Shown here: positions 1 through 64,000 of the stretch, piece after piece
How the letters are laid out: every line of letters begins with the position of its first letter
Position numbering within the stretch: the stretch's first letter is position 1
Assembly (NCBI GenBank): GCA_036873755.1
Contig: JAVTVY010025124.1
Coordinates: 51,718-115,717 of the forward strand
Source: Hanleya hanleyi
Lineage: Eukaryota; Mollusca; Polyplacophora; Lepidopleurida; Hanleyidae
Length of the DNA: 64,000 nt
Direction of reading: 5' to 3'
Made by a program: the position numbers and the translations under genes
Notes under the pieces: model-generated
What the model was told of the DNA's origin: nothing
The model's database searches: none
The model's input: the letters and a program-made list of their open reading frames with translations, nothing else

Positions 1-166
1 GGAACAAATGTTACTAAAATACTTCGGATATGACATCTGCTGACAAAATGCTATAACTATGCCGCTACGTCCATTTAAATTTTCAAAATACAAAACAAAG
101 ACCGCTTAAGCAACAGTACATACCAATGATTACTTTTACTACCTATGCCTTCTGGCTTGCACTCTA
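1..166 (+). repeat. Left terminal inverted repeat
   Basis: Matches the reverse complement of 1259-1399 with substitutions and a ~20 bp length difference near base 45-65. The outermost nine bases are GGAACAAAT. Confidence 0.7.
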
Positions 167-209
167 TGATGCCAGCAATAAATAATACTTGTCATCACCG
201 CCCTCGTTA

Positions 210-832
210 TTAACGCACCCGCCTTCGCATTTGCAGAGGGTCGTGCATCGGACATCGGCACAGTTGCATTTGCACCTTCCCGTGCATGCCTTGAGTCAGT
301 CGCAGTGCATGAGAATGGCATATGTCATAGAAGTGTCGCTGAGAGTGGTCCATAGCGGTTGCCATGTACTGGTGCAATCTTTGTGCCAGCTCCACTTACT
401 GAAGTCAGGAATTTCCTGCTGGAGTGAAGCGACTCCATTAGAAACTCGCTTGCAGCAGCACTCGCTTCACATGCTGCAAAAGCGCGGCTTGGGAGGTGGG
501 ATGTTTTCCAGCGATCTGGTTGCAGTAGAGAAGAGGTGATGCTTGGCCTCATTGACACCGGCTGCACCACATCCCCTGCTGTACATTAGTACGATGAAGC
601 GTTCTATAAGCTCCATATGCACGGACTCGAGAGTGTCAGGATCATGCGTGAGAGCCACTAGTGTGTCGGTGGGGCCCGATATGCTTGTACAGGCTGCCCA
701 GGCGGTCTTTTTGCCACATGTATCCAAGAAACTGTGAAGTGGTCTTGCACCCCGTTAAGCTGTGAAAGAGAGGTAGTGCCACGAACTTTGACGGACCAAG
801 ATCGGAACAGATGGTTTGGACTGGAATGCCAC
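210..832 (-). pseudogene. C-terminal part of an invertebrate repeat-borne gene
   Basis: Read on the minus strand from 832 to 210, the translation in two or three frames resembles a protein family that I recall as common in mollusc and cnidarian repeat DNA, which has a segment like HGKKTAW, an ERF(I/T)VLMY stretch and a VNEA...LF motif. Here GKKTAWAA lies near 700, ERFIVLMYSR near 610 and GVNEAKHHLF near 550. Frame changes and the lack of a start show it is broken. The first ~105 bases (832-722) duplicate 1156-1264 of the opposite strand. Function is unknown, and the family call is from memory. Confidence 0.45.
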
Positions 833-979
833 AATACTTTTTCCTGAACCCCTAAAATCCCGAAGTATGAATGGATCAGCGGCTTCTTAAAAATGTTAAC
901 AAAAAGGAGCCGTTCTCATTCATCAGCACACAGATCTCTAAGACTGACATGAGCGGAAAGCTCCTTCTGTGTAACCGTT

Positions 980-1291
980 TTGAGTCCGTGCAACCATTCC
1001 GAGGCGGACACCAGGGTCCTCCTGCATCTAGCACATGCCACGGAGGAGGGTCATACAACAGCCTATGTTCGCACGATGGACAGCGATGTCCGGTCTTTGG
1101 AGACCCTCGGTCTATCGGAACTCTTTGTGGACTTCGGTACTGGAAAACAATATTGTAACATTCCAGTCCATACCATTTGTTCCGATCTCGGTCCGTCAAA
1201 TCCTTGGCACTACCCCTCTTCCACAGCCTTACTGGGTGCGACCCAACTTCACAGTTTCTTGAGAGCGCAAGCCAGAAGGTATAGGTACTAA
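980..1291 (+). pseudogene. N-terminal part of the same repeat-borne gene
   Basis: An open frame of about 103 codons begins with a CNHSEADTRVLLHLAHA segment followed by GHTTAYVRTMDSDV. I recognise this as the conserved (S/E)EADTR...VRTVDSDV block of an uncharacterised invertebrate repeat-borne family, probably an acidic nuclease-like fold. It then contains IPVHTICSDLGPS, which is present again on the minus strand near 800. The protein is truncated where it meets the right TIR. Together with 210-832 it looks like one gene split by an inversion that duplicated the breakpoint. Confidence 0.5.
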
Positions 1292-1399
1292 TAATCTTTG
1301 GTATATTGTTGCTAAAGCGGTCTTTGTATTGTATTTCGAACATTTAAATACACATAGCGGCAGATGTCATCTCCGAAGTATTTTAATATAATTTGTTCC
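1259..1399 (-). repeat. Right terminal inverted repeat
   Basis: Inverted partner of 1-166. It ends ATTTGTTCC at 1391-1399. The join from gene fragment to TIR is at the CTGGCTTGC motif on both sides. Confidence 0.7.
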
Positions 1400-2318
1400 T
1401 GAATAATCTTCGTTCGATTGTTCTTAGTGGTAACTGTTGATCTTTGACCTTTGACCCCAAAATGAGGTGACCTCAAATCTTCAAAATAAGATCAGAATCG
1501 GAGAATGCCACAAACCTCTATGGTATTATTTGTGGTTCTTTTGGTGTTATACCTACAATTGACCTCTGGTTCGGATGACCTCTATCGCGACTCTCAAATT
1601 AAATATTGCCTCGAATCGCCAAAATAAGGCCAGATTCGGGTTACTCAACCCTGGAAACCAATAGAATGAGGCAGTTTATATATCTTGCCCCAAAACTACT
1701 GATAATGGCGAATTTCTCCCCAAAATGACCTTAAAGGGTGACCTTGACCTCAAATCGTTTCTAAATCACAAAACATATATGTTCGCAAGATTGTTCTTTG
1801 TATTAATATATCTTTCTGGACGAAAAACTCGGGGAAAGCTCGCTGGCCATACAAACTACTACAGGTGAAAGTGCCCGCTACATGGGCAAATATACTCTAT
1901 ACTATCTAGATACATGTATGGCACTGCAGAGACTTCATTCTGTCATTCACTCTGACTATTGAATTATATTGCCAACTCTACTATGATATTAGACTGGTTA
2001 GTAATGATATACACCATCGGCTTTCATCACACTAATATATTTATTTCTATCTGAATTTATGTGAAGAGATAACGACCCAGAATATTACAGAACACCCAAT
2101 GGCCCGTTCTCAAAATGGCAATTGTAGTAAATCCCCCATTTATAAGATGCTAATAATAGCTGTTCTATTTTGTACCACAAAACCATACGAGTACTCTCAT
2201 GGTGCAATGAATGTGTATGCTATGGCACCTTGAGAATAGATCCTGGCAATCCAGGGGTATCTCTATACTGATTAATGAACTATTAGATTGCGAGGGTGCC
2301 AAAGGTCATGTAAGTCTA
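1400..2318. other. No gene seen; GACCTTTGACC-rich stretch
   Basis: AT-rich DNA. Between 1440 and 1760 there are several dispersed direct-repeat half sites of the TGACCT/TGACCC type, of a kind common in degenerate repeats. I see no supported coding region. Confidence 0.4.
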
Positions 2319-3003
2319 ATTGCACCCAGTATTTCCCCTGACTTTTCTCGGTCATATATCCCAGTGTTCTTTCATTGTGCCTATACCCCCACGACCATAT
2401 AATCAAGTCATATAGACACCAGTAATTTCAGCCAGTATATATATTCTCCTTAATTTTCGCAGGCAAATATGCCTGTACAGTATGTCTCCTCAGTTTTTCT
2501 ATTAACGCAATGTCATATATTCAAATGCCATATAGACACCAGTAACGTCGCCAGTATTTTTCCGCATGTTCCTCAATCAAATTTTCCAGTAGTTCTTCTC
2601 TTTATGTCACTTAACTCAAGCCTATTGACTAAAAATCGTCTGGCCAACTCTCTTATACAGATACCAGTAATTCGCCCCGAATTTGCCCTTGTCTTCTTCA
2701 ATCAAATATCCTAGTATTTCTCGTCACGTCTATTCACCTGTAACCATATTGTACAATGTCATTATATATTATATACACCACTAAAGTACACCCAGTATTT
2801 TCTCCATTTTCTGCAATCAAAAATAATCTCGATATTTCCCCTCCGTGTACCTATTCACTCAGAATCATATAATACAATGCCATATAGATACCAGTAATTT
2901 CACCCATTATCTCTCCCCATGATTTTCTCAGTCAGATATCCCAGTAGTCTCCTCGTTGTGCCTCTTCACTCGAGATCATATAATCAAACAATATAGACAC
3001 CAC
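2319..3003 (+). repeat. Diverged tandem repeat, ~110-124 bp unit, about six copies
   Basis: The phrase ATATAGACACCAGTAATTTC recurs with changes at about 2411, 2531, 2655, 2770, 2883 and 2991. Each is followed by a CCCAGTATTT(C/T)TCC block, a CAATCAAATATCCCAGTA block and an AATCATATAATACAATGCC block. Spacing shrinks from 124 to 108 bp. Copies differ strongly from each other, so the array is old. Confidence 0.75.
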
Positions 3004-3576
3004 TTTTCTAAATCAAGTAGTGCACTTCCTATATCTGCCTTGATAAATCTGACAGATTTGTAGGATGTGCAAACTGGGACGAGAGAGTACAAATCACTCC
3101 TGCTCACTCCTCTTATTAAACACTGCATATACCCTCTAGTCCATGAACAAGAAGGGCCCACCTTGTACCCAACATAACCACACCAACAACGAATCTATAT
3201 TTTTCTGATACCTTGAAATGTTCGGTTTCAGAAAATGTATGTTAACATGCGATAAACTGGGACTCAATATGGATTTTGAGAATCTGAATGTTGCACCTCA
3301 AGACATTATTTGGTGAACTTTCTAAGGTCAATGCCGTCTCACAATTTCGCATTAATTTTTGAAGTTTGCATAACTAATCAGAACGGTCTGTCTGCTGACT
3401 ACATTCGAGATTCCATACCATTGAAATGGCTCTAAAATCTTCTTCAAAGACCAATCGAGTTATCTATACAGTTTTGACGCTTTATAAATAACATTGTGGA
3501 AACAATAGACAAAAGAAATACACCACTTTCTTTGATCACTTTCTAGTGTACGAATGGGTGTAGGATAGTCACAAAG
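3004..3576. other. No gene seen
   Basis: AT-rich sequence without recognisable coding or repeat structure up to the LINE fragment. Confidence 0.35.
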
Positions 3577-4112
3577 GGGTAGGCGCACCAAACATAATAC
3601 CCCAATTCATCAACGTGTGTGTGAGGTGTGCATGGTAGTTGAAGATGAGAAGCATTTTGTTTTATCATCTAACCGATTTAATTCAGATAGGATCTCTCTA
3701 TTTCAAAGAATATCTGCTCGCTTTATTGAGTTCAATACTATGAATGATACTAACAAGTTTGCCATGATTATGTCTTGTGCTGCTTTAACCAAGGTAGTTG
3801 TACCTACTCTTTATGAATGGTATAATCAACGCTAATTTATGCATTGTATGCATTGCACTACGTACAGGTCTTGGTGCATCATTATATTATTTACACGCGT
3901 TCTTGCAATATTTTATCATAATATTTCGCAAAAGTACTATTCCATCTTCAATATATCCATGCAGTCTGGGTTAATGTTTGACTGTTTATCCTTCACCCAC
4001 TCGGGGTGTCAAATGTACTACATACTATTGTTACTCTAGTTAATTGTTCGATTTAATTTGTACTCTATCTCTTATGGTGTTTGTGCAATAAATACTTGAA
4101 TTTGAACTTGAA
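3577..4112 (+). mobile_element. Non-LTR retrotransposon 3' end (zinc-binding tail plus 3' UTR)
   Basis: Codons from 3577 read a short zinc-binding tail typical of the end of a LINE reverse transcriptase: CEVC, then DEKHFVL, then a terminal Leu/Tyr-rich helix ending at 3835. A ~275 bp 3' UTR follows and ends CAATAAATACTTGAATTTG before a short TTGAA-type tail. The RT core is absent, so the copy is 5'-truncated, as expected of target-primed insertion. One ligand of the usual motif (the final Cys after HFVL) appears as Ser, so it is decayed. A close relative lies at 12914-13480. Confidence 0.7.
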
Positions 4113-4402
4113 TGGGTCACTTCAACTTTTGCATTGAATAATGTCATTACCATGGAAACATATTTATATCCTCCAATCACACTTGTCCTGAAGTGGAACC
4201 CAACGTTGGTACCTATCAGAGTCGTCTTTGCAGTCACCACACACCTCCAATTCGGCATCCATGCAATATCCAACAAAGAAGTTATCCTAATCCCAGTTTA
4301 TCGTATCATATATTTTCAATGGGGTGCAAGGTGGGCTCGTCTTCCTCGTGGACTACACGGTGTGCCTAGCCAGGACCGTATTGACCGCCTCAGTTCATTT
4401 TG
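4113..4402. other. No gene seen
   Basis: Spacer between the LINE end and the first RT fragment. No structure recognised. Confidence 0.3.
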
Positions 4403-4675
4403 AGTATCTGTGTTCACAAAACTGATCGTAGATATATTAATGTCAGAAGCCATAAAGCATACTTTAGCTCTACTGCACACAAGAGATATCATTCATGGGA
4501 TGTTTCTTTGTTTATAGAGCTGCTTGAATTTCTCATCAAAAATATTTATGTGAAATTTGGCAACACAATATATCAACAACATATAGGTATTCCAATGAGT
4601 ACTAATTGTGCACCCCTGTTGGCTGACCTATATCTGTTCTCTTATGAATATGATTATATGCAAACGATTTAAAAA
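4403..4675 (+). pseudogene. YIDD-type reverse transcriptase fragment, N part
   Basis: Matches the first third of the RT at 52571-53344, including a GIPMSTNCAPLLADLYL segment (the better copy has GIPMG), which is the conserved RT motif just before the catalytic YIDD. The frame ends in a stop right after YDYMQTI and the catalytic block is not here. The sequence then switches abruptly into a different repeat at ~4676. Confidence 0.75.
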
Positions 4676-5100
4676 ACCGATCAATTCAAATTACAACACA
4701 TATAAGGGAAGTGGGAAGAGGTGCCGACATACTGGCAGAGCCACATGACTTCACAGTATAGTCTTCCGGTTAACCTATTCTAAAGCACATACCAAGGATC
4801 TAACGATTCGTGATATATGTTGTATCTCATGCACGCTTTTATTGTACCTGTTCATGTGGCAACTTGGATGATATGACCACACGACCCCTAGCACCGGCAT
4901 AAGCGGTATTAGATACAGATCTAGAAAGCTATGATGGAAATGCTCTGACAAATCGAATATTGGTAATTGGTGAGCTGTTTCGCTGTGACAACTCGTACAC
5001 TGGGGATTGGTGAGTTGTATCGTCGTCAGATGAAATGACGGTATTTCACACAAAAGACTAGTCTATAACGCCCGATGTCGACTCAGCATCAACTTCATCA
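4676..5100 (-). repeat. Family B repeat copy
   Basis: This is ~80-90 % like the units of the 6951-8166 array: AACACATATAAGGGAAGTG at the start, the GTTAACCTATTCTAAAGCAC block, an inverted hairpin near 4830-4856, the GCACCGGCATAAGCGG block and two tandem ~48 bp ATTGGTGAG(C/T)TGT blocks. Orientation is given relative to the RT family, because its TTATGCCGGTGCTAGGGGCC block is homologous to the RT family's 3' UTR. Confidence 0.7.
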
Positions 5101-5356
5101 TTATGGATTAGGAATACTGATCAGCGATACGGATTTTATATTTTTGGAACATCATGATGTCTTGTCGGCATCATTGAAAACTGTTGACCGCTTCTCTCTT
5201 GCTGAAAACTAGCCTATGTTTATGTATACTGTGATTGTCTTTTTTGAATTTGGTGCTAATACTGTTATATGGATATGGAATAGGTCTTTGGATTATGGAC
5301 GCGGATATTCTTTAATGGACGACGGCTGAATTATGAATGACGGACTAGACGCTTGT
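5101..5356 (+). mobile_element. RT-family 3' tail
   Basis: Corresponds to the last ~250 bp of the 52571-53741 element, from GATTA(G/A)GAATACTGATCAGC to the shared 3' terminus GGACTAGACGCTTGTA. No coding sequence. Confidence 0.75.
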
Positions 5357-5640
5357 ATTAGATACAAATCTAGAGAGCTATGATGGAAATGCTCTGACAA
5401 CTCGAATATTGGTAATTGGTGAGCTGTTTCGCTGTGACAACTCGTACACTGGGGATTGGTGAGTTGTATCGTCGTCAAATGAAAATGACGGTATTTAACA
5501 CAAAAGACTAGACTGTAAGGCCCGATGTCGACCCAGCATCAACTTCCCGCAAATGCCAACATATATCAAAGACCAAAAAGTCTGTATAGGGGGCGGGCAT
5601 CGGGGACGAAACATCCACCAGCAGAATCTCGCCATATACA
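5357..5640 (-). repeat. Family B repeat, partial
   Basis: Contains the GATACAAATCTAGAGAGC block, the two ATTGGTGAG blocks and the CCGATGTCGACCCAGC block, ending with the GGGGGCGGGC...GGGGACGAAAC block. It joins directly to RT coding sequence at ~5641. Confidence 0.65.
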
Positions 5641-6308
5641 GGTACAAAAAGCCTTTCTCATTCACCAAACGCTATATAGACGATCTTCTCGCTGTGGATA
5701 ATCGCTATATAAATGAAGCAGTAAAGGATTTATATATCCGCCTTCACTGGATTGAAGGAAACTACAGATAGCTTTACTGGGACATCATATTTAGACCTAT
5801 ATCTCTATAAAAATGAAACGGGGGCCTTCTCTCTCGCCGACTTTATGACAAAAGAGATGATTACAATTTCGATATACTGAAACTGTCCCTTTCTGGACAG
5901 TAATATTCCAGTGGGACCTGCATATGGCGTATACATATCTCGCCTAGTAGCATTTGCTAGATCTTGTTTTAAATGTGACGATTTTAATCAACGTCACAAA
6001 ACATTTTTACAGAATCTTAAAAAACAGGGCTATAAAACCACCAAGCGCCTCCACTCAAAGTTTCTCAGATTTGACCATACATAGCGCACGCTGATAGCGT
6101 AGCGTGCAAGATTTATGGCGTTACGTTTCGTAACTTCTGTCTAATTACGTATGAACCCATGTACTTCACGATCCTCATGGTGCTCATAGGAACAGTCACA
6201 ATCAAAGCGTGACTGAGATACATCATTCTCTAGATGACGACTTTACAACGAGTATCATATGGATTAAGAATATTGATCGGCGATACGGATTTGATATTTT
6301 TGGAACCC
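5641..6308 (+). pseudogene. YIDD reverse transcriptase C part plus 3' UTR
   Basis: The translation starts at the catalytic block KRYIDDLLAVDNRYIN, then breaks into three frames. Recognisable pieces are TSYLDLYLYKNE, NIPVGPAYGVYISRLVAFA and FNQRHKTFLQNL. It continues into the family's 3' UTR with the CAGTCAC/GTGACTG hairpin near 6195-6217 and stops short of the usual 3' terminus at ~6308. Frameshifts and stops make it nonfunctional. Confidence 0.75.
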
Positions 6309-6950
6309 GAGGCCTGTAATCCAAGATCATATAAGCCAATGCCATATCGATACTGCTTTTTATTAATTTGCCGTACACAGTTTTTGCTGTATTTATTTCC
6401 GCTACATATAATATATAGCGTATATGTTTGGAAGGCTCATCAGGAGATGGCATGTTTAATGTCAACAACACACTAACTCCACACATAAATCAAGTACATG
6501 ACATATGCCACGAATTTCAGTGTGCCCATATGGCAAAATAGGGAAACGTAACCTAGCAAAGCGCTCGAATATTTGAAAATCAGCCAAGATGAGGAGATAA
6601 ACAGCCGCAAATTGAACGAAGCTAGCATCGCCACGTACGGCACTGCGAGTAACGTCTAGGCTAATGATCATATAGTTTTCAATGGAATACAGGGCAAGTG
6701 TTTGAAAGTTTGAAGTTTTACACATCCCATGAATGTAAAATGTGCCCTACAAACCAAATGAATTCAGGCATGTGGGCGTCACTATAAATTGATTATTCCT
6801 CACGTCTTGAGCAATCGTGCTCCACCAATACCATTTCTGTCAATGAGAGACAAAGCTAATTGCATGCGAATCAGACTCACTCTACGTAAGTCCTCGCGGC
6901 AGTAGACTGAAACTTTAAAACTATGTATTAAACCAGTATTTTATTTGAAT
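6309..6950. other. No gene seen
   Basis: Nothing recognisable. The sequence near 6309-6345 briefly resembles the ATATAAxxCAATGCCATAT phrase of the 2.3-3.0 kb tandem repeat. Confidence 0.3.
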
Positions 6951-8166
6951 TACAACACATATAAGGGAAGTGGGAAGAGGTGCCGACATACTGACTGCGT
7001 CACATGACTTCACAGAATAGTCTTCTGGTTAACCTATTCTAAAGCACATACCAAGAATCTAACGATTCGTGATATGTGTTGTATCTCAGGTACGCTTTTT
7101 ATTGTACCTGTTCATGTGGCAACTTGGATGACATGACCACACGGCCCCTAGCACCGGCATAAGCGGTATTAGATACAAATCTAGAGAGCTATGATGGAAA
7201 TGCTCTGACAACTCGTATACTGGTAATTGGAGAGCTGTTTCGCTGTAACAACTCGTACATTGGAGATTGGTGAGCTGTATCATCGTCAGATGTAAATGAC
7301 GGCATTTAACACAAAAGACTAGTCTGTAATGCCCGATGTCGACCCAGCATCAACTTCCCACGAGTGCCAACATATATCAAAGACCAAAAGGTCTGTACAG
7401 GGGGCGGGCCTCGGGGACGAAACGTCCACCAGCAGAATCTCGCCATATACAGGAAAAATTACAACACATATAAGGGAAGTGGGAAGAGGTGCCGACATAC
7501 TGACTGCGTCACATGACTTCACAGAACAGTCTTCTGGTTAACCTATTCTGAAGCACATACCAAGAATCTAACGATTCGTGATATGTGTTGTATCTCAAGT
7601 ACGCTTTTATTGTACCTGTTCATGTGGCAACTTGGATGATATGACCACACGGCCCTAGCACCGGCATAAGCGGTATTAGATACAAATCTAGAGAGCTATA
7701 ATGGAAATGCTCTGACAACTCGTATACTGGTAATTGGTGAGCTGTTTCGCTGTGACAACTCGTACATTGGAGATTGGTGAGCTGTATCGTCGTCAGATGT
7801 AAATGACGGCATTTAACACAAAAGACTAGTCTGTAAGACCCGATGTCGACCCAGCATCAACTTCCCACAAGTGCCAACATATCAAAGACCAAAAGGTCTG
7901 TACAGGGGGCGGGCCTCGGGGACGAAACGTCCACCAGCAGAATCTCGCCATATACAGGAAAAAATTACAACACATATAGGGAAGTGGGAAGAGGTGCCGA
8001 CATACTGACTGCGTCACATGACTTCACAGAACAGTCCTCTGGTTAACCTATTCTAAAGCACATACCAAGAATCTAACGATTCGTGATATGTGTTGTATCT
8101 CAGGTACGCTTTTATTGTACCTGTTCATGTGGCAACTTGGATGATATGACCACACGGCCCCTAGCA
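6951..8166 (-). repeat. Tandem array of ~510 bp family B units (2.4 copies)
   Basis: Units start at about 6951, 7459 and 7966 with TTACAACACATATAAGGGAAG (third unit shortened by 2 bp). Units 1 and 2 are nearly complete, and the third stops at the GGCCCCTAGCAC block at 8166. Copies are over 95 % alike, so the array is young. Each unit has a 7 bp inverted repeat around GCTTTTATT, two tandem ATTGG(T/A)GAGCTGT blocks and a GC-rich GGGGGCGGGCCTCGGGG block at its end. Head-to-tail arrangement recalls the partially tandem copies known for Penelope-like elements, but that is inference. Confidence 0.8.
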
Positions 8167-8526
8167 CTCGGTCCTGACGAATTTCAACTCGATGCTTGGA
8201 ATATAAACCGCCCTGACCGAGCTATCTAGGTCACAAACCACCATCGAAATAGTCTTTGATGTTTGTAACTGTTGTATAATAATTTATTCTTAAATATATC
8301 ATAACCATCTTTTTAAATTCTAATCAGAAACTACAGCCTATGAGCCATCATCTTCTCTAGCCAAGTCGACGTACATCACGTTGCTCTGTACATTGCCTTG
8401 GCATACTTCTCTGGTAAAATTGGAACGTTAATCCTCATTGATGATTGGATGCAGAGACGGCGTGCTGCATCCAATCAGAATGCGCGTTACGTAGTAGTTT
8501 GTTTCCCCAGATGACGGCCCCCCACT
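8167..8526. other. No gene seen
   Basis: Unique-looking sequence. A short GATGATTGGATGCAG / CTGCATCCAATCA inverted repeat sits at ~8439-8476. Confidence 0.35.
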
Positions 8527-8733
8527 AAGGATGAGTTGTGTCGAGTGTGCGGGGAAATTCTACCGAAAAGATACAGGAAGAGCACTTTCACGGCCACTTT
8601 CGGCGTTTCTGATCAATTGAATCAGATTTTGGGACACGCTGCAAGGTTGAACGATAACGAATCGCCTCACGTGTGTGCCGACTTGAGATTGAAGGGAAAC
8701 AACTCCTGGTGGCAAAAAGTCTCTCGCCGTTAA
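8527..8733 (+). pseudogene. Possible zinc-binding (ZAD-like) domain remnant
   Basis: An open stretch without an ATG begins ELCRVCGE and runs ~65 codons through a VSDQLNQILG segment to VCADLRLK. Spacing of a CxxC near the start and a Cys near the end recalls insect ZAD or similar zinc-binding N-terminal domains, in which the last ligand pair would be CxxC; here the final Cys is Leu. No neighbour supports a full gene. The call is tentative and could be chance. Confidence 0.22.
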
Positions 8734-8903
8734 AACTTCCACTAGGTGGCGCAGAACAGTATTCCTCTGCAACCAGCCAAGAATGTCAAGGCAGCGTAGA
8801 GAGTTTCGCGATGTAGTTGACTTGGCTGGTGAAGATGATGAGCCATTATATGTATTTATGTCTAACCGGCCTTGCATACAGAAATTCCATCAAATAGTTT
8901 GAT

Positions 8904-8941
<38 letters not shown>
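8904..8941. repeat. (AAT)n microsatellite
   Basis: About 12 perfect AAT triplets. Confidence 0.95.
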
Positions 8942-9710
8942 TAGAATTCGAGGACTTCGAAAGGCTGTGGTTATCTGTGTGCATTTTATTGCTTTGATGT
9001 TTGACTGTGATGTGTAGAAATAAATAGGTTTTCCTATTTCACAAAATTGGGTCATGTGTATAATATTGTGTTATGTGTAATGCTTTATTTACCTTTGTCA
9101 GTCATAACAGGGTGAAACGTACAAAGTACAATAATTTAATAATTTACTTCATTAATTAATTTGGTAGTTCACAATAAATTCTAATGAAAACCGGAGCGTT
9201 TGAAGTCCCCCGATGTTGAAACTACTGATTTGGCTTGGAGCCTTAAGATTCAGTACCCAGTATGGAAATCTAGTGTCCAGGGTAATAGGAACTGTGAGCA
9301 CTCTCGTATTATGGCACTCATGCGAGCGAGATCATGTGGCAAGTTATCCACATACCAAATTGAAAATAATCCGTTCAGGTTTCCAAAAGTTACTGTCCAG
9401 AAATGAAATTTTAACTTGGCCCCAGGTGGCACCACGTAAAGGCGGATCACCGTTAAAAACAAGCCCAGGAGAGATCTTGAGGTGATGTCCTCACATACCA
9501 AATTTGAAAAGGATCAGTTCAGTTTTTCGGAAGTTATTCTCCGGACACACGGACGGACCCCAATACTATATTCCCCATTTTGGCCTTTGGGGGACAATAT
9601 TATAGAGGGAAAACATAATGAATGTATTGCTGCAGTTCCAAGTTGAGGAAAGTTTTATCATACGAACCCTATGGACTCTTGTATAATTCCCGCGGTGTTT
9701 TACCGCAGAG
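8942..9710. other. No gene seen
   Basis: Contains a diffuse imperfect direct duplication: the phrase CACATACCAAATTTGAAAA(G)GATC..GTTCAG...AAGTTA occurs near 9350 and again near 9492. Otherwise nothing recognised. Confidence 0.35.
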
Positions 9711-10382
9711 TTTACGTTCCCTTTAAAGGGATTAAATAGATTTAAAAAATCGTGACAAATATTTTTTCTTATTTTTTTCCAACGAATGAGACAGACGCAA
9801 ACATAGAAAATACCGTGATTTGGAATTTCTTGGGGGCGCCGCCATGTTTATTTTGGGCAGGATTTTCATCCAATGGGAAAGCGTGAAATTCAGTTGTGCC
9901 GATAATCTCCTACGTCATCGGACATTCTCTGCGTCGAGATAACATGGCCGCATATGGTCCCTTTCATGCAGAGGCAATGTTATAGATTAGCTTTGATGTA
10001 CATGTAGAATACGGCCTGATTCTAGCAGATATTCTACGATGCCGGGCTGCTCTGCATTTGGCTGTCACAATGTACCAGGTAATCCCGACACGTCGCACTA
10101 TCATCCTCGTTCATGTTTGTAAGCTACGGTCTCGAATGGCTCGAATACTGCACCTCTGCCAAATGACGCGTTTTTACCTCCGGAGGCAGAAGAACTAGTG
10201 TCCGCTGACGTCACGATTCTTCAAACATGGAGGCCTCTATGTTGTTCCAGTGTAACGAAGTTAAAACGTTTAGTACTGTTTTGAAAAAATTGTAAAAAAA
10301 TATCTGATACACGATTTGGATTCTATGAGGAAAAAGCTTTAACTGGCCATGCACGGTTCACCAGAGTTTACGTTCCCTTTAA
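9711..10382. other. Segment flanked by 20-21 bp direct repeats
   Basis: AGAGTTTACGTTCCCTTTAA occurs at ~9709 and again at ~10370 in the same orientation. The 650 bp between them contain a CATGGCCGC/GCCGCCATG pair and a possible THAP-domain start (10039). This could be an inserted mobile segment with a long target duplication, or two copies of a short conserved repeat. I cannot decide. Confidence 0.35.
10039..10122 (+). other. Possible first exon of a THAP-domain protein
   Basis: An ATG opens MPGCSAFGCHN, matching the N-terminal MPxCxAxGCxN pattern of THAP zinc fingers (C2CH), found in P-element-type transposases and in host regulators. A consensus-like splice donor CCAG/GTAATC lies at 10079, in keeping with a short first coding exon; unspliced, the frame stops after 28 codons at 10122. 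No second THAP exon is seen nearby, so the gene is either broken or continues beyond what I can recognise. Confidence 0.35.
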
Positions 10383-11084
10383 ATAATGGTTACATGGATG
10401 ATGTGAAATAATATTTGATAAAAACTGGATATTTTGAAATGAAATTTTAAAGAAAATCTTGACCAAAAATAGGATCTTTTGTACCGTTGGCAAATTTCAC
10501 AAATGTTTTTAAGCATCTTTTTTATTGAAATTTCCACCGGTTTTGTATATTATCATATAAGTGTGACCTGTAGTTTCAGGTTGCTTTGATCTGCTACTTT
10601 CAAATCATTAAAACATTTTCAACAGTGACATTAATTTGCAACAACAACAGTTTCACACTGACGGATATAAAAATGAATAAAACATTTTTTTCTCCAAGTT
10701 TTCTGGTTAAACTGTTGCACGTGGTATGCAACATATTGATATTTATGTATTTCTAATTTTATGTAAATCGTTCAGTCAGTCAACGTGTGCACGATCCTTC
10801 AAAAGCAGGAAATTAAAATCACTAAAGTCATTATCTCTTAATTCATAGTTCAATTCAGTGAATATTACAGGCCCACTTGACTTTGGTGTACAGTCAACTG
10901 TTTATTTCTATGTATTATTTTCCTGATGAAATGCATTTTTATATCTCGCAATTCACTGATACGAACGATGATTTGAGGACTTACATTACAACAACAACAT
11001 GAATTAAAACACATCGTGACAGACGCTTCTATGAATACTATGTGCAGCAAATAACTATCAAGATTCCCTTCATGATCACACTTG
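10383..11084. other. No gene seen
   Basis: AT-rich, no recognisable element. Confidence 0.3.
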
Positions 11085-11600
11085 TAAAACAGGGCTATAT
11101 CATCAAGCGCCTCCACTCGAAGTTTCTCACATTTGGCGATACATATCGCATGCTGATAGCCAAATACGAGCGTAGCTTGCAAGATCTATGGCGGTACGTT
11201 TCGTAACTTGTGTCTAATTCCGCTTAACCCGGGGCTAGGGGCCGTATGAACCTACGCATTTCAAGATCCTCATAGTCTTCATATGAACAGCCACAATCAA
11301 AGCGTGACTGAGATATATCATACTCTGGAGGACGATTTTACAACGTATATCATATGGATTAAGAATACTGATCAACGATACGGATTTGATATTTTTGGAA
11401 CATCATGATGTCTTGCTGGCATCATTGAAAACCGTTGACCGCTTCTGTCTTGCAGGAAATTAGACTAGTTTTATGTATACTATGATTTATCCTATTAATT
11501 TGGTGCTGATGTTATTATATGAATTAGGTCTTTGGATTATGGACGCGGAAATTCCTTAATGGATGACGTCTGAATATTGAATGGCGGACTAGACGCTTAG
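11085..11600 (+). pseudogene. YIDD RT C-terminal remnant and 3' tail
   Basis: Starts near VKQGYIIKRLHSKF and reads to the family's terminal WRYVS stop at ~11206. It is followed by the 3' UTR with hairpin (CAGCCAC/GTGACTG, one mispair) and the terminus GGACTAGACGCTTA. It belongs to the inverted duplication and its partner is at 32570-33130. Confidence 0.75.
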
Positions 11601-11924
11601 TGAAGATATATGCTGACAATAATATTTAATGGTGATACATTTCTAACATAAAACAACTCATTGTAATCATTCCAGAAAGTGTAGAAATTATTTATTGGAA
11701 TGACTGGACCACGTGGCCGATTATGTGTGAGAGAAAGAACAACAGTGCTCTCACAACAAATCTCAAAATGGAAGAAATTGGCGATAGCCCACTGGTTGCT
11801 TTCTCGAGAGAGCGTGGGACTAGTTAGAAGGTGCACATTCAGAATCAAGTGTTTCCACATTCAGTTGCTATGGATGAAATCGTAGAAAATACTATACGTA
11901 TCAGTTTTTGCGATGGAGATATGT

Positions 11925-12258
11925 TAGCCGTCGACCATTAAAGAATTTCCACGTCCCTAATCCAAAGATCTAATTCATATAACAGAATTAGCACCAAATA
12001 ATAAAAACTGTCATACATAACATAAACGCTAGTTTCCGGCAAGACATCATGATGTTCCAAAAATGTTAAATCCGTATCGCTGATCAGTATTCTTGTTCTG
12101 TATGATTTTCGTTGTAAATATCTTGAGAATGGTTGATCTCAGTCATGCTTTGGTTGTGACCTTTCATATGAACATCATGTGCATCTTGAAGTACATGGGT
12201 TCCTACGGCCCCTAGCCCTGGGTTAAGCTGAATTAGATACAAGTTGCGAAACGTGAAA
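11925..12258 (-). mobile_element. RT-family 3' tail, reverse strand
   Basis: Reads on the minus strand from TTGTATCTAATTCAGC (12243) through GGGCTAGGGGCCGTAGG and the degenerate hairpin to a worn 3' end near 11925. In the right arm of the inverted duplication only the 5' half of this copy is present (32185-32360). Confidence 0.65.
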
Positions 12259-12908
12259 AAAATGGCGTCATCCAATATGGCCGTCAAATCATTGAACCAA
12301 TCGGAAAACAAAACGATATTTTCATGCCTGCACATCATCCATTATCGTTCTGTGAGATTTCAACTTTAATGGTCACCACTGTAAATCACGGAGATATTTT
12401 ACGGCTCCGATACATGTATTTCAATGTTTTTGATCGACGTCTTTTATATATACCTGCCCATTTTTCCTTGTATACGAATCCCCTCCAACGGCCCAAACCA
12501 TCGAAGATGTATGCCAAGTGTTTTGTTGATCGGTTCAGCGGTATCGAACAAGAATTGTTTTAGTGTTTTCTAATGTACTTAAGATGTCCATCAAGAATAT
12601 TGACCAGTAGGATTCATTTGGGGGTAAAAGGTAGATCCCATATGTCCCAGTCAGTGTATGAAGTCCAGCGATGTCCAAGAAATGGAACAGATAGTAATAC
12701 TAATATAACAATCATAATCGACTTCCAGCCATACTTGCTTGGAACTCTGATAATCGCATTATGACCTTTCCTTACCAAGCTGTGTGGACAGGTTATATAA
12801 GGTCTCCGTCGAGGATAAATTGGATATATTAACAAGAGAAAGATCGTTTTCAACATTCGTGACTCCGGTACGCTCTTCAGTCTTCATCTGCAAAGAGAAT
12901 GTTGCACA

Positions 12909-13480
12909 TATGTGCCCATAGATTGGAAATTGAGACAGGTAGATACTCTAAAACCCCACGAAGTAATAGACTCTGTAATACATGTGGTGTGTTAGAGGAT
13001 GAAAAACACTTCCTTCTTAGCTGCTGCAAATTTTCTGAGCGTCGGGCAAAACTAATGGCTGAATTGGCGAACTTAATAAGCGATAAATCTATGTGCACTG
13101 ATGACATGTTTGTGGAGATGTTGTCCTGCACTAATCCACAAATTGCTAAATATGTAGCCCATTTTGTTTACGACTGTTTCCAGTTAATAGATGGTTAAAA
13201 AAATTTCTTATATAGCATACAATATAGGGCCTACCCTATTTAAACGTGGCTGTGCATTGAAGACTACCAGTCCCCAGGTCACTGTTTGCCAGTCCCATAG
13301 ATTTGTGAGCGCTTATTGTGCACATTTTAATGTAAATTTGTCCTGTATATTGTTTTGTATTGTCCGTCATCCGTGTCTGTCTTCTACATGTATATGTCTG
13401 AAACTGTTTCTATTCACGTTTTTTTAACCCCCTGCGGGTATAATTTTACGTCAATAAATCTTATCTTATCTTATCTATGT
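12909..13480 (+). mobile_element. LINE 3' end insertion with TATGT target duplication
   Basis: The insert 12914-13475 is flanked by TATGT at 12909-12913 and 13476-13480. The homologous site in the right arm (around 31535) is uninterrupted, so this is a filled/empty pair. It encodes the last ~95 residues of a LINE RT protein: a zinc-binding tail with CNTC, then EDEKHFLLSCCKF, ending at 13198. A 3' UTR with a CCCCCTGCGGG block and an AATAAATCTTATCTTATC tail follows. The 5' end is truncated within the protein. It is related to 3577-4112. Confidence 0.88.
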
Positions 13481-14963
13481 ACCGTGATAGAAAGTGTACC
13501 GTGAAGTAGGACAATATGTTATATTTTAGATGAGTTTTCCCACACGGGCTTATAAATATGTGTATTGCGCAATCATTTGTCTCCTTTTTTTTAACCGCGT
13601 AAGACTACATATAAAATACGGTGACAGTGTCGATGAATAGACCACAGCACGCCAGCTGCACGCACCGAAGAAAGAGAGCGATATTTACTGGAATTATTAT
13701 TTCGATTATTCTTTGTGTTATAAAAATGGGCAAGCCTATCAAATCTCCGAATATAAGTAACCCGCTTCAACTCATGTACAAATTATATTTTAATAATGTC
13801 TTTTGACGAATGGCGGCCATAAAAAGTTTTGCAAGAACAAGTGCGCTGATTTCAACGAGCAAGATCTCTCTGCCGTTCATAGACCGCCAGCCCAGGACAT
13901 CGAAACGCGTTAAAAAATCTTTCATGGTATTTTTTGTTACAAATAAATATCTATGCTAATTTCTTTGTGTGGTACGAATCATGAAATTAGGAGGGGACAC
14001 CACCCTGACTTGGGGCATTTTAAAATTTCTTTGGAGTCACATTTGGGGTCAACTGAGGTCAAAAATCATTTAAAAAATTTGGTTATATCTTGATATGCAC
14101 CGCACTATAATTGTTATGAATGGGTATCGAAGCTGAATTAGTTGTATGTAGTATAGGATTCATGGTATACATAGATATCACGTGTATTGTTAAATTAAGA
14201 TCATTCTGGGGTCACTTTTGAGTTCAAATGAAGTCAAAATGGATAAAAAAATAGGCTATAATTTCAACTGTTTGTTGCTGAATGAGTGTTAAGTAGTGAG
14301 GAGTTTAAGGTACACATGTAGTCATAGATGGCACGCTTATTATTAGAATTAAAGTCAAAGTACTAATTGTTACGAATGGGTATCTAGGCTTAGTTAGTTG
14401 TATGTAGTATAAGGTAGGCATAGTAACCATCGTGTAACCATTATGTTGTCTGTCGATCTGAGATGACCACCTCAATTCTAGCAAATGTTTGCTTCGATCT
14501 AAATATAATTCGTTTGAATTGGACGAATTACATTTACCAAGTTTAACAAAAGTTTCGGCTGACTCCATATGTCCACCATCTTGAATTCCTCAATTATTTT
14601 TCTGGCTGATGATTATCAGAAAAGAAACAAAGTAGGCAAATAATTGGAAAGATCGATCTGTTTTGTTATTAGGCTTGGCTTTGCGAAATTATTTTCAGCT
14701 CCATATAATCACAATACCTTGATGTGTGATTATTTGATTACCCATATGGCCGTCATTCTGAACTTGACAATCATTTGTTGATCATAAGGATATGCAAGTA
14801 TATTCCCAATTGGCATAATATGTTAAGCTATGCTTAGAAATCCCTCAGTTTTGATATATTTGGATAATGAGCTAAGAATAATGCCTTATACGAGCAACAA
14901 ATGTGATTTTCAGATTACGCCATATGGCCGCCATTATAAATTTGACAATAAAATCTGGACGTG

Positions 14964-15627
14964 TGCTTCATCAGAGGGTCATCAGAGGCTTCTCGGCGTA
15001 TTCCTTGGTGTAGCGGTCGGTACTTGGTTGAACAAAATGGACCCGGTGTTAAACAGCAAACAGATTCTGTATTTACGTTTTCCAGATGTGTTTATACAAC
15101 TGCTGAAAATGTTGATAATTCCAATCGTCGTGTCCAGTTTGGTGACAGCTACAGCATGCAGAAATGGATATCCGTTCCTCGGGAAAACTCGGTATTCGAG
15201 CCTCGGTCTACTATCTGACTACTATGGTACTGGCGGCTACTCTGGGAATAATATTAGCGGTGACTGTAAGGCCAGGGGAGATAATTGGTGTGAAAAATAT
15301 AATGGGGCTCCAAGGTTACGTCGAGTCTTCTGCCCGATAATCGCCTTCATGGATCTTCTGAGGTGAGGTTTTACTCTTGTATATTTGTTTGGCCAAAAAG
15401 TATCATCCGGAAATATGTCAAGACTGTGACGTCATTAGAGCCATCAGTGTATTTATATATATTCTACCTAGCTAAAATAAACAGTACATCTCTTACACCT
15501 CTGATTCTGGACAGAACATATTGGATATAAAGATATCACCATTTCTTCCAGTAGGGTTTCTTTCAATGATTTCTTTCTTCTCAGAAATATGCTTCCCGAT
15601 AACACGATGGAGGTTTGCTTTTTGTCC
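14964..15627 (+). pseudogene. Dead SLC1 duplicate (exons 1-2)
   Basis: An unprocessed partial copy of the gene at 18244. Exon 1-like sequence starts abruptly at ~14964 in the first membrane segment and retains ILYLRFPDVFIQLLKMLIIP. A ~4 bp insertion near 15157 then shifts the frame, and the rest of the exon is readable only in mixed frames to MDLLR with a donor at 15364/15365. Exon 2-like sequence is 15585-15627 after an acceptor TTCTTCTCAG, the same 43 nt as exon 2 at 19072, but its donor reads ATAAGC rather than GTAAGC. The intron is retained, so this arose by DNA duplication, not retrocopying. The upstream edge coincides with the end of the inverted-duplication arm. Confidence 0.85.
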
Positions 15628-15756
15628 ATAAGCACATCTATGTTTCTGAGGAAATTGTTTCATGACAAGCCTAATTCTTGTGTTAGGGTAATGCAGCAAT
15701 GGTTCTCTGACTTCCAACAAGTGAATCCGAAAGTTGCTACCCTAACATTACGTTAG

Positions 15757-15996
15757 GTAATCTCTAGATTTGTATCTAATACCGCTTATGCCGGTGCTAG
15801 GGGCCGTGTGGTCATATCATCCAAGTTGCCACATGAACAGGTACAATCAAAGCGTACCTGAGATACAACACATATCACGAATCGTTAGATTCTTGGTATG
15901 TGCTTTAGAATAGGTTAACCAGAGGACTATTCTGTGAAGTCATGTGACGCAGTCAGTATGTCGGCATCTCTTCCCACTTCCCTTATATGTGTTGTA
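15757..15996 (+). repeat. Family B repeat, partial, opposite orientation
   Basis: Reverse complement of one half of the 6951-8166 unit, from TCTAGATTTGTATCTAATACC to CCCTTATATGTGTTGTAAT. It contains the hairpin CAGGTAC/GTACCTG at 15838-15860. It lies inside the region following the dead SLC1 exon 2. Confidence 0.8.
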
Positions 15997-18243
15997 ATAA
16001 AAAATAATTTCTTTAATTCTGCACAAAAAGCTGTTTCGTACATCGAATATACTAACGTTTCATATTGTTGACGCACAGAGTCAAAAGTGACGTAAAACAG
16101 TATTAACCGCCGCTTGAAATTGGGATGTTATTTTGGGATATTTCGTATACATTCTAGCTTGTATATTTTAATATATCTAAAATATAACACCTTGAACGAA
16201 AATAATATTTCGATGTAATATCATGACATATTTGGTTCGTTTCGGTTCAATCCAGACTTTTATTTCGGTAAGATAATCGAACCCGAACAGTGAAATGAAA
16301 GTACTTATAGTACCGATGTCGGGTTTCTGTTGATGTAGACAAGGTATATGAAGCGAATTAGCCTAGGCATATGAAAAGGGGTAAATAATACTTGCATATA
16401 AATAACTGCATAATCCATGACCTTTGCTGCATTGCTATCAAACGTGTAATTGATTCTAGCATTTGTAATCCAATTACGTAAAATGCATAAATCACTGGCA
16501 GCGGGCGTCGGACAAACTTTGCTCTGGCAACATATGGAACAATTGCATATTGGACAACCGTCGCATATTAAGAGTTTCCAAATGTTTATAATCCTGGAAT
16601 GTCGCTGTCTATACTGATCAAGAAAAACACCCATTTTGAGGAGTATATAATCACGAACTCAAAGGGCAAATTTTAACTCTGGTGTGTATACCAGACACTA
16701 AGCAAGATAAAGCAAGATAATCAACTCAAGATAATCAACTCGAAGATTTTCAATTTTAAGGTATCCATAGTTCAAGACAATTGTAAATTTTATAGCGAAA
16801 AACTGAATTCAAATAGAATAAGACATAATTGTGTAGGTCTACGTGCAGCTTTCAAATAGCTTATTCAAAAAGCGAATGCACCCTCGACTACGAAAATAAT
16901 GATCAGATTAGAGTTAAGAATCTAGGAAACAAGGATCTGTTGAATCTTCTCGAAGTAAATCCCAATAACTCAGACATCAACAATAAAAGATATTATAAAA
17001 CATAGCAGAAAATCACGCAAAAGGATTCGCAAAAGTTATCCGATAAGTTGCAACAACTCGTGTTGCTATAGTTCCACGCGAAAATTTGATTGTTACGCCT
17101 ACACTGTACTTTTTATATAGACTTTATATCATCCACAGAGTTATGATTTTATAATTTGTGATAAGCGTATGCAATAAAGAATAAAGCATCTAAAATTCAG
17201 CACTTTCTGTTTGCTGTTCTATAACAGCATAGCGGCAAATCTGTGAAGTTTTTACTCTGTTTTCAGGTCACACACTGACATCAAGAACTCGCCAGCCGTT
17301 TGCTTGCTGGTCGTTTGAACGATTAAACTGGACGACTTTGGAAATAGGGTACAAAGATTCACCACCGAAGGAAAGTAAATACATACAAAACATAATCTCA
17401 TTTAAAAATGTCCTACAGATATTAGTACGTCAATACTCTTATTATTTCTCACTTGAAATATCACGATCTCTGAAGTTCAAATGTCGACCGTTGAAAATGA
17501 TGGTCGATGTTGAGACATACGTAGATTTGATTATGAACGACCGTATCACTGGAGATATTACTTCTTTATACTTACAAATCCTCGGCACGGTTTGTTACTT
17601 TGTACTGAAGCATCCACCTGCTCGTGAATTAATAACTTTACCTCGATATGCGATGTCAGCTGTCCTTTCTCTATGCTGGTGTGTTGGGATTACAATAAAA
17701 TTGAGAGTAGTTGGTTGAACACATTAGGTAATAGTCACTGCAAAATTATTTCAAGTTAATATGGGATTCTTTTTCCCATATATTTTTAATCAATACTTTA
17801 ATCAGTATTATACTAAAAATATCACCGACACCAAGTTGCTGAACGTTGGTGCAGCGCATCATGCCTGCAGTACGTATCAACCGAAGTGACTGACCACCTG
17901 CGTCGCACGCGCTCATCCATGACGTATCCCAGAGGCTGTTACCGTACGAGTTTTACGCTGTATTGTATGGGAATTACCTGTACAACATACCATCCATGTA
18001 TGGAAGAAGTGTTTTCTTGTCGAGACTCGTAGTACAGACCTAACCAGGCATGAGCTGATTCCCTGTCGCTGCGCAGCAAACAACGCTTCAGTTAGCACGC
18101 TTCTTTATTGTAGGTCGTCTTTGTGGTTATGCACATGTTTCACAAGCCATTTTTTTTGTCCGAAGAGAGACCGCTAACTCGAACTGGATACATACTGCCT
18201 TGTCTGTAACAGTGCTTCACGTAGAAGAAAGCAATTGTGTGAA
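15997..18243. other. Upstream region of the SLC1 gene; no gene recognised
   Basis: Contains short AAGCAAGATAATCAACTC repeats near 16700-16745 and a 126-codon open frame at 17338-17718 that I do not recognise and judge likely fortuitous. The segment 17850-18230 is more GC-rich and could hold the promoter and 5' UTR of the SLC1 gene, but I see no clear TATA or initiator. Confidence 0.3.
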
Positions 18244-18728
18244 ATGGGGACCGCGAAGGAAACACAAGAGCGAAGTACAGAGGAGAGTAAAAAGACGGAG
18301 GTGAGGAAACGGATCATAAGGTTTCTGAAACCAAACCTGCTGCTTTTGTTGATGTTACTCGGCGTGTTAATCGGTGTAGGGATCGGCGCAGGGTTGAGCA
18401 GAAAGGATCCCCATCTCAGCAACAACCAAATCATGTATTTACGGTTTCCCGGAGATTTGTTCATACAACTGATGGAGATGTTAATAATTCCGATCGTCGT
18501 TTCCAGTTTGGTGACCTGTACAGCAGAAATGGATATCCGGTCCTCGGGTAAGATCGGTCTACGGGCCTTGGTCTACTATCTGTTTACTGGTGTATTGGCG
18601 ACTACTCTAGGAATGACGTTGGCAGTGACAATCCGTCCAGGGGAGAGGATTGACACGGGGTCAATACAGGGGTCACAAACTGAGGGATTATCCACACGAC
18701 CCGAACACGCCTTCATGGATCTTTTGAG
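18244..18728 (+). CDS. SLC1 exon 1
   Basis: The first ATG with a family-like length before TM1 is 18244. The exon encodes a charged N terminus (about 26 residues), TM1, the FPGDLFIQL loop, TM2 with IPIVVSSLVT, and TM3. It ends in phase 2 at donor GAG/GTAAGG. A second copy of this exon is the pseudogene at 14964. Confidence 0.88.
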
Positions 18729-21700
18729 GTAAGGATTTTTTTTGTCTCTCAGAATAAACGATTTTATAGCAAAGGTGTGATGCGAATGATTTACATTGTC
18801 TGTATAGTCTTTATAAAATCGAGATTATTTTCACTAGGAAAAATATACAAACAGGATGGAGAATTATCAAAAGTAAGTTGGCGCTGTCCAGAATCGGAAG
18901 CTACAGCTGCACATGAGTTTTCGAAATGTTCTTCATCAGTGAGTTGACTAATGAGTGAGCATATACTCGATTCGAGATTGTAATATTACATTAGAAATTC
19001 TGCAACATTTCATTTATTATTTTTTCGCACATGTATTTCTGTTATATAAATATTCTGATTTATGTTCTCAGAAATATGGTACCTGATAACTTGATCGAAG
19101 TTTGCTTTATGACGGTGAGTATGTATATATGTGTATGCCCTCTTTGAATGCAGCGGATTATGCACTGTCCGTCAGTGTGTCGTGCCTGTCATTTGTCCGT
19201 CCGTCCAATTCCATGTTTCCGTCATCTCAACTTTGCTGATTAACAGGGATTACACAAACATGCAACGATGAAATGTTCTACATATTTTCGTATACACCCG
19301 GAGATAAACTGACACGATTTTCAGTTTGTTACTTCAGTTTTTGCAATCTTTCGTCTTTGTTTTTGCACTTCGAAAACTTTCAAAACAGCTATCCCAAATA
19401 CAGCAATGAAATGATCTACATCTCTTCAAATACATTAGTGGATGCCCTGATTAGACTTCCAGTCTGTCACTATCAGTCTTTGTATGTTTTATGCTTTTTT
19501 TCTTATTTTTGGAGTTCACAAAGGCAAATTGTTGCAATATTCATTATTAAACATGCGCGTGGAAGGACCAGGCAGCTGGTTCTGTCAGTGCGTTGAAGGA
19601 CCTGGTACCGGATTCTGTCATTTCGTTGAAGGGTTTGGTGCCTGGTTCTCTCAGAGCGTTGATGGACCTGGTACATGCTTCTGATAGCGCATTGAAGGAC
19701 CTGGTACCTGGTTCTCTCAGAACGTTGAAGGACCAGGTACCTGGGTCTGTCAAAACGATGAAGGACCAGATACATGTTTCTGTCAGCGCGATGAAGAACC
19801 GGCTACCTGGTCCTCTCGGACCGATCAAGGGGCGGGTATCTGATTCTGTCAGGGCGTTGAAGGGCCTGGTACCTGGTTCTCTCAGATCGTTGAAGTGACA
19901 GTTACCTGGTTCTCTCAGATCGTTGCAGTGACAGGTACCTGCTTCTGTTAGGCCGCTGAAGGACCAGACACCTGGTTCTGTCAGAGCGCTGAAGGGCCTG
20001 CTACCTGGTTCTGTCAGAGCGTTGAAGAACCTGCTACCGCGTCCTCCCAGAGCGTTGTAGGACGATGTACCTGCTTCTGTGTGCGCGTTGAAGGACCCGG
20101 TACCTGGTTCTCTCAGAGCGTTAAAGTGCCTGGTGCATGCTTCTGTCAGATCGTTGAAGGACCTGGTACCTGCTTCTCTCAGATCGTTGAAGGGTCTGCT
20201 ACCACGTTCTGCCAGAGCGTTCAAGGACCAGATACCTGGTTATAGCAGGGCGTTGAAGGACCTGGTACCCGGGTCTATCAGGGCTTGAAAATTATGTCTC
20301 TCAGAGCGCTAAATGGCCTGGTACATGCATTTATCAGCGCGTTGAAGGACCTGGTCCCTGTCTCAGAGCTTTGAAGGGCCAGGCTCCTGGTTCTTTCAGA
20401 CCGATGAAGGGCCTAGTACATGCTTCTGTCAGCGCATTGAAGGCCCTGGTACCTCGTTCTCTCAGAACGTTGGAGGACCAGGTACCTGCTTCTGACAGCG
20501 CGTTGAACGGCCTGGTACCTGGTTCTGTCAGCGCGTTGAAAGACCTGATACCTGCTTCTGTCTTAAGGATGAAAGACCTGGTACCTGATTATCTCAGAAC
20601 GTTAAAGGACCCGGCCCCTGGTTTTGTCAGCACGTTGAAGAGCCTGGTACCTCCTTCTGTCAGAGAGTTGAAGGGACTGGTTTCTGGTTCTGTCAGCGCG
20701 TTTAAGGCCCTGGTACCTGGTTATATCAGAGTGTTGAAGTTCCTGGTATCTGGTTCTGTCAACGCTTTGAAGTACCTGGTACCTGGTTCTGCCAGAGCGT
20801 TGAACGTCCTGATACCCGTTTCTGTCAGAGCTTTGAAGGACCTGGTATCTGATTTTGTGAGAGCGTTGAAGGGCCTGGTAACTGAGTCTCTCGGTGCGTT
20901 TTTAACCCTCAAGAGAACGGTCCATTAAGTTCAGTATTTAATGCAGAAAATATTTTTGTTGATAAATAATGGCATGATCAAAAAGACGGCAATAGAAATC
21001 GGTGTGCAACATGCCTTTTACGTGCAATCATGCAACATGATTGACTGAGCATGATTTAACGTCGCTTTTAACAATGTTTCATTCATATCACGACGTTTGG
21101 GTTCTATTACTTTCCACATCCGAGAACCCAGAGTTGGGATCCTATTCGGTTTACTCACCTAAACTTTGCGTTTTTCGGACATGATAGTCCAGTTTGACTA
21201 CTGATGGCGAAATTGGTCATTTTTCATTCAAGGTTTTACCCGAATATAGAAGAAACGGGGTTTCTAAACATTTAACATGCTTGGGTATAAGTATATTGTC
21301 AAATAATTCGTAGTTTAATATATTCTGAAAATTGTATGATAATAAATACACATTTCAGAGACAAAATCGTACTCTATATTTTATGAACAAACTGGTAAGT
21401 ACAGACTGGTACGAACAGTTTGGCCTAGAGGGCTGAACTGTATCACAAATTGTATCGGTGTCACGACGTACTAGAGAATGCAAAAAGTCACATCGTAAAC
21501 ATTTGTTTTTTGTCGGAATATTTTCAAGTCGGAATATTAGAAAACACTATGTAATTTCCTCCGCAAAAATTGCAAAAAATATTGAATAATGATCTGTTAT
21601 GAAATAAAATAACTTGTATGCGTAAAAGGCAGCAATTCCGAAGAAAAATGATGAAGACGCAACTGTAAAGGTTTACAGCCGGTCCCACCAAAAGACAGGT

Positions 21701-24700
21701 TTTAGTCATATTTTGCTCAACCTCAAAACAGTTTTGAAGAAAGTGAACACATCAACGGATTTAAGTAAATATTATACATCCCTACTGAACATAGATAATT
21801 ATCTGGTCCCTTAAGGGTAGAAAAGTTAGCATATTGCACACCTATTCAATACAATTTCCAGTAACACCTATGTTATAACATTGGAGATCGGATGAATAAA
21901 CAGTAAATATTGAACTGATTTTGAAAAAAAATCCCATCACATTTAAATATTAAAGATAATTTCCAGACTTCCAGATACATTTCACCAAACGTTTTGTTCA
22001 GTTCGAAATAACAGTTTTGATCTGATCTTCTTATGCAGTGTAGCCCTTTGTTTACCGCTATAAGAAATAAGTAGAGTACGCGGAAATCCTTCGTGGACCA
22101 AATGGAGTACCTAGAAAAAATATGTGATTTTTGGTGAGAGCAACAGCGGTTGTCATAGCAACTCAGTTGTTGGGACTAAAATGTCCCGACGGCCAATATC
22201 GGATGGGCCAAAAAATCTTGGCTGCTTTTTCTGTAGATCCATAACAAATTAGGCATGAATAATGTAATAAATTACGTTATTTCAATATATAACATCAAAG
22301 ATTTGCCCGCGGAACCATCTCTCCAACAAAGAAATAGAGTTGGAAAGGGTTGAAACAACTAAAATTGTCCAAAAAGTGCTCATTCATGCAAACTTACCAT
22401 AACAATATCCCGTGAGCACATTTGCGATGAATATTATGGCTATCATACCATAGAACAGCCAGACACTTGGAAATCTTGATAAAATCAGATGAAAGTAGCA
22501 CAATTACTCATATGGTGTTTGTGTCATGCACCCCTTCCACACCTTTCTCCCCCTTATAGTCGTAGAGCACCTATTCTAAGTTTATATCCCAATGGAACAG
22601 ACACACACATTCACACAGGGGTCCTCTGATACTACTTCTCAGTGACGCGGTTGCACAGACGACTCGAGTAGTAGTGTCTACTGAAAATAGGTAACATTGA
22701 TCTCTTTGCACTTAAACTTGAGGCGCTGGCGCTGGAGATTGGAAAGTGACCTCTGCCAGAGTTTGGCCGCCATCTTGAATTTGGTAAAAAACTTTACCAA
22801 TGTGGCAGCGGCTTATTCCGCGGTGATGCGGTCTGGCGGTGATGCGGTCTGGCGGTGATGCGGCCTGCTTCCGCGGAGAAAAAGTAGTCCCCAGTTTTCA
22901 AGTACGTTGCATGGTCCGATTGGGTCGAGTGAGGTATTAAAGTGAAGCATATGTGAAGGGGCATCTGACGGGCTGGGTGTGGGGTTGAAATAGCGTCATT
23001 CTGCGAATGCTCGGTGGACAAAGGGTATGGAAATAGACGTTTTGGAGTCTAGGGGAGCCACTAATGGTCCGATGGAGTCGTATGAGGTATCAATGTGAAG
23101 CCTATGTGAGGGGGCATCTGACTGGACTAGTGGCTCGGGCGTTGTCACCATTCTGCGCATGCGCAGACAGGGAATTGTGGGAAAACGGTATGGAAATAGA
23201 CGTTTTTGGGATCCAGGGGAGCCCCTAATGGGCCGATGGAGTCGTATGAGGTATCAATGTGAAGCCCATGTGAGGGGGCATCTGACTGGACTAGTGGCTC
23301 GGGCGTTGTCACCATTCTGCGCATGCACAGACAGGAAATTGTGGGGAAAGGTTATGGAAATAGACGTTTTGGGGTCTAGGTGGGCCACTAATGGCCCGAT
23401 GGAATCGTATGGGGTATCAATGTGAAGCCTATGTGAGGGGGCATCTGACTGGACTAGTGGCTCGGGCGTTGTCACCATTCTGCGCATGCGCAGACAGGGA
23501 ATTGTGGGAAATGGGTATGGAAATAGACGTTTTGGGATCTAGGGGAGCTCCTAATGGGCCGATGGAGCCGAGTGCGGTATCAGTGTGAAGCCTATGTGAG
23601 GGGGCATCCGTCTGGACTAGTGGCTCGGTCGTTGGCAACATTCTGCACATGCGCAGACAGGGAATTGTGGGAAAAGGGTATGGAAATAGACGTTTTGGGA
23701 TTGACATGGGCCACTACTGGTCCGATTGGGTCGAGTGAGGTATCAATGTGAAACCTATGTGAGGGGACATCCGCCTGGACTAGTGTCTCGGCCGTTGTCA
23801 ACATTTTGCGCATGCGCAGACAGGGAATTTTGGGAAAAGGGTATGGAGATAGACGTTTTGGGATCTAGGTAAGCGCCTAGTGGGCCGATTGGGTTAAGTG
23901 AGGTATCAATGTGAAGCATATTTGAGGGGGCATCTGTCTGGACTAGTGTCTCGGTCGTTGTCAACATTCTGCACATGCGCAGACAGGGAATTGTGCGAAA
24001 AGGGTATGGAAATACACGTTTTGGGATCTAGGGGAGCCCCTAATGGACCGATGGAGTCGAGTGAGGTATCAGTGTGAAGCAGTCGTGAAGGAGCATCTGC
24101 CTGGACTAGTGTATCGTCCGTGTTCAACATTCCGCGCATGCGCAGACAGGGAATTGTGGGAAAAGGGAGTGGAAATAGACGTTTTGAGGTTTAGGTGGGC
24201 CACTATTGGTCCGATGGAGTCAAATGGGGTATCAATGTGAAGCACACGTGAGGGAACATCCGACTGGGTGGATTTGGGGTAGGAATATCGTCATTCTGCG
24301 CATGCGCAGGCAGGCCGTGGTATGAAAATAGACATTTTGGGGCCGATATGGCCCACTTGTGGTCCAAATGGGTTGTGGGAGGTGTCAAAGTGAAGCTTGA
24401 CTGCTGGTCCAGTCAAATGCCCCCTCACATAGGCTTCACATTGATACCTCATACGACTCCATCGGACCATTAGTGGCCCACCTAGACCCCAAAACGTGTA
24501 TTTCCATACCCTTTTCCCACAATTCCCTGTCTGCGCATGCGCAGAATGGTGACAACGCCCGAGCTACTGGTCCAGTCAGATGCCCCCTCACATAGGCTTC
24601 ACATTGATACCTTATACGACTCCATCGGCCCATTAGGGGCTCCCCTAGATCCCAAAACGTCTATTTCCATACCCTTTTCCCACAATTCCCTGTCTTCGCA

Positions 24701-26953
24701 TGCGCAGAATGGTGACAACGCCCGAGCCACTAGTCCAGTCAGATGCCCCCTCACATAGGCTTCACATTGATACCTCATACGTCTCCATCGGACCATTAGT
24801 GGCTCCCCTAGACTACAAAACGTCTATTTCCATACCCTTTTCCCACAATTCCCTGTCTTCGCATGCGCAGAATGGTGACAACGCCCGAGCCACTAGTCCA
24901 GTCAGATGCCCCCTCACATAGGCTTCACATTGATACCTCATACGTCTCCATCGGACCATTAGTGGCTCCCCTAGACTACAAAACGTCTATTTCCATACCC
25001 TTTGTCCACCGCGCATGCGCAGAATGACGCTATTTCAACCCCAAACCCAGCCCGTCAGATGCCCCTTCACATATGCTTCACTTTGATACCTCACTCGACC
25101 CAATCGGACCATGCAGCGTACTTGAAGTCTGGGGACTACTTTTTCTCCGTGGAAGCAGACCGCATCACCGCCAGACCGCATCACCGCGGAGGAATACAAA
25201 GGTCACGTGACCTTGTATCCGAGTTCAAGAGAATAAGCCGCTGCCACATTGGTAAAGTTTTTTACCAAATTCAAGATGGTGGCCAAACTCTGGCAGAGGT
25301 CACTTTCCAATCTCCAGCGCCAACGCCTCAAGTTTAAGTGCAAAGAGGTCAATGTTACCTATTTTCAGTAGACACTACTACTGACTCGTATTGCTTGTTT
25401 CGTACTACAACACAGTGGCGCGGACAGCTATCTATAGCATAAATCAGTTTGAGATAGCAAGAATAAATCAACCTTTGATGGGATTCGAACCTACGACCCT
25501 TCATACACGCGGATATAAGGCGCATTAGGCATTTCAATATGCCTCGACATCCAATTGAACTTTTTATTAGTTTCATAACCTGCGCGAACTGGTGATTGAT
25601 ACATCAAATATTACAATCGGGACGTTTTAGTCCGATTCGCAAAAGCCTGATACTACCCAACCGGACTAAAATGTCCCAAAACTAATTAACCTAATTTTGA
25701 TAGGAAACTGAGCTGTTCCCCCCAAAATGAAACTAGCATTATGTTCTTGACGTTAAAAATCATTCATAAAATAATCCCAGTTAGATTGACTAAAAACTCT
25801 CTCAAACTAGAGTGCAACAATGTTCTTCTGAAATCCACTATGCTTTGCTGAGAGGGTTAACCGTGTGTCTGATGACGTCACCGGTGGTTGTTGGTCACAG
25901 GTCGCTATAGTTTGTTTCAGAGAGTTGGAGATAACCTTCCGCTTGTACCTAAATGTCCCAACGACAGGCTTGTTGACCTGACTGTAAGCTCAGTCAATTA
26001 AGAGCGGGTCGGACTTTTAAGTACCGTCGGTAAGCAAAGGGTATTAAAGTCACACAGTTAGCTAAATCCTAGCTGTCCGCATGTAAAAAGTAAATTGTAA
26101 TAGCAATTTGAGCCATTATTTCGCAACTTCTAAATGGCTACCGCTACCTGAATGGTGTTAGCTGTTACACACCCAGCCTTCAGAAATGAGGAATTACCCT
26201 AGTCAGCATAAAATGGTTAATCATTTAAATTAATAAACGCTATCTTCAAAACTGGGAATAGGAAAATTCGAAATGCTTGTCAAGTATGCACAAAATTAAA
26301 TTGATACATATTTACTAACCCAGATAACATATTTATCAAAGCAAGATTCATTCATCATTAGTTTTACCCTTGGCTCATGTTCAGCTTGTCTGCATATCTT
26401 TTCGGTACATTTAGAATACTTATCATGAGGAATGCCTTATGTTGAAATTATCGCTTCGACGCGTTTTCAGCCTGAATTTGAACGCATTTGCTCAAAAATG
26501 CACGTAGACTGTAACCTTGGGGAAAGTTCACGACTAAAGTGACCACCTATGAAGTGAAATGGCTGAAGTTGAATAAGTGATCTCTGATTTAAGAAAAATC
26601 ATCAAACTATATGGCATGACACGTGAAAATATGACTCCTTTTGAGCTTGATTTTGATAACTATGCACTTATGGCTATAAAAATGTAAAAAGCAAAGACAT
26701 CTGACCGACAATTTTTAATTTAAGCACGATTCTCTGTGCTGCAGTGTATATGAATACATTAACAATAGGCCTCAAGTGATAATCTAACATGTGGCATAGC
26801 TCGATTTTGAAAAAATGCATGTATCTACTCTAACCTAATATGCAAGACTAGAATACAACGCTAGTTTGTCAGCTGACCCCACATGACCGCCATTTCAAAT
26901 TTACCAGTACGCTTTATACTGCGGATTATTACATAGAAGTCAGAATGGAGCTA

Positions 26954-26991
<38 letters not shown>

Positions 26992-29900
26992 AAGGTTTAA
27001 TGTCGTATTCAGCAATATTTCAGCTATATAGCGACGACCAAACAAAATTCTAAGTAATCAATTCAAAAACTCGGTAAACTAATGCGTTAAAACAGGTACA
27101 AACATTAAAATTTATACAACAAACCAATCTCTCTCAAATAATTTAAAATACAATCCTCTTTCACTCTGCTAAAAAGATCTTCCAGCGTAGCTGCTCGATA
27201 AAAGTATCTCTTACAATCTTAAAATCTATGCAGTCTATGAGAATATGTTTCACCGTGAGATCTTCATGGCAAGGTATACACCTTGGAATCGGCTCCTGTT
27301 TCAGTAAATATTCATGAGTTAATCGTGTGTGACCGATCCTACATCGTCTGATCATGGCCTGGTCGAAACGCTTATGACTGTTCAGATGAGTATAACCAAC
27401 CGTTTTTTTGAACTCGTGAAGTTTGTTATTTTCCATAGTATCCCATAATGATTGAAACAGCTTTCTGACATAAGCGCAGATAGATGGTCTGAAATCGCTG
27501 TATGGGATTCCGACGGGATCATCTTCTTCATCTGGAGCTGTCTTGAGCTAGATGAGAGTTAGAATGCAAATGATATGTTTACGGTTTGACCAATTACACG
27601 AGGTAGAGTTCGGACAGATGTTCAAGCTTCAGCACGTTTTGGTTTCACATAGCTCCATGAATAAATCCGCGTCAACAGGTTTGGGCCTAAGCAGTTTTCT
27701 AGACATTTTTCTATTCGGTTCACGCCATATGTTGGCTATTTTAAATTAGCTAATATGCTTCGCCCTGCTTATACAAATGGGCTTCTAATGAGTCTAACAT
27801 GATGAAGCTATGATGTAAGATGGTTAGGTTAACAGAAATACATATTTGGGAAATAAAACACCTAAATTAAGCGGAAGAGGCAGAAAAAACGAGTTTCAGG
27901 TGATTCATCATTGTCGCCATCTTCATTTACTCATTCATGCTTTGCGCTGTGGATTGGAGTCAACTCAAGACATGTCTAACATAGTGTGTACAAAGTACAT
28001 TGTACAATGAATAATTGTTTCAATAATGCGAAAAATAGTGAAAAATGCCACTTGTGCATGGCTGCTATTTGGAATTCATCAATGGTCCTTTTCGCAGACG
28101 GCATTGTTCAGTTATCATTTTTATACGCCCCCCTCTGGGTAATCATTCAACGTGTCACCTTATGGACAGTTCATATCCCTAAACTCAGACAAGCTTTCTA
28201 TAATTGTACATTAAAAGCGAAATCGATTTTTTGTGTTTTACATCTAACACATTTGCCAGATTTTAACCAGAAATGCCATGCTAAGTGCTTTTTCTGTCCA
28301 TGTGGTCGGTCGACTACAACGCATGCCACCAGATGCAGATTCCACCTGTTACATATGTTATTGTACATGAATATCATATGAGGAGATTATATAGATAAGT
28401 TTTGCCTGAAGGTTTCAAGATATCTAGGGATGAAAGCCTTTTTTCCTAAATTAAGTAGGAGTTAAATAAACTCACCTTAATTTCATGAAAGCTGTTTACA
28501 ATTGTGTAACAATTTTTTTTTCTGATCACCACAACTAGAATATTTGATTTAAATAGAGTGCTTTGTGAAATTTTAGCCTACATATTCCTCGTTGATCAAT
28601 TTTTAACATTAACAAGATCTGGAAGGGGGGCATTATAGCCAACCTACCAAACTATTTACCCTATCTTCGAAACAACAAAAAACTTGAGAGCTGATACTCC
28701 GTGAGTTTATCATATTTGGATCATTCTGAACCTATTGACATAACCCCCAGCAGAGGATCATGAGTAAATTCAAAATGGAGTGAATGTGGGGTACCAAGAA
28801 AGACATGTTTTCGTCATTTTTCTTCAAAATTTCCGCTTTTCTCTGAGGAAAATTATTTTATTACACTCCAGATTATTATTTACTAATTTGTCATGCAGTT
28901 TTTGCGAATAAATTAAAACTAAATAAAATTGAAAAAACTGCCTTTTTTTAAAATGACGTCACTGTGACGTCATCAAAACGGGCACCTTAGATTTTTACAT
29001 TTGTTGGTAGAGCTTTTTTGTGAATATAATCTAGGTGGAGACGATGTGTCTCTTACAAAATCGAGGTCAGAGGTCAAAGGTCACTGTGGCTTGAAAATTG
29101 AGGTCACGGTGAGAACCCTCTAACAAAAAAAATCAATAAATCATTAAAGATCGCAATTATTCGTATCAGCAGATATAATTAGGGACATAATCAAGATCAA
29201 GGTCACTGTGATCCTGGAATCAGGAAATCACTGAGAATCGCATTTTTGTCAATGGATACGCTAGGTGAAAAAAACGAGGTGTGATGTGCGAGGCCATGGA
29301 AGCTGTGATCCCAAAATAAGGAATAAGGGTCTCATCATATACAGGCAACAATTAAACGCAACATTAACCGACAATTACGCCCATTCAGGGCTATGATTGC
29401 TATGAGGCAGAGAAAATATCATTCAACGCCCAATGGGAATCGGGAACGTAAAACGTACATTATACATGCTATAATCTGGGTATGTCGCCATTGGACGGCC
29501 ACAGATTTTGAAAGGTCATGACATTTTGTCGGGATAGCTGCGGATTCGTGGTAGAAGTGAACAAATATGGAATTCAAAGCCCGAAATGTAACTGTATGCA
29601 TCGCGGAGAGTCACTTGAGACAGCAAAACATTGGGAAGGGCATTTCACGCCAGTTGGAGAGGGACTTTGTAGACTTGGAGGCGGCTGGGAGGCTCATGTA
29701 ACAAATGTAGATGTGGGGTCATCCATAAATCGCACTTTTTCAGGTTGTTCATATAATATGCATTATTCTTAGCTCATTTTGCAAAGTGCTAACACCAAGG
29801 GATCTCCCATCAAAGCCTTCCACCTTATGCCTATTTTGAATCAGTTTGCATAATTTGGCTTAATATATGATAGTTTAATTCAAAATGTTGGACATGTGGG

Positions 29901-32900
29901 GTAATTTGAAAATTACACTTTTTCATGTTTTTCTGAGAAATCTGTAGCTAAACATCTTATGCCCAATTTGAATCTATTTACATACGTCCAGATTTGATGA
30001 TCAAATTTAAAATGGCGACCATATGATGTAATCTGAAAATCACAATTTGTCTGTTGCTCGTAAGGCATCTCGTATGAGGGATCTCTAAGCATAGCTTAAC
30101 AGATTATGCCAGTTTTTAATCCTTGTGATCAACAAATGATTGTCAAGTTCAAAATGACGGCCATATGGGTAATCAAATATTCACACATCAAGGTGTTGTG
30201 TTTACATGAAGCTGAAAATAATTTCGCAAAGCCAAGCCTAAAAACAAAACAGATCGATCTTTCCAGTTATGGGCCTACTTTGTCTCTTTTCGTATAATCA
30301 ACAGCCAGAAAAATAATTGAGGAATTCAATGTGGTGGACATATGGAGTCATCCGAAACTTTTGTTAAACTTGGTAAATGTAATTCGTCCAATTCAAAGGA
30401 ACCACATTTAGATCGAAGCAGACATTTGCTAGAATTGAGCTGGTCATCTTAGCTGGACAGACAACACAATGGTTACACGATGGTTACTATGCGTACCTTA
30501 CACTACATACAACTAACTAAGCCTAGATACCCATTCGTAACAATTAGTACTTTGACTTTAATTCTAATAATAAGCGTGTCATCTATGACTACCTCACTAC
30601 TATGACTACCTCACTACTCCTCCTGACTATACCTGACTACCTCATAACACCTCATAACCCCTCATAACTCCGCACTACTTAACACTTATTCAGCAACAAA
30701 CAGTACAGTGGATATATTGTCTCATGAGACTAACTCGCAACAAACAGCACAGTGGATATTAAATTATAGCCTATTTTTTTTATTCATTTTGACTTAAAAG
30801 TGAGCCCAGAATGATCTTAATTTAACAATTAATGTGCTATCTATGTAGACCATGAATCCTATACTACATACAACTAATTCAGCTTCGATACCCATTCATA
30901 ACAATTAGTACGGTGCATATCAAGATATAACCGATTTTTGTTATCGATTGTTGACCTCAGTTGACCCCAAATGTGACTCAAAAGGGATTTTAAAATGCCC
31001 CAAGTCAGGGTGGTGTCCCCCTCCTAATTTCATGATTCGTACCACACAAAGAAGTTAGCATAGATATTTATTTCTAACAAAAAATACCATAAAAGCTTTT
31101 TTAAAGCGGTTCGATGTCCTGGGCCCGCGGTCTATGAACGGCGGAGCGATCTTGCTCGTTGAAATCAGCGCACTTGTTCTTGCAAAACTTTTTATTGCCG
31201 CCATTCGTCAGAACACATTATTAAAATATAGCTTGTACATGAGTTGAAGCGGGTTACTTATATTCGGAGATTTGATAGGCTTGCCCATTTTTTTAATACA
31301 ATGAATAATCGAAATAATAATTCCAGTAAATATCGCTCTCTTTCTTCGGTGCATGCAGCTGGCGTGCTGGGGTCTATTCATCGACACTGCAATGTATTTT
31401 ATATGTAGTCTTACGCGGTTAAAAAAAGGAGACAAATGATTGCGCAATACACATATTTATAAGCCCGTGTGGGAAAACTCATCTAAAATATAACATATTG
31501 TCCTACTACACGGTACACTTTCCATCACGGTACATATGTGCAACATTCTCTTTGCAGATGAAGACAGAAGAGCGTACCGGAGTCACGAATGTTGAAAACG
31601 GTCTTCCTCTCGTTAATATATCCAATTTATCCTCGACGGAGACCTTATATAACCTGTCCACACAGCTTGGTAAGGAAACGTCATAATGCGATTATCAGAG
31701 TTCCAAGCCAGTATGGTTGGAAATCGATTAGGATTGTTATATTAGTATTACTATCTGTTCCATTTCTTGGACATCGCTGGACTTCATATACTGACTGGGG
31801 CATATGGATCTACCTTTTACCTCCAAATGAATCCTACTGGTCAATATTCTTGATGGACATCTTAAATACATTAGAATTCTCGTTCGATACCGCTGAACCG
31901 ATCAACAAAACACTTGGCATACATCTTCGATGATTTGGGCCGTTGAAGGGGATTCGTAGACAAGGAAACAAGGAAAATGCCAAGTATATATAAAACACGT
32001 CAATCAAAAAAATTGATGTATCGGAGCCGTAAAATATCTCCGTGATTTACAGTTGACCATTAAAGTTGAAATCTCACGGACGATAATGGATGATGTGCAG
32101 GCATGAAAATATTGTTTTGTTTTCCGATTGGTTCAATGATTTGACGACCACATTTTATGACGTCATTCTTTCACGTTTCGTAACTTGTTTCTAATTCCGC
32201 TTAACTCAGGGCTAGGGGCCGTAGGAACCCATGTACTTCAAGATGCACATGCTGTTCATATGAAAGGTCACAACCAAAGCGTGACTGAGATAAACCATTC
32301 GCAAGATATTTACAACGTACAGATTAAGAATACTGATCAGCGATACGGAATAAACATTTTTGGAAATGACAGCGGGCTATCGCCAATTTCTTCCATTTTG
32401 AAATTTGTTGTGAGAGTCCTGTTGTTCTTTCTCTCACACATAATCAGTCACGTGGTCCAGTCATTCCAATAAATAATTTCTACTGGAATGATTAAGATGA
32501 GTTGTTTTATATAAGAAATGTATCACCATTAAATATTATTGTCAGCATATATCGTTACTAAGCGTCTAGTCCGCCATTCGATATTCAGACGTCGTTCATT
32601 AAGGAATTTCCGTGTTCATGTCTCAAAGACCTAATGCATATAATAACATTAGCACCAAATTAAAAGGATAAATTATAGTATACATAAAACTAGTTTAATA
32701 TCCTGCAAGACAGAAGTGGTCAACGGTTTTCAATGATGCCAGTAAGACATCATGATGTTCCAAAAATATCAAATCCATATCGCTGATCACTATTCTTAGT
32801 CCATATGATATACGTGGTAAAGTGGTTCTCTAGAGTATGATATATCTCAGTCACGCTTTGATTGTGACTGTTCATATGAACACTATTAGGATCTTGAAAT

Positions 32901-35771
32901 GCATAGGTTCATACGGCCCCTATAGTCTCGGGTTTAGCGGAATTAGCCACAAGTTAGGAAACGTACAGCCATAAATGTTGCAAGCTCGTATTTTGCTATC
33001 AGCATGCGATATGTATTGCCAGATTTGAGAAACTTCGAGTGGAGGCGCGGGATGATATAGCCCTCTTTTACAAGTTCTGCAATAACGTTTTGTGACGTTG
33101 ATTAAAATCGTCACATTCAACACAGCATCTAGCAAATGCTACTAGGCGAGATATGTATACGCCATACGCAGGTCCCTCTCGTGTACTACTGTCCAGATTG
33201 GGATAGCTTACGATGTCAAAATTGTAATCGTCTCTTTTGTCGTAAAGTCGACGAGAGAGAAGGCCGGCTTCATTTTTATAGAGATAGTATAGATAAGATG
33301 TGTCACTAGGGCCATCTGTAGTTTCCTTCAAATCCAGAAAAGGTGGATATATATCCTTCACTGCGTCATTTATATAGCGATTATCCACAGCAAGAAGATC
33401 GTCTATATAGCGTTTGGTGAATGAGAAGGAACGGGCTTCGAAATAATCTGTTTTTAAAAGCGTCTGCATATAGTCGAATTCATAAGAGAACATGGATAGA
33501 TACACTCTGAAGTGTTTTGGCACGTAGTAACCACTAAACTTGGCCCCTGTAACACTTATTCAAACAAAGTATATGTCATTCAGCTCCCTGTTGTCTTCAA
33601 TCATTTAAAGCCTCTGCTCAAATTTGAGTGATATACAAGAGGTGGGAAATATTGACGACGTGTGCTGACTAAAAAGCAACCATATGACTATACATGAAAG
33701 TAAACATCGACACCCAACATTCAGACCCGAGAATACGGTGGATTCTCGGACGTAGCCTTAGTATCTCCGCCGCATTTTTATTGCAGCTGTTCATGTGGAG
33801 TATCCACACGGCCACTAGCACCGGCTTAAGTGGAATTAAATACGCTAACTCGGCAGCTGTGATGACAGATCAGCTCAGGCAACTGATCTGATGTTAATGG
33901 ATGAGCATCAGGGACGTCTGATGGAGTAAACGCCTTAACATGGAGTAACCTGGTAAATGCAAGATACCAAGAAAAACTAGTCTGTAAAATCCGACGTCGT
34001 ACGGCTTAAAGCCTTATATTATTGGGAATCTTGTGATTACGATAGCTCGGTGATACTAACACAGTCGTTTTCGGCACAGTCGGCTGACCGTAAATACCCA
34101 ACACCACTTGTCTTGATTAAAAGATACTTACAGAAAACAGTCGGCTGACCGTAAATACCCATCACCACTTGTTTTGATTAAAAGAGATGATTACAATTTC
34201 GACATCGTAAACTATCCCTTTTTGGATAGTAATATTCCAGTGGGACCTGCATATGGCGTATACATATCTCGCTTAGTAGCATTTGCTAGATCCTGTGTTA
34301 AATGTGATGATTTTAACCAACGTCACAAAACATTGTTGCAGAAACTTATAAAACAGGGCTATTCCACCAAGCGCCTCCACTCAAGTTTCTCAAATTTGGC
34401 GATACATATCGCATGCTGATAGCAAAATACGAACGTAGCGTGCAAGATCTATGGCGCTACGTTTCGTAACTTGTGTCTAATTCCGCTTAACCCCGGGGCT
34501 AGGGGCCGTATGAACCCATGTACTTCAAGATCCTCATGGTACTCATATGAACAGTCACAATCAAAGCGTGACTGAGATACAGCATTCTTTAGATGACGAC
34601 TTTACAACGAATAATATGGATTAAGAATACTGATCAGCGATACGGATTTGATATTTTTGGAACATCGTGATGTCTTGCCGGCATCATTGAAAACTGTTGA
34701 CCGCTTCTCTCTTGCAGGAAACAAGCCTATGTTTATGTATACCATGATTGTCTTTTTGAATTTGGTGCTAATACTGTTATATGGAATATGAAATAGGTCT
34801 TTGGATTATGGACGCGGATATTCTCTAATGGACGACGGCTGGATTATGAATGACGGACTAGACGCTTGTAACTTACAGAAAATATTTTCTTAAATAAATC
34901 AACGGTTTCTTGGTCGACTGGCAGTTGCGAAACGCATTGATTTCTTGGTCGACAAACACTGGCGAAATACGAATGTTAGATCCCGCGAAGAAGGATTCAG
35001 TGTGAAACCGCGAATTATACTTGCCGCGAATAATAAAACATCTACAGTATATCAAAAAAGTCGTACGAATTTCAGCTACAAACTGGTTTCTTAAATGGTC
35101 CTACTGATCAAAGTTATAAGGGAAACTGGTCTTAGCAATAATTGACAAACCAACCATTCCCCAAACATGAAAATTACGAATAATTATCTTAGTTCTTCCC
35201 TTGGAAATTGTATGACGTCCCAAATGTGACATGTTTGCCTTGAAGCATTTCTGAAATATTACAAAAATCACTGTTTGGATAGGTCATCGCCAACTCGTTT
35301 TCCATCGTCATATACACCGGAAGTTTAAAAATGGGGAAACATCCGATCCGTGAGAGTGCCTCGAGTTAGCCCCCTTTATGTCTTTTTGCCGGAATTGAAG
35401 AAAATCTACACAATCTTACCGCATTTTAATAGAAATTAATCTTTGAAGTGTTCTATTTATAGCAAACTCAATGAAGAAAATAAATTCCCAATGTTACAGT
35501 TAATATGAACAGGGGAACGTTGCATTGCCCTGGCAAATTCCACTAAACCAATAGTAGGAAACTATGCAGGCTAACCGTAGGTGTGAGGGAATCTTCTGGC
35601 CAAATATTTCTAACCCAATATTAAAGATCAGCAGGTCATTCTGAGCAGTTTAACATTTTGAATGTAGGCCTACTCGTCTTTGATAAAAGTGCCGATATAC
35701 TACTTCTTCAATTTGGAGCATCCCATCAAATACTTGACTCTTTTCGTACACGAGCAAATGAGATGACTATT

Positions 35772-35808
<37 letters not shown>

Positions 35809-38800
35809 AGCCGAATGCGAACAAACCTATGAATTCTTGAGTTTTTGTGAATGGAAGTTGTGAAAATTTCAAGAGCCTCTCACCATGCAATAAAATATAG
35901 ATAATGCAGCCACGTGGGATATAGCAATTTTCCTGTCTGAATATGCCTTATAACTTTAAGTTATTACAAGAATGCGAAGTACTACTATTAAAGCCTAAGC
36001 TGTCTTCTTATTGAACGATTCTTAGGAAGCGTCTCCAAAAATCGTTCGTTTTGACGACGAGAAATTTGATTTTTTTTCTCGAAATTCGGAATTTCAAAGT
36101 ATTTTGTTCAGAAAATCTCCATGATTAACGACGTCGGCTTTCTTTCTCTTTCTGATCGGTTTCCATTCGAGAAAATATTCTCAAAAGGAAAACGATATCC
36201 CGAAAAACAGACGAGAAACCTTCGAGAATTGTTCCCCGTGTTGAGAAAAACGGTTTAAAACGATTAAAAGTAGTACCGCTTTTGAGTTCTCCTAGTCTCG
36301 ACTAATTAATCGACTTTTGCACTTTATAATCCAGATAGAAAATAAACTCCCAATTCTCCGATTACTATTAGCAAGGAAATCCCCCATCATGCATTATTCT
36401 AGGGAGTCTCACTAGCCAAAAGTATGTCGACTCTGAAGTTTGGACTTTTGAAGTTGTCCGTTACCTCTTCAGGTAACCTTGATGATGTCCACACTTTCTG
36501 ATTCGACAATTCATGTGGTACATGAGGACCGTCCCCAGAAAAAGCTCGTGGATCGTTTTGGATTTATGCAAAACAAATTGGTTTAAAGTCCGGTATGGAA
36601 TCGCTGAAGCGACTGACGTCAAGCTTGCCCTACATGATCAATGGAGTGAGACCATTCCATTCTCAATATATGTAGGGAAAAATAAATCATCAAGAATATC
36701 GAGTACAGACGAATGTCTCTTTTCGTATCGTTCCTTTCGCCCACGGAGGTTCACTGTGCTATATCCAGACACGAACAACATGATGCTTGTTCTATATCAT
36801 TTAAATGTATTGATCAATAGTTTAGATCATTGTGAACATTCATCTAGTGGATTGGCAATAAAACCTTTTCAGCAAAATATCAATGAATTTTTTAAGTCAA
36901 ACCTGGCTAAATTGGTTATGTAGATGCATTCAGGAACTGATTCAATATTCAAGATTTTGTGAGACTTAACTGTTAAACTGTATTATTGAATGAGAAATCA
37001 TTAATAATTAATAATTATCATGTGTTAGAGTTGAGTTCTCTTTCGTCTGGGTTTACTCTTATTTTCAGACGAAGAAGCTGGACTAGCAAAAAGTGTTCCT
37101 TTAGTGATCAAGAAGGTACATGGCACCAACATGATTGGACTGGCGATTAGTTCTATTGTGTTCGGGTGTGCAATTTCTGCCGTTGGTGATGAAGCGAAGC
37201 CTCTGTTGGAGTTCTTTTCAGCACTGCAAGTTGTCAGCTCCAAGTTGCTCTCCATCTTTATGTGGTAAGTGAAAGCGCAGGCTTTCTCAAACTTATCACG
37301 TTGGATTAGGTCGATTATAGAAGTATACTTTCGGTAACATTGCTTCAATCCTGATGGCAGGTTGAGACAGATGGTACGGAAGCGATTTCACCAATATGTG
37401 AAGTCTACAGTGCATAAAAATGTCGTACAAAATAAAGAGAGCTATTGTCCCCCAGTGATATATGGGTTAAGCCCTAGACGTTACTAACAGTATGTTATCA
37501 ATGTACTCCCGACAGACGGTCGGATCTCACGAATATTGGCAATAAAACAGCATACGCACGGCTTTATTCCAAGCCTTTTTCAGTGTTACAAAGCAAACAT
37601 GACAGATTAGGCCAAGGTTAAAGAGAAACGCCACCTCAAAGTTGGAGCAAATACTACACGTTGATATTCATAATTAGGATAAGATTGACATTCGGCAAAA
37701 CACTGCATTCTCCAATATCTGGATGAATGCAGATAATTGTTCACAGCAGTGTCATTGAGGCGTGGGTTCCTGAATATTGACTACCCTTTCAACTAATCGA
37801 TACATGCCAACACATTTCGCCAAAAAACATCACCTCTAAATCGGACAATTGTCATCAGCCAATCGGAAAGCTACTGGCGATGAGGGTCGAGAAGCGATTG
37901 GCAAAGACTACATACTCGTGTTGGCCAACCGGAGTCACGTGTCAATAAATTCCATGCCGGTAAACGACACACTAGACTGCAGCACTGGGTGAACGTGTTT
38001 GGTCAGTCATTTGGATTCTGATTAATTGATTGTTCTTCAAAATACTGCGCCCTATTTCGCGGATATTTTTTTCTTACTCTTTGGCGCTTTAATGCAGTTG
38101 TTTGGGATTGAGTGTCTTCAGACGACCACCTTTCACGTGCACACTTATACAACAACCACCATGTCGATTAGCTAGCGATTGTGAGAAAAAATACTTCCCA
38201 AATAATCATACCAAAGATAGTTACCTTTCGCAATCTTACTTATTGACTGTTGTTATATTGCGGTGTGCCTTTGGTGAATTCACGGAACCATATATCACCA
38301 ACATTGAAGTTAGTGAACAACGATATGAAGGCCCGACATTGTCCTTGAAACCCACAGTAAAAGTTAAATATGAAGCTATACGCATTTGTATCCGTTATAT
38401 TACAGTGTACTTATAATGTGTGTTTCTTCTTCTACAAAATTTTCTTCGTTCCTAGATGAAAACATACATTTTTTTTTGTCGAAGGATGCTTGTAACCTTC
38501 AATGACTTTAAGTACTACACCTGAAGTTGAAAAGGTTTCCAGAGCTCTCAGTTAGTTTTAACGATCCTTGAACACGACCAGCTATCCTTTTTCTCTGGAA
38601 TGTCTTTGCCCACCGCCTATCCCAAAATTCAAACAATTTGCACTCGGGACCGACCGAATCAGCTTTAATGAATTTCAAATCCAGGTAGCATTTATCTATA
38701 TGATTGGTGTTGTTATCTTCGACAAAAAAATTAACGGGAGATTAATCTCGTTTTAAAACAGCTACCAACTCACGTCGAAGACTACTTATTTGTTTGCAGA

Positions 38801-41800
38801 CAAATAAATTTGGACATTTTCGTTTTCGATATGTTTGGAATCAAGAAACACATGCCCTGGTTTCAACCCCTTAAGTAAAACATGTTGCCGGCCTCATCTG
38901 AGTCTGACAGGTACCTGCAGATTGCTGTCTAAAATAACATTGCCAGCTGGTGACCACCTCGGTGTCAATACTGCTAGTGGAACAGTAGCTGGCTATGTTG
39001 TCCCTGCACATTGTGAAAACATTGTTCCCTCATCGAAATGTACTTTGTAACAGTTTTCAATGATGATGAGTACCACACCTGAAGTTGGAAGCCATTTCCA
39101 GAACTCCAAGTTATTTTAACGACCTATGAATATGATCGGGAATCCTTAGCCTATTCTTTGTAATGCCTGTCCGCAATCTTACCCCAAATTCAAACAGTTG
39201 GTAACCGAGACCGACTGGTTTAGGTTTCATGAGTTTTAAATACAACTCGCAAATATCTATATGAATGTTGTCGTTATCTTCGACACACACATAGCGGATC
39301 GAGATCTCGTTTTTTAAGGAAACTACTGTTAATAACTCACGTCGAATCGATGGAAGATATACCAGGATTTTCCGCGATTAAAACAAGCATTGCTTGATTG
39401 ATTTTTGAAACATATTTCAATATTTTCTATTGCTAAGATATGTAAGAAGTGAAAAAAATTGACGACTTCAGACTATTAAAAATCAACCATATGACTCCAA
39501 AGGAAAGCCTCGCGGCACCTCACATTCAAACTAGACTACTCAGGATTCTAGGACGTAGCCTTGTTATTTCAGTCACGCTGCTATTGAGTTTGTTCTTGTG
39601 AACCGGTAATTTTTTCCATTTGTTTATTCTTGGTTAATTGTTAACTGTTTTGCTGTCCTCCACTCGAGATGTCCCAACAGCGCGTTGGTTTTTCTGTTGA
39701 GTCATATGGTTGCTTTTTTGTCGGCAGACGTCAATTTTTCCACCTCTAACATACCTCACCAATTCGTCTTAATTAATGACGTCGGTGATTGGAACTCTCG
39801 CCACCCCGTGGACTTCCGTGCTGGCTTGTCGATCTCGCAATAACTCTCACGGTGAGAAAATTGTCTGGGTCCTGAAGTCGGCATGTAGACGGAAAACGAA
39901 ATTTTCAAACATGCATGCCTCTGTTTCCCTGCGGGTAGCCAATCAACCATCCAGTGGGACCTGCATATAGCGTACGCATTTCTCGCCTAGTAGCATTTGC
40001 TAGATCATTTATCAAATGTGACGCTCTTAATCGACTTCATAAAATATTATAGCAGAAACCTATGAAACAGGGCTGTACCACCAAGCGCTTCAATTCAAAG
40101 TTTCTCAAATTTGGCGATACATATTTCATGCTGATAATAAATTAGGAACAGGCACAATCAAAGCCTGATTGAGATATATTATTATCTAGATAACGACATC
40201 ACAACGAAAATCATATGGATTAAGAATACTGATTCACTTATGCCGGCATCATTGAAAACTGTTGACCCCTTCCCTCTTGCAGGAAACAGCCAGTGTTTAT
40301 GTACACTATGTATTGTTTTTTTTTTAATATTGAATATGGATTATGGACGCAGAAATGGGCGACGGCTGAATAGTGAATGACGCATTAGACGCTTGTATAT
40401 CAAATTTATTTATTTCTGGTAATTTTACAGGGCGGCCCCCGTTGGTATTACTTTCCTCGTGACAGCAAAACTAGCAAAAATTGACGACCCCTCCAAGATG
40501 TTTCACGATCTGGCGATATTCTCTGTCACCGCAATAGCTGGACACTTATTGCACTTGTTGGTCGTTCTGCCGTTGCTATACTTCATAGTCGTTCGGAAAA
40601 ATCCGTTCAAGGTCATTCAAGGAATGTTACCAGCTGCTGTATTCGCCTTTGGTTCCGAATCCAGGTCAGTTAATTAAGGCTAGGTATATAAAATTTGCAT
40701 AAATAAGGGACATCTCTGAGTTATGCCCGAGGAAGTTGGGGTGGACAGGTGTGGTCGGATGGTGAAGTTTTGGAATTAGAGCATCCAAAATGAATGCTCA
40801 CTGTCGAAATTAAGGATGGAAAAATACAAACGTTCTGTTTTCTTTGAGAATAAAATATATTGAAAAGTCTGAGAGATTTAATATTCTGTTTGTTCGAGGT
40901 GTTGATATTGAGTGAAATTGATATCCATTTCTTCATATTTTCTTTCAGTGCCGCGACTCTTCCCCTTACAATTAAATGTTTACAAGAAAAGAACAGAGTT
41001 GACCCACGTATCATCAAACTGGTCGCATCCTTGGGAGTCACTGTTAATATGGATGGAACATCTTTATATGGCGCAATTATACCTGTGTTTGTGGCTCAGA
41101 TGCATAACATCTCACTGAGTGTCGGGGATTGCCTGACAATTTGGTAAGACTTAATTCTTTCAGTGTGTAATTATATTTCTTTACATACATAATTTACATG
41201 CATACGTAGGGACTACCAGGAATGGTAATATTCACACGAAAAAAGTCATCATGCGTAATTACAAATATCTATCATCGGGTAAAAAGGCAAGGAAGAAAGA
41301 TTAAGTGGGACAAGGCTATGTCTTCCTGGCACCACCTAAACTTTCCATCTAAACTTATTTCGGAAGTTTTATGATCCAAGGTAACTTATAAACTTACATA
41401 GTATCTCCGTTACATTCACTGAAGATGACGAAATATGTAGGAGGCACAATATAATGTCAATATTGTAAAAGTGATGTGAAGTAGTACTCCTTTTGATCTG
41501 AAATCTCGATCTTAGTTATACTTTGGGTTTTGACAACGGAGCCATGGAACCGATTCTGTTAATCGCTTCTCTCCCGTCAGTAACTAGGTTGTGTATATTT
41601 ATATTTGAATCACCTTTGGCTTTGGTGCTGATCCTGGCTTGTGAATACGGTATTTAGAATACGAAAAGGTCATGAAAGACCTGGTGACGATTTCAATAAA
41701 CGCAGCATTTCAGAGACTTGTCGAACAGGGCTATACCACCGATCTAATATTCTCAAATTCTTTGGTTAATATCGTACACTGACGGCAAGATGCGATCCTA

Positions 41801-43824
41801 GCTTACATCTCCGACACTACGTTTCCTAACCTGTGTCTAATTCCGCTTAACCCGGTGATAGGGGCTGTATGAACGCCATGTGTTTACATAACCATGCTGT
41901 TCAAGTGAACAAGCGCAGGCAAAGCTTGACTCATATACACCATACACTGGAGAACGATTTGTCATCAGTAATACTTGTCAGTGACAAAGATTTTTTTCAA
42001 AGAACATCACGATGCCCTGCTGTTATTGAATAACCGCTTCTCTCTTGTGGGAACCCATCTTGTGTGTGTGTTTTTGTGGATTAATTGCATGCATATTGAA
42101 ATTGGTGCTAACTGTTCTACGAAAGAGATCTTGCGATAATTGACGCGAAATTTCTTTTGTGGACGACGGCTGAATATGGAATGTCGGACCTGATGCCTAT
42201 AACTGAATGTCGAATTCCATACTCGTATGTGAGACGGACAAAATTATGCCATTGCTTTTGTCTTTCCTGAAAGCGGTTAAACCCAAAACCTTAAGACAAA
42301 AAGCAACTAAGGAATATCGTTCATGAAGGTACCTATTTTAGTTGGGGAACAATAATTCTACTTATCAAATGACATCGATTTTCTATTGATGTCGATCGTC
42401 TTGGTGTAATTCGTTGCAAAAGTCACGTGTGGTGATTAGATACAACACGGGTGTCATCATTTTTCCTAATTGGGCTCGAAGAAAGTGGAACTTCACATTG
42501 AATCTTGGCTAATAATTTGATAAAACAGTCATATATAATCGACACTCCTTTATCGTGATATTGTACTTTAGAGAGGGTACACTCGGCACAGCACAATAAA
42601 TTATGCAAACATTTTCTCCTTCATCAAGTAACTATTACTTACTTTAGAAAAATAGTTATTCAACTGTATTCAATAAAATTGTATTTATTAAAGTATAAGG
42701 TGACCCACACATCGCCGTACCCTTCCCGATATATGTTGTACATTATATACATTTTTTATTCTCAGTCTGGCTTCATTATCGATAGCTGTAGGAGTCGCCG
42801 CGATCCCAGGGATTGGAGCAGTCTACATCTTGATGCTGCTGAGAACGGTGAATCTCCCCACAGATGATCTCAGCACACTTCTGGCAGTTGATTGGCTTTT
42901 GTAAGTGATTGCTCTATTAACGCTTCCTCCTGAGCATTACTGTAGACTTAGTATATAATTCTGAGCATATAATTTTGATATTACATCACATGTTGAGGTG
43001 GTCATTATTGATCCACTCTCAACCGTTCAAATTATTCACAGGATGAACGCAACCATAGACACCAGTAAGGTATGTTCAATTTCAATACAATATTGTTCTG
43101 AACTGTGTAATAAAATCGACAAGAGAATAATATATTAGTGTCGTGTAATGTCCCACCCTAAACATTCATAGTGTTTTCACATAGCCTTTCCTCAAGATAG
43201 AAGTCTAACTCAATATCTATTAAGACTGTGGTCCATCTTTCTATTTGTAATATCATATCGAAAACCAGCTCTCAAGTTCAGTCATCAACGTCCTAAACAT
43301 CCAAAGGCAGCTGTGCAAGTCGCCAGGGTAGGCTGAATACCTCACCGCAGTATTGGTCTACGTCAACTTTATCTGGGGGAGATCTAAAAAAATGCGATAC
43401 GTCCTTCTCTGCCTCTTCTTCCTCCTCCTTTTGACTTCCTTTATCCGGTTCCTTAACTCTTACACGGCTCTACATATTTCAGTTCAAGGGATTTCTGGTA
43501 AATTTGGCTATGCAGTTACGTAGAGTGGCCTGAAACCGAAAATAATTTGAAAAAAGGTTATCTAAAAGCCACTGGGGACCATGAATTGTCGGTCAGGATA
43601 GCTAAATGGTTCATTCAATTATTTTTTCTTTATCACATTTTAGGGTTCGCGTGGAGACGTCTGTCAATGTTATCGGGGACGGATTTGGCGCCTGCATCAT
43701 AGAACATTTATCTCGACGTGAACTTCGTCAACCGAAAATACATTTCCGAGAAAATAGAGAGAGCCAGCCTCATCATAGAAAACTTGAACTAGAATCTGCA
43801 GTATTGTTGGAAACAACCACATGA
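18244..43824 (+). CDS. SLC1-family transporter (EAAT-like), seven exons seen
   Basis: A sodium-coupled glutamate/neutral amino acid transporter-like membrane protein. Exons seen: 18244-18728, 19072-19114, 37069-37264, 40431-40664, 40949-41143, 42766-42900 and 43644-43824; all have GT-AG boundaries. Phases agree at every junction except 19114/37069, which needs an intervening exon of length 3n+1 that I could not find in the poorly conserved extracellular loop region. Known family features are in order: the cytosolic N terminus, MYLRFPGDLFIQLMEMLIIP, a GTNMIGLAISS scaffold helix, ESSAATLP (hairpin 1), NMDGTSLYG (TM7), AAIPGIG (hairpin 2), NVIGDGFGACIIEHLS (TM8) and a polar C-tail. In TM8 the usual D-R-x-R-T is V-R-V-E-T: the Asp that contacts the substrate amino group and the Arg that contacts the side-chain carboxylate in EAATs are both lost. 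It is either a transporter of altered specificity or a decaying gene. Confidence 0.88.
19072..19114 (+). CDS. SLC1 exon 2
   Basis: A 43 nt exon after acceptor TTCTCAG. It encodes NMVPDNLIEVCFMT, equivalent to the RNMFPPNLVEACF motif of EAATs, and ends at codon boundary ACG/GTGAGT. Confidence 0.88.
19115..19561. other. Start of SLC1 intron 2
   Basis: AT-rich intron. A diffuse duplication of the phrase GAAATG(T/A)TCTACAT is present at 19270 and 19405. No gene. Confidence 0.35.
19562..20907. repeat. 33 bp minisatellite, about 41 copies
   Basis: The unit runs approximately GTTGAAGGACCTGGTACCTG then GTTCTCTCAGAGC. Because 33 is divisible by three, the array reads through in long open frames on both strands: plus-strand 11-residue repeats like ALKDLVPGSLR, minus-strand repeats like FNALTEPGTRS (225 codons, 19547-20224). 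Copies differ at several positions and a few are broken near 20285-20370. It lies inside an SLC1 intron, so I treat it as noncoding. Confidence 0.9.
20908..22660. other. Intronic DNA, no gene seen
   Basis: No coding or repeat structure recognised except a GGGAC/GTCCC inverted pair around 22172-22190. Confidence 0.35.
22950..24390 (+). repeat. ~163 bp tandem units, forward (about nine)
   Basis: The phrase GGGGGCATCTG recurs near 22958, 23115, 23278, 23441, 23604, 23767, 23930, 24093 and 24254. Most units contain the palindrome CTGCGCATGCGCAG, which matches the NRF-1 consensus (YGCGCAYGCGCR), a GGAATTGTGGGAAAA block and AAATAGACGTTTTGGG. Confidence 0.85.
24400..25060 (-). repeat. ~162 bp tandem units, reverse (about four to five)
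   Basis: Same unit as 22950-24390 in opposite orientation, with CAGATGCCCCCTCAC near 24417, 24579, 24741, 24904 and 25056. Two adjacent units (24700-25000) are almost identical, which points to recent unequal exchange. Confidence 0.85.
25194..25218. repeat. Near-perfect palindrome around GGTCACGTGACC
   Basis: ATACAAAGGTCACGTGACC then TTGTAT: arms pair except for one extra A. It lies in the right-TIR-specific insert and centres on an E-box-like CACGTG. Confidence 0.7.
25400..25560 (-). repeat. tRNA-derived SINE-like sequence
   Basis: On the minus strand a perfect B-box GGTTCGAATCC sits at about 25486-25496, inside a T-arm-like GTCGTAGGTTCGAATCCCA. Upstream is a possible weak A-box. The sequence does not fold into a full tRNA by eye, and a non-tRNA tail follows. 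I therefore call it SINE-like rather than a tRNA gene. Confidence 0.45.
25561..26954. other. Intronic DNA, no gene seen
   Basis: Nothing recognised. GGACTAAAATGTCCC-type inverted pairs near 25618 and 25670 resemble the one at 22175 on the other side of the foldback element. Confidence 0.35.
26955..27552 (-). mobile_element. LINE C-terminal fragment and 3' end
   Basis: Minus-strand codons from 27552 to 27161 read the end of a LINE polyprotein after its RNase H domain: IPYSDFRP...LWD, NKLHEFK, RRCRIGHTRLTHEYLL and CIPCHEDLTVKHILIDC. These blocks are familiar from Jockey/I-type invertebrate elements. The 3' UTR ends GAATACGACATTAAACC and then a (CT)n tract (26957-26990). It is 5'-truncated at ~27552, in an SLC1 intron, antisense to the gene. 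Confidence 0.85.
26957..26990. repeat. (GA)n microsatellite at LINE 3' end
   Basis: About 15 GA dinucleotides directly after the LINE terminus, which may mark the tail of the insertion or its target. Confidence 0.9.
27553..28620. other. Intronic DNA, no gene recognised
   Basis: An open frame of ~130 codons at 27986-28381 is Cys-rich (CNNCF, CHLC, CFFCPCG) but matches nothing I know and is probably chance. Confidence 0.3.
28621..28990 (-). repeat. Dispersed repeat with TGACGTCA doublet
   Basis: Reverse-complement relative of 46390-46700. Both have a G-rich end, a (TTTAC)TAATTTGTCAT-type block next to AATTATTATTT, and TGACGTCACTGTGACGTCAT. ~70-75 % similar by eye. Confidence 0.6.
28991..29989. 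other. Intronic DNA, no gene seen
   Basis: AGGTCA-rich stretch near 29060-29110 and 29190-29220. No gene recognised. Confidence 0.3.
29990..33130 (-). repeat. Right arm of the inverted duplication
   Basis: Reverse complement of 11085-14963. It lacks the LINE insertion at 12914-13475 and part of the 11925-12258 RT tail. It has a local expansion of CTACCTCACTACT/CCTCATAAC-like repeats at 30575-30670 that the left arm lacks. The left-arm counterpart of its outer edge (~29990, GTCCAGATTTGATG) is fused to the dead SLC1 copy. Confidence 0.85.
32185..32360 (+). mobile_element. RT-family 3' UTR fragment
   Basis: TAATTCCGCTTAACTC...GGGCTAGGGGCCGTAGG and the hairpin GGTCAC/GTGACT (32268-32290), followed by GATTAAGAATACTGATCAGC. 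It is truncated at ~32360, where the left-arm copy continues. Confidence 0.7.
32570..33523 (-). pseudogene. YIDD reverse transcriptase, broken, with 3' tail
   Basis: On the minus strand, 33523-33068 encodes the catalytic block FTKRYIDDLLAVDNRYINDA, the KDIYPPFLDLKETT block, SRRLYDKRDDYNFDI and GPAYGVYISRLVAFA. It then shifts frame at ~33070 and degenerates to the terminal Tyr-Val region. The 3' UTR runs to the terminus at ~32571 (CTAGTCCGCC in plus sense). It is 5'-truncated. The 3' half belongs to the inverted-duplication arm; the 5' half is present only here. Confidence 0.8.
33524..34187. other. Mixed repeat DNA, no gene
   Basis: Holds a ~49 bp direct repeat beginning GTCGGCTGACCGTAAATACC at ~34078 and ~34139, and a worn piece of family B/RT 3' UTR around 33760-33850 (CACGGCCACTAGCACCGGC). 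Confidence 0.5.
34188..34870 (+). pseudogene. YIDD RT C-terminal fragment and complete 3' tail
   Basis: Starts at the DDYNFDIVNYPFLDSNIP block (5'-truncated), ~98 % like 53058-53741. One base is lost near 34384, shifting the frame before the terminal WRYVS. The hairpin CAGTCAC/GTGACTG and the 3' terminus GACTAGACGCTTGTAA (34858-34872) are intact, so the copy is young. Confidence 0.85.
34871..37068. other. SLC1 intron, no gene recognised
   Basis: Includes a (CAA)n tract and a 136-codon open frame at 36513-36923 that I do not recognise. The small SLC1 exon required between exons 2 and 3 may lie here or further upstream, but I cannot pick it out. Confidence 0.3.
35771..35808. repeat. (CAA)n microsatellite
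   Basis: About 12 CAA triplets. Confidence 0.95.
37069..37264 (+). CDS. SLC1 exon 3
   Basis: Acceptor TTTTCAG. Enters in phase 1 (two bases complete a split codon) and encodes VHGTNMIGLAISSIVFG, GDEAKPLLEFFSAL and SIFMW. Donor TG/GTAAGT. Corresponds to EAAT TM4c-TM5. Confidence 0.88.
37265..38487. other. SLC1 intron 3, no gene seen
   Basis: No element recognised. Confidence 0.3.
38488..38785 (+). repeat. ~300 bp direct repeat, copy 1
   Basis: Shares with 39046-39345 the blocks ACACCTGAAGTTG, TTTTAACGA, CCAAAATTCAAACA, ATCTATATGA and TTATCTTCGACA, ending at the ACTCACGTCGAA block. ~70 % alike. Confidence 0.7.
39046..39345 (+). repeat. ~300 bp direct repeat, copy 2
   Basis: Second diverged copy, 560 bp downstream of copy 1. 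The 260 bp between them are not repeated. Confidence 0.7.
39346..39950. other. SLC1 intron, no gene seen
   Basis: Nothing recognised. Confidence 0.3.
39951..40398 (+). mobile_element. Degenerate YIDD RT fragment and 3' tail
   Basis: Starts at the GPAYSVRISRLVAFARSF-like block and reads in broken frame through FLKFGDTY to a shortened 3' UTR and the terminus GACGCTTGTATA. It ends only ~32 bp upstream of the SLC1 exon 4 acceptor. Confidence 0.75.
40431..40664 (+). CDS. SLC1 exon 4
   Basis: Acceptor TTTTACAG. Encodes APVGITFLVTAKLAKIDD, the GHLLHLLVVLPLLYF helix (TM6) and the start of hairpin 1 (FAFGSES). Donor CCAG/GTCAGT. Enters and leaves in phase 2. Confidence 0.9.
40949..41143 (+). CDS. 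SLC1 exon 5
   Basis: Acceptor TTCTTTCAG. Encodes AATLPLTIKCLQEKN and TM7 with NMDGTSLYG, the sodium and substrate motif, then the VFVAQ segment. Donor TTG/GTAAGA. The hairpin-1 serine-rich loop reads S-E-S-S-A-A-T across the exon 4/5 junction, versus T-S-S-S-S-A-T in EAATs. Confidence 0.9.
41144..41690. other. SLC1 intron 5, no gene seen
   Basis: Nothing recognised before the RT remnant. From ~41510 the text GTTGACC/ACCGATTCTG-like resembles a worn piece of the RT 3' UTR. Confidence 0.3.
41691..42205 (+). mobile_element. Very old YIDD RT fragment and 3' tail
   Basis: LVEQGYTTD and SLRHYVS-like remains, followed by GTGTCTAATTCCGCTTAACC, the GATAGGGGCTGTATGAAC block, a hairpin with several mispairs near 41907 and the terminus GGACCTGATGCCT. 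The most diverged member in the window. Confidence 0.6.
42206..42765. other. SLC1 intron 5, remainder
   Basis: No gene or repeat recognised. Confidence 0.3.
42766..42900 (+). CDS. SLC1 exon 6
   Basis: Acceptor TATTCTCAG. Encodes hairpin 2 (VGVAAIPGIGA, versus IGAAGIPQAG in EAATs) and LPTDDLSTLLAVDWLL. Donor TTTT/GTAAGT, phase 2. Confidence 0.9.
42901..43643. other. SLC1 intron 6
   Basis: No gene. A 28 nt stretch at 43031-43058 lies between an acceptor-like and a donor-like site but would break the frame. Confidence 0.35.
43644..43824 (+). CDS. SLC1 exon 7 (last)
   Basis: Acceptor CACATTTTAG. Begins VRVETSVNVIGDGFGACIIE, then EHLSRREL and a polar tail of ~30 residues to TGA at 43822. The position-for-position match to the EAAT D-R-x-R-T-x-x-N-V-x-G-D motif shows Asp replaced by Val and the second Arg by Glu; the later Asn and Asp (sodium site) are kept. 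Confidence 0.88.
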
Positions 43825-44198
43825 ATAGTTAAATTCATTCCTGTACGTCAACCGCTCATGATTATGTGTCCTCTGCAGTACTCTCATTATACATGGGTTG
43901 AGCTCATTGAGGACAAATTTTGTATACCCATTGATATTTTTTTGCCAGAACTGGGACATGACGATTGGACATTCAAGTGACACAGTGGCAAGAACACATA
44001 TATCCGAGTAATCAAGAGGTCTGAGTAAATGCACAGTAATTCAGCGCTTGTATGAAGAAAACACATAATGACCATCTTTATTACATTCAATTAGACCAAG
44101 GGAAAACAAAATGGAATCAGTAAAAAAAAGTTAAAATTTATTACACATTCACACCCATTTAGGGTCAAGTGTCAAATGACCCTTGTCTGTTTGAGTTT
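43825..44198. other. SLC1 3' region
   Basis: No clear polyadenylation signal before the LINE. Nothing else seen. Confidence 0.3.
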
Positions 44199-46103
44199 CA
44201 GTTTCAGTTTTTTTATTTCACCAATCGTTTCAAATAATACATTGTATTTAAACAAATATATAACATACTGTATAATAAAATGAAGATTGCACAAATACAT
44301 GAAATTGGCGGGAAGAAAACCCCAAGGGGTTTGAATTATCCCAAATGAATAAACAGAGCATTATTTATAGCGAAATATGTAGCGTTATAAGATAATGTAG
44401 TAAGGGTGTTGGACACTTATAGGGAATGACGGTGACAAGAAAACTAAAAAAATGAACATAAAACCCTGTGTGATTGCTTGCCCGTATAGAGATAACGGTG
44501 TTACTAATATTTGCCGAGAATGTAGATTTTCGTTTGGGACTTGAAAAGAGAAATAGGAACACAATTTTGTAAATTAGAGGGGAGTATGTTCCATTCACGA
44601 GGGGCTTTGATTTTTAGAGTGTAGAACGATAAATCGGTACGGTAAAATGGCCTATAGAGGCCCCTAAGTTGACCTCTAGTTGGGTATGTGTGAATATTTA
44701 CTAATTTCGTAAAGTAATTCTGAAACTTGGGGGGTAGTACGAAAGGATGGTGGACAAATTTATGACAGAATTGCAGCGTGAGGAATAGATTAAGGTCAAC
44801 TAGAGTAAGTATTTTCAGGCGAGCAAATAATGGGGCAGTATGTTCATATTTACTAACAAGTGATATAGTTCTAATAGCTCTCTTTTGTAATGTGATCAGT
44901 GGCTGCAAATGAGTAGGGTATGTGTTGCACCGTATCAGATTACAATAGAAGAGGTAGGGATATATAATAGAATAATATAGTATAAACAGGGTTCGTTTGT
45001 CAAGACAATCTTTAATGCAATTTATAATACCAATATTTCTAGAGATCTTTTTACATGTTTCGCTAATGTGAGTTACCCAGGTCAGCTTATTGTTTAAGAA
45101 TACACCAAGGAACTTGAATCTGTCGACCTCATCAATGTCTTGACCATGCAAAGATAATCGACCTATATCGTTGCCTCTGACTCTACAATTTGGTTTTACA
45201 AACATATATTTGGTTTTGCATATATTCAAGGACAGCATATTGGCCGAGAACCAATTGTGCATTAAATGTAGTTCACGTGACATAATAGTAAAAAGTTGAT
45301 TCTGATCTTTGTGGGACAATACCGCACTGGTGTCATCAGCAAATAAAGTTATGCTAAGTACATCAGAGGCAGCATTCAGATCATTAATATAGATCAGGAA
45401 TAGTATGGGGCCTAGAATGGATCCCTGCGGAACGCCGCACGAGATTCCCCTAGGAGCCGAGGTCGTGCCATTATAGCTGACAGACTGATAACGGTCAGAA
45501 AGGTAACTTTTGAACCAATCATTACTAATTCCTCTAAATCCATAGTGTTCTAGTTTTTGAAGAAGAATATGGTGGTTTACAGTATCGAAAGCTTTCGAAA
45601 GGTCTAGAAACGTGGCTATGCTATAGAGCTTAGATTCTTTAGCTAAGGTTAGAGATTCATGAGATTCATTCAGCCATGAAAGTGGAGTGGTTTGATCTGA
45701 AACCGAATTGATTAGAACAAAGGATGACAAATGTTTCAAGGAATTCGTTAACACGTTTTGAAGCAATTTTTTCAAGCAATTTACTAAAGCACGGTAAAAC
45801 AGATATCGGTCTATAATTCTCCATTAATGTATTGTCACCGGATTTAAAAATAGGTGTCACCTTTGCCGTTTTCATCGCTAATGGCACGACTCCGGATTGA
45901 AAAGACAGGTTAATGATTGCGACGAGTGGTTTGCTTATAAAGTTGGCAACAAGTTTAACCAAAGATATACTAATACCATCAATGCCAGACGCAGAGTCTT
46001 TGGCTTCAAGAAGAATTTCATTAATCTCTGCGCTGGAAGATGGTTTAAATTGGAAATTATTTTGGATGCGTTCTGTCAAGAATTCACTGAAGTGTGAATT
46101 CAC
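44199..46103 (-). mobile_element. 5'-truncated CR1/Jockey-like LINE with RT
   Basis: On the minus strand the coding part runs from 46103 to 44504. The first frame holds the RT N part: a PLVAIINLSF block, AKVTPIFKSGD, NYRPISVLPCFSKLLEK and NQFGFRSNHST. A single frameshift near 45680 moves to a second frame with FLDLSKAFDTVNHHILL, GVPQGSILGPILFLIYINDL and the catalytic FADDT, then the thumb region and a terminal zinc-poor domain ending ILGKY. The 3' UTR ends AAAAACTGAAACTGAAAC near 44199. No endonuclease domain remains. Apart from the one frameshift the frame is open, so it is fairly recent. Confidence 0.9.
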
Positions 46104-46389
46104 GGATGGGATTTTTTCTGTATTCTAGTGTGTACAAATACTGTATATACGTGTCTGGAAGTGGGATTCGATTTTCTAAGAAGAAAATGGTGTTGAAAAT
46201 GTGATCTGGAAGAGTTTCTCTCGCGAAAAACTTTGTTCTATCAGTTTAGTCCTATCTGGGCTGGGTCAGGCCTTGTGGGCCAATTTTCGGCTCCCCACTA
46301 AATATTCTTTCTCCTTGAACTAGGGGACTGAAACTTACCACACTATACCCTTGGGTCAAGCTCGACTAGAAAATAAAACAAAATCCAAG
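46104..46389. other. No gene seen
   Basis: Nothing recognised. Confidence 0.3.
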
Positions 46390-46700
46390 GTGGTCGCTCC
46401 GATGACCTCACAGTGACGTCATCTTCAAACAGGTATTTTTTGTCGATTTTTCGATTTTGTTATTTATGTGTTTTCTTTGCAAAAGCTGAATGATAAATTA
46501 GTAAATAATAGTCTGGTGTGAAATAAAATAGATTTTGCCCAATATCCCTCGAAGACCTCTATATGCAAATAAGCTCAAAATGACCCAATATGATAAACTA
46601 AAAAGTCGCAGAGGGTCAGCTTTCATTTATTGTCGTTCCGGAGATAGGAAAGAAACTTTGGTAGGGAGGGGGAGGGGGGGGGGGGCGCATAATGGACCCC
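46390..46700 (+). repeat. Dispersed repeat with TGACGTCA, inverse of 28621-28990
   Basis: Contains CTCACAGTGACGTCATC, TAAATTAGTAAATAATA and a poly-G run (46663-46684) next to GCGCATAATGGACC. Confidence 0.6.
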
Positions 46701-47064
46701 GGGACTGGTAAGGTTAATATTATTGTGCATCAGTAGGTTGATCTAGCAGAATAAATCACATTTTTGAACGCATAGTATTTTGGCGCTTTCTTTGTAAATC
46801 ATCCATAATTGTCATATATTGACATGATAAATGCCACCTTACATGGAGTGAACTATTTGGACCCTAATACAACGAGAGAAACTACAATGATCATACTGCT
46901 ACTGGAAACGTTACAGTGGATGGCAGATAAATGATGACCGGGTCTGTGGATGCAAAGACGGCTGAATTAGCAATATATTTTAATGTAAACAGTCTGGACT
47001 TAAAGAGAACCCAAATGCTCTGAGGTCACTTTTGGATGGATGATTCAGAGTATAATGCCGCTTA
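46701..47064. other. No gene seen
   Basis: Spacer before the virus-like cluster. No structure recognised. Confidence 0.3.
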
Positions 47065-47352
47065 CCCCATTTATTTCAAATTTACCGGGTTTTCCACACC
47101 ACCACGCCCATAACCTTACGGGTCTAAAATCGATAAAATCATTACAAATAGTGGGTTAGCCTGTCGCTAGCCTTCTGAATTTTTCAACGCTACACCATAA
47201 GTTCCCCAAGTTCAAGTTGAAATAAGTTTTACATGTCAACTCACATTTATTGCAAAATGACACCGGTTTAAAGATGGAAAAGAAACACAAAATTTCAGCC
47301 GGCCTGAGCAAACACAATCATTCGATGGGGAAGATTACGCCCACGTCCGCGT
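47065..47352 (+). repeat. ~285 bp direct repeat, copy 1
   Basis: Over 95 % identical to 47542-47827, from CCCATTTATTTCAAATTTAC to CACGTCCGCG. It contains the TTACGGGTCTAAAATCGATA block and AAATTTCAGCCGGCC. Confidence 0.9.
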
Positions 47353-47541
47353 CCGTATCACAGCGCTATACTGTCTGGAGCCGACTGTGTGTGTACAGCT
47401 ATGAGTGTCAATGGCTGTGTTACCGTAGCCAGCGTGATAGGATAAAAATTCCTACTTTTCTTTCGATAAACCCGCTCCAATTTTCAGGGTGACATTATAA
47501 GGCTGTGAGGAACACACCTGAAGTGTTTTTACGCAGGTAAA

Positions 47542-47827
47542 CCCATTTATTTCAAATTTACCGGGTTTTCCACACCAAAACGCCCATAACCTTACGGGTC
47601 TAAAATCGATAAAATCATTACAAATAGTGGGCTAGTCTACCGCTAGCCTTCTGAATTTTTCACCGCTACACCATAAGTTCCCCAAGTTCAAGTTGAAATA
47701 AGTTTTACATGTCAACTCACATTTATTGCAAAATGGCACCGGTTTAAAGATGGAAAAGAAACACAAAATTTCAGCCGGCCTGAGCAAACACAATCTTTGA
47801 ATGGGAAAATTTCGCTGACGTCCGCGC
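47542..47827 (+). repeat. ~285 bp direct repeat, copy 2
   Basis: Second copy, 477 bp downstream. It ends directly at the ATGGCGG-rich promoter of the RING gene. It could mark an element terminus duplicated by recombination, but no inverted partner is seen in the window. Confidence 0.9.
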
Positions 47828-47935
47828 AACAATGGCGCCAATGGTGGCTAATGGCGGATAATGGCGGCGCTCTACGGGTAGACTATAAATATCGCGCAGT
47901 ATCTCGTCTGCTATCCATTCATTCAGAACTGCATC
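47828..47935 (+). promoter_or_regulatory. Promoter of RING gene: ATGGCGG cluster plus TATA box
   Basis: Three to four ATGGCGG/ATGGTGG sites (47831-47868) lie just upstream of TATAAAT (47884-47890). The start codon is 46 bp after the TATA box, so the leader must be very short. The same sites dominate the divergent promoter at 50643-51037. Confidence 0.65.
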
Positions 47936-48541
47936 ATGACTACCAGACGGAGGCTATTCAACGCACAAGATCCTAGAGAACATAGGGAAGTGATTCACAC
48001 CAGTGGAGAAGACAACGATGAACATGTTACTATAATTACCAGCTTACAGCGGGTGGATGAACATCATATTGCTGATACGTTGAGACGGCGAGGTGCACAA
48101 CAAGACCAAGAGATAAGGGACGCTATGGAAGAAGATGTAACAGACGATGAAGTTCTCCCCGAGGTGGAGTGGTTAAATAGTAGACCCCCAGCAACTACAG
48201 CGGCTACCACAACGACGGCTACCCAAACGCCGGCTACCACAACGCCGGCTACCACAACTCCGGCTACAGCAACAGGAATGACAACACAACCACCTCTAGC
48301 AGAGATCGTCCGCCTGAACGAACAGATTGATCAAATGAACGAACACATTGATCAATTAGAAGAGGACAAGTGTAAACTACGTGTACAACTGACTAAGGAA
48401 GAGAATAAATCCACCTGTAGCGTGTGTAACATCGAAGAGACCATGTACGCCTTCTTCCCGTGCGGTCACCTATGCCTATGTCGGGAATGCTTGGTATCCC
48501 TAACATGTATAGGGGGGACGTGCCACTGCAGTGAGACGTAG
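47936..48541 (+). CDS. RING-finger protein, C terminus interrupted
   Basis: A 201-codon protein. Residues 1-80 are acidic and charged, 83-119 are Thr/Pro/Ala-rich, 122-157 form a likely coiled coil (LNEQIDQMNEHIDQLEEDK), and 161-186 start a C3HC4 RING (CSVC, then FPCGHLCLCREC) like those of IAP-type E3 ubiquitin ligases. The frame stops with TAG at 48539. The last zinc pair CPVCR is present in the same frame at about 48563-48577 and the frame then runs to 48618. So the RING is split by an in-frame stop: a null copy, or a stop read through. No intron fits the ~20 bp gap. The gene is intronless and TATA-driven, convergent with the CARD-PC4 gene. By analogy, a ligase acting on cell-death or immune signalling; that is inference. 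Confidence 0.75.
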   Translation: MTTRRRLFNAQDPREHREVIHTSGEDNDEHVTIITSLQRVDEHHIADTLRRRGAQQDQEIRDAMEEDVTDDEVLPEVEWLNSRPPATTAATTTTATQTPATTTPATTTPATATGMTTQPPLAEIVRLNEQIDQMNEHIDQLEEDKCKLRVQLTKEENKSTCSVCNIEETMYAFFPCGHLCLCRECLVSLTCIGGTCHCSET

Positions 48542-48734
48542 GAACTGCATTTAAAGATACGATGCCCTGTGTGTAGGACGTGGGTGTCTGGCGTGAAGAA
48601 AATTTTTCGCCCGTAAACAGTGTGATAACACTTTCCAAAGGGCCTTTTCAGGGCCAACCCAATCTTTCGAAAGAGGAAGCTTCTAACTCAAAGCACAAAA
48701 AACACCAGCTCCCATCACCAATATGAAAACCTAA

Positions 48735-49225
48735 GGTCTTCACCACAGTAGACTCTTAGTGTTGAATTTTTGTTAATACAATTATCTTTGCAAAGAATGA
48801 ACACTAACACCCATTTTGAATTTCTACTATTTTTATTAACACAATAGAATGAACGTCTTCACCACAGTAGATTCTTGGTATTGAATTTTTTTAATACAAT
48901 TATACGCTATCAAGGCGCTTAAATGAACGTAGAATGAACATAGAATGAACGTAGAATGTAGGAATACGGTAATGTCTGAATGTTCAATGCAACAAGACTT
49001 GTGTGAAATGGTCAATATTTATGCAACAAGACTAACACAGTAGAATGAACGTCTTCACCACAGTAGACTCTTGGTATTGAATTTTTTTAATACAATTATA
49101 CGCTATCAAGGCGCTTAAATGAACGTAGAATGAACATAGAATGAACATAGAATGTAGGAATACGGTAATGTCTGAATGTTCAATGCAACAAGACTTGTGT
49201 GAAATGGTCAATATTTATGCAACAA
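48735..49225. repeat. ~195 bp tandem repeat between convergent genes
   Basis: GTCTTCACCACAGTAGA(C/T)TC recurs at about 48738, 48856 and 49051. The last two copies are complete and nearly identical, with ATGAACGTAGAATGAACATAG triplets inside. The last copy runs into the stop-codon end of the CARD-PC4 gene. The array may contain the polyadenylation signals of both genes. Confidence 0.8.
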
Positions 49226-50530
49226 AACTTGTTTGAACTCGTCATCGTCTTTCCGCCCCTGGTGCACGTAGATGAAGGTGGCAATCTGTTCACGTGGAAT
49301 TCTGGATGGACAGGCAGCTTCCAATGCCTGGGCAATTTGCACCTCGTTCACGTCCTGTAGTGCCTCAGTGATGAGCGCGTCTGATGGTATACTATTGTCC
49401 ACACACGTATGCGTGTTGAAGAGCCCGTTCTTGTTCACACAGCCTGCACATTGCTGGATACGCAAGTGTCGAATGCGGGGTCTGAGATGATCCAGGAATG
49501 TGTCGATGTACTTCTTATAAATATACTGAGACACCTGGTCAGACAGGACTTCATGAATTTCAGCTGTGAGACTCTGCAGCTTCCGCCACGCAGGTATTTT
49601 CAGGGTGACGCCCTGAGAACAAGGAATACGCTTTTGCGTATCTGACCTCATTTTCCATTTTCGAATATGCACGAGGAGCATGTTGTTGAATGTAGAACAG
49701 GTGACAAAGATGTCGTCACCCACATAAAATTTCGCTTCGTCACTCCCCTGGTGGTCAATGACCGCATCGACGGCGTAATCAATGGCCTGTACTCTTATCC
49801 AGGTGTCCAACGTCAAGGCGATATGCTTAGGTGGTTTGTCGTCCCAGGCCGGTGCGTTAAAATGCACTTCCTCTTCTTTGACACTCACAGTTAAATAGGG
49901 AGAGAGCTCCCAAGTGTTCGTGTGGGCCGCCTGGTAGGCCTGCTGGATAATGTCATTGATCTCCTGCACAGACATAGGAAGTAGCACCTCTTCTTTCGCT
50001 TGCTCAGGCACTTGCTGGGGCACTGGCTGAAGCACTTGCTGAGGTATTTCTAAAGGTGTTAGTCGGGGCCGTTTGGGTAGTGCACCGGGACCGGACTCTT
50101 GGTGTGTACGTTTGGTAGCTGTACGCTCTTCGGCGACGTCCATGACTAAGATATTATCTTCTGAATCCTGGGCTTGAAGTAGATCTGCTAGTTCTTCATT
50201 TCCCGTCTTCTTCAGCGCCTCCACGAAGGCTAGAAATGTATAGGGGCCACGGCGCAGTAGATCGTCGATGAGGGCTCTGTTTTGTCGTGAAGTGGTTTTC
50301 TCCGCCATGATATCTTCGACACCGTGTTTAAGGATTATGTTTTCCTCCGTAAGCAGATCACATAGTTCGGCCACATGCTGCATCTCATCAATGAGGCGAA
50401 CACGGTACTGTTGAAGCTTAGCTCGCTGGGATGACTCCATGACTGTGGGCTCAGGCTGGTCAGTAGCTGCTACGGTGAAATAGGCTGGTGAAGTTGCACT
50501 GGTAAAATGAAAATCTTCTCCACGTCTCAT
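49208..50530 (-). CDS. CARD plus PC4-like fusion protein
   Basis: An uninterrupted 440-residue protein. Residues ~37-120 have the look of a caspase-recruitment domain: helices with LIDEMQHVAELCDLL, ILKHGVEDIMAE, TSRQNRALIDDLLRRG, FLAFVEALKKTGNEELADLL. A Gln/Pro-rich linker with a nuclear-localisation-like PKRPR (152-156) follows. Residues ~266-325 resemble the single-stranded-DNA-binding domain of PC4/SUB1: KFYVGDDIFVTCSTFNNMLL, VHIRKWK, GVTLKIPAWRKL. The C-terminal third is unassigned and includes a Cys pair (CAGC). The PC4 part suggests a role at viral-type promoters or replication forks, and the CARD part suggests contact with host apoptosis or inflammasome signalling. This pairing is not one I know from cellular genes. 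Start chosen at the first ATG; an internal Met at residue 31 is possible. Confidence 0.72.
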   Translation of the reverse strand: MRRGEDFHFTSATSPAYFTVAATDQPEPTVMESSQRAKLQQYRVRLIDEMQHVAELCDLLTEENIILKHGVEDIMAEKTTSRQNRALIDDLLRRGPYTFLAFVEALKKTGNEELADLLQAQDSEDNILVMDVAEERTATKRTHQESGPGALPKRPRLTPLEIPQQVLQPVPQQVPEQAKEEVLLPMSVQEINDIIQQAYQAAHTNTWELSPYLTVSVKEEEVHFNAPAWDDKPPKHIALTLDTWIRVQAIDYAVDAVIDHQGSDEAKFYVGDDIFVTCSTFNNMLLVHIRKWKMRSDTQKRIPCSQGVTLKIPAWRKLQSLTAEIHEVLSDQVSQYIYKKYIDTFLDHLRPRIRHLRIQQCAGCVNKNGLFNTHTCVDNSIPSDALITEALQDVNEVQIAQALEAACPSRIPREQIATFIYVHQGRKDDDEFKQVLLHKY

Positions 50531-50566
50531 GCTCCAGTGAGGCCCTACTGTGGTGAGAACAAGCTG

Positions 50567-50623
50567 GTAGGCAGGCAGGCAGGCAGGCAGGCTGGTCAGG
50601 CAGGCAGGCAGGCAGGTAGGTGT
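50567..50623. repeat. (GGCA)n microsatellite in the CARD-PC4 leader
   Basis: About 12 GGCA tetranucleotides with two interruptions, between the TATA box and the start codon. Confidence 0.9.
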
Positions 50624-50642
50624 GATAGCTATGTTGGGTAGT

Positions 50643-51037
50643 GCAATGAATACACCAAACCACTAAAAATCGCCCCCCTTTTATACGTTTTTCTTCAACA
50701 ATGGCGGATAATGGCGGCTAATCCGCCATTTTCCCACAATGGCGGTCAGGTCTTTCCGCCATTAGCCGCCATTATCCGCCATTTTCCTCACAATGACGGT
50801 CAGGTCTTTCCGCCATTAGCCGCCATTTTGCCCCATTTTCCCATAGGCAGTCAGGTCTTTCCGCCATTAGCCGCCATTTTCCCACAATGGCGGTCAGGTC
50901 TTTCCGCCATTAGCCGCCATTATCCACCATTTTATTAGCCGCCATTTTCCAACAATGGCGGATTCGCCGCCATTATCCGCCATTGTTGAAGAAAAACGTA
51001 TAAAAGGGGCGATTTTTAGTGGTTTGGTGTATTCATT
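50643..51037. promoter_or_regulatory. Mirror-image divergent promoter
   Basis: Inverted arms 50643-50733 and 50951-51037 are nearly identical. Reading outward, each has ATTATCCGCCATTGTTGAAG, then ACGTATAAAAGG, a GCGATTTTTAGTGG block and GGTTTGGTGTATTCATT (likely transcription start). TATA boxes: 50677-50685 (minus, CARD-PC4) and 50999-51007 (plus, polymerase). Between them the phrase GTCAGGTCTTTCCGCCATTA recurs four times, with over 15 CCGCCATT/AATGGCGG sites in total, which resemble the YY1 site (core ATGGC, GCCGCCATNTT). The layout would drive two genes equally in opposite directions. Confidence 0.8.
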
Positions 51038-51070
51038 CAAAGTCCAGGCGAAGCCCTGTTGCACAACAAT

Positions 51071-51127
51071 ATGAGTTCCAAATCACCAAATACAAACAGT
51101 ACCGAGAATGCAAGGATTCGCCGCTGA
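51071..51127 (+). other. Upstream ORF overlapping the polymerase start
   Basis: The first ATG after the TATA box opens an 18-codon frame ending at TGA 51125-51127, and the polymerase ATG at 51108 lies inside it in another frame. It may be a true uORF or the trace of a frameshift that cut off the original N terminus. Confidence 0.4.
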
Positions 51128-52250
51128 TGAGGGAATTTTTATCACAGATCCCGACGACCCGCCTATACAAGTATTACCGGTACAACCAGCTGTGCGTACC
51201 ATCGATCAACGACAATGGAATACCATACGCCATTGTTTCCATCGGCATCGCCCGATATTGGACTTATATAATTTCCGGTTGGAAGAAAACACCCGTCTAC
51301 GTAGCTACGTGGAAGCCATCTTCAACGGCCAAGATACAGCCTTCAAGTTCAATCTCACTTTTGGCTACATTCTTCGCCATAAAATATACCAAGTCATAGA
51401 ATTCACCCCCCAGGCTTGTTTTGAGAAGTTCGCGAACGACGTCACTACCGCCCGCCGCCAAGGAGACGCCGACCCCAGTAAAGCCATCATCGGGGAAACG
51501 ATGAAATTACTCGGGAACAGCGGATATGGAAAAACGGGAACGAACCAGGACCGTCACGTGACCGTGAACATTTGTACCACGAAACAAGCCCGCAAACGCG
51601 TGAATTCGCCTCTATACCGACACATGGAGATGATTGACGACACCACCTACGAAGTGACGTTAGCCAAAAAGACCATCACATATAACCTGCCGCTCCAAAT
51701 AGGATGTATGGTGTACCATCTGGCCAAACTGCGAATGCTGGAAGTCATATACGATTTCATGGGCGTGTATTTCCACCAATCAGACTGGCAATTGATAGAA
51801 ATGGACACCGACTCAGCATACATGGCCGTTTCCAACCCGGACTGGGAGTCACTCGTCAAACCAGAATTACGTGCACAATATGAGGCGGAACGGGACCAGT
51901 GGCTACCCCGACGCGACCACTACACCTACGACAAGCGGACGCCCGGCCTGTTTAAACTAGAGTGGAGCGGTGATGCCATGATCGCCCTGTGTTCGAAAAC
52001 TTACTTTTGTGACGGTGATGACAACAAATTCAGTTGTAACGGGGTGAGTCGACGCGACTCCAACATCAACAAGGCCCTGTACCTGAATGTCCTCCAGAGC
52101 CAAACCAGCGCCGTTGGGACCAACAAAGGTTTCCGTATCATCGACCACCAGATGCGCTCGTATACCCAGGACCGGGAAGCCTTCACATACTTCTACCACA
52201 AGCGCAAAGTCCTGCCCGATGGTGTGACTACAACCTATCTTGACATTTAG
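51108..52250 (+). pseudogene. Type-B DNA polymerase, internally deleted
   Basis: 380 codons. Residues 40-92 match the polymerase segment encoded at 61035-61215 (CFHRHRPI, LYNF, LRSYVEAIF, FGYILRHK). At residue ~93 the sequence jumps to a region close to the palm: KLLGNSGYGKTGTN (motif B-like NSxYG, 137-141), MDTDSAYM (motif C, catalytic DTDS, 232-236), TPGLFKLEW and SKTYFC (KxY motif, 297-299). The exonuclease motifs and polymerase motif A, hundreds of residues in this family, are missing. The frame is open across the junction, which could mean selection for a shorter product or a recent deletion. The family looks like the protein-primed polymerases of Polinton-like elements and related viruses. 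It could not polymerise DNA as it stands. Confidence 0.82.
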
Positions 52251-52261
52251 AGTGATAAATA

Positions 52262-52560
52262 CGAACACTGCAAATATTCCACTGGACTAACGAACTGTTC
52301 TATAATTCAATTTTTATGGGTACCAAACGCCTTTGATAAGACAGTTATATGTTCTATGAGTACTGATGATATTGCACCGGACTAACGAATTAACTGTTGT
52401 ATATAGGTTCAATAATTCAATTTAATTTTATGGGTACCAACCGCCTTTGATAAGGCATGATAAGAGGAACTCACTGTTGTATATATGTTCTATGAGTACT
52501 GCGGCTATTGCACCGGCCTTGTTGGGCTGAATTAACTGCTGTATATATGTTGTGTTTTCT
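52262..52560 (+). repeat. Tandem repeat downstream of the polymerase
   Basis: The phrase ATTGCACCGG(A/C)CTAACGAA is repeated near 52270 (worn), 52370 and 52507, and TTTATGGGTACCAA near 52312 and 52427. About 2.5 units of ~95-135 bp, each with TGTTCTATGAGTACTG. Confidence 0.7.
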
Positions 52561-52570
52561 GTTATAAAAT

Positions 52571-53344
52571 GTGTGTTATAAAACTGATCGTAGATATATT
52601 AATGTCGGAAGCCATAAAGCATTCTTTAGCTCGACTACATACAAGAGATATCATTCATGGGATGTTTCTTTGTTTATAGAGTTGCTTGAATTTCTCATTA
52701 AAAATATTTATGTGAAATTTGGCAACACAATATATCAGCAGCATATAGGTATTCCAATGGGTACTAATTGTGCACCCCTGTTGGCTGACCTGTATCTGTT
52801 CTCTTATGAATATGACTATATGCTGGCGCTTTCAAAAACCGACCCACTCAAAGCCCGTTCCTTCTCATTCACCAAACGCTATATAGACGATCTTCTCGCT
52901 GTGGATAATCGCTATATAAATGACGCAGTGAAGGATATATATCCACCTTCACTGGATTTGAAGGAAACTACAGATAGCCCTACAGGCACATCTTATTTAG
53001 ATCTCTACCTCTATAAAAATGAAGCGGGCATTCTCTCTCGTCGACTTTATGACAAAAGAGATGATTACAATTTCGACATCGTAAACTATCCCTTTCTGGA
53101 TAGTAATATTCCAGTGGGACCTGCATATGGCGTATACATATCTCGCTTAGTAGCATTTGCTAGATCCTGTGTTAAATGTGATGATTTTAATCAACGTCAC
53201 AAAACATTGTTGCAGAAACTTATAAAACAGGGCTATTCCATCAAGCGCCTCCACTCAAAGTTTCTCAAATTTGGCGATACATATCGCATGCTGATAGCAA
53301 AATACGAACGTAGCGTGCAAGATCTATGGCGCTACGTTTCGTAA
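52571..53344 (+). CDS. YIDD-type reverse transcriptase, longest copy (5'-truncated)
   Basis: 257 codons open from the truncation point to TAA at 53342; no ATG at the start, so the N part is missing. Motifs in order: SWDVSLFIELLEFLIKNIYV, QQHIGIPMGTNCAPLLADLYL, the catalytic KRYIDDLLAVDN, YPPSLDLKETT, SYLDLYLYK, LYDKRDDYNFDIVNYPFL, VGPAYGVYISRLVAFARS and the terminal LWRYVS. No GIY-YIG nuclease follows. It resembles endonuclease-lacking Penelope-like RTs, but the class is uncertain. It is the best template for naming the other copies in this window. Confidence 0.85.
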   Translation: MCYKTDRRYINVGSHKAFFSSTTYKRYHSWDVSLFIELLEFLIKNIYVKFGNTIYQQHIGIPMGTNCAPLLADLYLFSYEYDYMLALSKTDPLKARSFSFTKRYIDDLLAVDNRYINDAVKDIYPPSLDLKETTDSPTGTSYLDLYLYKNEAGILSRRLYDKRDDYNFDIVNYPFLDSNIPVGPAYGVYISRLVAFARSCVKCDDFNQRHKTLLQKLIKQGYSIKRLHSKFLKFGDTYRMLIAKYERSVQDLWRYVS

Positions 53345-53741
53345 CTTGTGTCTAATTCCGCTTAACCCGGGGCTAGGGGCCGTATGAACCCATGTACTTC
53401 AAGATCCTCATGGTACTCATATGAACAGTCACAATCAAAGCGTGACTGAGATACATCATTCTTTAGATGACGACTTTACAGCGAATATTATGGATTAAGA
53501 GTGCTGATCAGCGATACGGATTTGATATTTTTGGAACATCATGACGTCTTGCCGGCATCATTGAAAACTGTTGACCGCTTCTCTCTTGCAGGAAACAAGC
53601 CTATGTTTATGTATACTGATTGTCTTTTTGAATTTGGTGCTAATACTGTTATATGGAAATGGAATAGGTCTTTGGATTATGGACGCGGATATTCTCTAAT
53701 GGACGACGGCTGGATTATGAATGACGGACTAGACGCTTGTA
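53345..53741 (+). mobile_element. 3' UTR of the RT element
   Basis: Contains TAATTCCGCTTAACCCGGGG, CTAGGGGCCGTATGAACCC, the perfect hairpin CAGTCAC-AATCAAAGC-GTGACTG at 53427-53449 and the 3' terminus GGACTAGACGCTTGTAA. The insertion is followed by an AAAT-rich tract. Confidence 0.85.
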
Positions 53742-53744
53742 ATT

Positions 53745-53872
53745 TTCACAGAATAAATAAATAAATAAATAAATAAATTAATTAATTTTAATTAATCAAT
53801 AAATAAATAAATAAATAAATAAATAAATCAATAAATAAGTCAATAAATAAATAAATAAATAAATAAATAAAG
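53745..53872. repeat. (AAAT)n microsatellite
   Basis: AAAT tetranucleotides with an ATTAATTAATTTTAATTAAT interruption. It directly follows the RT element terminus. Confidence 0.95.
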
Positions 53873-53904
53873 AAGACGAAGAAGAAAGAAAAAAAAAGAA
53901 GTGA

Positions 53905-53995
53905 AACTCTATGCAACGAACCCGGGACTCGATCCCGGGTCCTCTTTATCCAGAGGCACACACGTTACCCATTACGCCACCAGTCCTATCGCATA
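53905..53995 (-). repeat. tRNA-like sequence, probably SINE or pseudo-tRNA
   Basis: Minus strand: TGGCGTAATGGGTAACG resembles an A-box and D-arm, and CCGGGATCGAGTCCCGG is a good T-arm with 7-base loop (B-box). The anticodon arm does not have a regular 5+7+5 form, and the 3' acceptor strand cannot pair with the 5' GGACTGG. So not a working tRNA gene. Confidence 0.45.
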
Positions 53996-54049
53996 TTCCA
54001 TCGTTAAAATATCAGTATATAATTCTTCGGCACATACTGGTGCACTGGG

Positions 54050-55260
54050 CCATGTTGAATCTAATGGAAAACCTTCTTCTATACATTTGGGGTATGGCTG
54101 TTTGGATTTATTATCTTAGTCTCATCATGTAGAACATTATGGGGAGTGTTGCGGAGCGAATCGGTGAAATTTTTGAAAAAAGTCACCGAGGACTGTATAT
54201 AATATAGCTCCAAGGGAGACAACTCGTGTAGACGAAAGGTATGGAAATAGACGTTTTGGAGCTAGGGGAGTCCCTAATGGTCGAATGGGGTCGAGTGAGG
54301 TATCAATGTGAAGCATTCATGAAGGGGCATCTGATGGGGTGGGTGTGGGATTGAAATATCGGCATTCTGCGCATGCGCGGTGGCACAAGGGTATGCAAAT
54401 AGCCGTGTTGGAGCTATGGGAGCCCCTAATGGTCCAAGTGAAGCCTAGGTGAAGGGGTATTTGATGGCTGGGTGGGTGCATGTAAAATTTTTCCTGAAAA
54501 AAAAAAAAAACGGAAAACGGACTTTATCGAAAAATCCGGGAAAATGCCTATATGGGGTATGAGGGGTATATAGGTCGCCGGGCTTAACGGGGCTTGTCTA
54601 TCAATAGAGTTATCTCCCCCTAGTTCCAGGGTGGGTGTATGCAAAAATTTTCCTGAAAAAATACGGAATACGGACTTTATCCTAAATTACGGGAAAATGC
54701 CTATATGGGGTATGGGGGGTATAGGACCATCCTGGGAAACCTACTTCTCCACATTTGCGGTAGGGTTGTGGGGTCTCGTTTTCTTAGTCTCGTCATTTAG
54801 AACATGATAAGAAGTGTCCCGGAGCGAAACGGTGAAATTTTTGAAAAAAGTCACCGAGCCTCATATAGTCCCATACTGGGGTATAGGACCGATGTTTGTC
54901 CCCCTGGGAAACGTACTTCTATACATTTGCGATAGGGTTGTGGGGTCTCGTTTTACTCGTCTCGTCATTTAGAACACGATAGGAAGTGTCCCCGTGCGAA
55001 TCGGTGAAATTTTTGAAAAAGTACGATATAGCCCCATATAGACATATATATATAAATATATATTCCCATACTGGGGTATAGGACCGATGTTTGTCTCCCT
55101 GGGAAACACACTTCTATACATTTGCGGTAGGGTTGTGGGGTCTCGTTTTACTCGTCTCGACATTTAGAACACGATGGGTAGGGTTGCGGAGCGAATTGGT
55201 GAAATTTTTGAAAAAAGTCACCAAGGCATGGGTAGGCCCATAGGCCTATACTGCATGGCT
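54050..55260 (+). repeat. Mixed tandem repeats preceding the palindrome
   Basis: GAATCGGTGAAATTTTTGAA occurs (with changes) near 54160, 54825, 55000 and 55190, each preceded by TCTCGTCATTTAGAACA. A second pair of ~160 bp units with GGGAAAATGCCTATATGGGG lies at 54480-54720. A piece at 54240-54330 is the same unit as in the foldback element at 22667-25382 (AAATAGACGTTTTGG, GGTATCAATGTGAAGC). Confidence 0.75.
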
Positions 55261-55559
55261 ATGGGTGTATAGGGCCATACGGGGTGGACATGTTGGAGTC
55301 TAGGTGAGTCCCTAATGGTCCAATGGGGTCGAGTGAGGTCTTATTTTGAAGCTCTCGTGCAGGAGCATCCGACTGGTGTATTGTTTGTGTTCAATAGTCT
55401 GCGCATGCGCAGTCTAGCCGTAGTATAGAAAACAGGCATTTTGGGTGCTATGTAGGGGTGTGTTTGGGTTAGAGATGAGCTAATCACGGTTCGAATGGGT
55501 CGTGTGAGGTGTTAAAGTGAAGCTTGTGTGGGGTAGAGTCAGAATGGTGTGTTTTTGAA

Positions 55560-57393
55560 TGCATGTCGCGTTAATCTGCGCATGCGCAGTTGGTTGTAGT
55601 AAGTAAAGTGGCCATTTTGGGGCAGTGAAGGAAGGTATTTGGGGTAGAGAGGGACCATCCTTGGTCCGAATGCATCGTGTGAGGTGTCATTTTGTTGCTC
55701 TCGGGGTGTACATTCCGATTTGAGGGATGTCCGCGTCATCTGTGACGTCATCGGTGACGTCATCGGTACGAGTAGTAGCGAAAGTGGACATTTTCGGGCA
55801 GTACATGAAGGTATTTGGGGTCGAGATGGGCTATTCACGGTTCGAATACGTCCTGGAAGGTGTCATCTTGTAGTTCTCGGGGTGTACATTCCGATTTGAG
55901 GGATGTTCGCGTCATCTGTGACGTCATCGGTGACGTCATCGGTACGGGTAGTAGCGAAAGTGGACATTTTCGGGCAGTACATGAAGGTATTTGGGGTCGA
56001 GATGGGCTATTCACGGTTCGAATGCGTCCTGGAAGGTGTCATCTTGTAGTTCTCGGGATGTACATTCCGATTTAAGGGATGTCCGCGTCATCTGTGACGT
56101 CATCAGTGACGTCATCAGTACGAGTAGTAGCGAAAGGGAGCATTTTGGGTGCTATGTAGGGGTGTGTTTGGGGTAGAGATGGGCTATTCACTGTTTGAAT
56201 GGGTCGTGTGAGGTGTCAAAGTGAAGCTTGTGTGGGGTAGAGTCAGAATGGTGTGTTTTTGAATGCAAGTCGCGTTAATCTACGCATGCGCAGTTGGTTG
56301 TAGTAAGTAAAGTGACCATTTTGGGGCAGTACATGAAGGTATTTGGGGTCGAGATGGGCTATTCACGGTTCGAATGCGTCCTGGAAGGTGTCATCTTGTA
56401 GTTCTCGGGGTGTACATTCCGATTTAAGGGATGTCCGCGTCATCTGTGACGTCATCAGTGACGTCATCAGTACGAGTAGTAGCGAAAGGGGGCATTTTGG
56501 GTGCTATGTAGGGGTGTGTTTGGGGTAGAGATGGGCTATTCACGGTTCGAATGGGTCGTGTGAGGTGTCAAAGTGAAGCTTGTGTGGGGTAGAGTCAGAA
56601 TGGTGTGTTTTTGAATGCAAGTCGCGTTAATCTACGCATGCGCAGTTGGCTGTAGTAAGTAAAGTGGCCATTTTGGGGCAGTACATGAAGGTATTTGGGG
56701 TCGAGATGGGCTATTTACGGTTCGAATGCGTCGTGTGAGGTGTCATCTTGTAGCTCTCGGGGTGTAGACCCGATTTGAGGGCTGTCCACGTCACCTGTGA
56801 CGTCATCGGTGACGTCATCAGTACGAGTAGTAAGTAAAGTGGGTATTTTGGGGCAGTGAAAGGAAGGTATTTGGTGTAGAGATGCTCCATCCTTGGTCCG
56901 AATGCATCGTGTAAGGTGTCATGTTGTAGCTCTCGGGGTGTACATCTCCATTTTAGGGATGTTCGCTTCATCTGTGACGTCATCGGTGACGTCATCGGTA
57001 CGAGTAGTAGCGAAAGTGCACATTTTGGGGCAGTGCAGGTAGGTGTTTGGGATAGAGAAGGACCATCCTTGGTCCGAATGCGTCGTGTGAGGTGTCATGT
57101 TGTAGCTCTCGGGGTGTACATCTTCATTTTAGGGATGTCCGTGTCATCTGTGACGTCATCAGTGACGTCATCAGTACGAGTAGTAGCGAAAGTGGGCATT
57201 TTGGGGCAGTGAAGGAAGGTGTTTGGGGTAGAGAGGGACCATCCTTGGTCCGAATGGATCGTGTGAGGTGCCATTTTGTAGCGCTTAGGGTGTAGATTCC
57301 GATTTAAGGGATGTTCGCATCATCTGTGACGTCATTAGTGACGTCATCGGTACGAGTAGTAGCGAAAGTGGGCATTTTGGGGCAGTGAAGGAT
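55560..57393 (+). repeat. ~176 bp tandem array, left arm
   Basis: Two unit types alternate. Type A carries GTGACGTCATC(G/A)GTGACGTCATC, i.e. two TGACGTCA (CREB/ATF consensus) sites, near 55741, 55917, 56093, 56445, 56797, 56976, 57150 and 57326. Type B carries GCATGCGCAG(T/A)TGG (near 55578, 56285, 56637). Spacings are 174-179 or double that. Each unit also has GGGGTCGAGATGGGCTATTC or a variant. Confidence 0.9.
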
Positions 57394-57459
57394 GGGTTAG
57401 TAGTATGAAAGCGCATGTCGAGCCCCATTGACCTTGCGGCGCAATGCGCAATGAGAATG

Positions 57460-57493
<34 letters not shown>

Positions 57494-57782
57494 CGTCTGT
57501 GTGTGTGTGTGTGTGTGTGCATGTGTGTGTGTGTGTGTCTGTGTGTGTGTGTGTATGCGCCTGTCTGTCTGTGCACGTGTGCTTGCGTGTACGTGTGTGT
57601 GTATGTGTGTGTGTGTATGTGCGTGTGTGTGTCCGTGTGTCTGTGCATGTGTGCGTACGTGTGTGTGTGTGTACGCGTGTGTGTGTATACGTCTGTATGC
57701 GTGTGTTTATGCGTGTGTGTGTGTATGCGTCTGATGCGTGTGTGTGTGTGTGTGTGTATGCATCTGTGTATCTGGGTGCGTG
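57460..57782 (+). repeat. (TG)n-rich tract, left arm
   Basis: ~320 bp of TG repeats with interspersed ATGCGTC and TACG steps. It reads open in several frames, but this is simple sequence, not coding. The right-arm partner is ~100 bp shorter. Confidence 0.95.
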
Positions 57783-58095
57783 TGTGCATGCGCCGAGTTC
57801 TAAGAGCCCCGGAGAGAGAACAACAACAACAAGGATGACACATGAGAGAACAACAAGAAGTTTTTGTCATATAGTTTATTATCCCCAAATTTTACATCAT
57901 ACCCAGGCTGGGGGAGCCGCCCTGGGTATGTTTAGTATGTTCGCATTCGAAATATCAAACACCGTGTTTTATTATTCAACGCATCGTCACATCAGGTACA
58001 AGTGTTTACTGAGCTCAAGTCAGCGATCAGCATGTAGACATAGAGAGTATGTACGGCATGTTGTGGTATTCATCAGTGCATGGGTGACGCATTCA
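57783..58095. other. Arm spacer, left
   Basis: Unique arm sequence with an AACAACAACAACAAGG block. The reverse complement is 61430-61737. No gene seen. Confidence 0.5.
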
Positions 58096-59015
58096 CCCGA
58101 TGGGTTGATTGGTCGTCTTGGTCACGAAAAACGTAACATTGGTTACCCTCTTTACCACCCATTGTGTGTTGGGGCGTTGACGATGTGCCCATCTCAAGGC
58201 ATCCAATTGTTCCACTTAGGCCAGCATCATCTCTAGCGACGCCCGGTGAATGATGGTAAACGGCAGGTCAAACACAAGGTTGTTGGCACTGGGGTAACAA
58301 TACCGTAACTGGTCCGTCCTTTTGTGACGTAAGATGTACCCGAAAGCGACATTCAATTTGAAGGCCGTAGTTTGATCTTCGAAGATGGCTTCCATGTAGC
58401 TGCGTAGACGGGTGAGTTTGGTCAGTGGGAAATTGTAGATATCTTGAATAGGGCGATGACGGTGGAAACAGTACCGTGTCATAGACCAATGGCCCCGATC
58501 GTCGTCACTCACTGGATGGTTGTCCTGTAAGAGATCGCCAGGAACATTTATGGGCTCGACCAGAAAATGTTCGATGTTGTCAGGCGAATGACTCGAAACC
58601 GTAACGCTTGGGTCCGGCTGGATATCCAGGCTCTTCTGAACTGTGGTATAGGCGGGCTCTCCGTCATCGCATCACCAGTGGCGTTCGTCTCCCCGGGCTT
58701 ATCTTCACTGGGCCTGACCTTCCGCGGCTCCTCTATAGTAGAAGGTTGTCGCGCATACCGTGGTGATGGACTATGAATCAAACGTTGGTGCCGTCTTAAC
58801 TGACTGGGTCGTTTGAAGAGTTAACCACATTCATTACATTGTTCCGTCGCACCCTCGTGGAGTGAGCGTTCATGGCGCAGTAAAGCATCTTCCCGATTAA
58901 ATGACCGTGCGCAGGTTATACAAGTATATCGTGCACCATTGTGGATGGAGGCCTCGTGTCGTCGCAAATCTTCTGGGCGAATAAACTGCTTCTGGCAAGT
59001 TGTGCAAGTGAACAT
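58096..59015 (-). pseudogene. Zinc-finger-polymerase gene, left-arm copy
   Basis: Minus-strand partner of 60511-61430. It starts at ATG 59013-59015 with the same two C2H2 fingers. The third finger is cut by a stop 64 codons in (a C-to-T change turning CAA into TAA after CNECG). There is also a 1 bp loss near 58647 relative to the right copy. Downstream it keeps the FDLPFT segment in frame, where the right copy is shifted. Its own TATA box is at 59060-59068. Confidence 0.85.
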
Positions 59016-59182
59016 CTTGGTGGTTGAGAGAGTATCCGATGAAACGACCAGGCCGCTTCCCTTTTATAGTACGCTAGCTGGTGATTTATTTTTAGCACAC
59101 TCAGTTCAACTACCCCAAGTCGAGGACCAGACATATAGAGTATGTATTGCATGCTATGGTATTCATCAGTGCAAGGGTGGCA

Positions 59183-59420
59183 CATTCAGCCGATGGGGGT
59201 GGTCGGTCAGCTTGGTAGCGAAAAACGTGACATTGGTCACCCTCTCTACTATCCACTCGGTGTTGGGACGCTGTTCATAGGTCCATTCCAAGGGATCCAC
59301 AGTGTCCAGTTGGGCCAGCATCGTCTCTAGCGACGTCCGATTGGTGATTGTGAAAGGATGGTCGTACACTGGGTTGATGGCACTGGAATAGAAAGCGTAT
59401 AATGAAGCTTTCACAGATGC
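59183..59420 (-). pseudogene. Second polymerase N-terminal piece (paralogue)
   Basis: Minus strand encodes HPFTITNRTSLETMLAQLD, LEWTYEQRPNTEWIVERVTN and VTFFATKLTDHP. It is related (~55 %) to the matching end of the zinc-finger-polymerase gene, so it comes from a different but related element. It ends where that gene's promoter region begins. Confidence 0.7.
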
Positions 59421-59436
59421 ATGTGTGTTTATATGC

Positions 59437-59580
59437 AAGAGCTTCGAGCTCGCGGAGCTCTTGGAGCTCCGGAGCTCATGGAACTCGGAGCTCCGGAGCT
59501 CCGACGCCACCACCGGGCGTTGACGGGCGTTGCTACAAGAGAACTCGGAGCTCCGGAGCTCCGGAGCTCACTTCCGCTTC
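59437..59580. repeat. GAGCTCCG-rich palindrome core
   Basis: At least ten GAGCTC sites, many as GGAGCTCCGGAGCTCC, which are self-complementary at 6-16 bp. A GACGCCACC...GGGCGTTGACGGGCG insert divides the block. It sits at the symmetry centre of the giant palindrome. Confidence 0.8.
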
Positions 59581-59619
59581 CGTTCACGTGACCGGAACTG
59601 ACCTTTGACCCCGGCGCGC

Positions 59620-59647
59620 AAAGGTTTCCACCGCGGTGGAAACCTTT
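59620..59647. repeat. Perfect 28 bp palindrome
   Basis: Symmetric around CCGCGG. The arm AAAGGTTTCCACCG and its exact complement follow each other. It marks the right edge of the core where arm homology resumes at 59648. Confidence 0.9.
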
Positions 59648-59733
59648 ACCCAACACCGAGTGGATAGTAGAGAGGGTGACCAATGTCACGTTTTTCGTTA
59701 CCAAGCTGACCGACCACCCCCATCGGTTGAATT
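59648..59733 (+). pseudogene. Right-arm end of the second polymerase piece
   Basis: Reverse complement of 59186-59265 (NTEWIVERVTNVTFF in plus sense). It is cut at 59733 by the RT insertion. Confidence 0.75.
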
Positions 59734-60341
59734 ACAAGCGTCTAGTCCGTCATTCATAATCCAGCCGTCGTCCATTAGAGAATATCCGCGTCCATAATCC
59801 AAAGACCTATTCCATTTTCCACATAACAGTATTAGCACCAAATTCAAAAGGACAATCATAGTATACATAAACCTAGGCTTGTTTCCTGCAAGAGAGAAGC
59901 GGTCAACAGTTTTCAATGATGCCGGCAAGACATCATGATGTTCCAAAAATATCAAATCCGTATCGCTGATCAGTATTCTTAATCCATAATATTCGTTATA
60001 GAGTCGTCATCTAAAAAAAAAAGATGTATCTCAGTCACGCTTTGATTGTGTCTGTTCATATGAGTACCATGAGGATCTTGAAGTACATGGGTTCATACGG
60101 CCCCTAGCCCCGGGTTAAGCGGAATTAGACACAAGTTACGAAACGTAGCGCCATAGTTCTTGCACGCTACGTTCGTATTTTGCTATCAGCATGCGATATG
60201 TATCGCCAAATTTGAGAAACTTTGAGTGGAGGCGCTTGGTGGAATAGCCCTGTTTTATAAGTTTCTGCAACAATGTTTTGTGACGTTGATTAAAATCATC
60301 ACATTTAACACATGATCTAGCAAATGCTACTAAGCGAGATA
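59734..60341 (-). mobile_element. RT-element insertion in one palindrome arm
   Basis: Minus strand: C-terminal 75 or so codons of the YIDD RT (ISRLVAFARSCVKCDDF to LWRYVS, stop at ~60137) and the full 3' tail to TCTAGTCC/ACAAGC at 59737. ~97 % like 53140-53741. The left arm at 59179/59186 has the uninterrupted site. One change in the penultimate region gives VQELW. Confidence 0.88.
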
Positions 60342-60510
60342 TGTGCCACCCTTGCACTGATGAATACCATAGCATGCAATACATACTCTATATGTCTGGT
60401 CCTCGACTTGGGGTAGTTGAACTGAGTGTGCTAAAAATAGATCACCAGCTAGCGTACTATAAAAGGGAAGTGGCCTGGTCGTTTCATCGGATACTCTCTC
60501 AACCACCAAG
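60342..60510 (+). promoter_or_regulatory. Promoter of the zinc-finger-polymerase gene (right copy)
   Basis: TATAAAAGG at 60458-60466 with the ATG 45 bp later, the same spacing as the RING gene. The upstream block TGCACTGATGAATACCA(T/C) also occurs after the gene at 61449 (variant), so the promoter segment itself is duplicated. Confidence 0.65.
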
Positions 60511-61293
60511 ATGTTCACTTGCACAACTTGCCAGAAGCAGTTTATTCGCCCAGAAGATTTGCGACGACACGAGGCCTCCATCCACAACGGTGCACGATAT
60601 ACTTGTATAACCTGCGAACGGTCATTTAATCGGGAGGATGTTTTGCTGCGCCATGAACGCTCACTCCACGAGGGTGCGACGGAACAATGTAATGAATGTG
60701 GTCAACTCTTCAAACGACCCAGTCAGTTAAGACGGCACCAACGTTTGATTCATAGTCCATCACCACGGTATGCGCGACAACCTTCTACTATAGAGGAGCC
60801 GCGGAAGGTCAGGCCCAGTGAAGATAAACCCGGGGAGACGAACGCCACTGGTGATGCGATGACGGAGAGCCCGCCTATACCCACAGTTCAGAAGAGCCTG
60901 GATATCCAGCCGGACCCAAGCGTTACGGTTTCGAGTCATTCGCCTGACAACATCAAACATTTTCTGGTCGAGCCCATAAATGTTCCTGGCGATCTCTTAC
61001 AGGACAACCATCCAGTGAGTGACGACGATCGGGGCCATTGGTCTATGACACGGTACTGTTTCCACCGTCATCGCCCTATTCAAGATATCTACAATTTCCC
61101 ACTGACCAAACTCACCTGTCTACGCAGCTACGTGGAAGCCATCTTCGAAGATCAAACTACGGCCTTCAAATTGAATGTCGCTTTCGGGTACATCTTACGT
61201 CACAAAAGGACGGACCAGTTACGGTATTGTTACCCCAGTGCCAACAACCTTGTGTTGACCTGCCGTTTACCATCATTCACCGGGCGTCGCTAG
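60511..61293 (+). pseudogene. C2H2 zinc-finger plus polymerase N-terminal gene, right-arm copy
   Basis: 260 codons. Three C2H2 fingers fill residues 4-82 (C-x2-C-x12-H-x4-H: CTTCQKQF, CITCERSF, CNECGQLF). A Pro/Glu/Ser-rich linker follows, and from residue ~175 the polymerase segment CFHRHRPIQDIYNF, LRSYVEAIFEDQTTAF and FGYILRHK. A 1 bp loss near 61255 (TTT to TT) shifts the frame just before DLPFT, so the last ~12 residues are aberrant. The original frame continues to ~61430 and stops there; exonuclease and palm domains are absent in this locus. The fingers would be DNA-binding. Arm partner: 58096-59015. Confidence 0.82.
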
Positions 61294-61429
61294 AGATGAT
61301 GCTGGCCCAAGTGGAACAATTGGATGCCTTGAGATGGGCACATCGTCAACGCCCCAACACACAATGGGTGGTAAAGAGGGTAACCAATGTTACGTTTTTC
61401 GTGACCAAGACGACCAATCAACCCATCGG

Positions 61430-61737
61430 GTGAATGCGTCACCCATGCACTGATGAATACCACAACATGCCGTACATACTCTCTATGTCTACATGCTGAT
61501 CGTTGACTTGAGCTCAGTAAACACTTGTGCCTGATGTGACGATGCGTTGAATAATAAAACACGGTGTTTGATATTTCGAATGCGAACATACTAAACATAC
61601 CCAGGGCGGCTCCCCAAGCCTGGGTATGATGTAAAATTTGGGGATAATAAACTATATGACAAAAACTTCTTGTTGTTCTCTCATGTGTCATCCTTGTTGT
61701 TGTTGTTCTCTCTCCGGGGCTCTTAGAACTCGGCGCA
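61430..61737. other. Arm spacer, right
   Basis: Reverse complement of 57783-58095. No gene seen. Confidence 0.5.
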
Positions 61738-61926
61738 TGCACACACGCACCCAGACACACAGATGCATACACACACACACACACACACGCATCAGACGCA
61801 TACACACACACACGCATAAACACACGCATACAGACGTATACACACACACGCGTACACACATACACACGTACGCACAGACGCATACACACACACATGCACG
61901 CACACACACACACACACACACAGACG

Positions 61927-61960
<34 letters not shown>

Positions 61961-61962
61961 CA
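61738..61962 (-). repeat. (CA)n-rich tract, right arm
   Basis: Partner of 57460-57782, ~100 bp shorter. Same interspersed GCATACA steps. Confidence 0.95.
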
Positions 61963-62027
61963 TTCTCATTGCGCATTGCGCCGCAAGGTCAATGGGGCTC
62001 GACATGCGCTTTCATACTACTAATCCA

Positions 62028-64000
62028 TCCTTCACTGCCCCAAAATGCCCACTTTCTCTACTACTCGTACCGATGACGTCACTAATGACGTCACAGATGA
62101 TGCGAACATCCCTTAAATCGGAATCTACACCCTAAGCGCTACAAAATGGCACCTCACACGATCCATTCGGACCAAGGATGGTCCCTCTCTACCCCAAACA
62201 CCTTCTTTCACTGCCCCAAAATGCCCACTTTCGCTACTACTCGTACTGATGACGTCACTGATGACGTCACAGATGACGCGGACATCCCTAAAATGAAGAT
62301 GTACACCCCGAGAGCTACAACATGACACCTCACACGACGCATTCGGACCAAGGATGGTCCTTCTCTATCCCAAACACCTACCTGCACTGCCCCAAAATGT
62401 GCACTTTCGCTACTACTCGTACCGATGACGTCACCGATGACGTCACAGATGAAGCGAACATCCCTAAAATGGAGATGTACACCCCGAGAGCTACAACATG
62501 ACAGCTTACACGACGCATTCGGACCAAGGATGGAGCATCTCTACACCAAATACCTTCCTTTCACTGCCCCAAAATACCCACTTTACTTACTACTCGTACT
62601 GATGACGTCACCGATGACGTCACAGGTGACGTGAACAGCCCTCAAATCGGGTCTACACCCCGAGAGCTACAAGATGACACCTCAGACGACGCATTCGAAC
62701 AGTGAATAGCCCATCTCGACCCCAAATACCTTCATGTACTGCCCCAAAATGGCCACTTTACTTACTACAGCCAACTGCGCATGCGTAGATTAACGCGACT
62801 TGCATTCAAAAACACACCATTCTGACTCTATCCCACACAAGCTTCACTTTGACACTTCACACGACCCATTCGAACCGTGAATAGCGCATCTCTACCCCAA
62901 ACACACCCCTACATAGCACCCAAAATGCTCCCTTTCGCTACTACTCGTACTGATGACGTCACTGATGACGTCACAGATGACGCGGACATCCCTTAAATCG
63001 GAATGTACACCCCGAGAACTACAAGATGACACCTTCCAGGACGTATTCGAACCGTGAATAGCCCATCTCGACCCCAAATACCTTCATGTACTGCCAGAAA
63101 ATGTCCACTTTCGCTACTACTCGTACCGATGACGTCACCGATGACGTCACAGATGACGCGGACATCCCTTAAATCGGAATGTACACCCCGAGAACTACAA
63201 GATGACACCTTCCAGGACGCATTCGAACCGTGAATAGCCCATCTCGACCCCAAATACCTTCATGTACTGCCCCAAAATGGCCACTTTACTTACTACAACC
63301 AACTGCGCATGCGTAGATTAACGCGACTTGCATTCAAAAACACACCATTCTGACTCTACCCCACACAAGCTTCACTTTGACACCTCACACGACCCATTCG
63401 AACCGTGAATAGCCCATCTCTACCCCAAAAACACCCCTACATAGCACCCAAAATGCTCCCTTTCGCTACTACTCGTACTGATGACGTCACTGATGACGTC
63501 ACAGATGACGCGGACATCCCTTAAATCGAGGTCTGCACCCCGAGAACTACAAGATGACACCTTCCAGGACGCATTCGAACCGTGAATAGCCCATCTCGAC
63601 CCCAAATACCTTCATGTACTGCCCGAAAATGTCCACTTTCGCTACTACTCGTACCGATGACGTCATCGATGACGTCACAGATGACGCGAACAATCCTCAA
63701 ATCGGAATGTACACCCCGAGAACTACAAGATGACACCTTCCAGGACGCATTCGAACCGTGAATAGCCCATCTCGATCCCAAATACCTTCATGTACTACCC
63801 GAAAATGTCCACTTTCGCTACTACTCGTACCGATGAAGTCACCGATGACGTCACAGATGACGCGAACATCCCCCAAATCGGAATGTACACCCCGAGAACT
63901 ACAAGATGACACCTTCCAGGACGCATTCGAACCGTGAATAGCCCATCTCGACCCCAAATACCTTCCTGTACTGCCCCAAAATGGCCACTTTCCCTACTAC
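62028..64000 (-). repeat. ~176 bp tandem array, right arm
   Basis: Reverse-oriented A and B units: TGACGTCA doublets near 62073, 62252, 62426, 62605, 62956, 63131, 63486, 63661 and 63840 (some with one site mutated, such as GATGAAGTCACC), and GCATGCGTAG type B near 62778 and 63307. It continues past the window end. Confidence 0.9.

What the first reader, a model, noticed from the sequence alone, without database searches (positions are those of the whole stretch)
47065..52560. Compact virus-like cluster: RING, CARD-PC4 and type-B polymerase under shared cis-elements
Three intronless TATA-driven genes lie in a compact arrangement (convergent, then divergent) amid a host region of long introns. 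The RING and CARD domains suggest interference with host death or immune signalling, and PC4 and PolB suggest DNA replication. ATGGCGG-type sites are upstream of all three. I do not know a described element with this gene set, and no integrase, ATPase or capsid gene is seen, so it may be a fragment of a larger element or an endogenised DNA virus.
Basis: partly seen in the sequence, partly recalled or inferred. Interest (0 to 1): 0.88.

Follow-up and report, generated by a model that had tools for sequence, protein, structure and literature searches.

The report
Maverick relic with CARD-PC4 gene
This stretch of an apparently animal genome is likely the decayed remains of a virus-like Maverick element: its polymerase and RING genes are truncated, but one intact gene joins a CARD (cell-death signalling) domain to a PC4 (DNA-binding) domain, a pairing for which our searches found no relative and which is predicted to have linked the element's DNA to control of host cell death.

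Summary
The three genes are there, in the order described. Two are damaged: the RING frame stops before its last cysteine pair, and the PolB frame joins an N-terminal domain directly to the palm, about 910 residues missing, motif A among them. CARD-PC4 (440 aa) is intact and matched nothing among 5.8 billion proteins. The shared cis-elements are real: 18 ATGGCGG/CCGCCAT cores lie in a 300-bp divergent promoter whose halves are inverted copies, and a 20-mer recurs in the RING promoter; they fit the YY1 consensus. Contig L001, from a tubeworm-symbiont assembly, carries a nearly full PolB of this lineage beside integrase, packaging-type ATPase and adenain-like protease, a Maverick/Polinton set. 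That CARD-PC4 and RING belonged to the same element rests on shared promoter sequence only. Best reading: a Maverick relic whose surviving gene likely encoded an ssDNA-binding CARD decoy. New variant of a known kind; interest 0.58. The window's own genome could not be searched (genome search did not complete).

The parts
47066..47826 (.). Two tandem copies (47066-47351, 47542-47826; 94% identical) of a 286-bp sequence upstream of the RING gene; function unknown
47830..47891 (+). RING-gene promoter region: two ATGGCGG cores (47851, 47861), a 20-mer (47850-47869) identical to the reverse complement of 50965-50984, and TATAAATA at 47884
47936..48541 (+). RING gene: Thr/Pro-rich stretch, then a cIAP-type RING cut by an in-frame stop (48539-48541) before its last Cys pair; the typical CPVC and tail follow in the same frame behind the stop
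48837..49229 (.). 196-bp tandem duplication between the convergent genes; it takes in the 3' end of CARD-PC4
49208..50530 (-). CARD-PC4 gene, intact, 440 aa: CARD 37-120, bipartite-NLS-like 140-156, PC4 273-320, CxxC...HxC stretch 361-376
50645..51037 (.). Divergent promoter: inverted copies 50645-50745 and 50939-51037 (TATA box and start of the leader included) around a 43-bp tandem array; 18 ATGGCGG/CCGCCAT (YY1-type) cores
51108..52250 (+). Truncated PolB gene, 380 aa: residues 12-104 match L001 PolB 74-170 and residues 79-380 match 1082-1409; motifs B and C present; exonuclease region, motif A and Vsr-like region absent
52569..53744 (+). Reverse-transcriptase repeat copy (Penelope-like by recall) that marks the right-hand limit of the cluster; more copies in the window
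58096..59068 (-). Fragments of a second, C2H2-headed PolB gene (N-terminal part only) behind TATAAAAG at 59061, in the left arm of a large inverted repeat
60458..61430 (+). Mirror copy: TATAAAAG, then a PolB N-terminal fragment with 3 C2H2 fingers, 55% identical over 82 residues to the N-terminus of the PolB at 51108

Best explanation
The cluster is most likely a decayed piece of a virus-like Maverick/Polinton-lineage element whose one intact gene, which joins a caspase-9-type CARD to a PC4 domain, likely made a protein that bound the element's single-stranded replication DNA and would block CARD-driven death signalling of the host. Shown: the intact CARD-PC4 frame; a PolB frame that lacks about 910 internal residues of a polymerase which, in contig L001, is followed by ATPase and RVE integrase genes; a RING frame that stops before its last Cys pair; a divergent promoter made of two inverted copies full of ATGGCGG cores; one of its 20-mers in the RING promoter. 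Inferred: that all three genes came with one element; that a YY1-type host factor drove them together, giving the SSB-like CARD protein, the polymerase and the IAP-type RING in one block; that PC4 coats ssDNA exposed by protein-primed replication; that the CARD acts as a decoy or scaffold for the Apaf-1/caspase-9 type of contact while the RING ubiquitinated death-pathway proteins. As they stand the polymerase and the RING are not expected to work, so only CARD-PC4 could still act.
For: CARD: Pfam 52.5 bits; the best seven of 13 PDB sequences are five named caspase-9 and two named Caspase. PC4: Pfam 31.0 bits against a cut-off of 25, and an alignment over the core of human PC4, at weak E (0.08-0.12). 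PolB lineage: 1414 proteins at E<=1e-3 among 2059 candidates, best 67% identity over 79% of the query; L001 PolB with integrase (rve 3.8e-13), chromodomain (3.5e-8), Adeno_IVa2-type ATPase (9.5e-5, 21.8 bits against 21) and adenain-like protease (7.8e-4, 19.6 bits against 21.3, just below). The PolB N-terminus is 55% identical over 82 residues to a C2H2-headed PolB fragment 9 kb away, so the window holds several pieces of this lineage. Shared promoter sequence. A viral precedent for an anti-apoptotic CARD gene: iridovirus GIV-CARD (PMC4457926, abstract).
Against: tblastn with 8 ORFs of L001 found no integrase, capsid-like or protease gene in the window, and only one weak ATPase match (E 0.001) that lies inside an RT ORF. 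No inverted repeat joins the cluster's two ends. L001 and L002 hold no match to CARD-PC4 or RING better than E 0.22. The CARD-PC4/PolB link rests on promoter sequence, which could have been duplicated next to an unrelated gene. No binding, expression or cell-death data. G+C and CpG do not separate the cluster's genes from a host exon. The window's PolB and RING score just below the Pfam cut-offs.
Confidence: 0.5

Rival explanations
1. Chance mosaic: CARD-PC4 and RING are host genes (or retrocopies), and a truncated Maverick PolB landed beside CARD-PC4 and took over an inverted copy of its promoter.
For: CARD and IAP-type RING are also host domain types (most PDB matches are host proteins); the two promoter halves are inverted copies of each other, as a duplication would leave; L001 lacks both genes; no Maverick ends.
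Against: All three promoter regions share ATGGCGG blocks, the RING gene included. All three are single open frames without introns. No relative of CARD-PC4 was found among 5.8 billion proteins, which include named animal sequences.
Confidence: 0.25
2. Domesticated gene pair: the host keeps CARD-PC4, and perhaps the truncated PolB as a dominant interfering protein, as a defence against live Mavericks; both are driven by one divergent promoter.
For: CARD-PC4 is intact, and the PolB frame is still open over 380 codons in spite of its internal deletion; the promoter halves are still about 92% identical.
Against: A recent insertion explains open frames as well. No relatives, so no test of selection. 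The RING gene is already broken.
Confidence: 0.12
3. The genes come from another, larger DNA virus that carried a Maverick-like PolB together with CARD and RING genes (as iridoviruses carry CARD genes), not from a Maverick.
For: Viral CARD genes are known in iridoviruses; the window lacks the other genes of L001.
Against: The same PolB lineage, with the same N-terminal domain, sits beside RVE integrase and ATPase in L001; pattern scans of IMG/VR gave no relative of CARD-PC4 or PolB.
Confidence: 0.1

Closest known systems
Maverick/Polinton (adintovirus-type) elements; concrete relative L001 (QGON01000029.1)
   Same: PolB with the same N-terminal domain and palm; L001 adds a weak C2H2 match (E 0.014), the exonuclease region and motif A, and is followed by ATPase, RVE integrase with chromodomain, and adenain-like protease
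   Different: The window keeps only a PolB with about 910 residues missing; no integrase, capsid-like, or protease gene; it has CARD-PC4 and RING genes that L001 lacks
Iridovirus CARD proteins (GIV-CARD, PMC4457926)
   Same: Virus-carried CARD; GIV-CARD lowers caspase-8 and -9 activity according to its abstract
   Different: GIV-CARD is a 91-aa protein said to resemble human ICEBERG; here the CARD is fused to PC4 and is closest to caspase-9
PC4 / p15 transcriptional coactivator (1pcf)
   Same: Aligns across the PC4 core
   Different: Host PC4 has no CARD (recalled); similarity is low (16 bits to PDB PC4, 31 bits to the Pfam model)
cIAP1/cIAP2 (BIRC2/BIRC3)
   Same: RING of the same type; cIAPs also join CARD and RING in one chain (recalled)
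   Different: No BIR hit; CARD and RING are in separate genes; RING cut before its last Cys pair

Membership tests
Maverick/Polinton element | protein-primed type PolB | tested here: inconclusive
   Homologous N-terminal domain and palm, but about 910 residues missing including motif A; that the lineage is protein-primed was not shown here
Maverick/Polinton element | RVE integrase | tested here: not met
   None in the window by tblastn with the L001 integrase; present in L001
Maverick/Polinton element | packaging ATPase, adenain-like protease, capsid proteins | tested here: not met
   None convincing in the window by tblastn with the L001 ORFs; in L001 ATPase above and protease just below the Pfam cut-off, capsid proteins by recalled resemblance only
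Maverick/Polinton element | terminal inverted repeats | tested here: not met
   No inverted repeat of 14 or more joins the two ends of 46200-52700; ends further out or diverged are not excluded
Maverick/Polinton element | target-site duplication | not tested
   No element ends to test
CARD family (PF00619) | CARD above curated cut-off | tested here: met
   52.5 bits against 23.9
PC4 family (PF02229) | PC4 above curated cut-off | tested here: met
   31.0 bits against 25; ssDNA binding not testable here
IAP family | BIR repeat | tested here: not met
   No BIR hit in the 201 aa
IAP-type RING E3 | eight zinc ligands in RING order | tested here: not met
   C161, C164, C176, H178, C182, C185 are present; the frame stops before the last CxxC
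YY1-type site | CCGCCATNTT | tested here: met
   5 exact matches in the divergent promoter, all on the + strand, and 2 elsewhere in the window; consensus from PMC7554316, passages; binding not testable

The most novel reading that the evidence does not exclude
A virus-like element invented a DNA-tethered death-fold protein, CARD fused to PC4, that assembles on its own single-stranded replication DNA and there captures Apaf-1/caspase-9-type CARD proteins. Its PolB, CARD-PC4 and RING formed one YY1-iteron regulon that also serves as a replication origin, and the surviving CARD-PC4 is kept by the host.
Probability: 0.12. Interest if true: 0.88.

Novelty: new variant of a known kind. Interest (0 to 1): 0.58.

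Why it matters
[quoted passage not shown] A CARD fused to an ssDNA-binding domain would be a direct physical link between element DNA and the apoptosome pathway, and it is testable with one intact gene. No paper in the library held both 'PC4' and 'polinton' as whole words, and none of the 20 listed of 110 papers held 'caspase recruitment'.

Tried and rejected
Structure: CARD-PC4 folded alone gave pLDDT 39 and PolB with A1 gave 52.7 with no Foldseek hit at E<=0.001; neither model is used, although the predicted strand order in the PC4 region looks PC4-like. Viral contigs: none of 5 scans gave a relative (CARD-PC4, PolB, A1, L001 capsid-like ORF, L001 integrase). Phage records: none for PolB. 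PDB by sequence: none for the window's PolB. PHROGs: a weak DNA polymerase match for PolB (4.7e-4) and an endonuclease match for P0001 (2e-6), all others weaker than 0.01. PADLOC: only weak matches to the RING protein, E 0.017 and 0.026. NCBIfam: the one call failed on a wrong frame (43) and was not repeated. Rfam (40000-64000) and tRNA (whole window): nothing. Composition: G+C and CpG of the three genes are not distinct from a host exon, so composition was dropped. The Poisson P of 5e-39 for the cores overstates the case, because the cores lie in a tandem array. A replication-origin role for the promoter: no test possible.
Full report
Observation. Three ORFs lie at the stated place: RING 47936-48541 (+), CARD-PC4 49208-50530 (-), PolB 51108-52250 (+). 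Pfam finds CARD (5.1e-14) and PC4 (1.8e-7) above their cut-offs, and RING (1.1e-5) and DNA_pol_B_2 (2.2e-5) slightly below theirs. The 440 and 380 aa frames far exceed resampled sequence (longest 205 aa in 30 resamples of 64 kb; 198 aa in 200 of cluster length); the 201 aa RING frame does not stand out by length, and its reality rests on the domain match (RINGs of BIRC2 and BIRC3, E about 1e-6).

State of the genes. The RING frame reaches an in-frame TAG at 48539-48541; the CPVC pair and tail typical of IAP RINGs follow in the same frame behind it, so the encoded RING lacks its last pair of ligands. The PolB frame aligns with its relatives only from about residue 79 to 380; when the 120 listed relatives were compared with the window, all 120 matching pieces began between 51000 and 52000 on the + strand. 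Its first part (residues 12-104) matches L001 PolB 74-170 (31%, E 8e-10), its rest (79-380) matches 1082-1409 (43%, E 5e-85). About 910 residues are therefore absent, among them motif A (GYDANALYL in relatives), the exonuclease region (motif names recalled) and a Vsr-like endonuclease region (P0001: PHROG endonuclease 2e-6; Vsr structures E 0.004 with A1; Pfam Vsr 0.015-0.018, below cut-off). CARD-PC4 is intact.

Promoters. 18 of the window's 30 ATGGCGG/CCGCCAT cores lie in 50690-50990. The two halves of the divergent promoter, 50645-50745 and 50939-51037, are inverted copies (92%, 101 bp) that include the TATA box and about 30 bp beyond it, so the two transcripts would begin alike. Between them is a 43-bp tandem array. 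The RING promoter shares a 20-mer with it. Seven of the 17 distances between neighbouring cores are 10 bp, about one helix turn. The YY1 consensus CCGCCATNTT (PMC7554316, passages) occurs five times there, all on the + strand, and twice elsewhere in the window. Four of the five TATAAAAG sites in the window stand before CARD-PC4 or PolB-type frames (50678, 50999, 59061, 60458). The C2H2-headed PolB fragments have no ATGGCGG core before them, so this promoter type is not common to all PolB pieces here.

Origin of the PolB. A search of 5.8 billion proteins gave 1414 relatives at E<=1e-3 among 2059 candidates (120 listed); those of the 120 that bear an organism name are animals: Amphiura, Porites, Oculina, Holothuria, Apostichopus, Diadema. 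A scan of prokaryote genome contigs gave two loci of one MAG, 'bacterium endosymbiont of Escarpia laminata', presumably host or virus DNA that went along. L001 (11,769 bp) has a PolB of 1409 aa (open at its 5' end; one C2H2 match below cut-off, E 0.014), then an ATPase (Adeno_IVa2 9.5e-5, just above cut-off; other P-loop families too, one of them, RNA_helicase, also just above its cut-off; Pox_A32 0.0015, below), an integrase (rve 3.8e-13, Chromo 3.5e-8) and an adenain-like protease (Peptidase_C5 7.8e-4, just below cut-off). Two or three further ORFs look like capsid proteins by recall only: Pfam found nothing for 7899-8738, 8742-9200 and 9061-10497, nor did the PDB sequence search for the last. 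[quoted passage not shown] L001 fits by PolB, integrase and ATPase, and by the protease a little below threshold. The window's own N-terminal PolB fragments at 58096-59068 and 60458-61430 begin with C2H2 fingers, and the second is 55% identical over 82 residues to the N-terminus of the PolB at 51108. The PolB therefore comes from a Maverick-type lineage.

CARD-PC4. Nothing similar was found among 5.8 billion proteins (full length, 3875 candidates, none at E<=1e-3; residues 262-440, 103 candidates, none at E<=10), nor in IMG/VR by patterns. The method needs shared 5-residue words, so a distant relative could be missed. The CARD is closest to caspase-9 among solved structures. The PC4 part aligns with human PC4 across its core. 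A bipartite nuclear-signal-like stretch lies between them (KR...KRPR, residues 140-156; label recalled).

How it likely worked (inferred). A divergent block makes a PC4-type ssDNA-binding protein with a CARD and the polymerase together; a second gene under the same kind of sites makes an IAP-type RING. Protein-primed replication displaces single strands (recalled); a PC4 protein would coat them, and its CARD could occupy the CARDs of the host's caspase-activating platform. The iridovirus GIV-CARD is a viral precedent for CARD-based inhibition of caspase-8 and -9 (PMC4457926, abstract and outline).

What speaks against it. The window holds no integrase, capsid-like or protease gene of the element by tblastn with L001, no inverted-repeat ends were found, L001 has neither CARD-PC4 nor RING, and that contig stops where a divergent neighbour of PolB would begin. 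The union of the three genes rests on promoter sequence, and promoters can be duplicated. I give the Maverick origin of the PolB about 0.9, membership of CARD-PC4 in the same element about 0.6, and the CARD-decoy function about 0.35; the joint reading is 0.5 with its functional part held loosely.

Novelty. The PolB is a damaged member of a known kind. The CARD-PC4 fusion, and its pairing with a Maverick PolB under one YY1-type divergent promoter, did not appear in the listings (titles, abstract starts and term counts seen; lists capped at 10 to 20 rows). Passages were seen of PMC11071308, PMC12721341, PMC8097293 and PMC4028283; the main text of PMC8097293, on vertebrate Mavericks, holds none of 'caspase', 'card', 'ring finger', 'pc4' or 'zinc finger'. 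The adintovirus paper and the coral polintovirus paper were not held, so a mention there is not excluded. Hence: new variant of a known kind.

Noticed in passing
55420-64000: Large inverted repeat in pieces (the longest 1328 nt, 96% complementary; others 82-99%), arms about 55420-59185 and 60341-64000, running off the window. Each arm holds a C2H2-headed PolB N-terminal fragment, a CA/TG microsatellite and a 176-bp tandem array. It looks like a fold-back (snapback) product of the PolB lineage.
   Followed up: partly
L001 (QGON01000029.1) and L002: Contigs filed under a bacterial endosymbiont MAG of a tubeworm carry a Maverick-like gene set with PolB; likely host or virus DNA binned with the bacterium.
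   Followed up: partly
A1 / P0001 residues 87-173: This PolB lineage carries a Vsr-like endonuclease region between motif A and motif B.
   Followed up: partly
48518-48539: Short imperfect palindrome that ends on the first base of the RING gene's stop codon.
   Followed up: no
4406-4690, 5655-6306, 11080-11598, 32555-33492, 34180-34902, 52569-53773, 59730-60344: Copies or pieces of one reverse-transcriptase repeat (Penelope-like by recall), about 81-97% alike over the longer matching parts.
   Followed up: no
44504-46124 (-): RT ORFs of a non-LTR-type element (RVT_1, 9.7e-28 for 44507-45823), left neighbour of the cluster.
   Followed up: no
14827-15363 and 18178-18729 (+): Two frames with SDF (sodium:dicarboxylate symporter) matches, 76% identical over about 299 bp, probably exons of a host gene and a second copy.
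   Followed up: no
49208-50530 (-), residues 361-376: CARD-PC4 has a CxxC...HxC stretch behind PC4 that may bind zinc; no Pfam family matched there.
   Followed up: no
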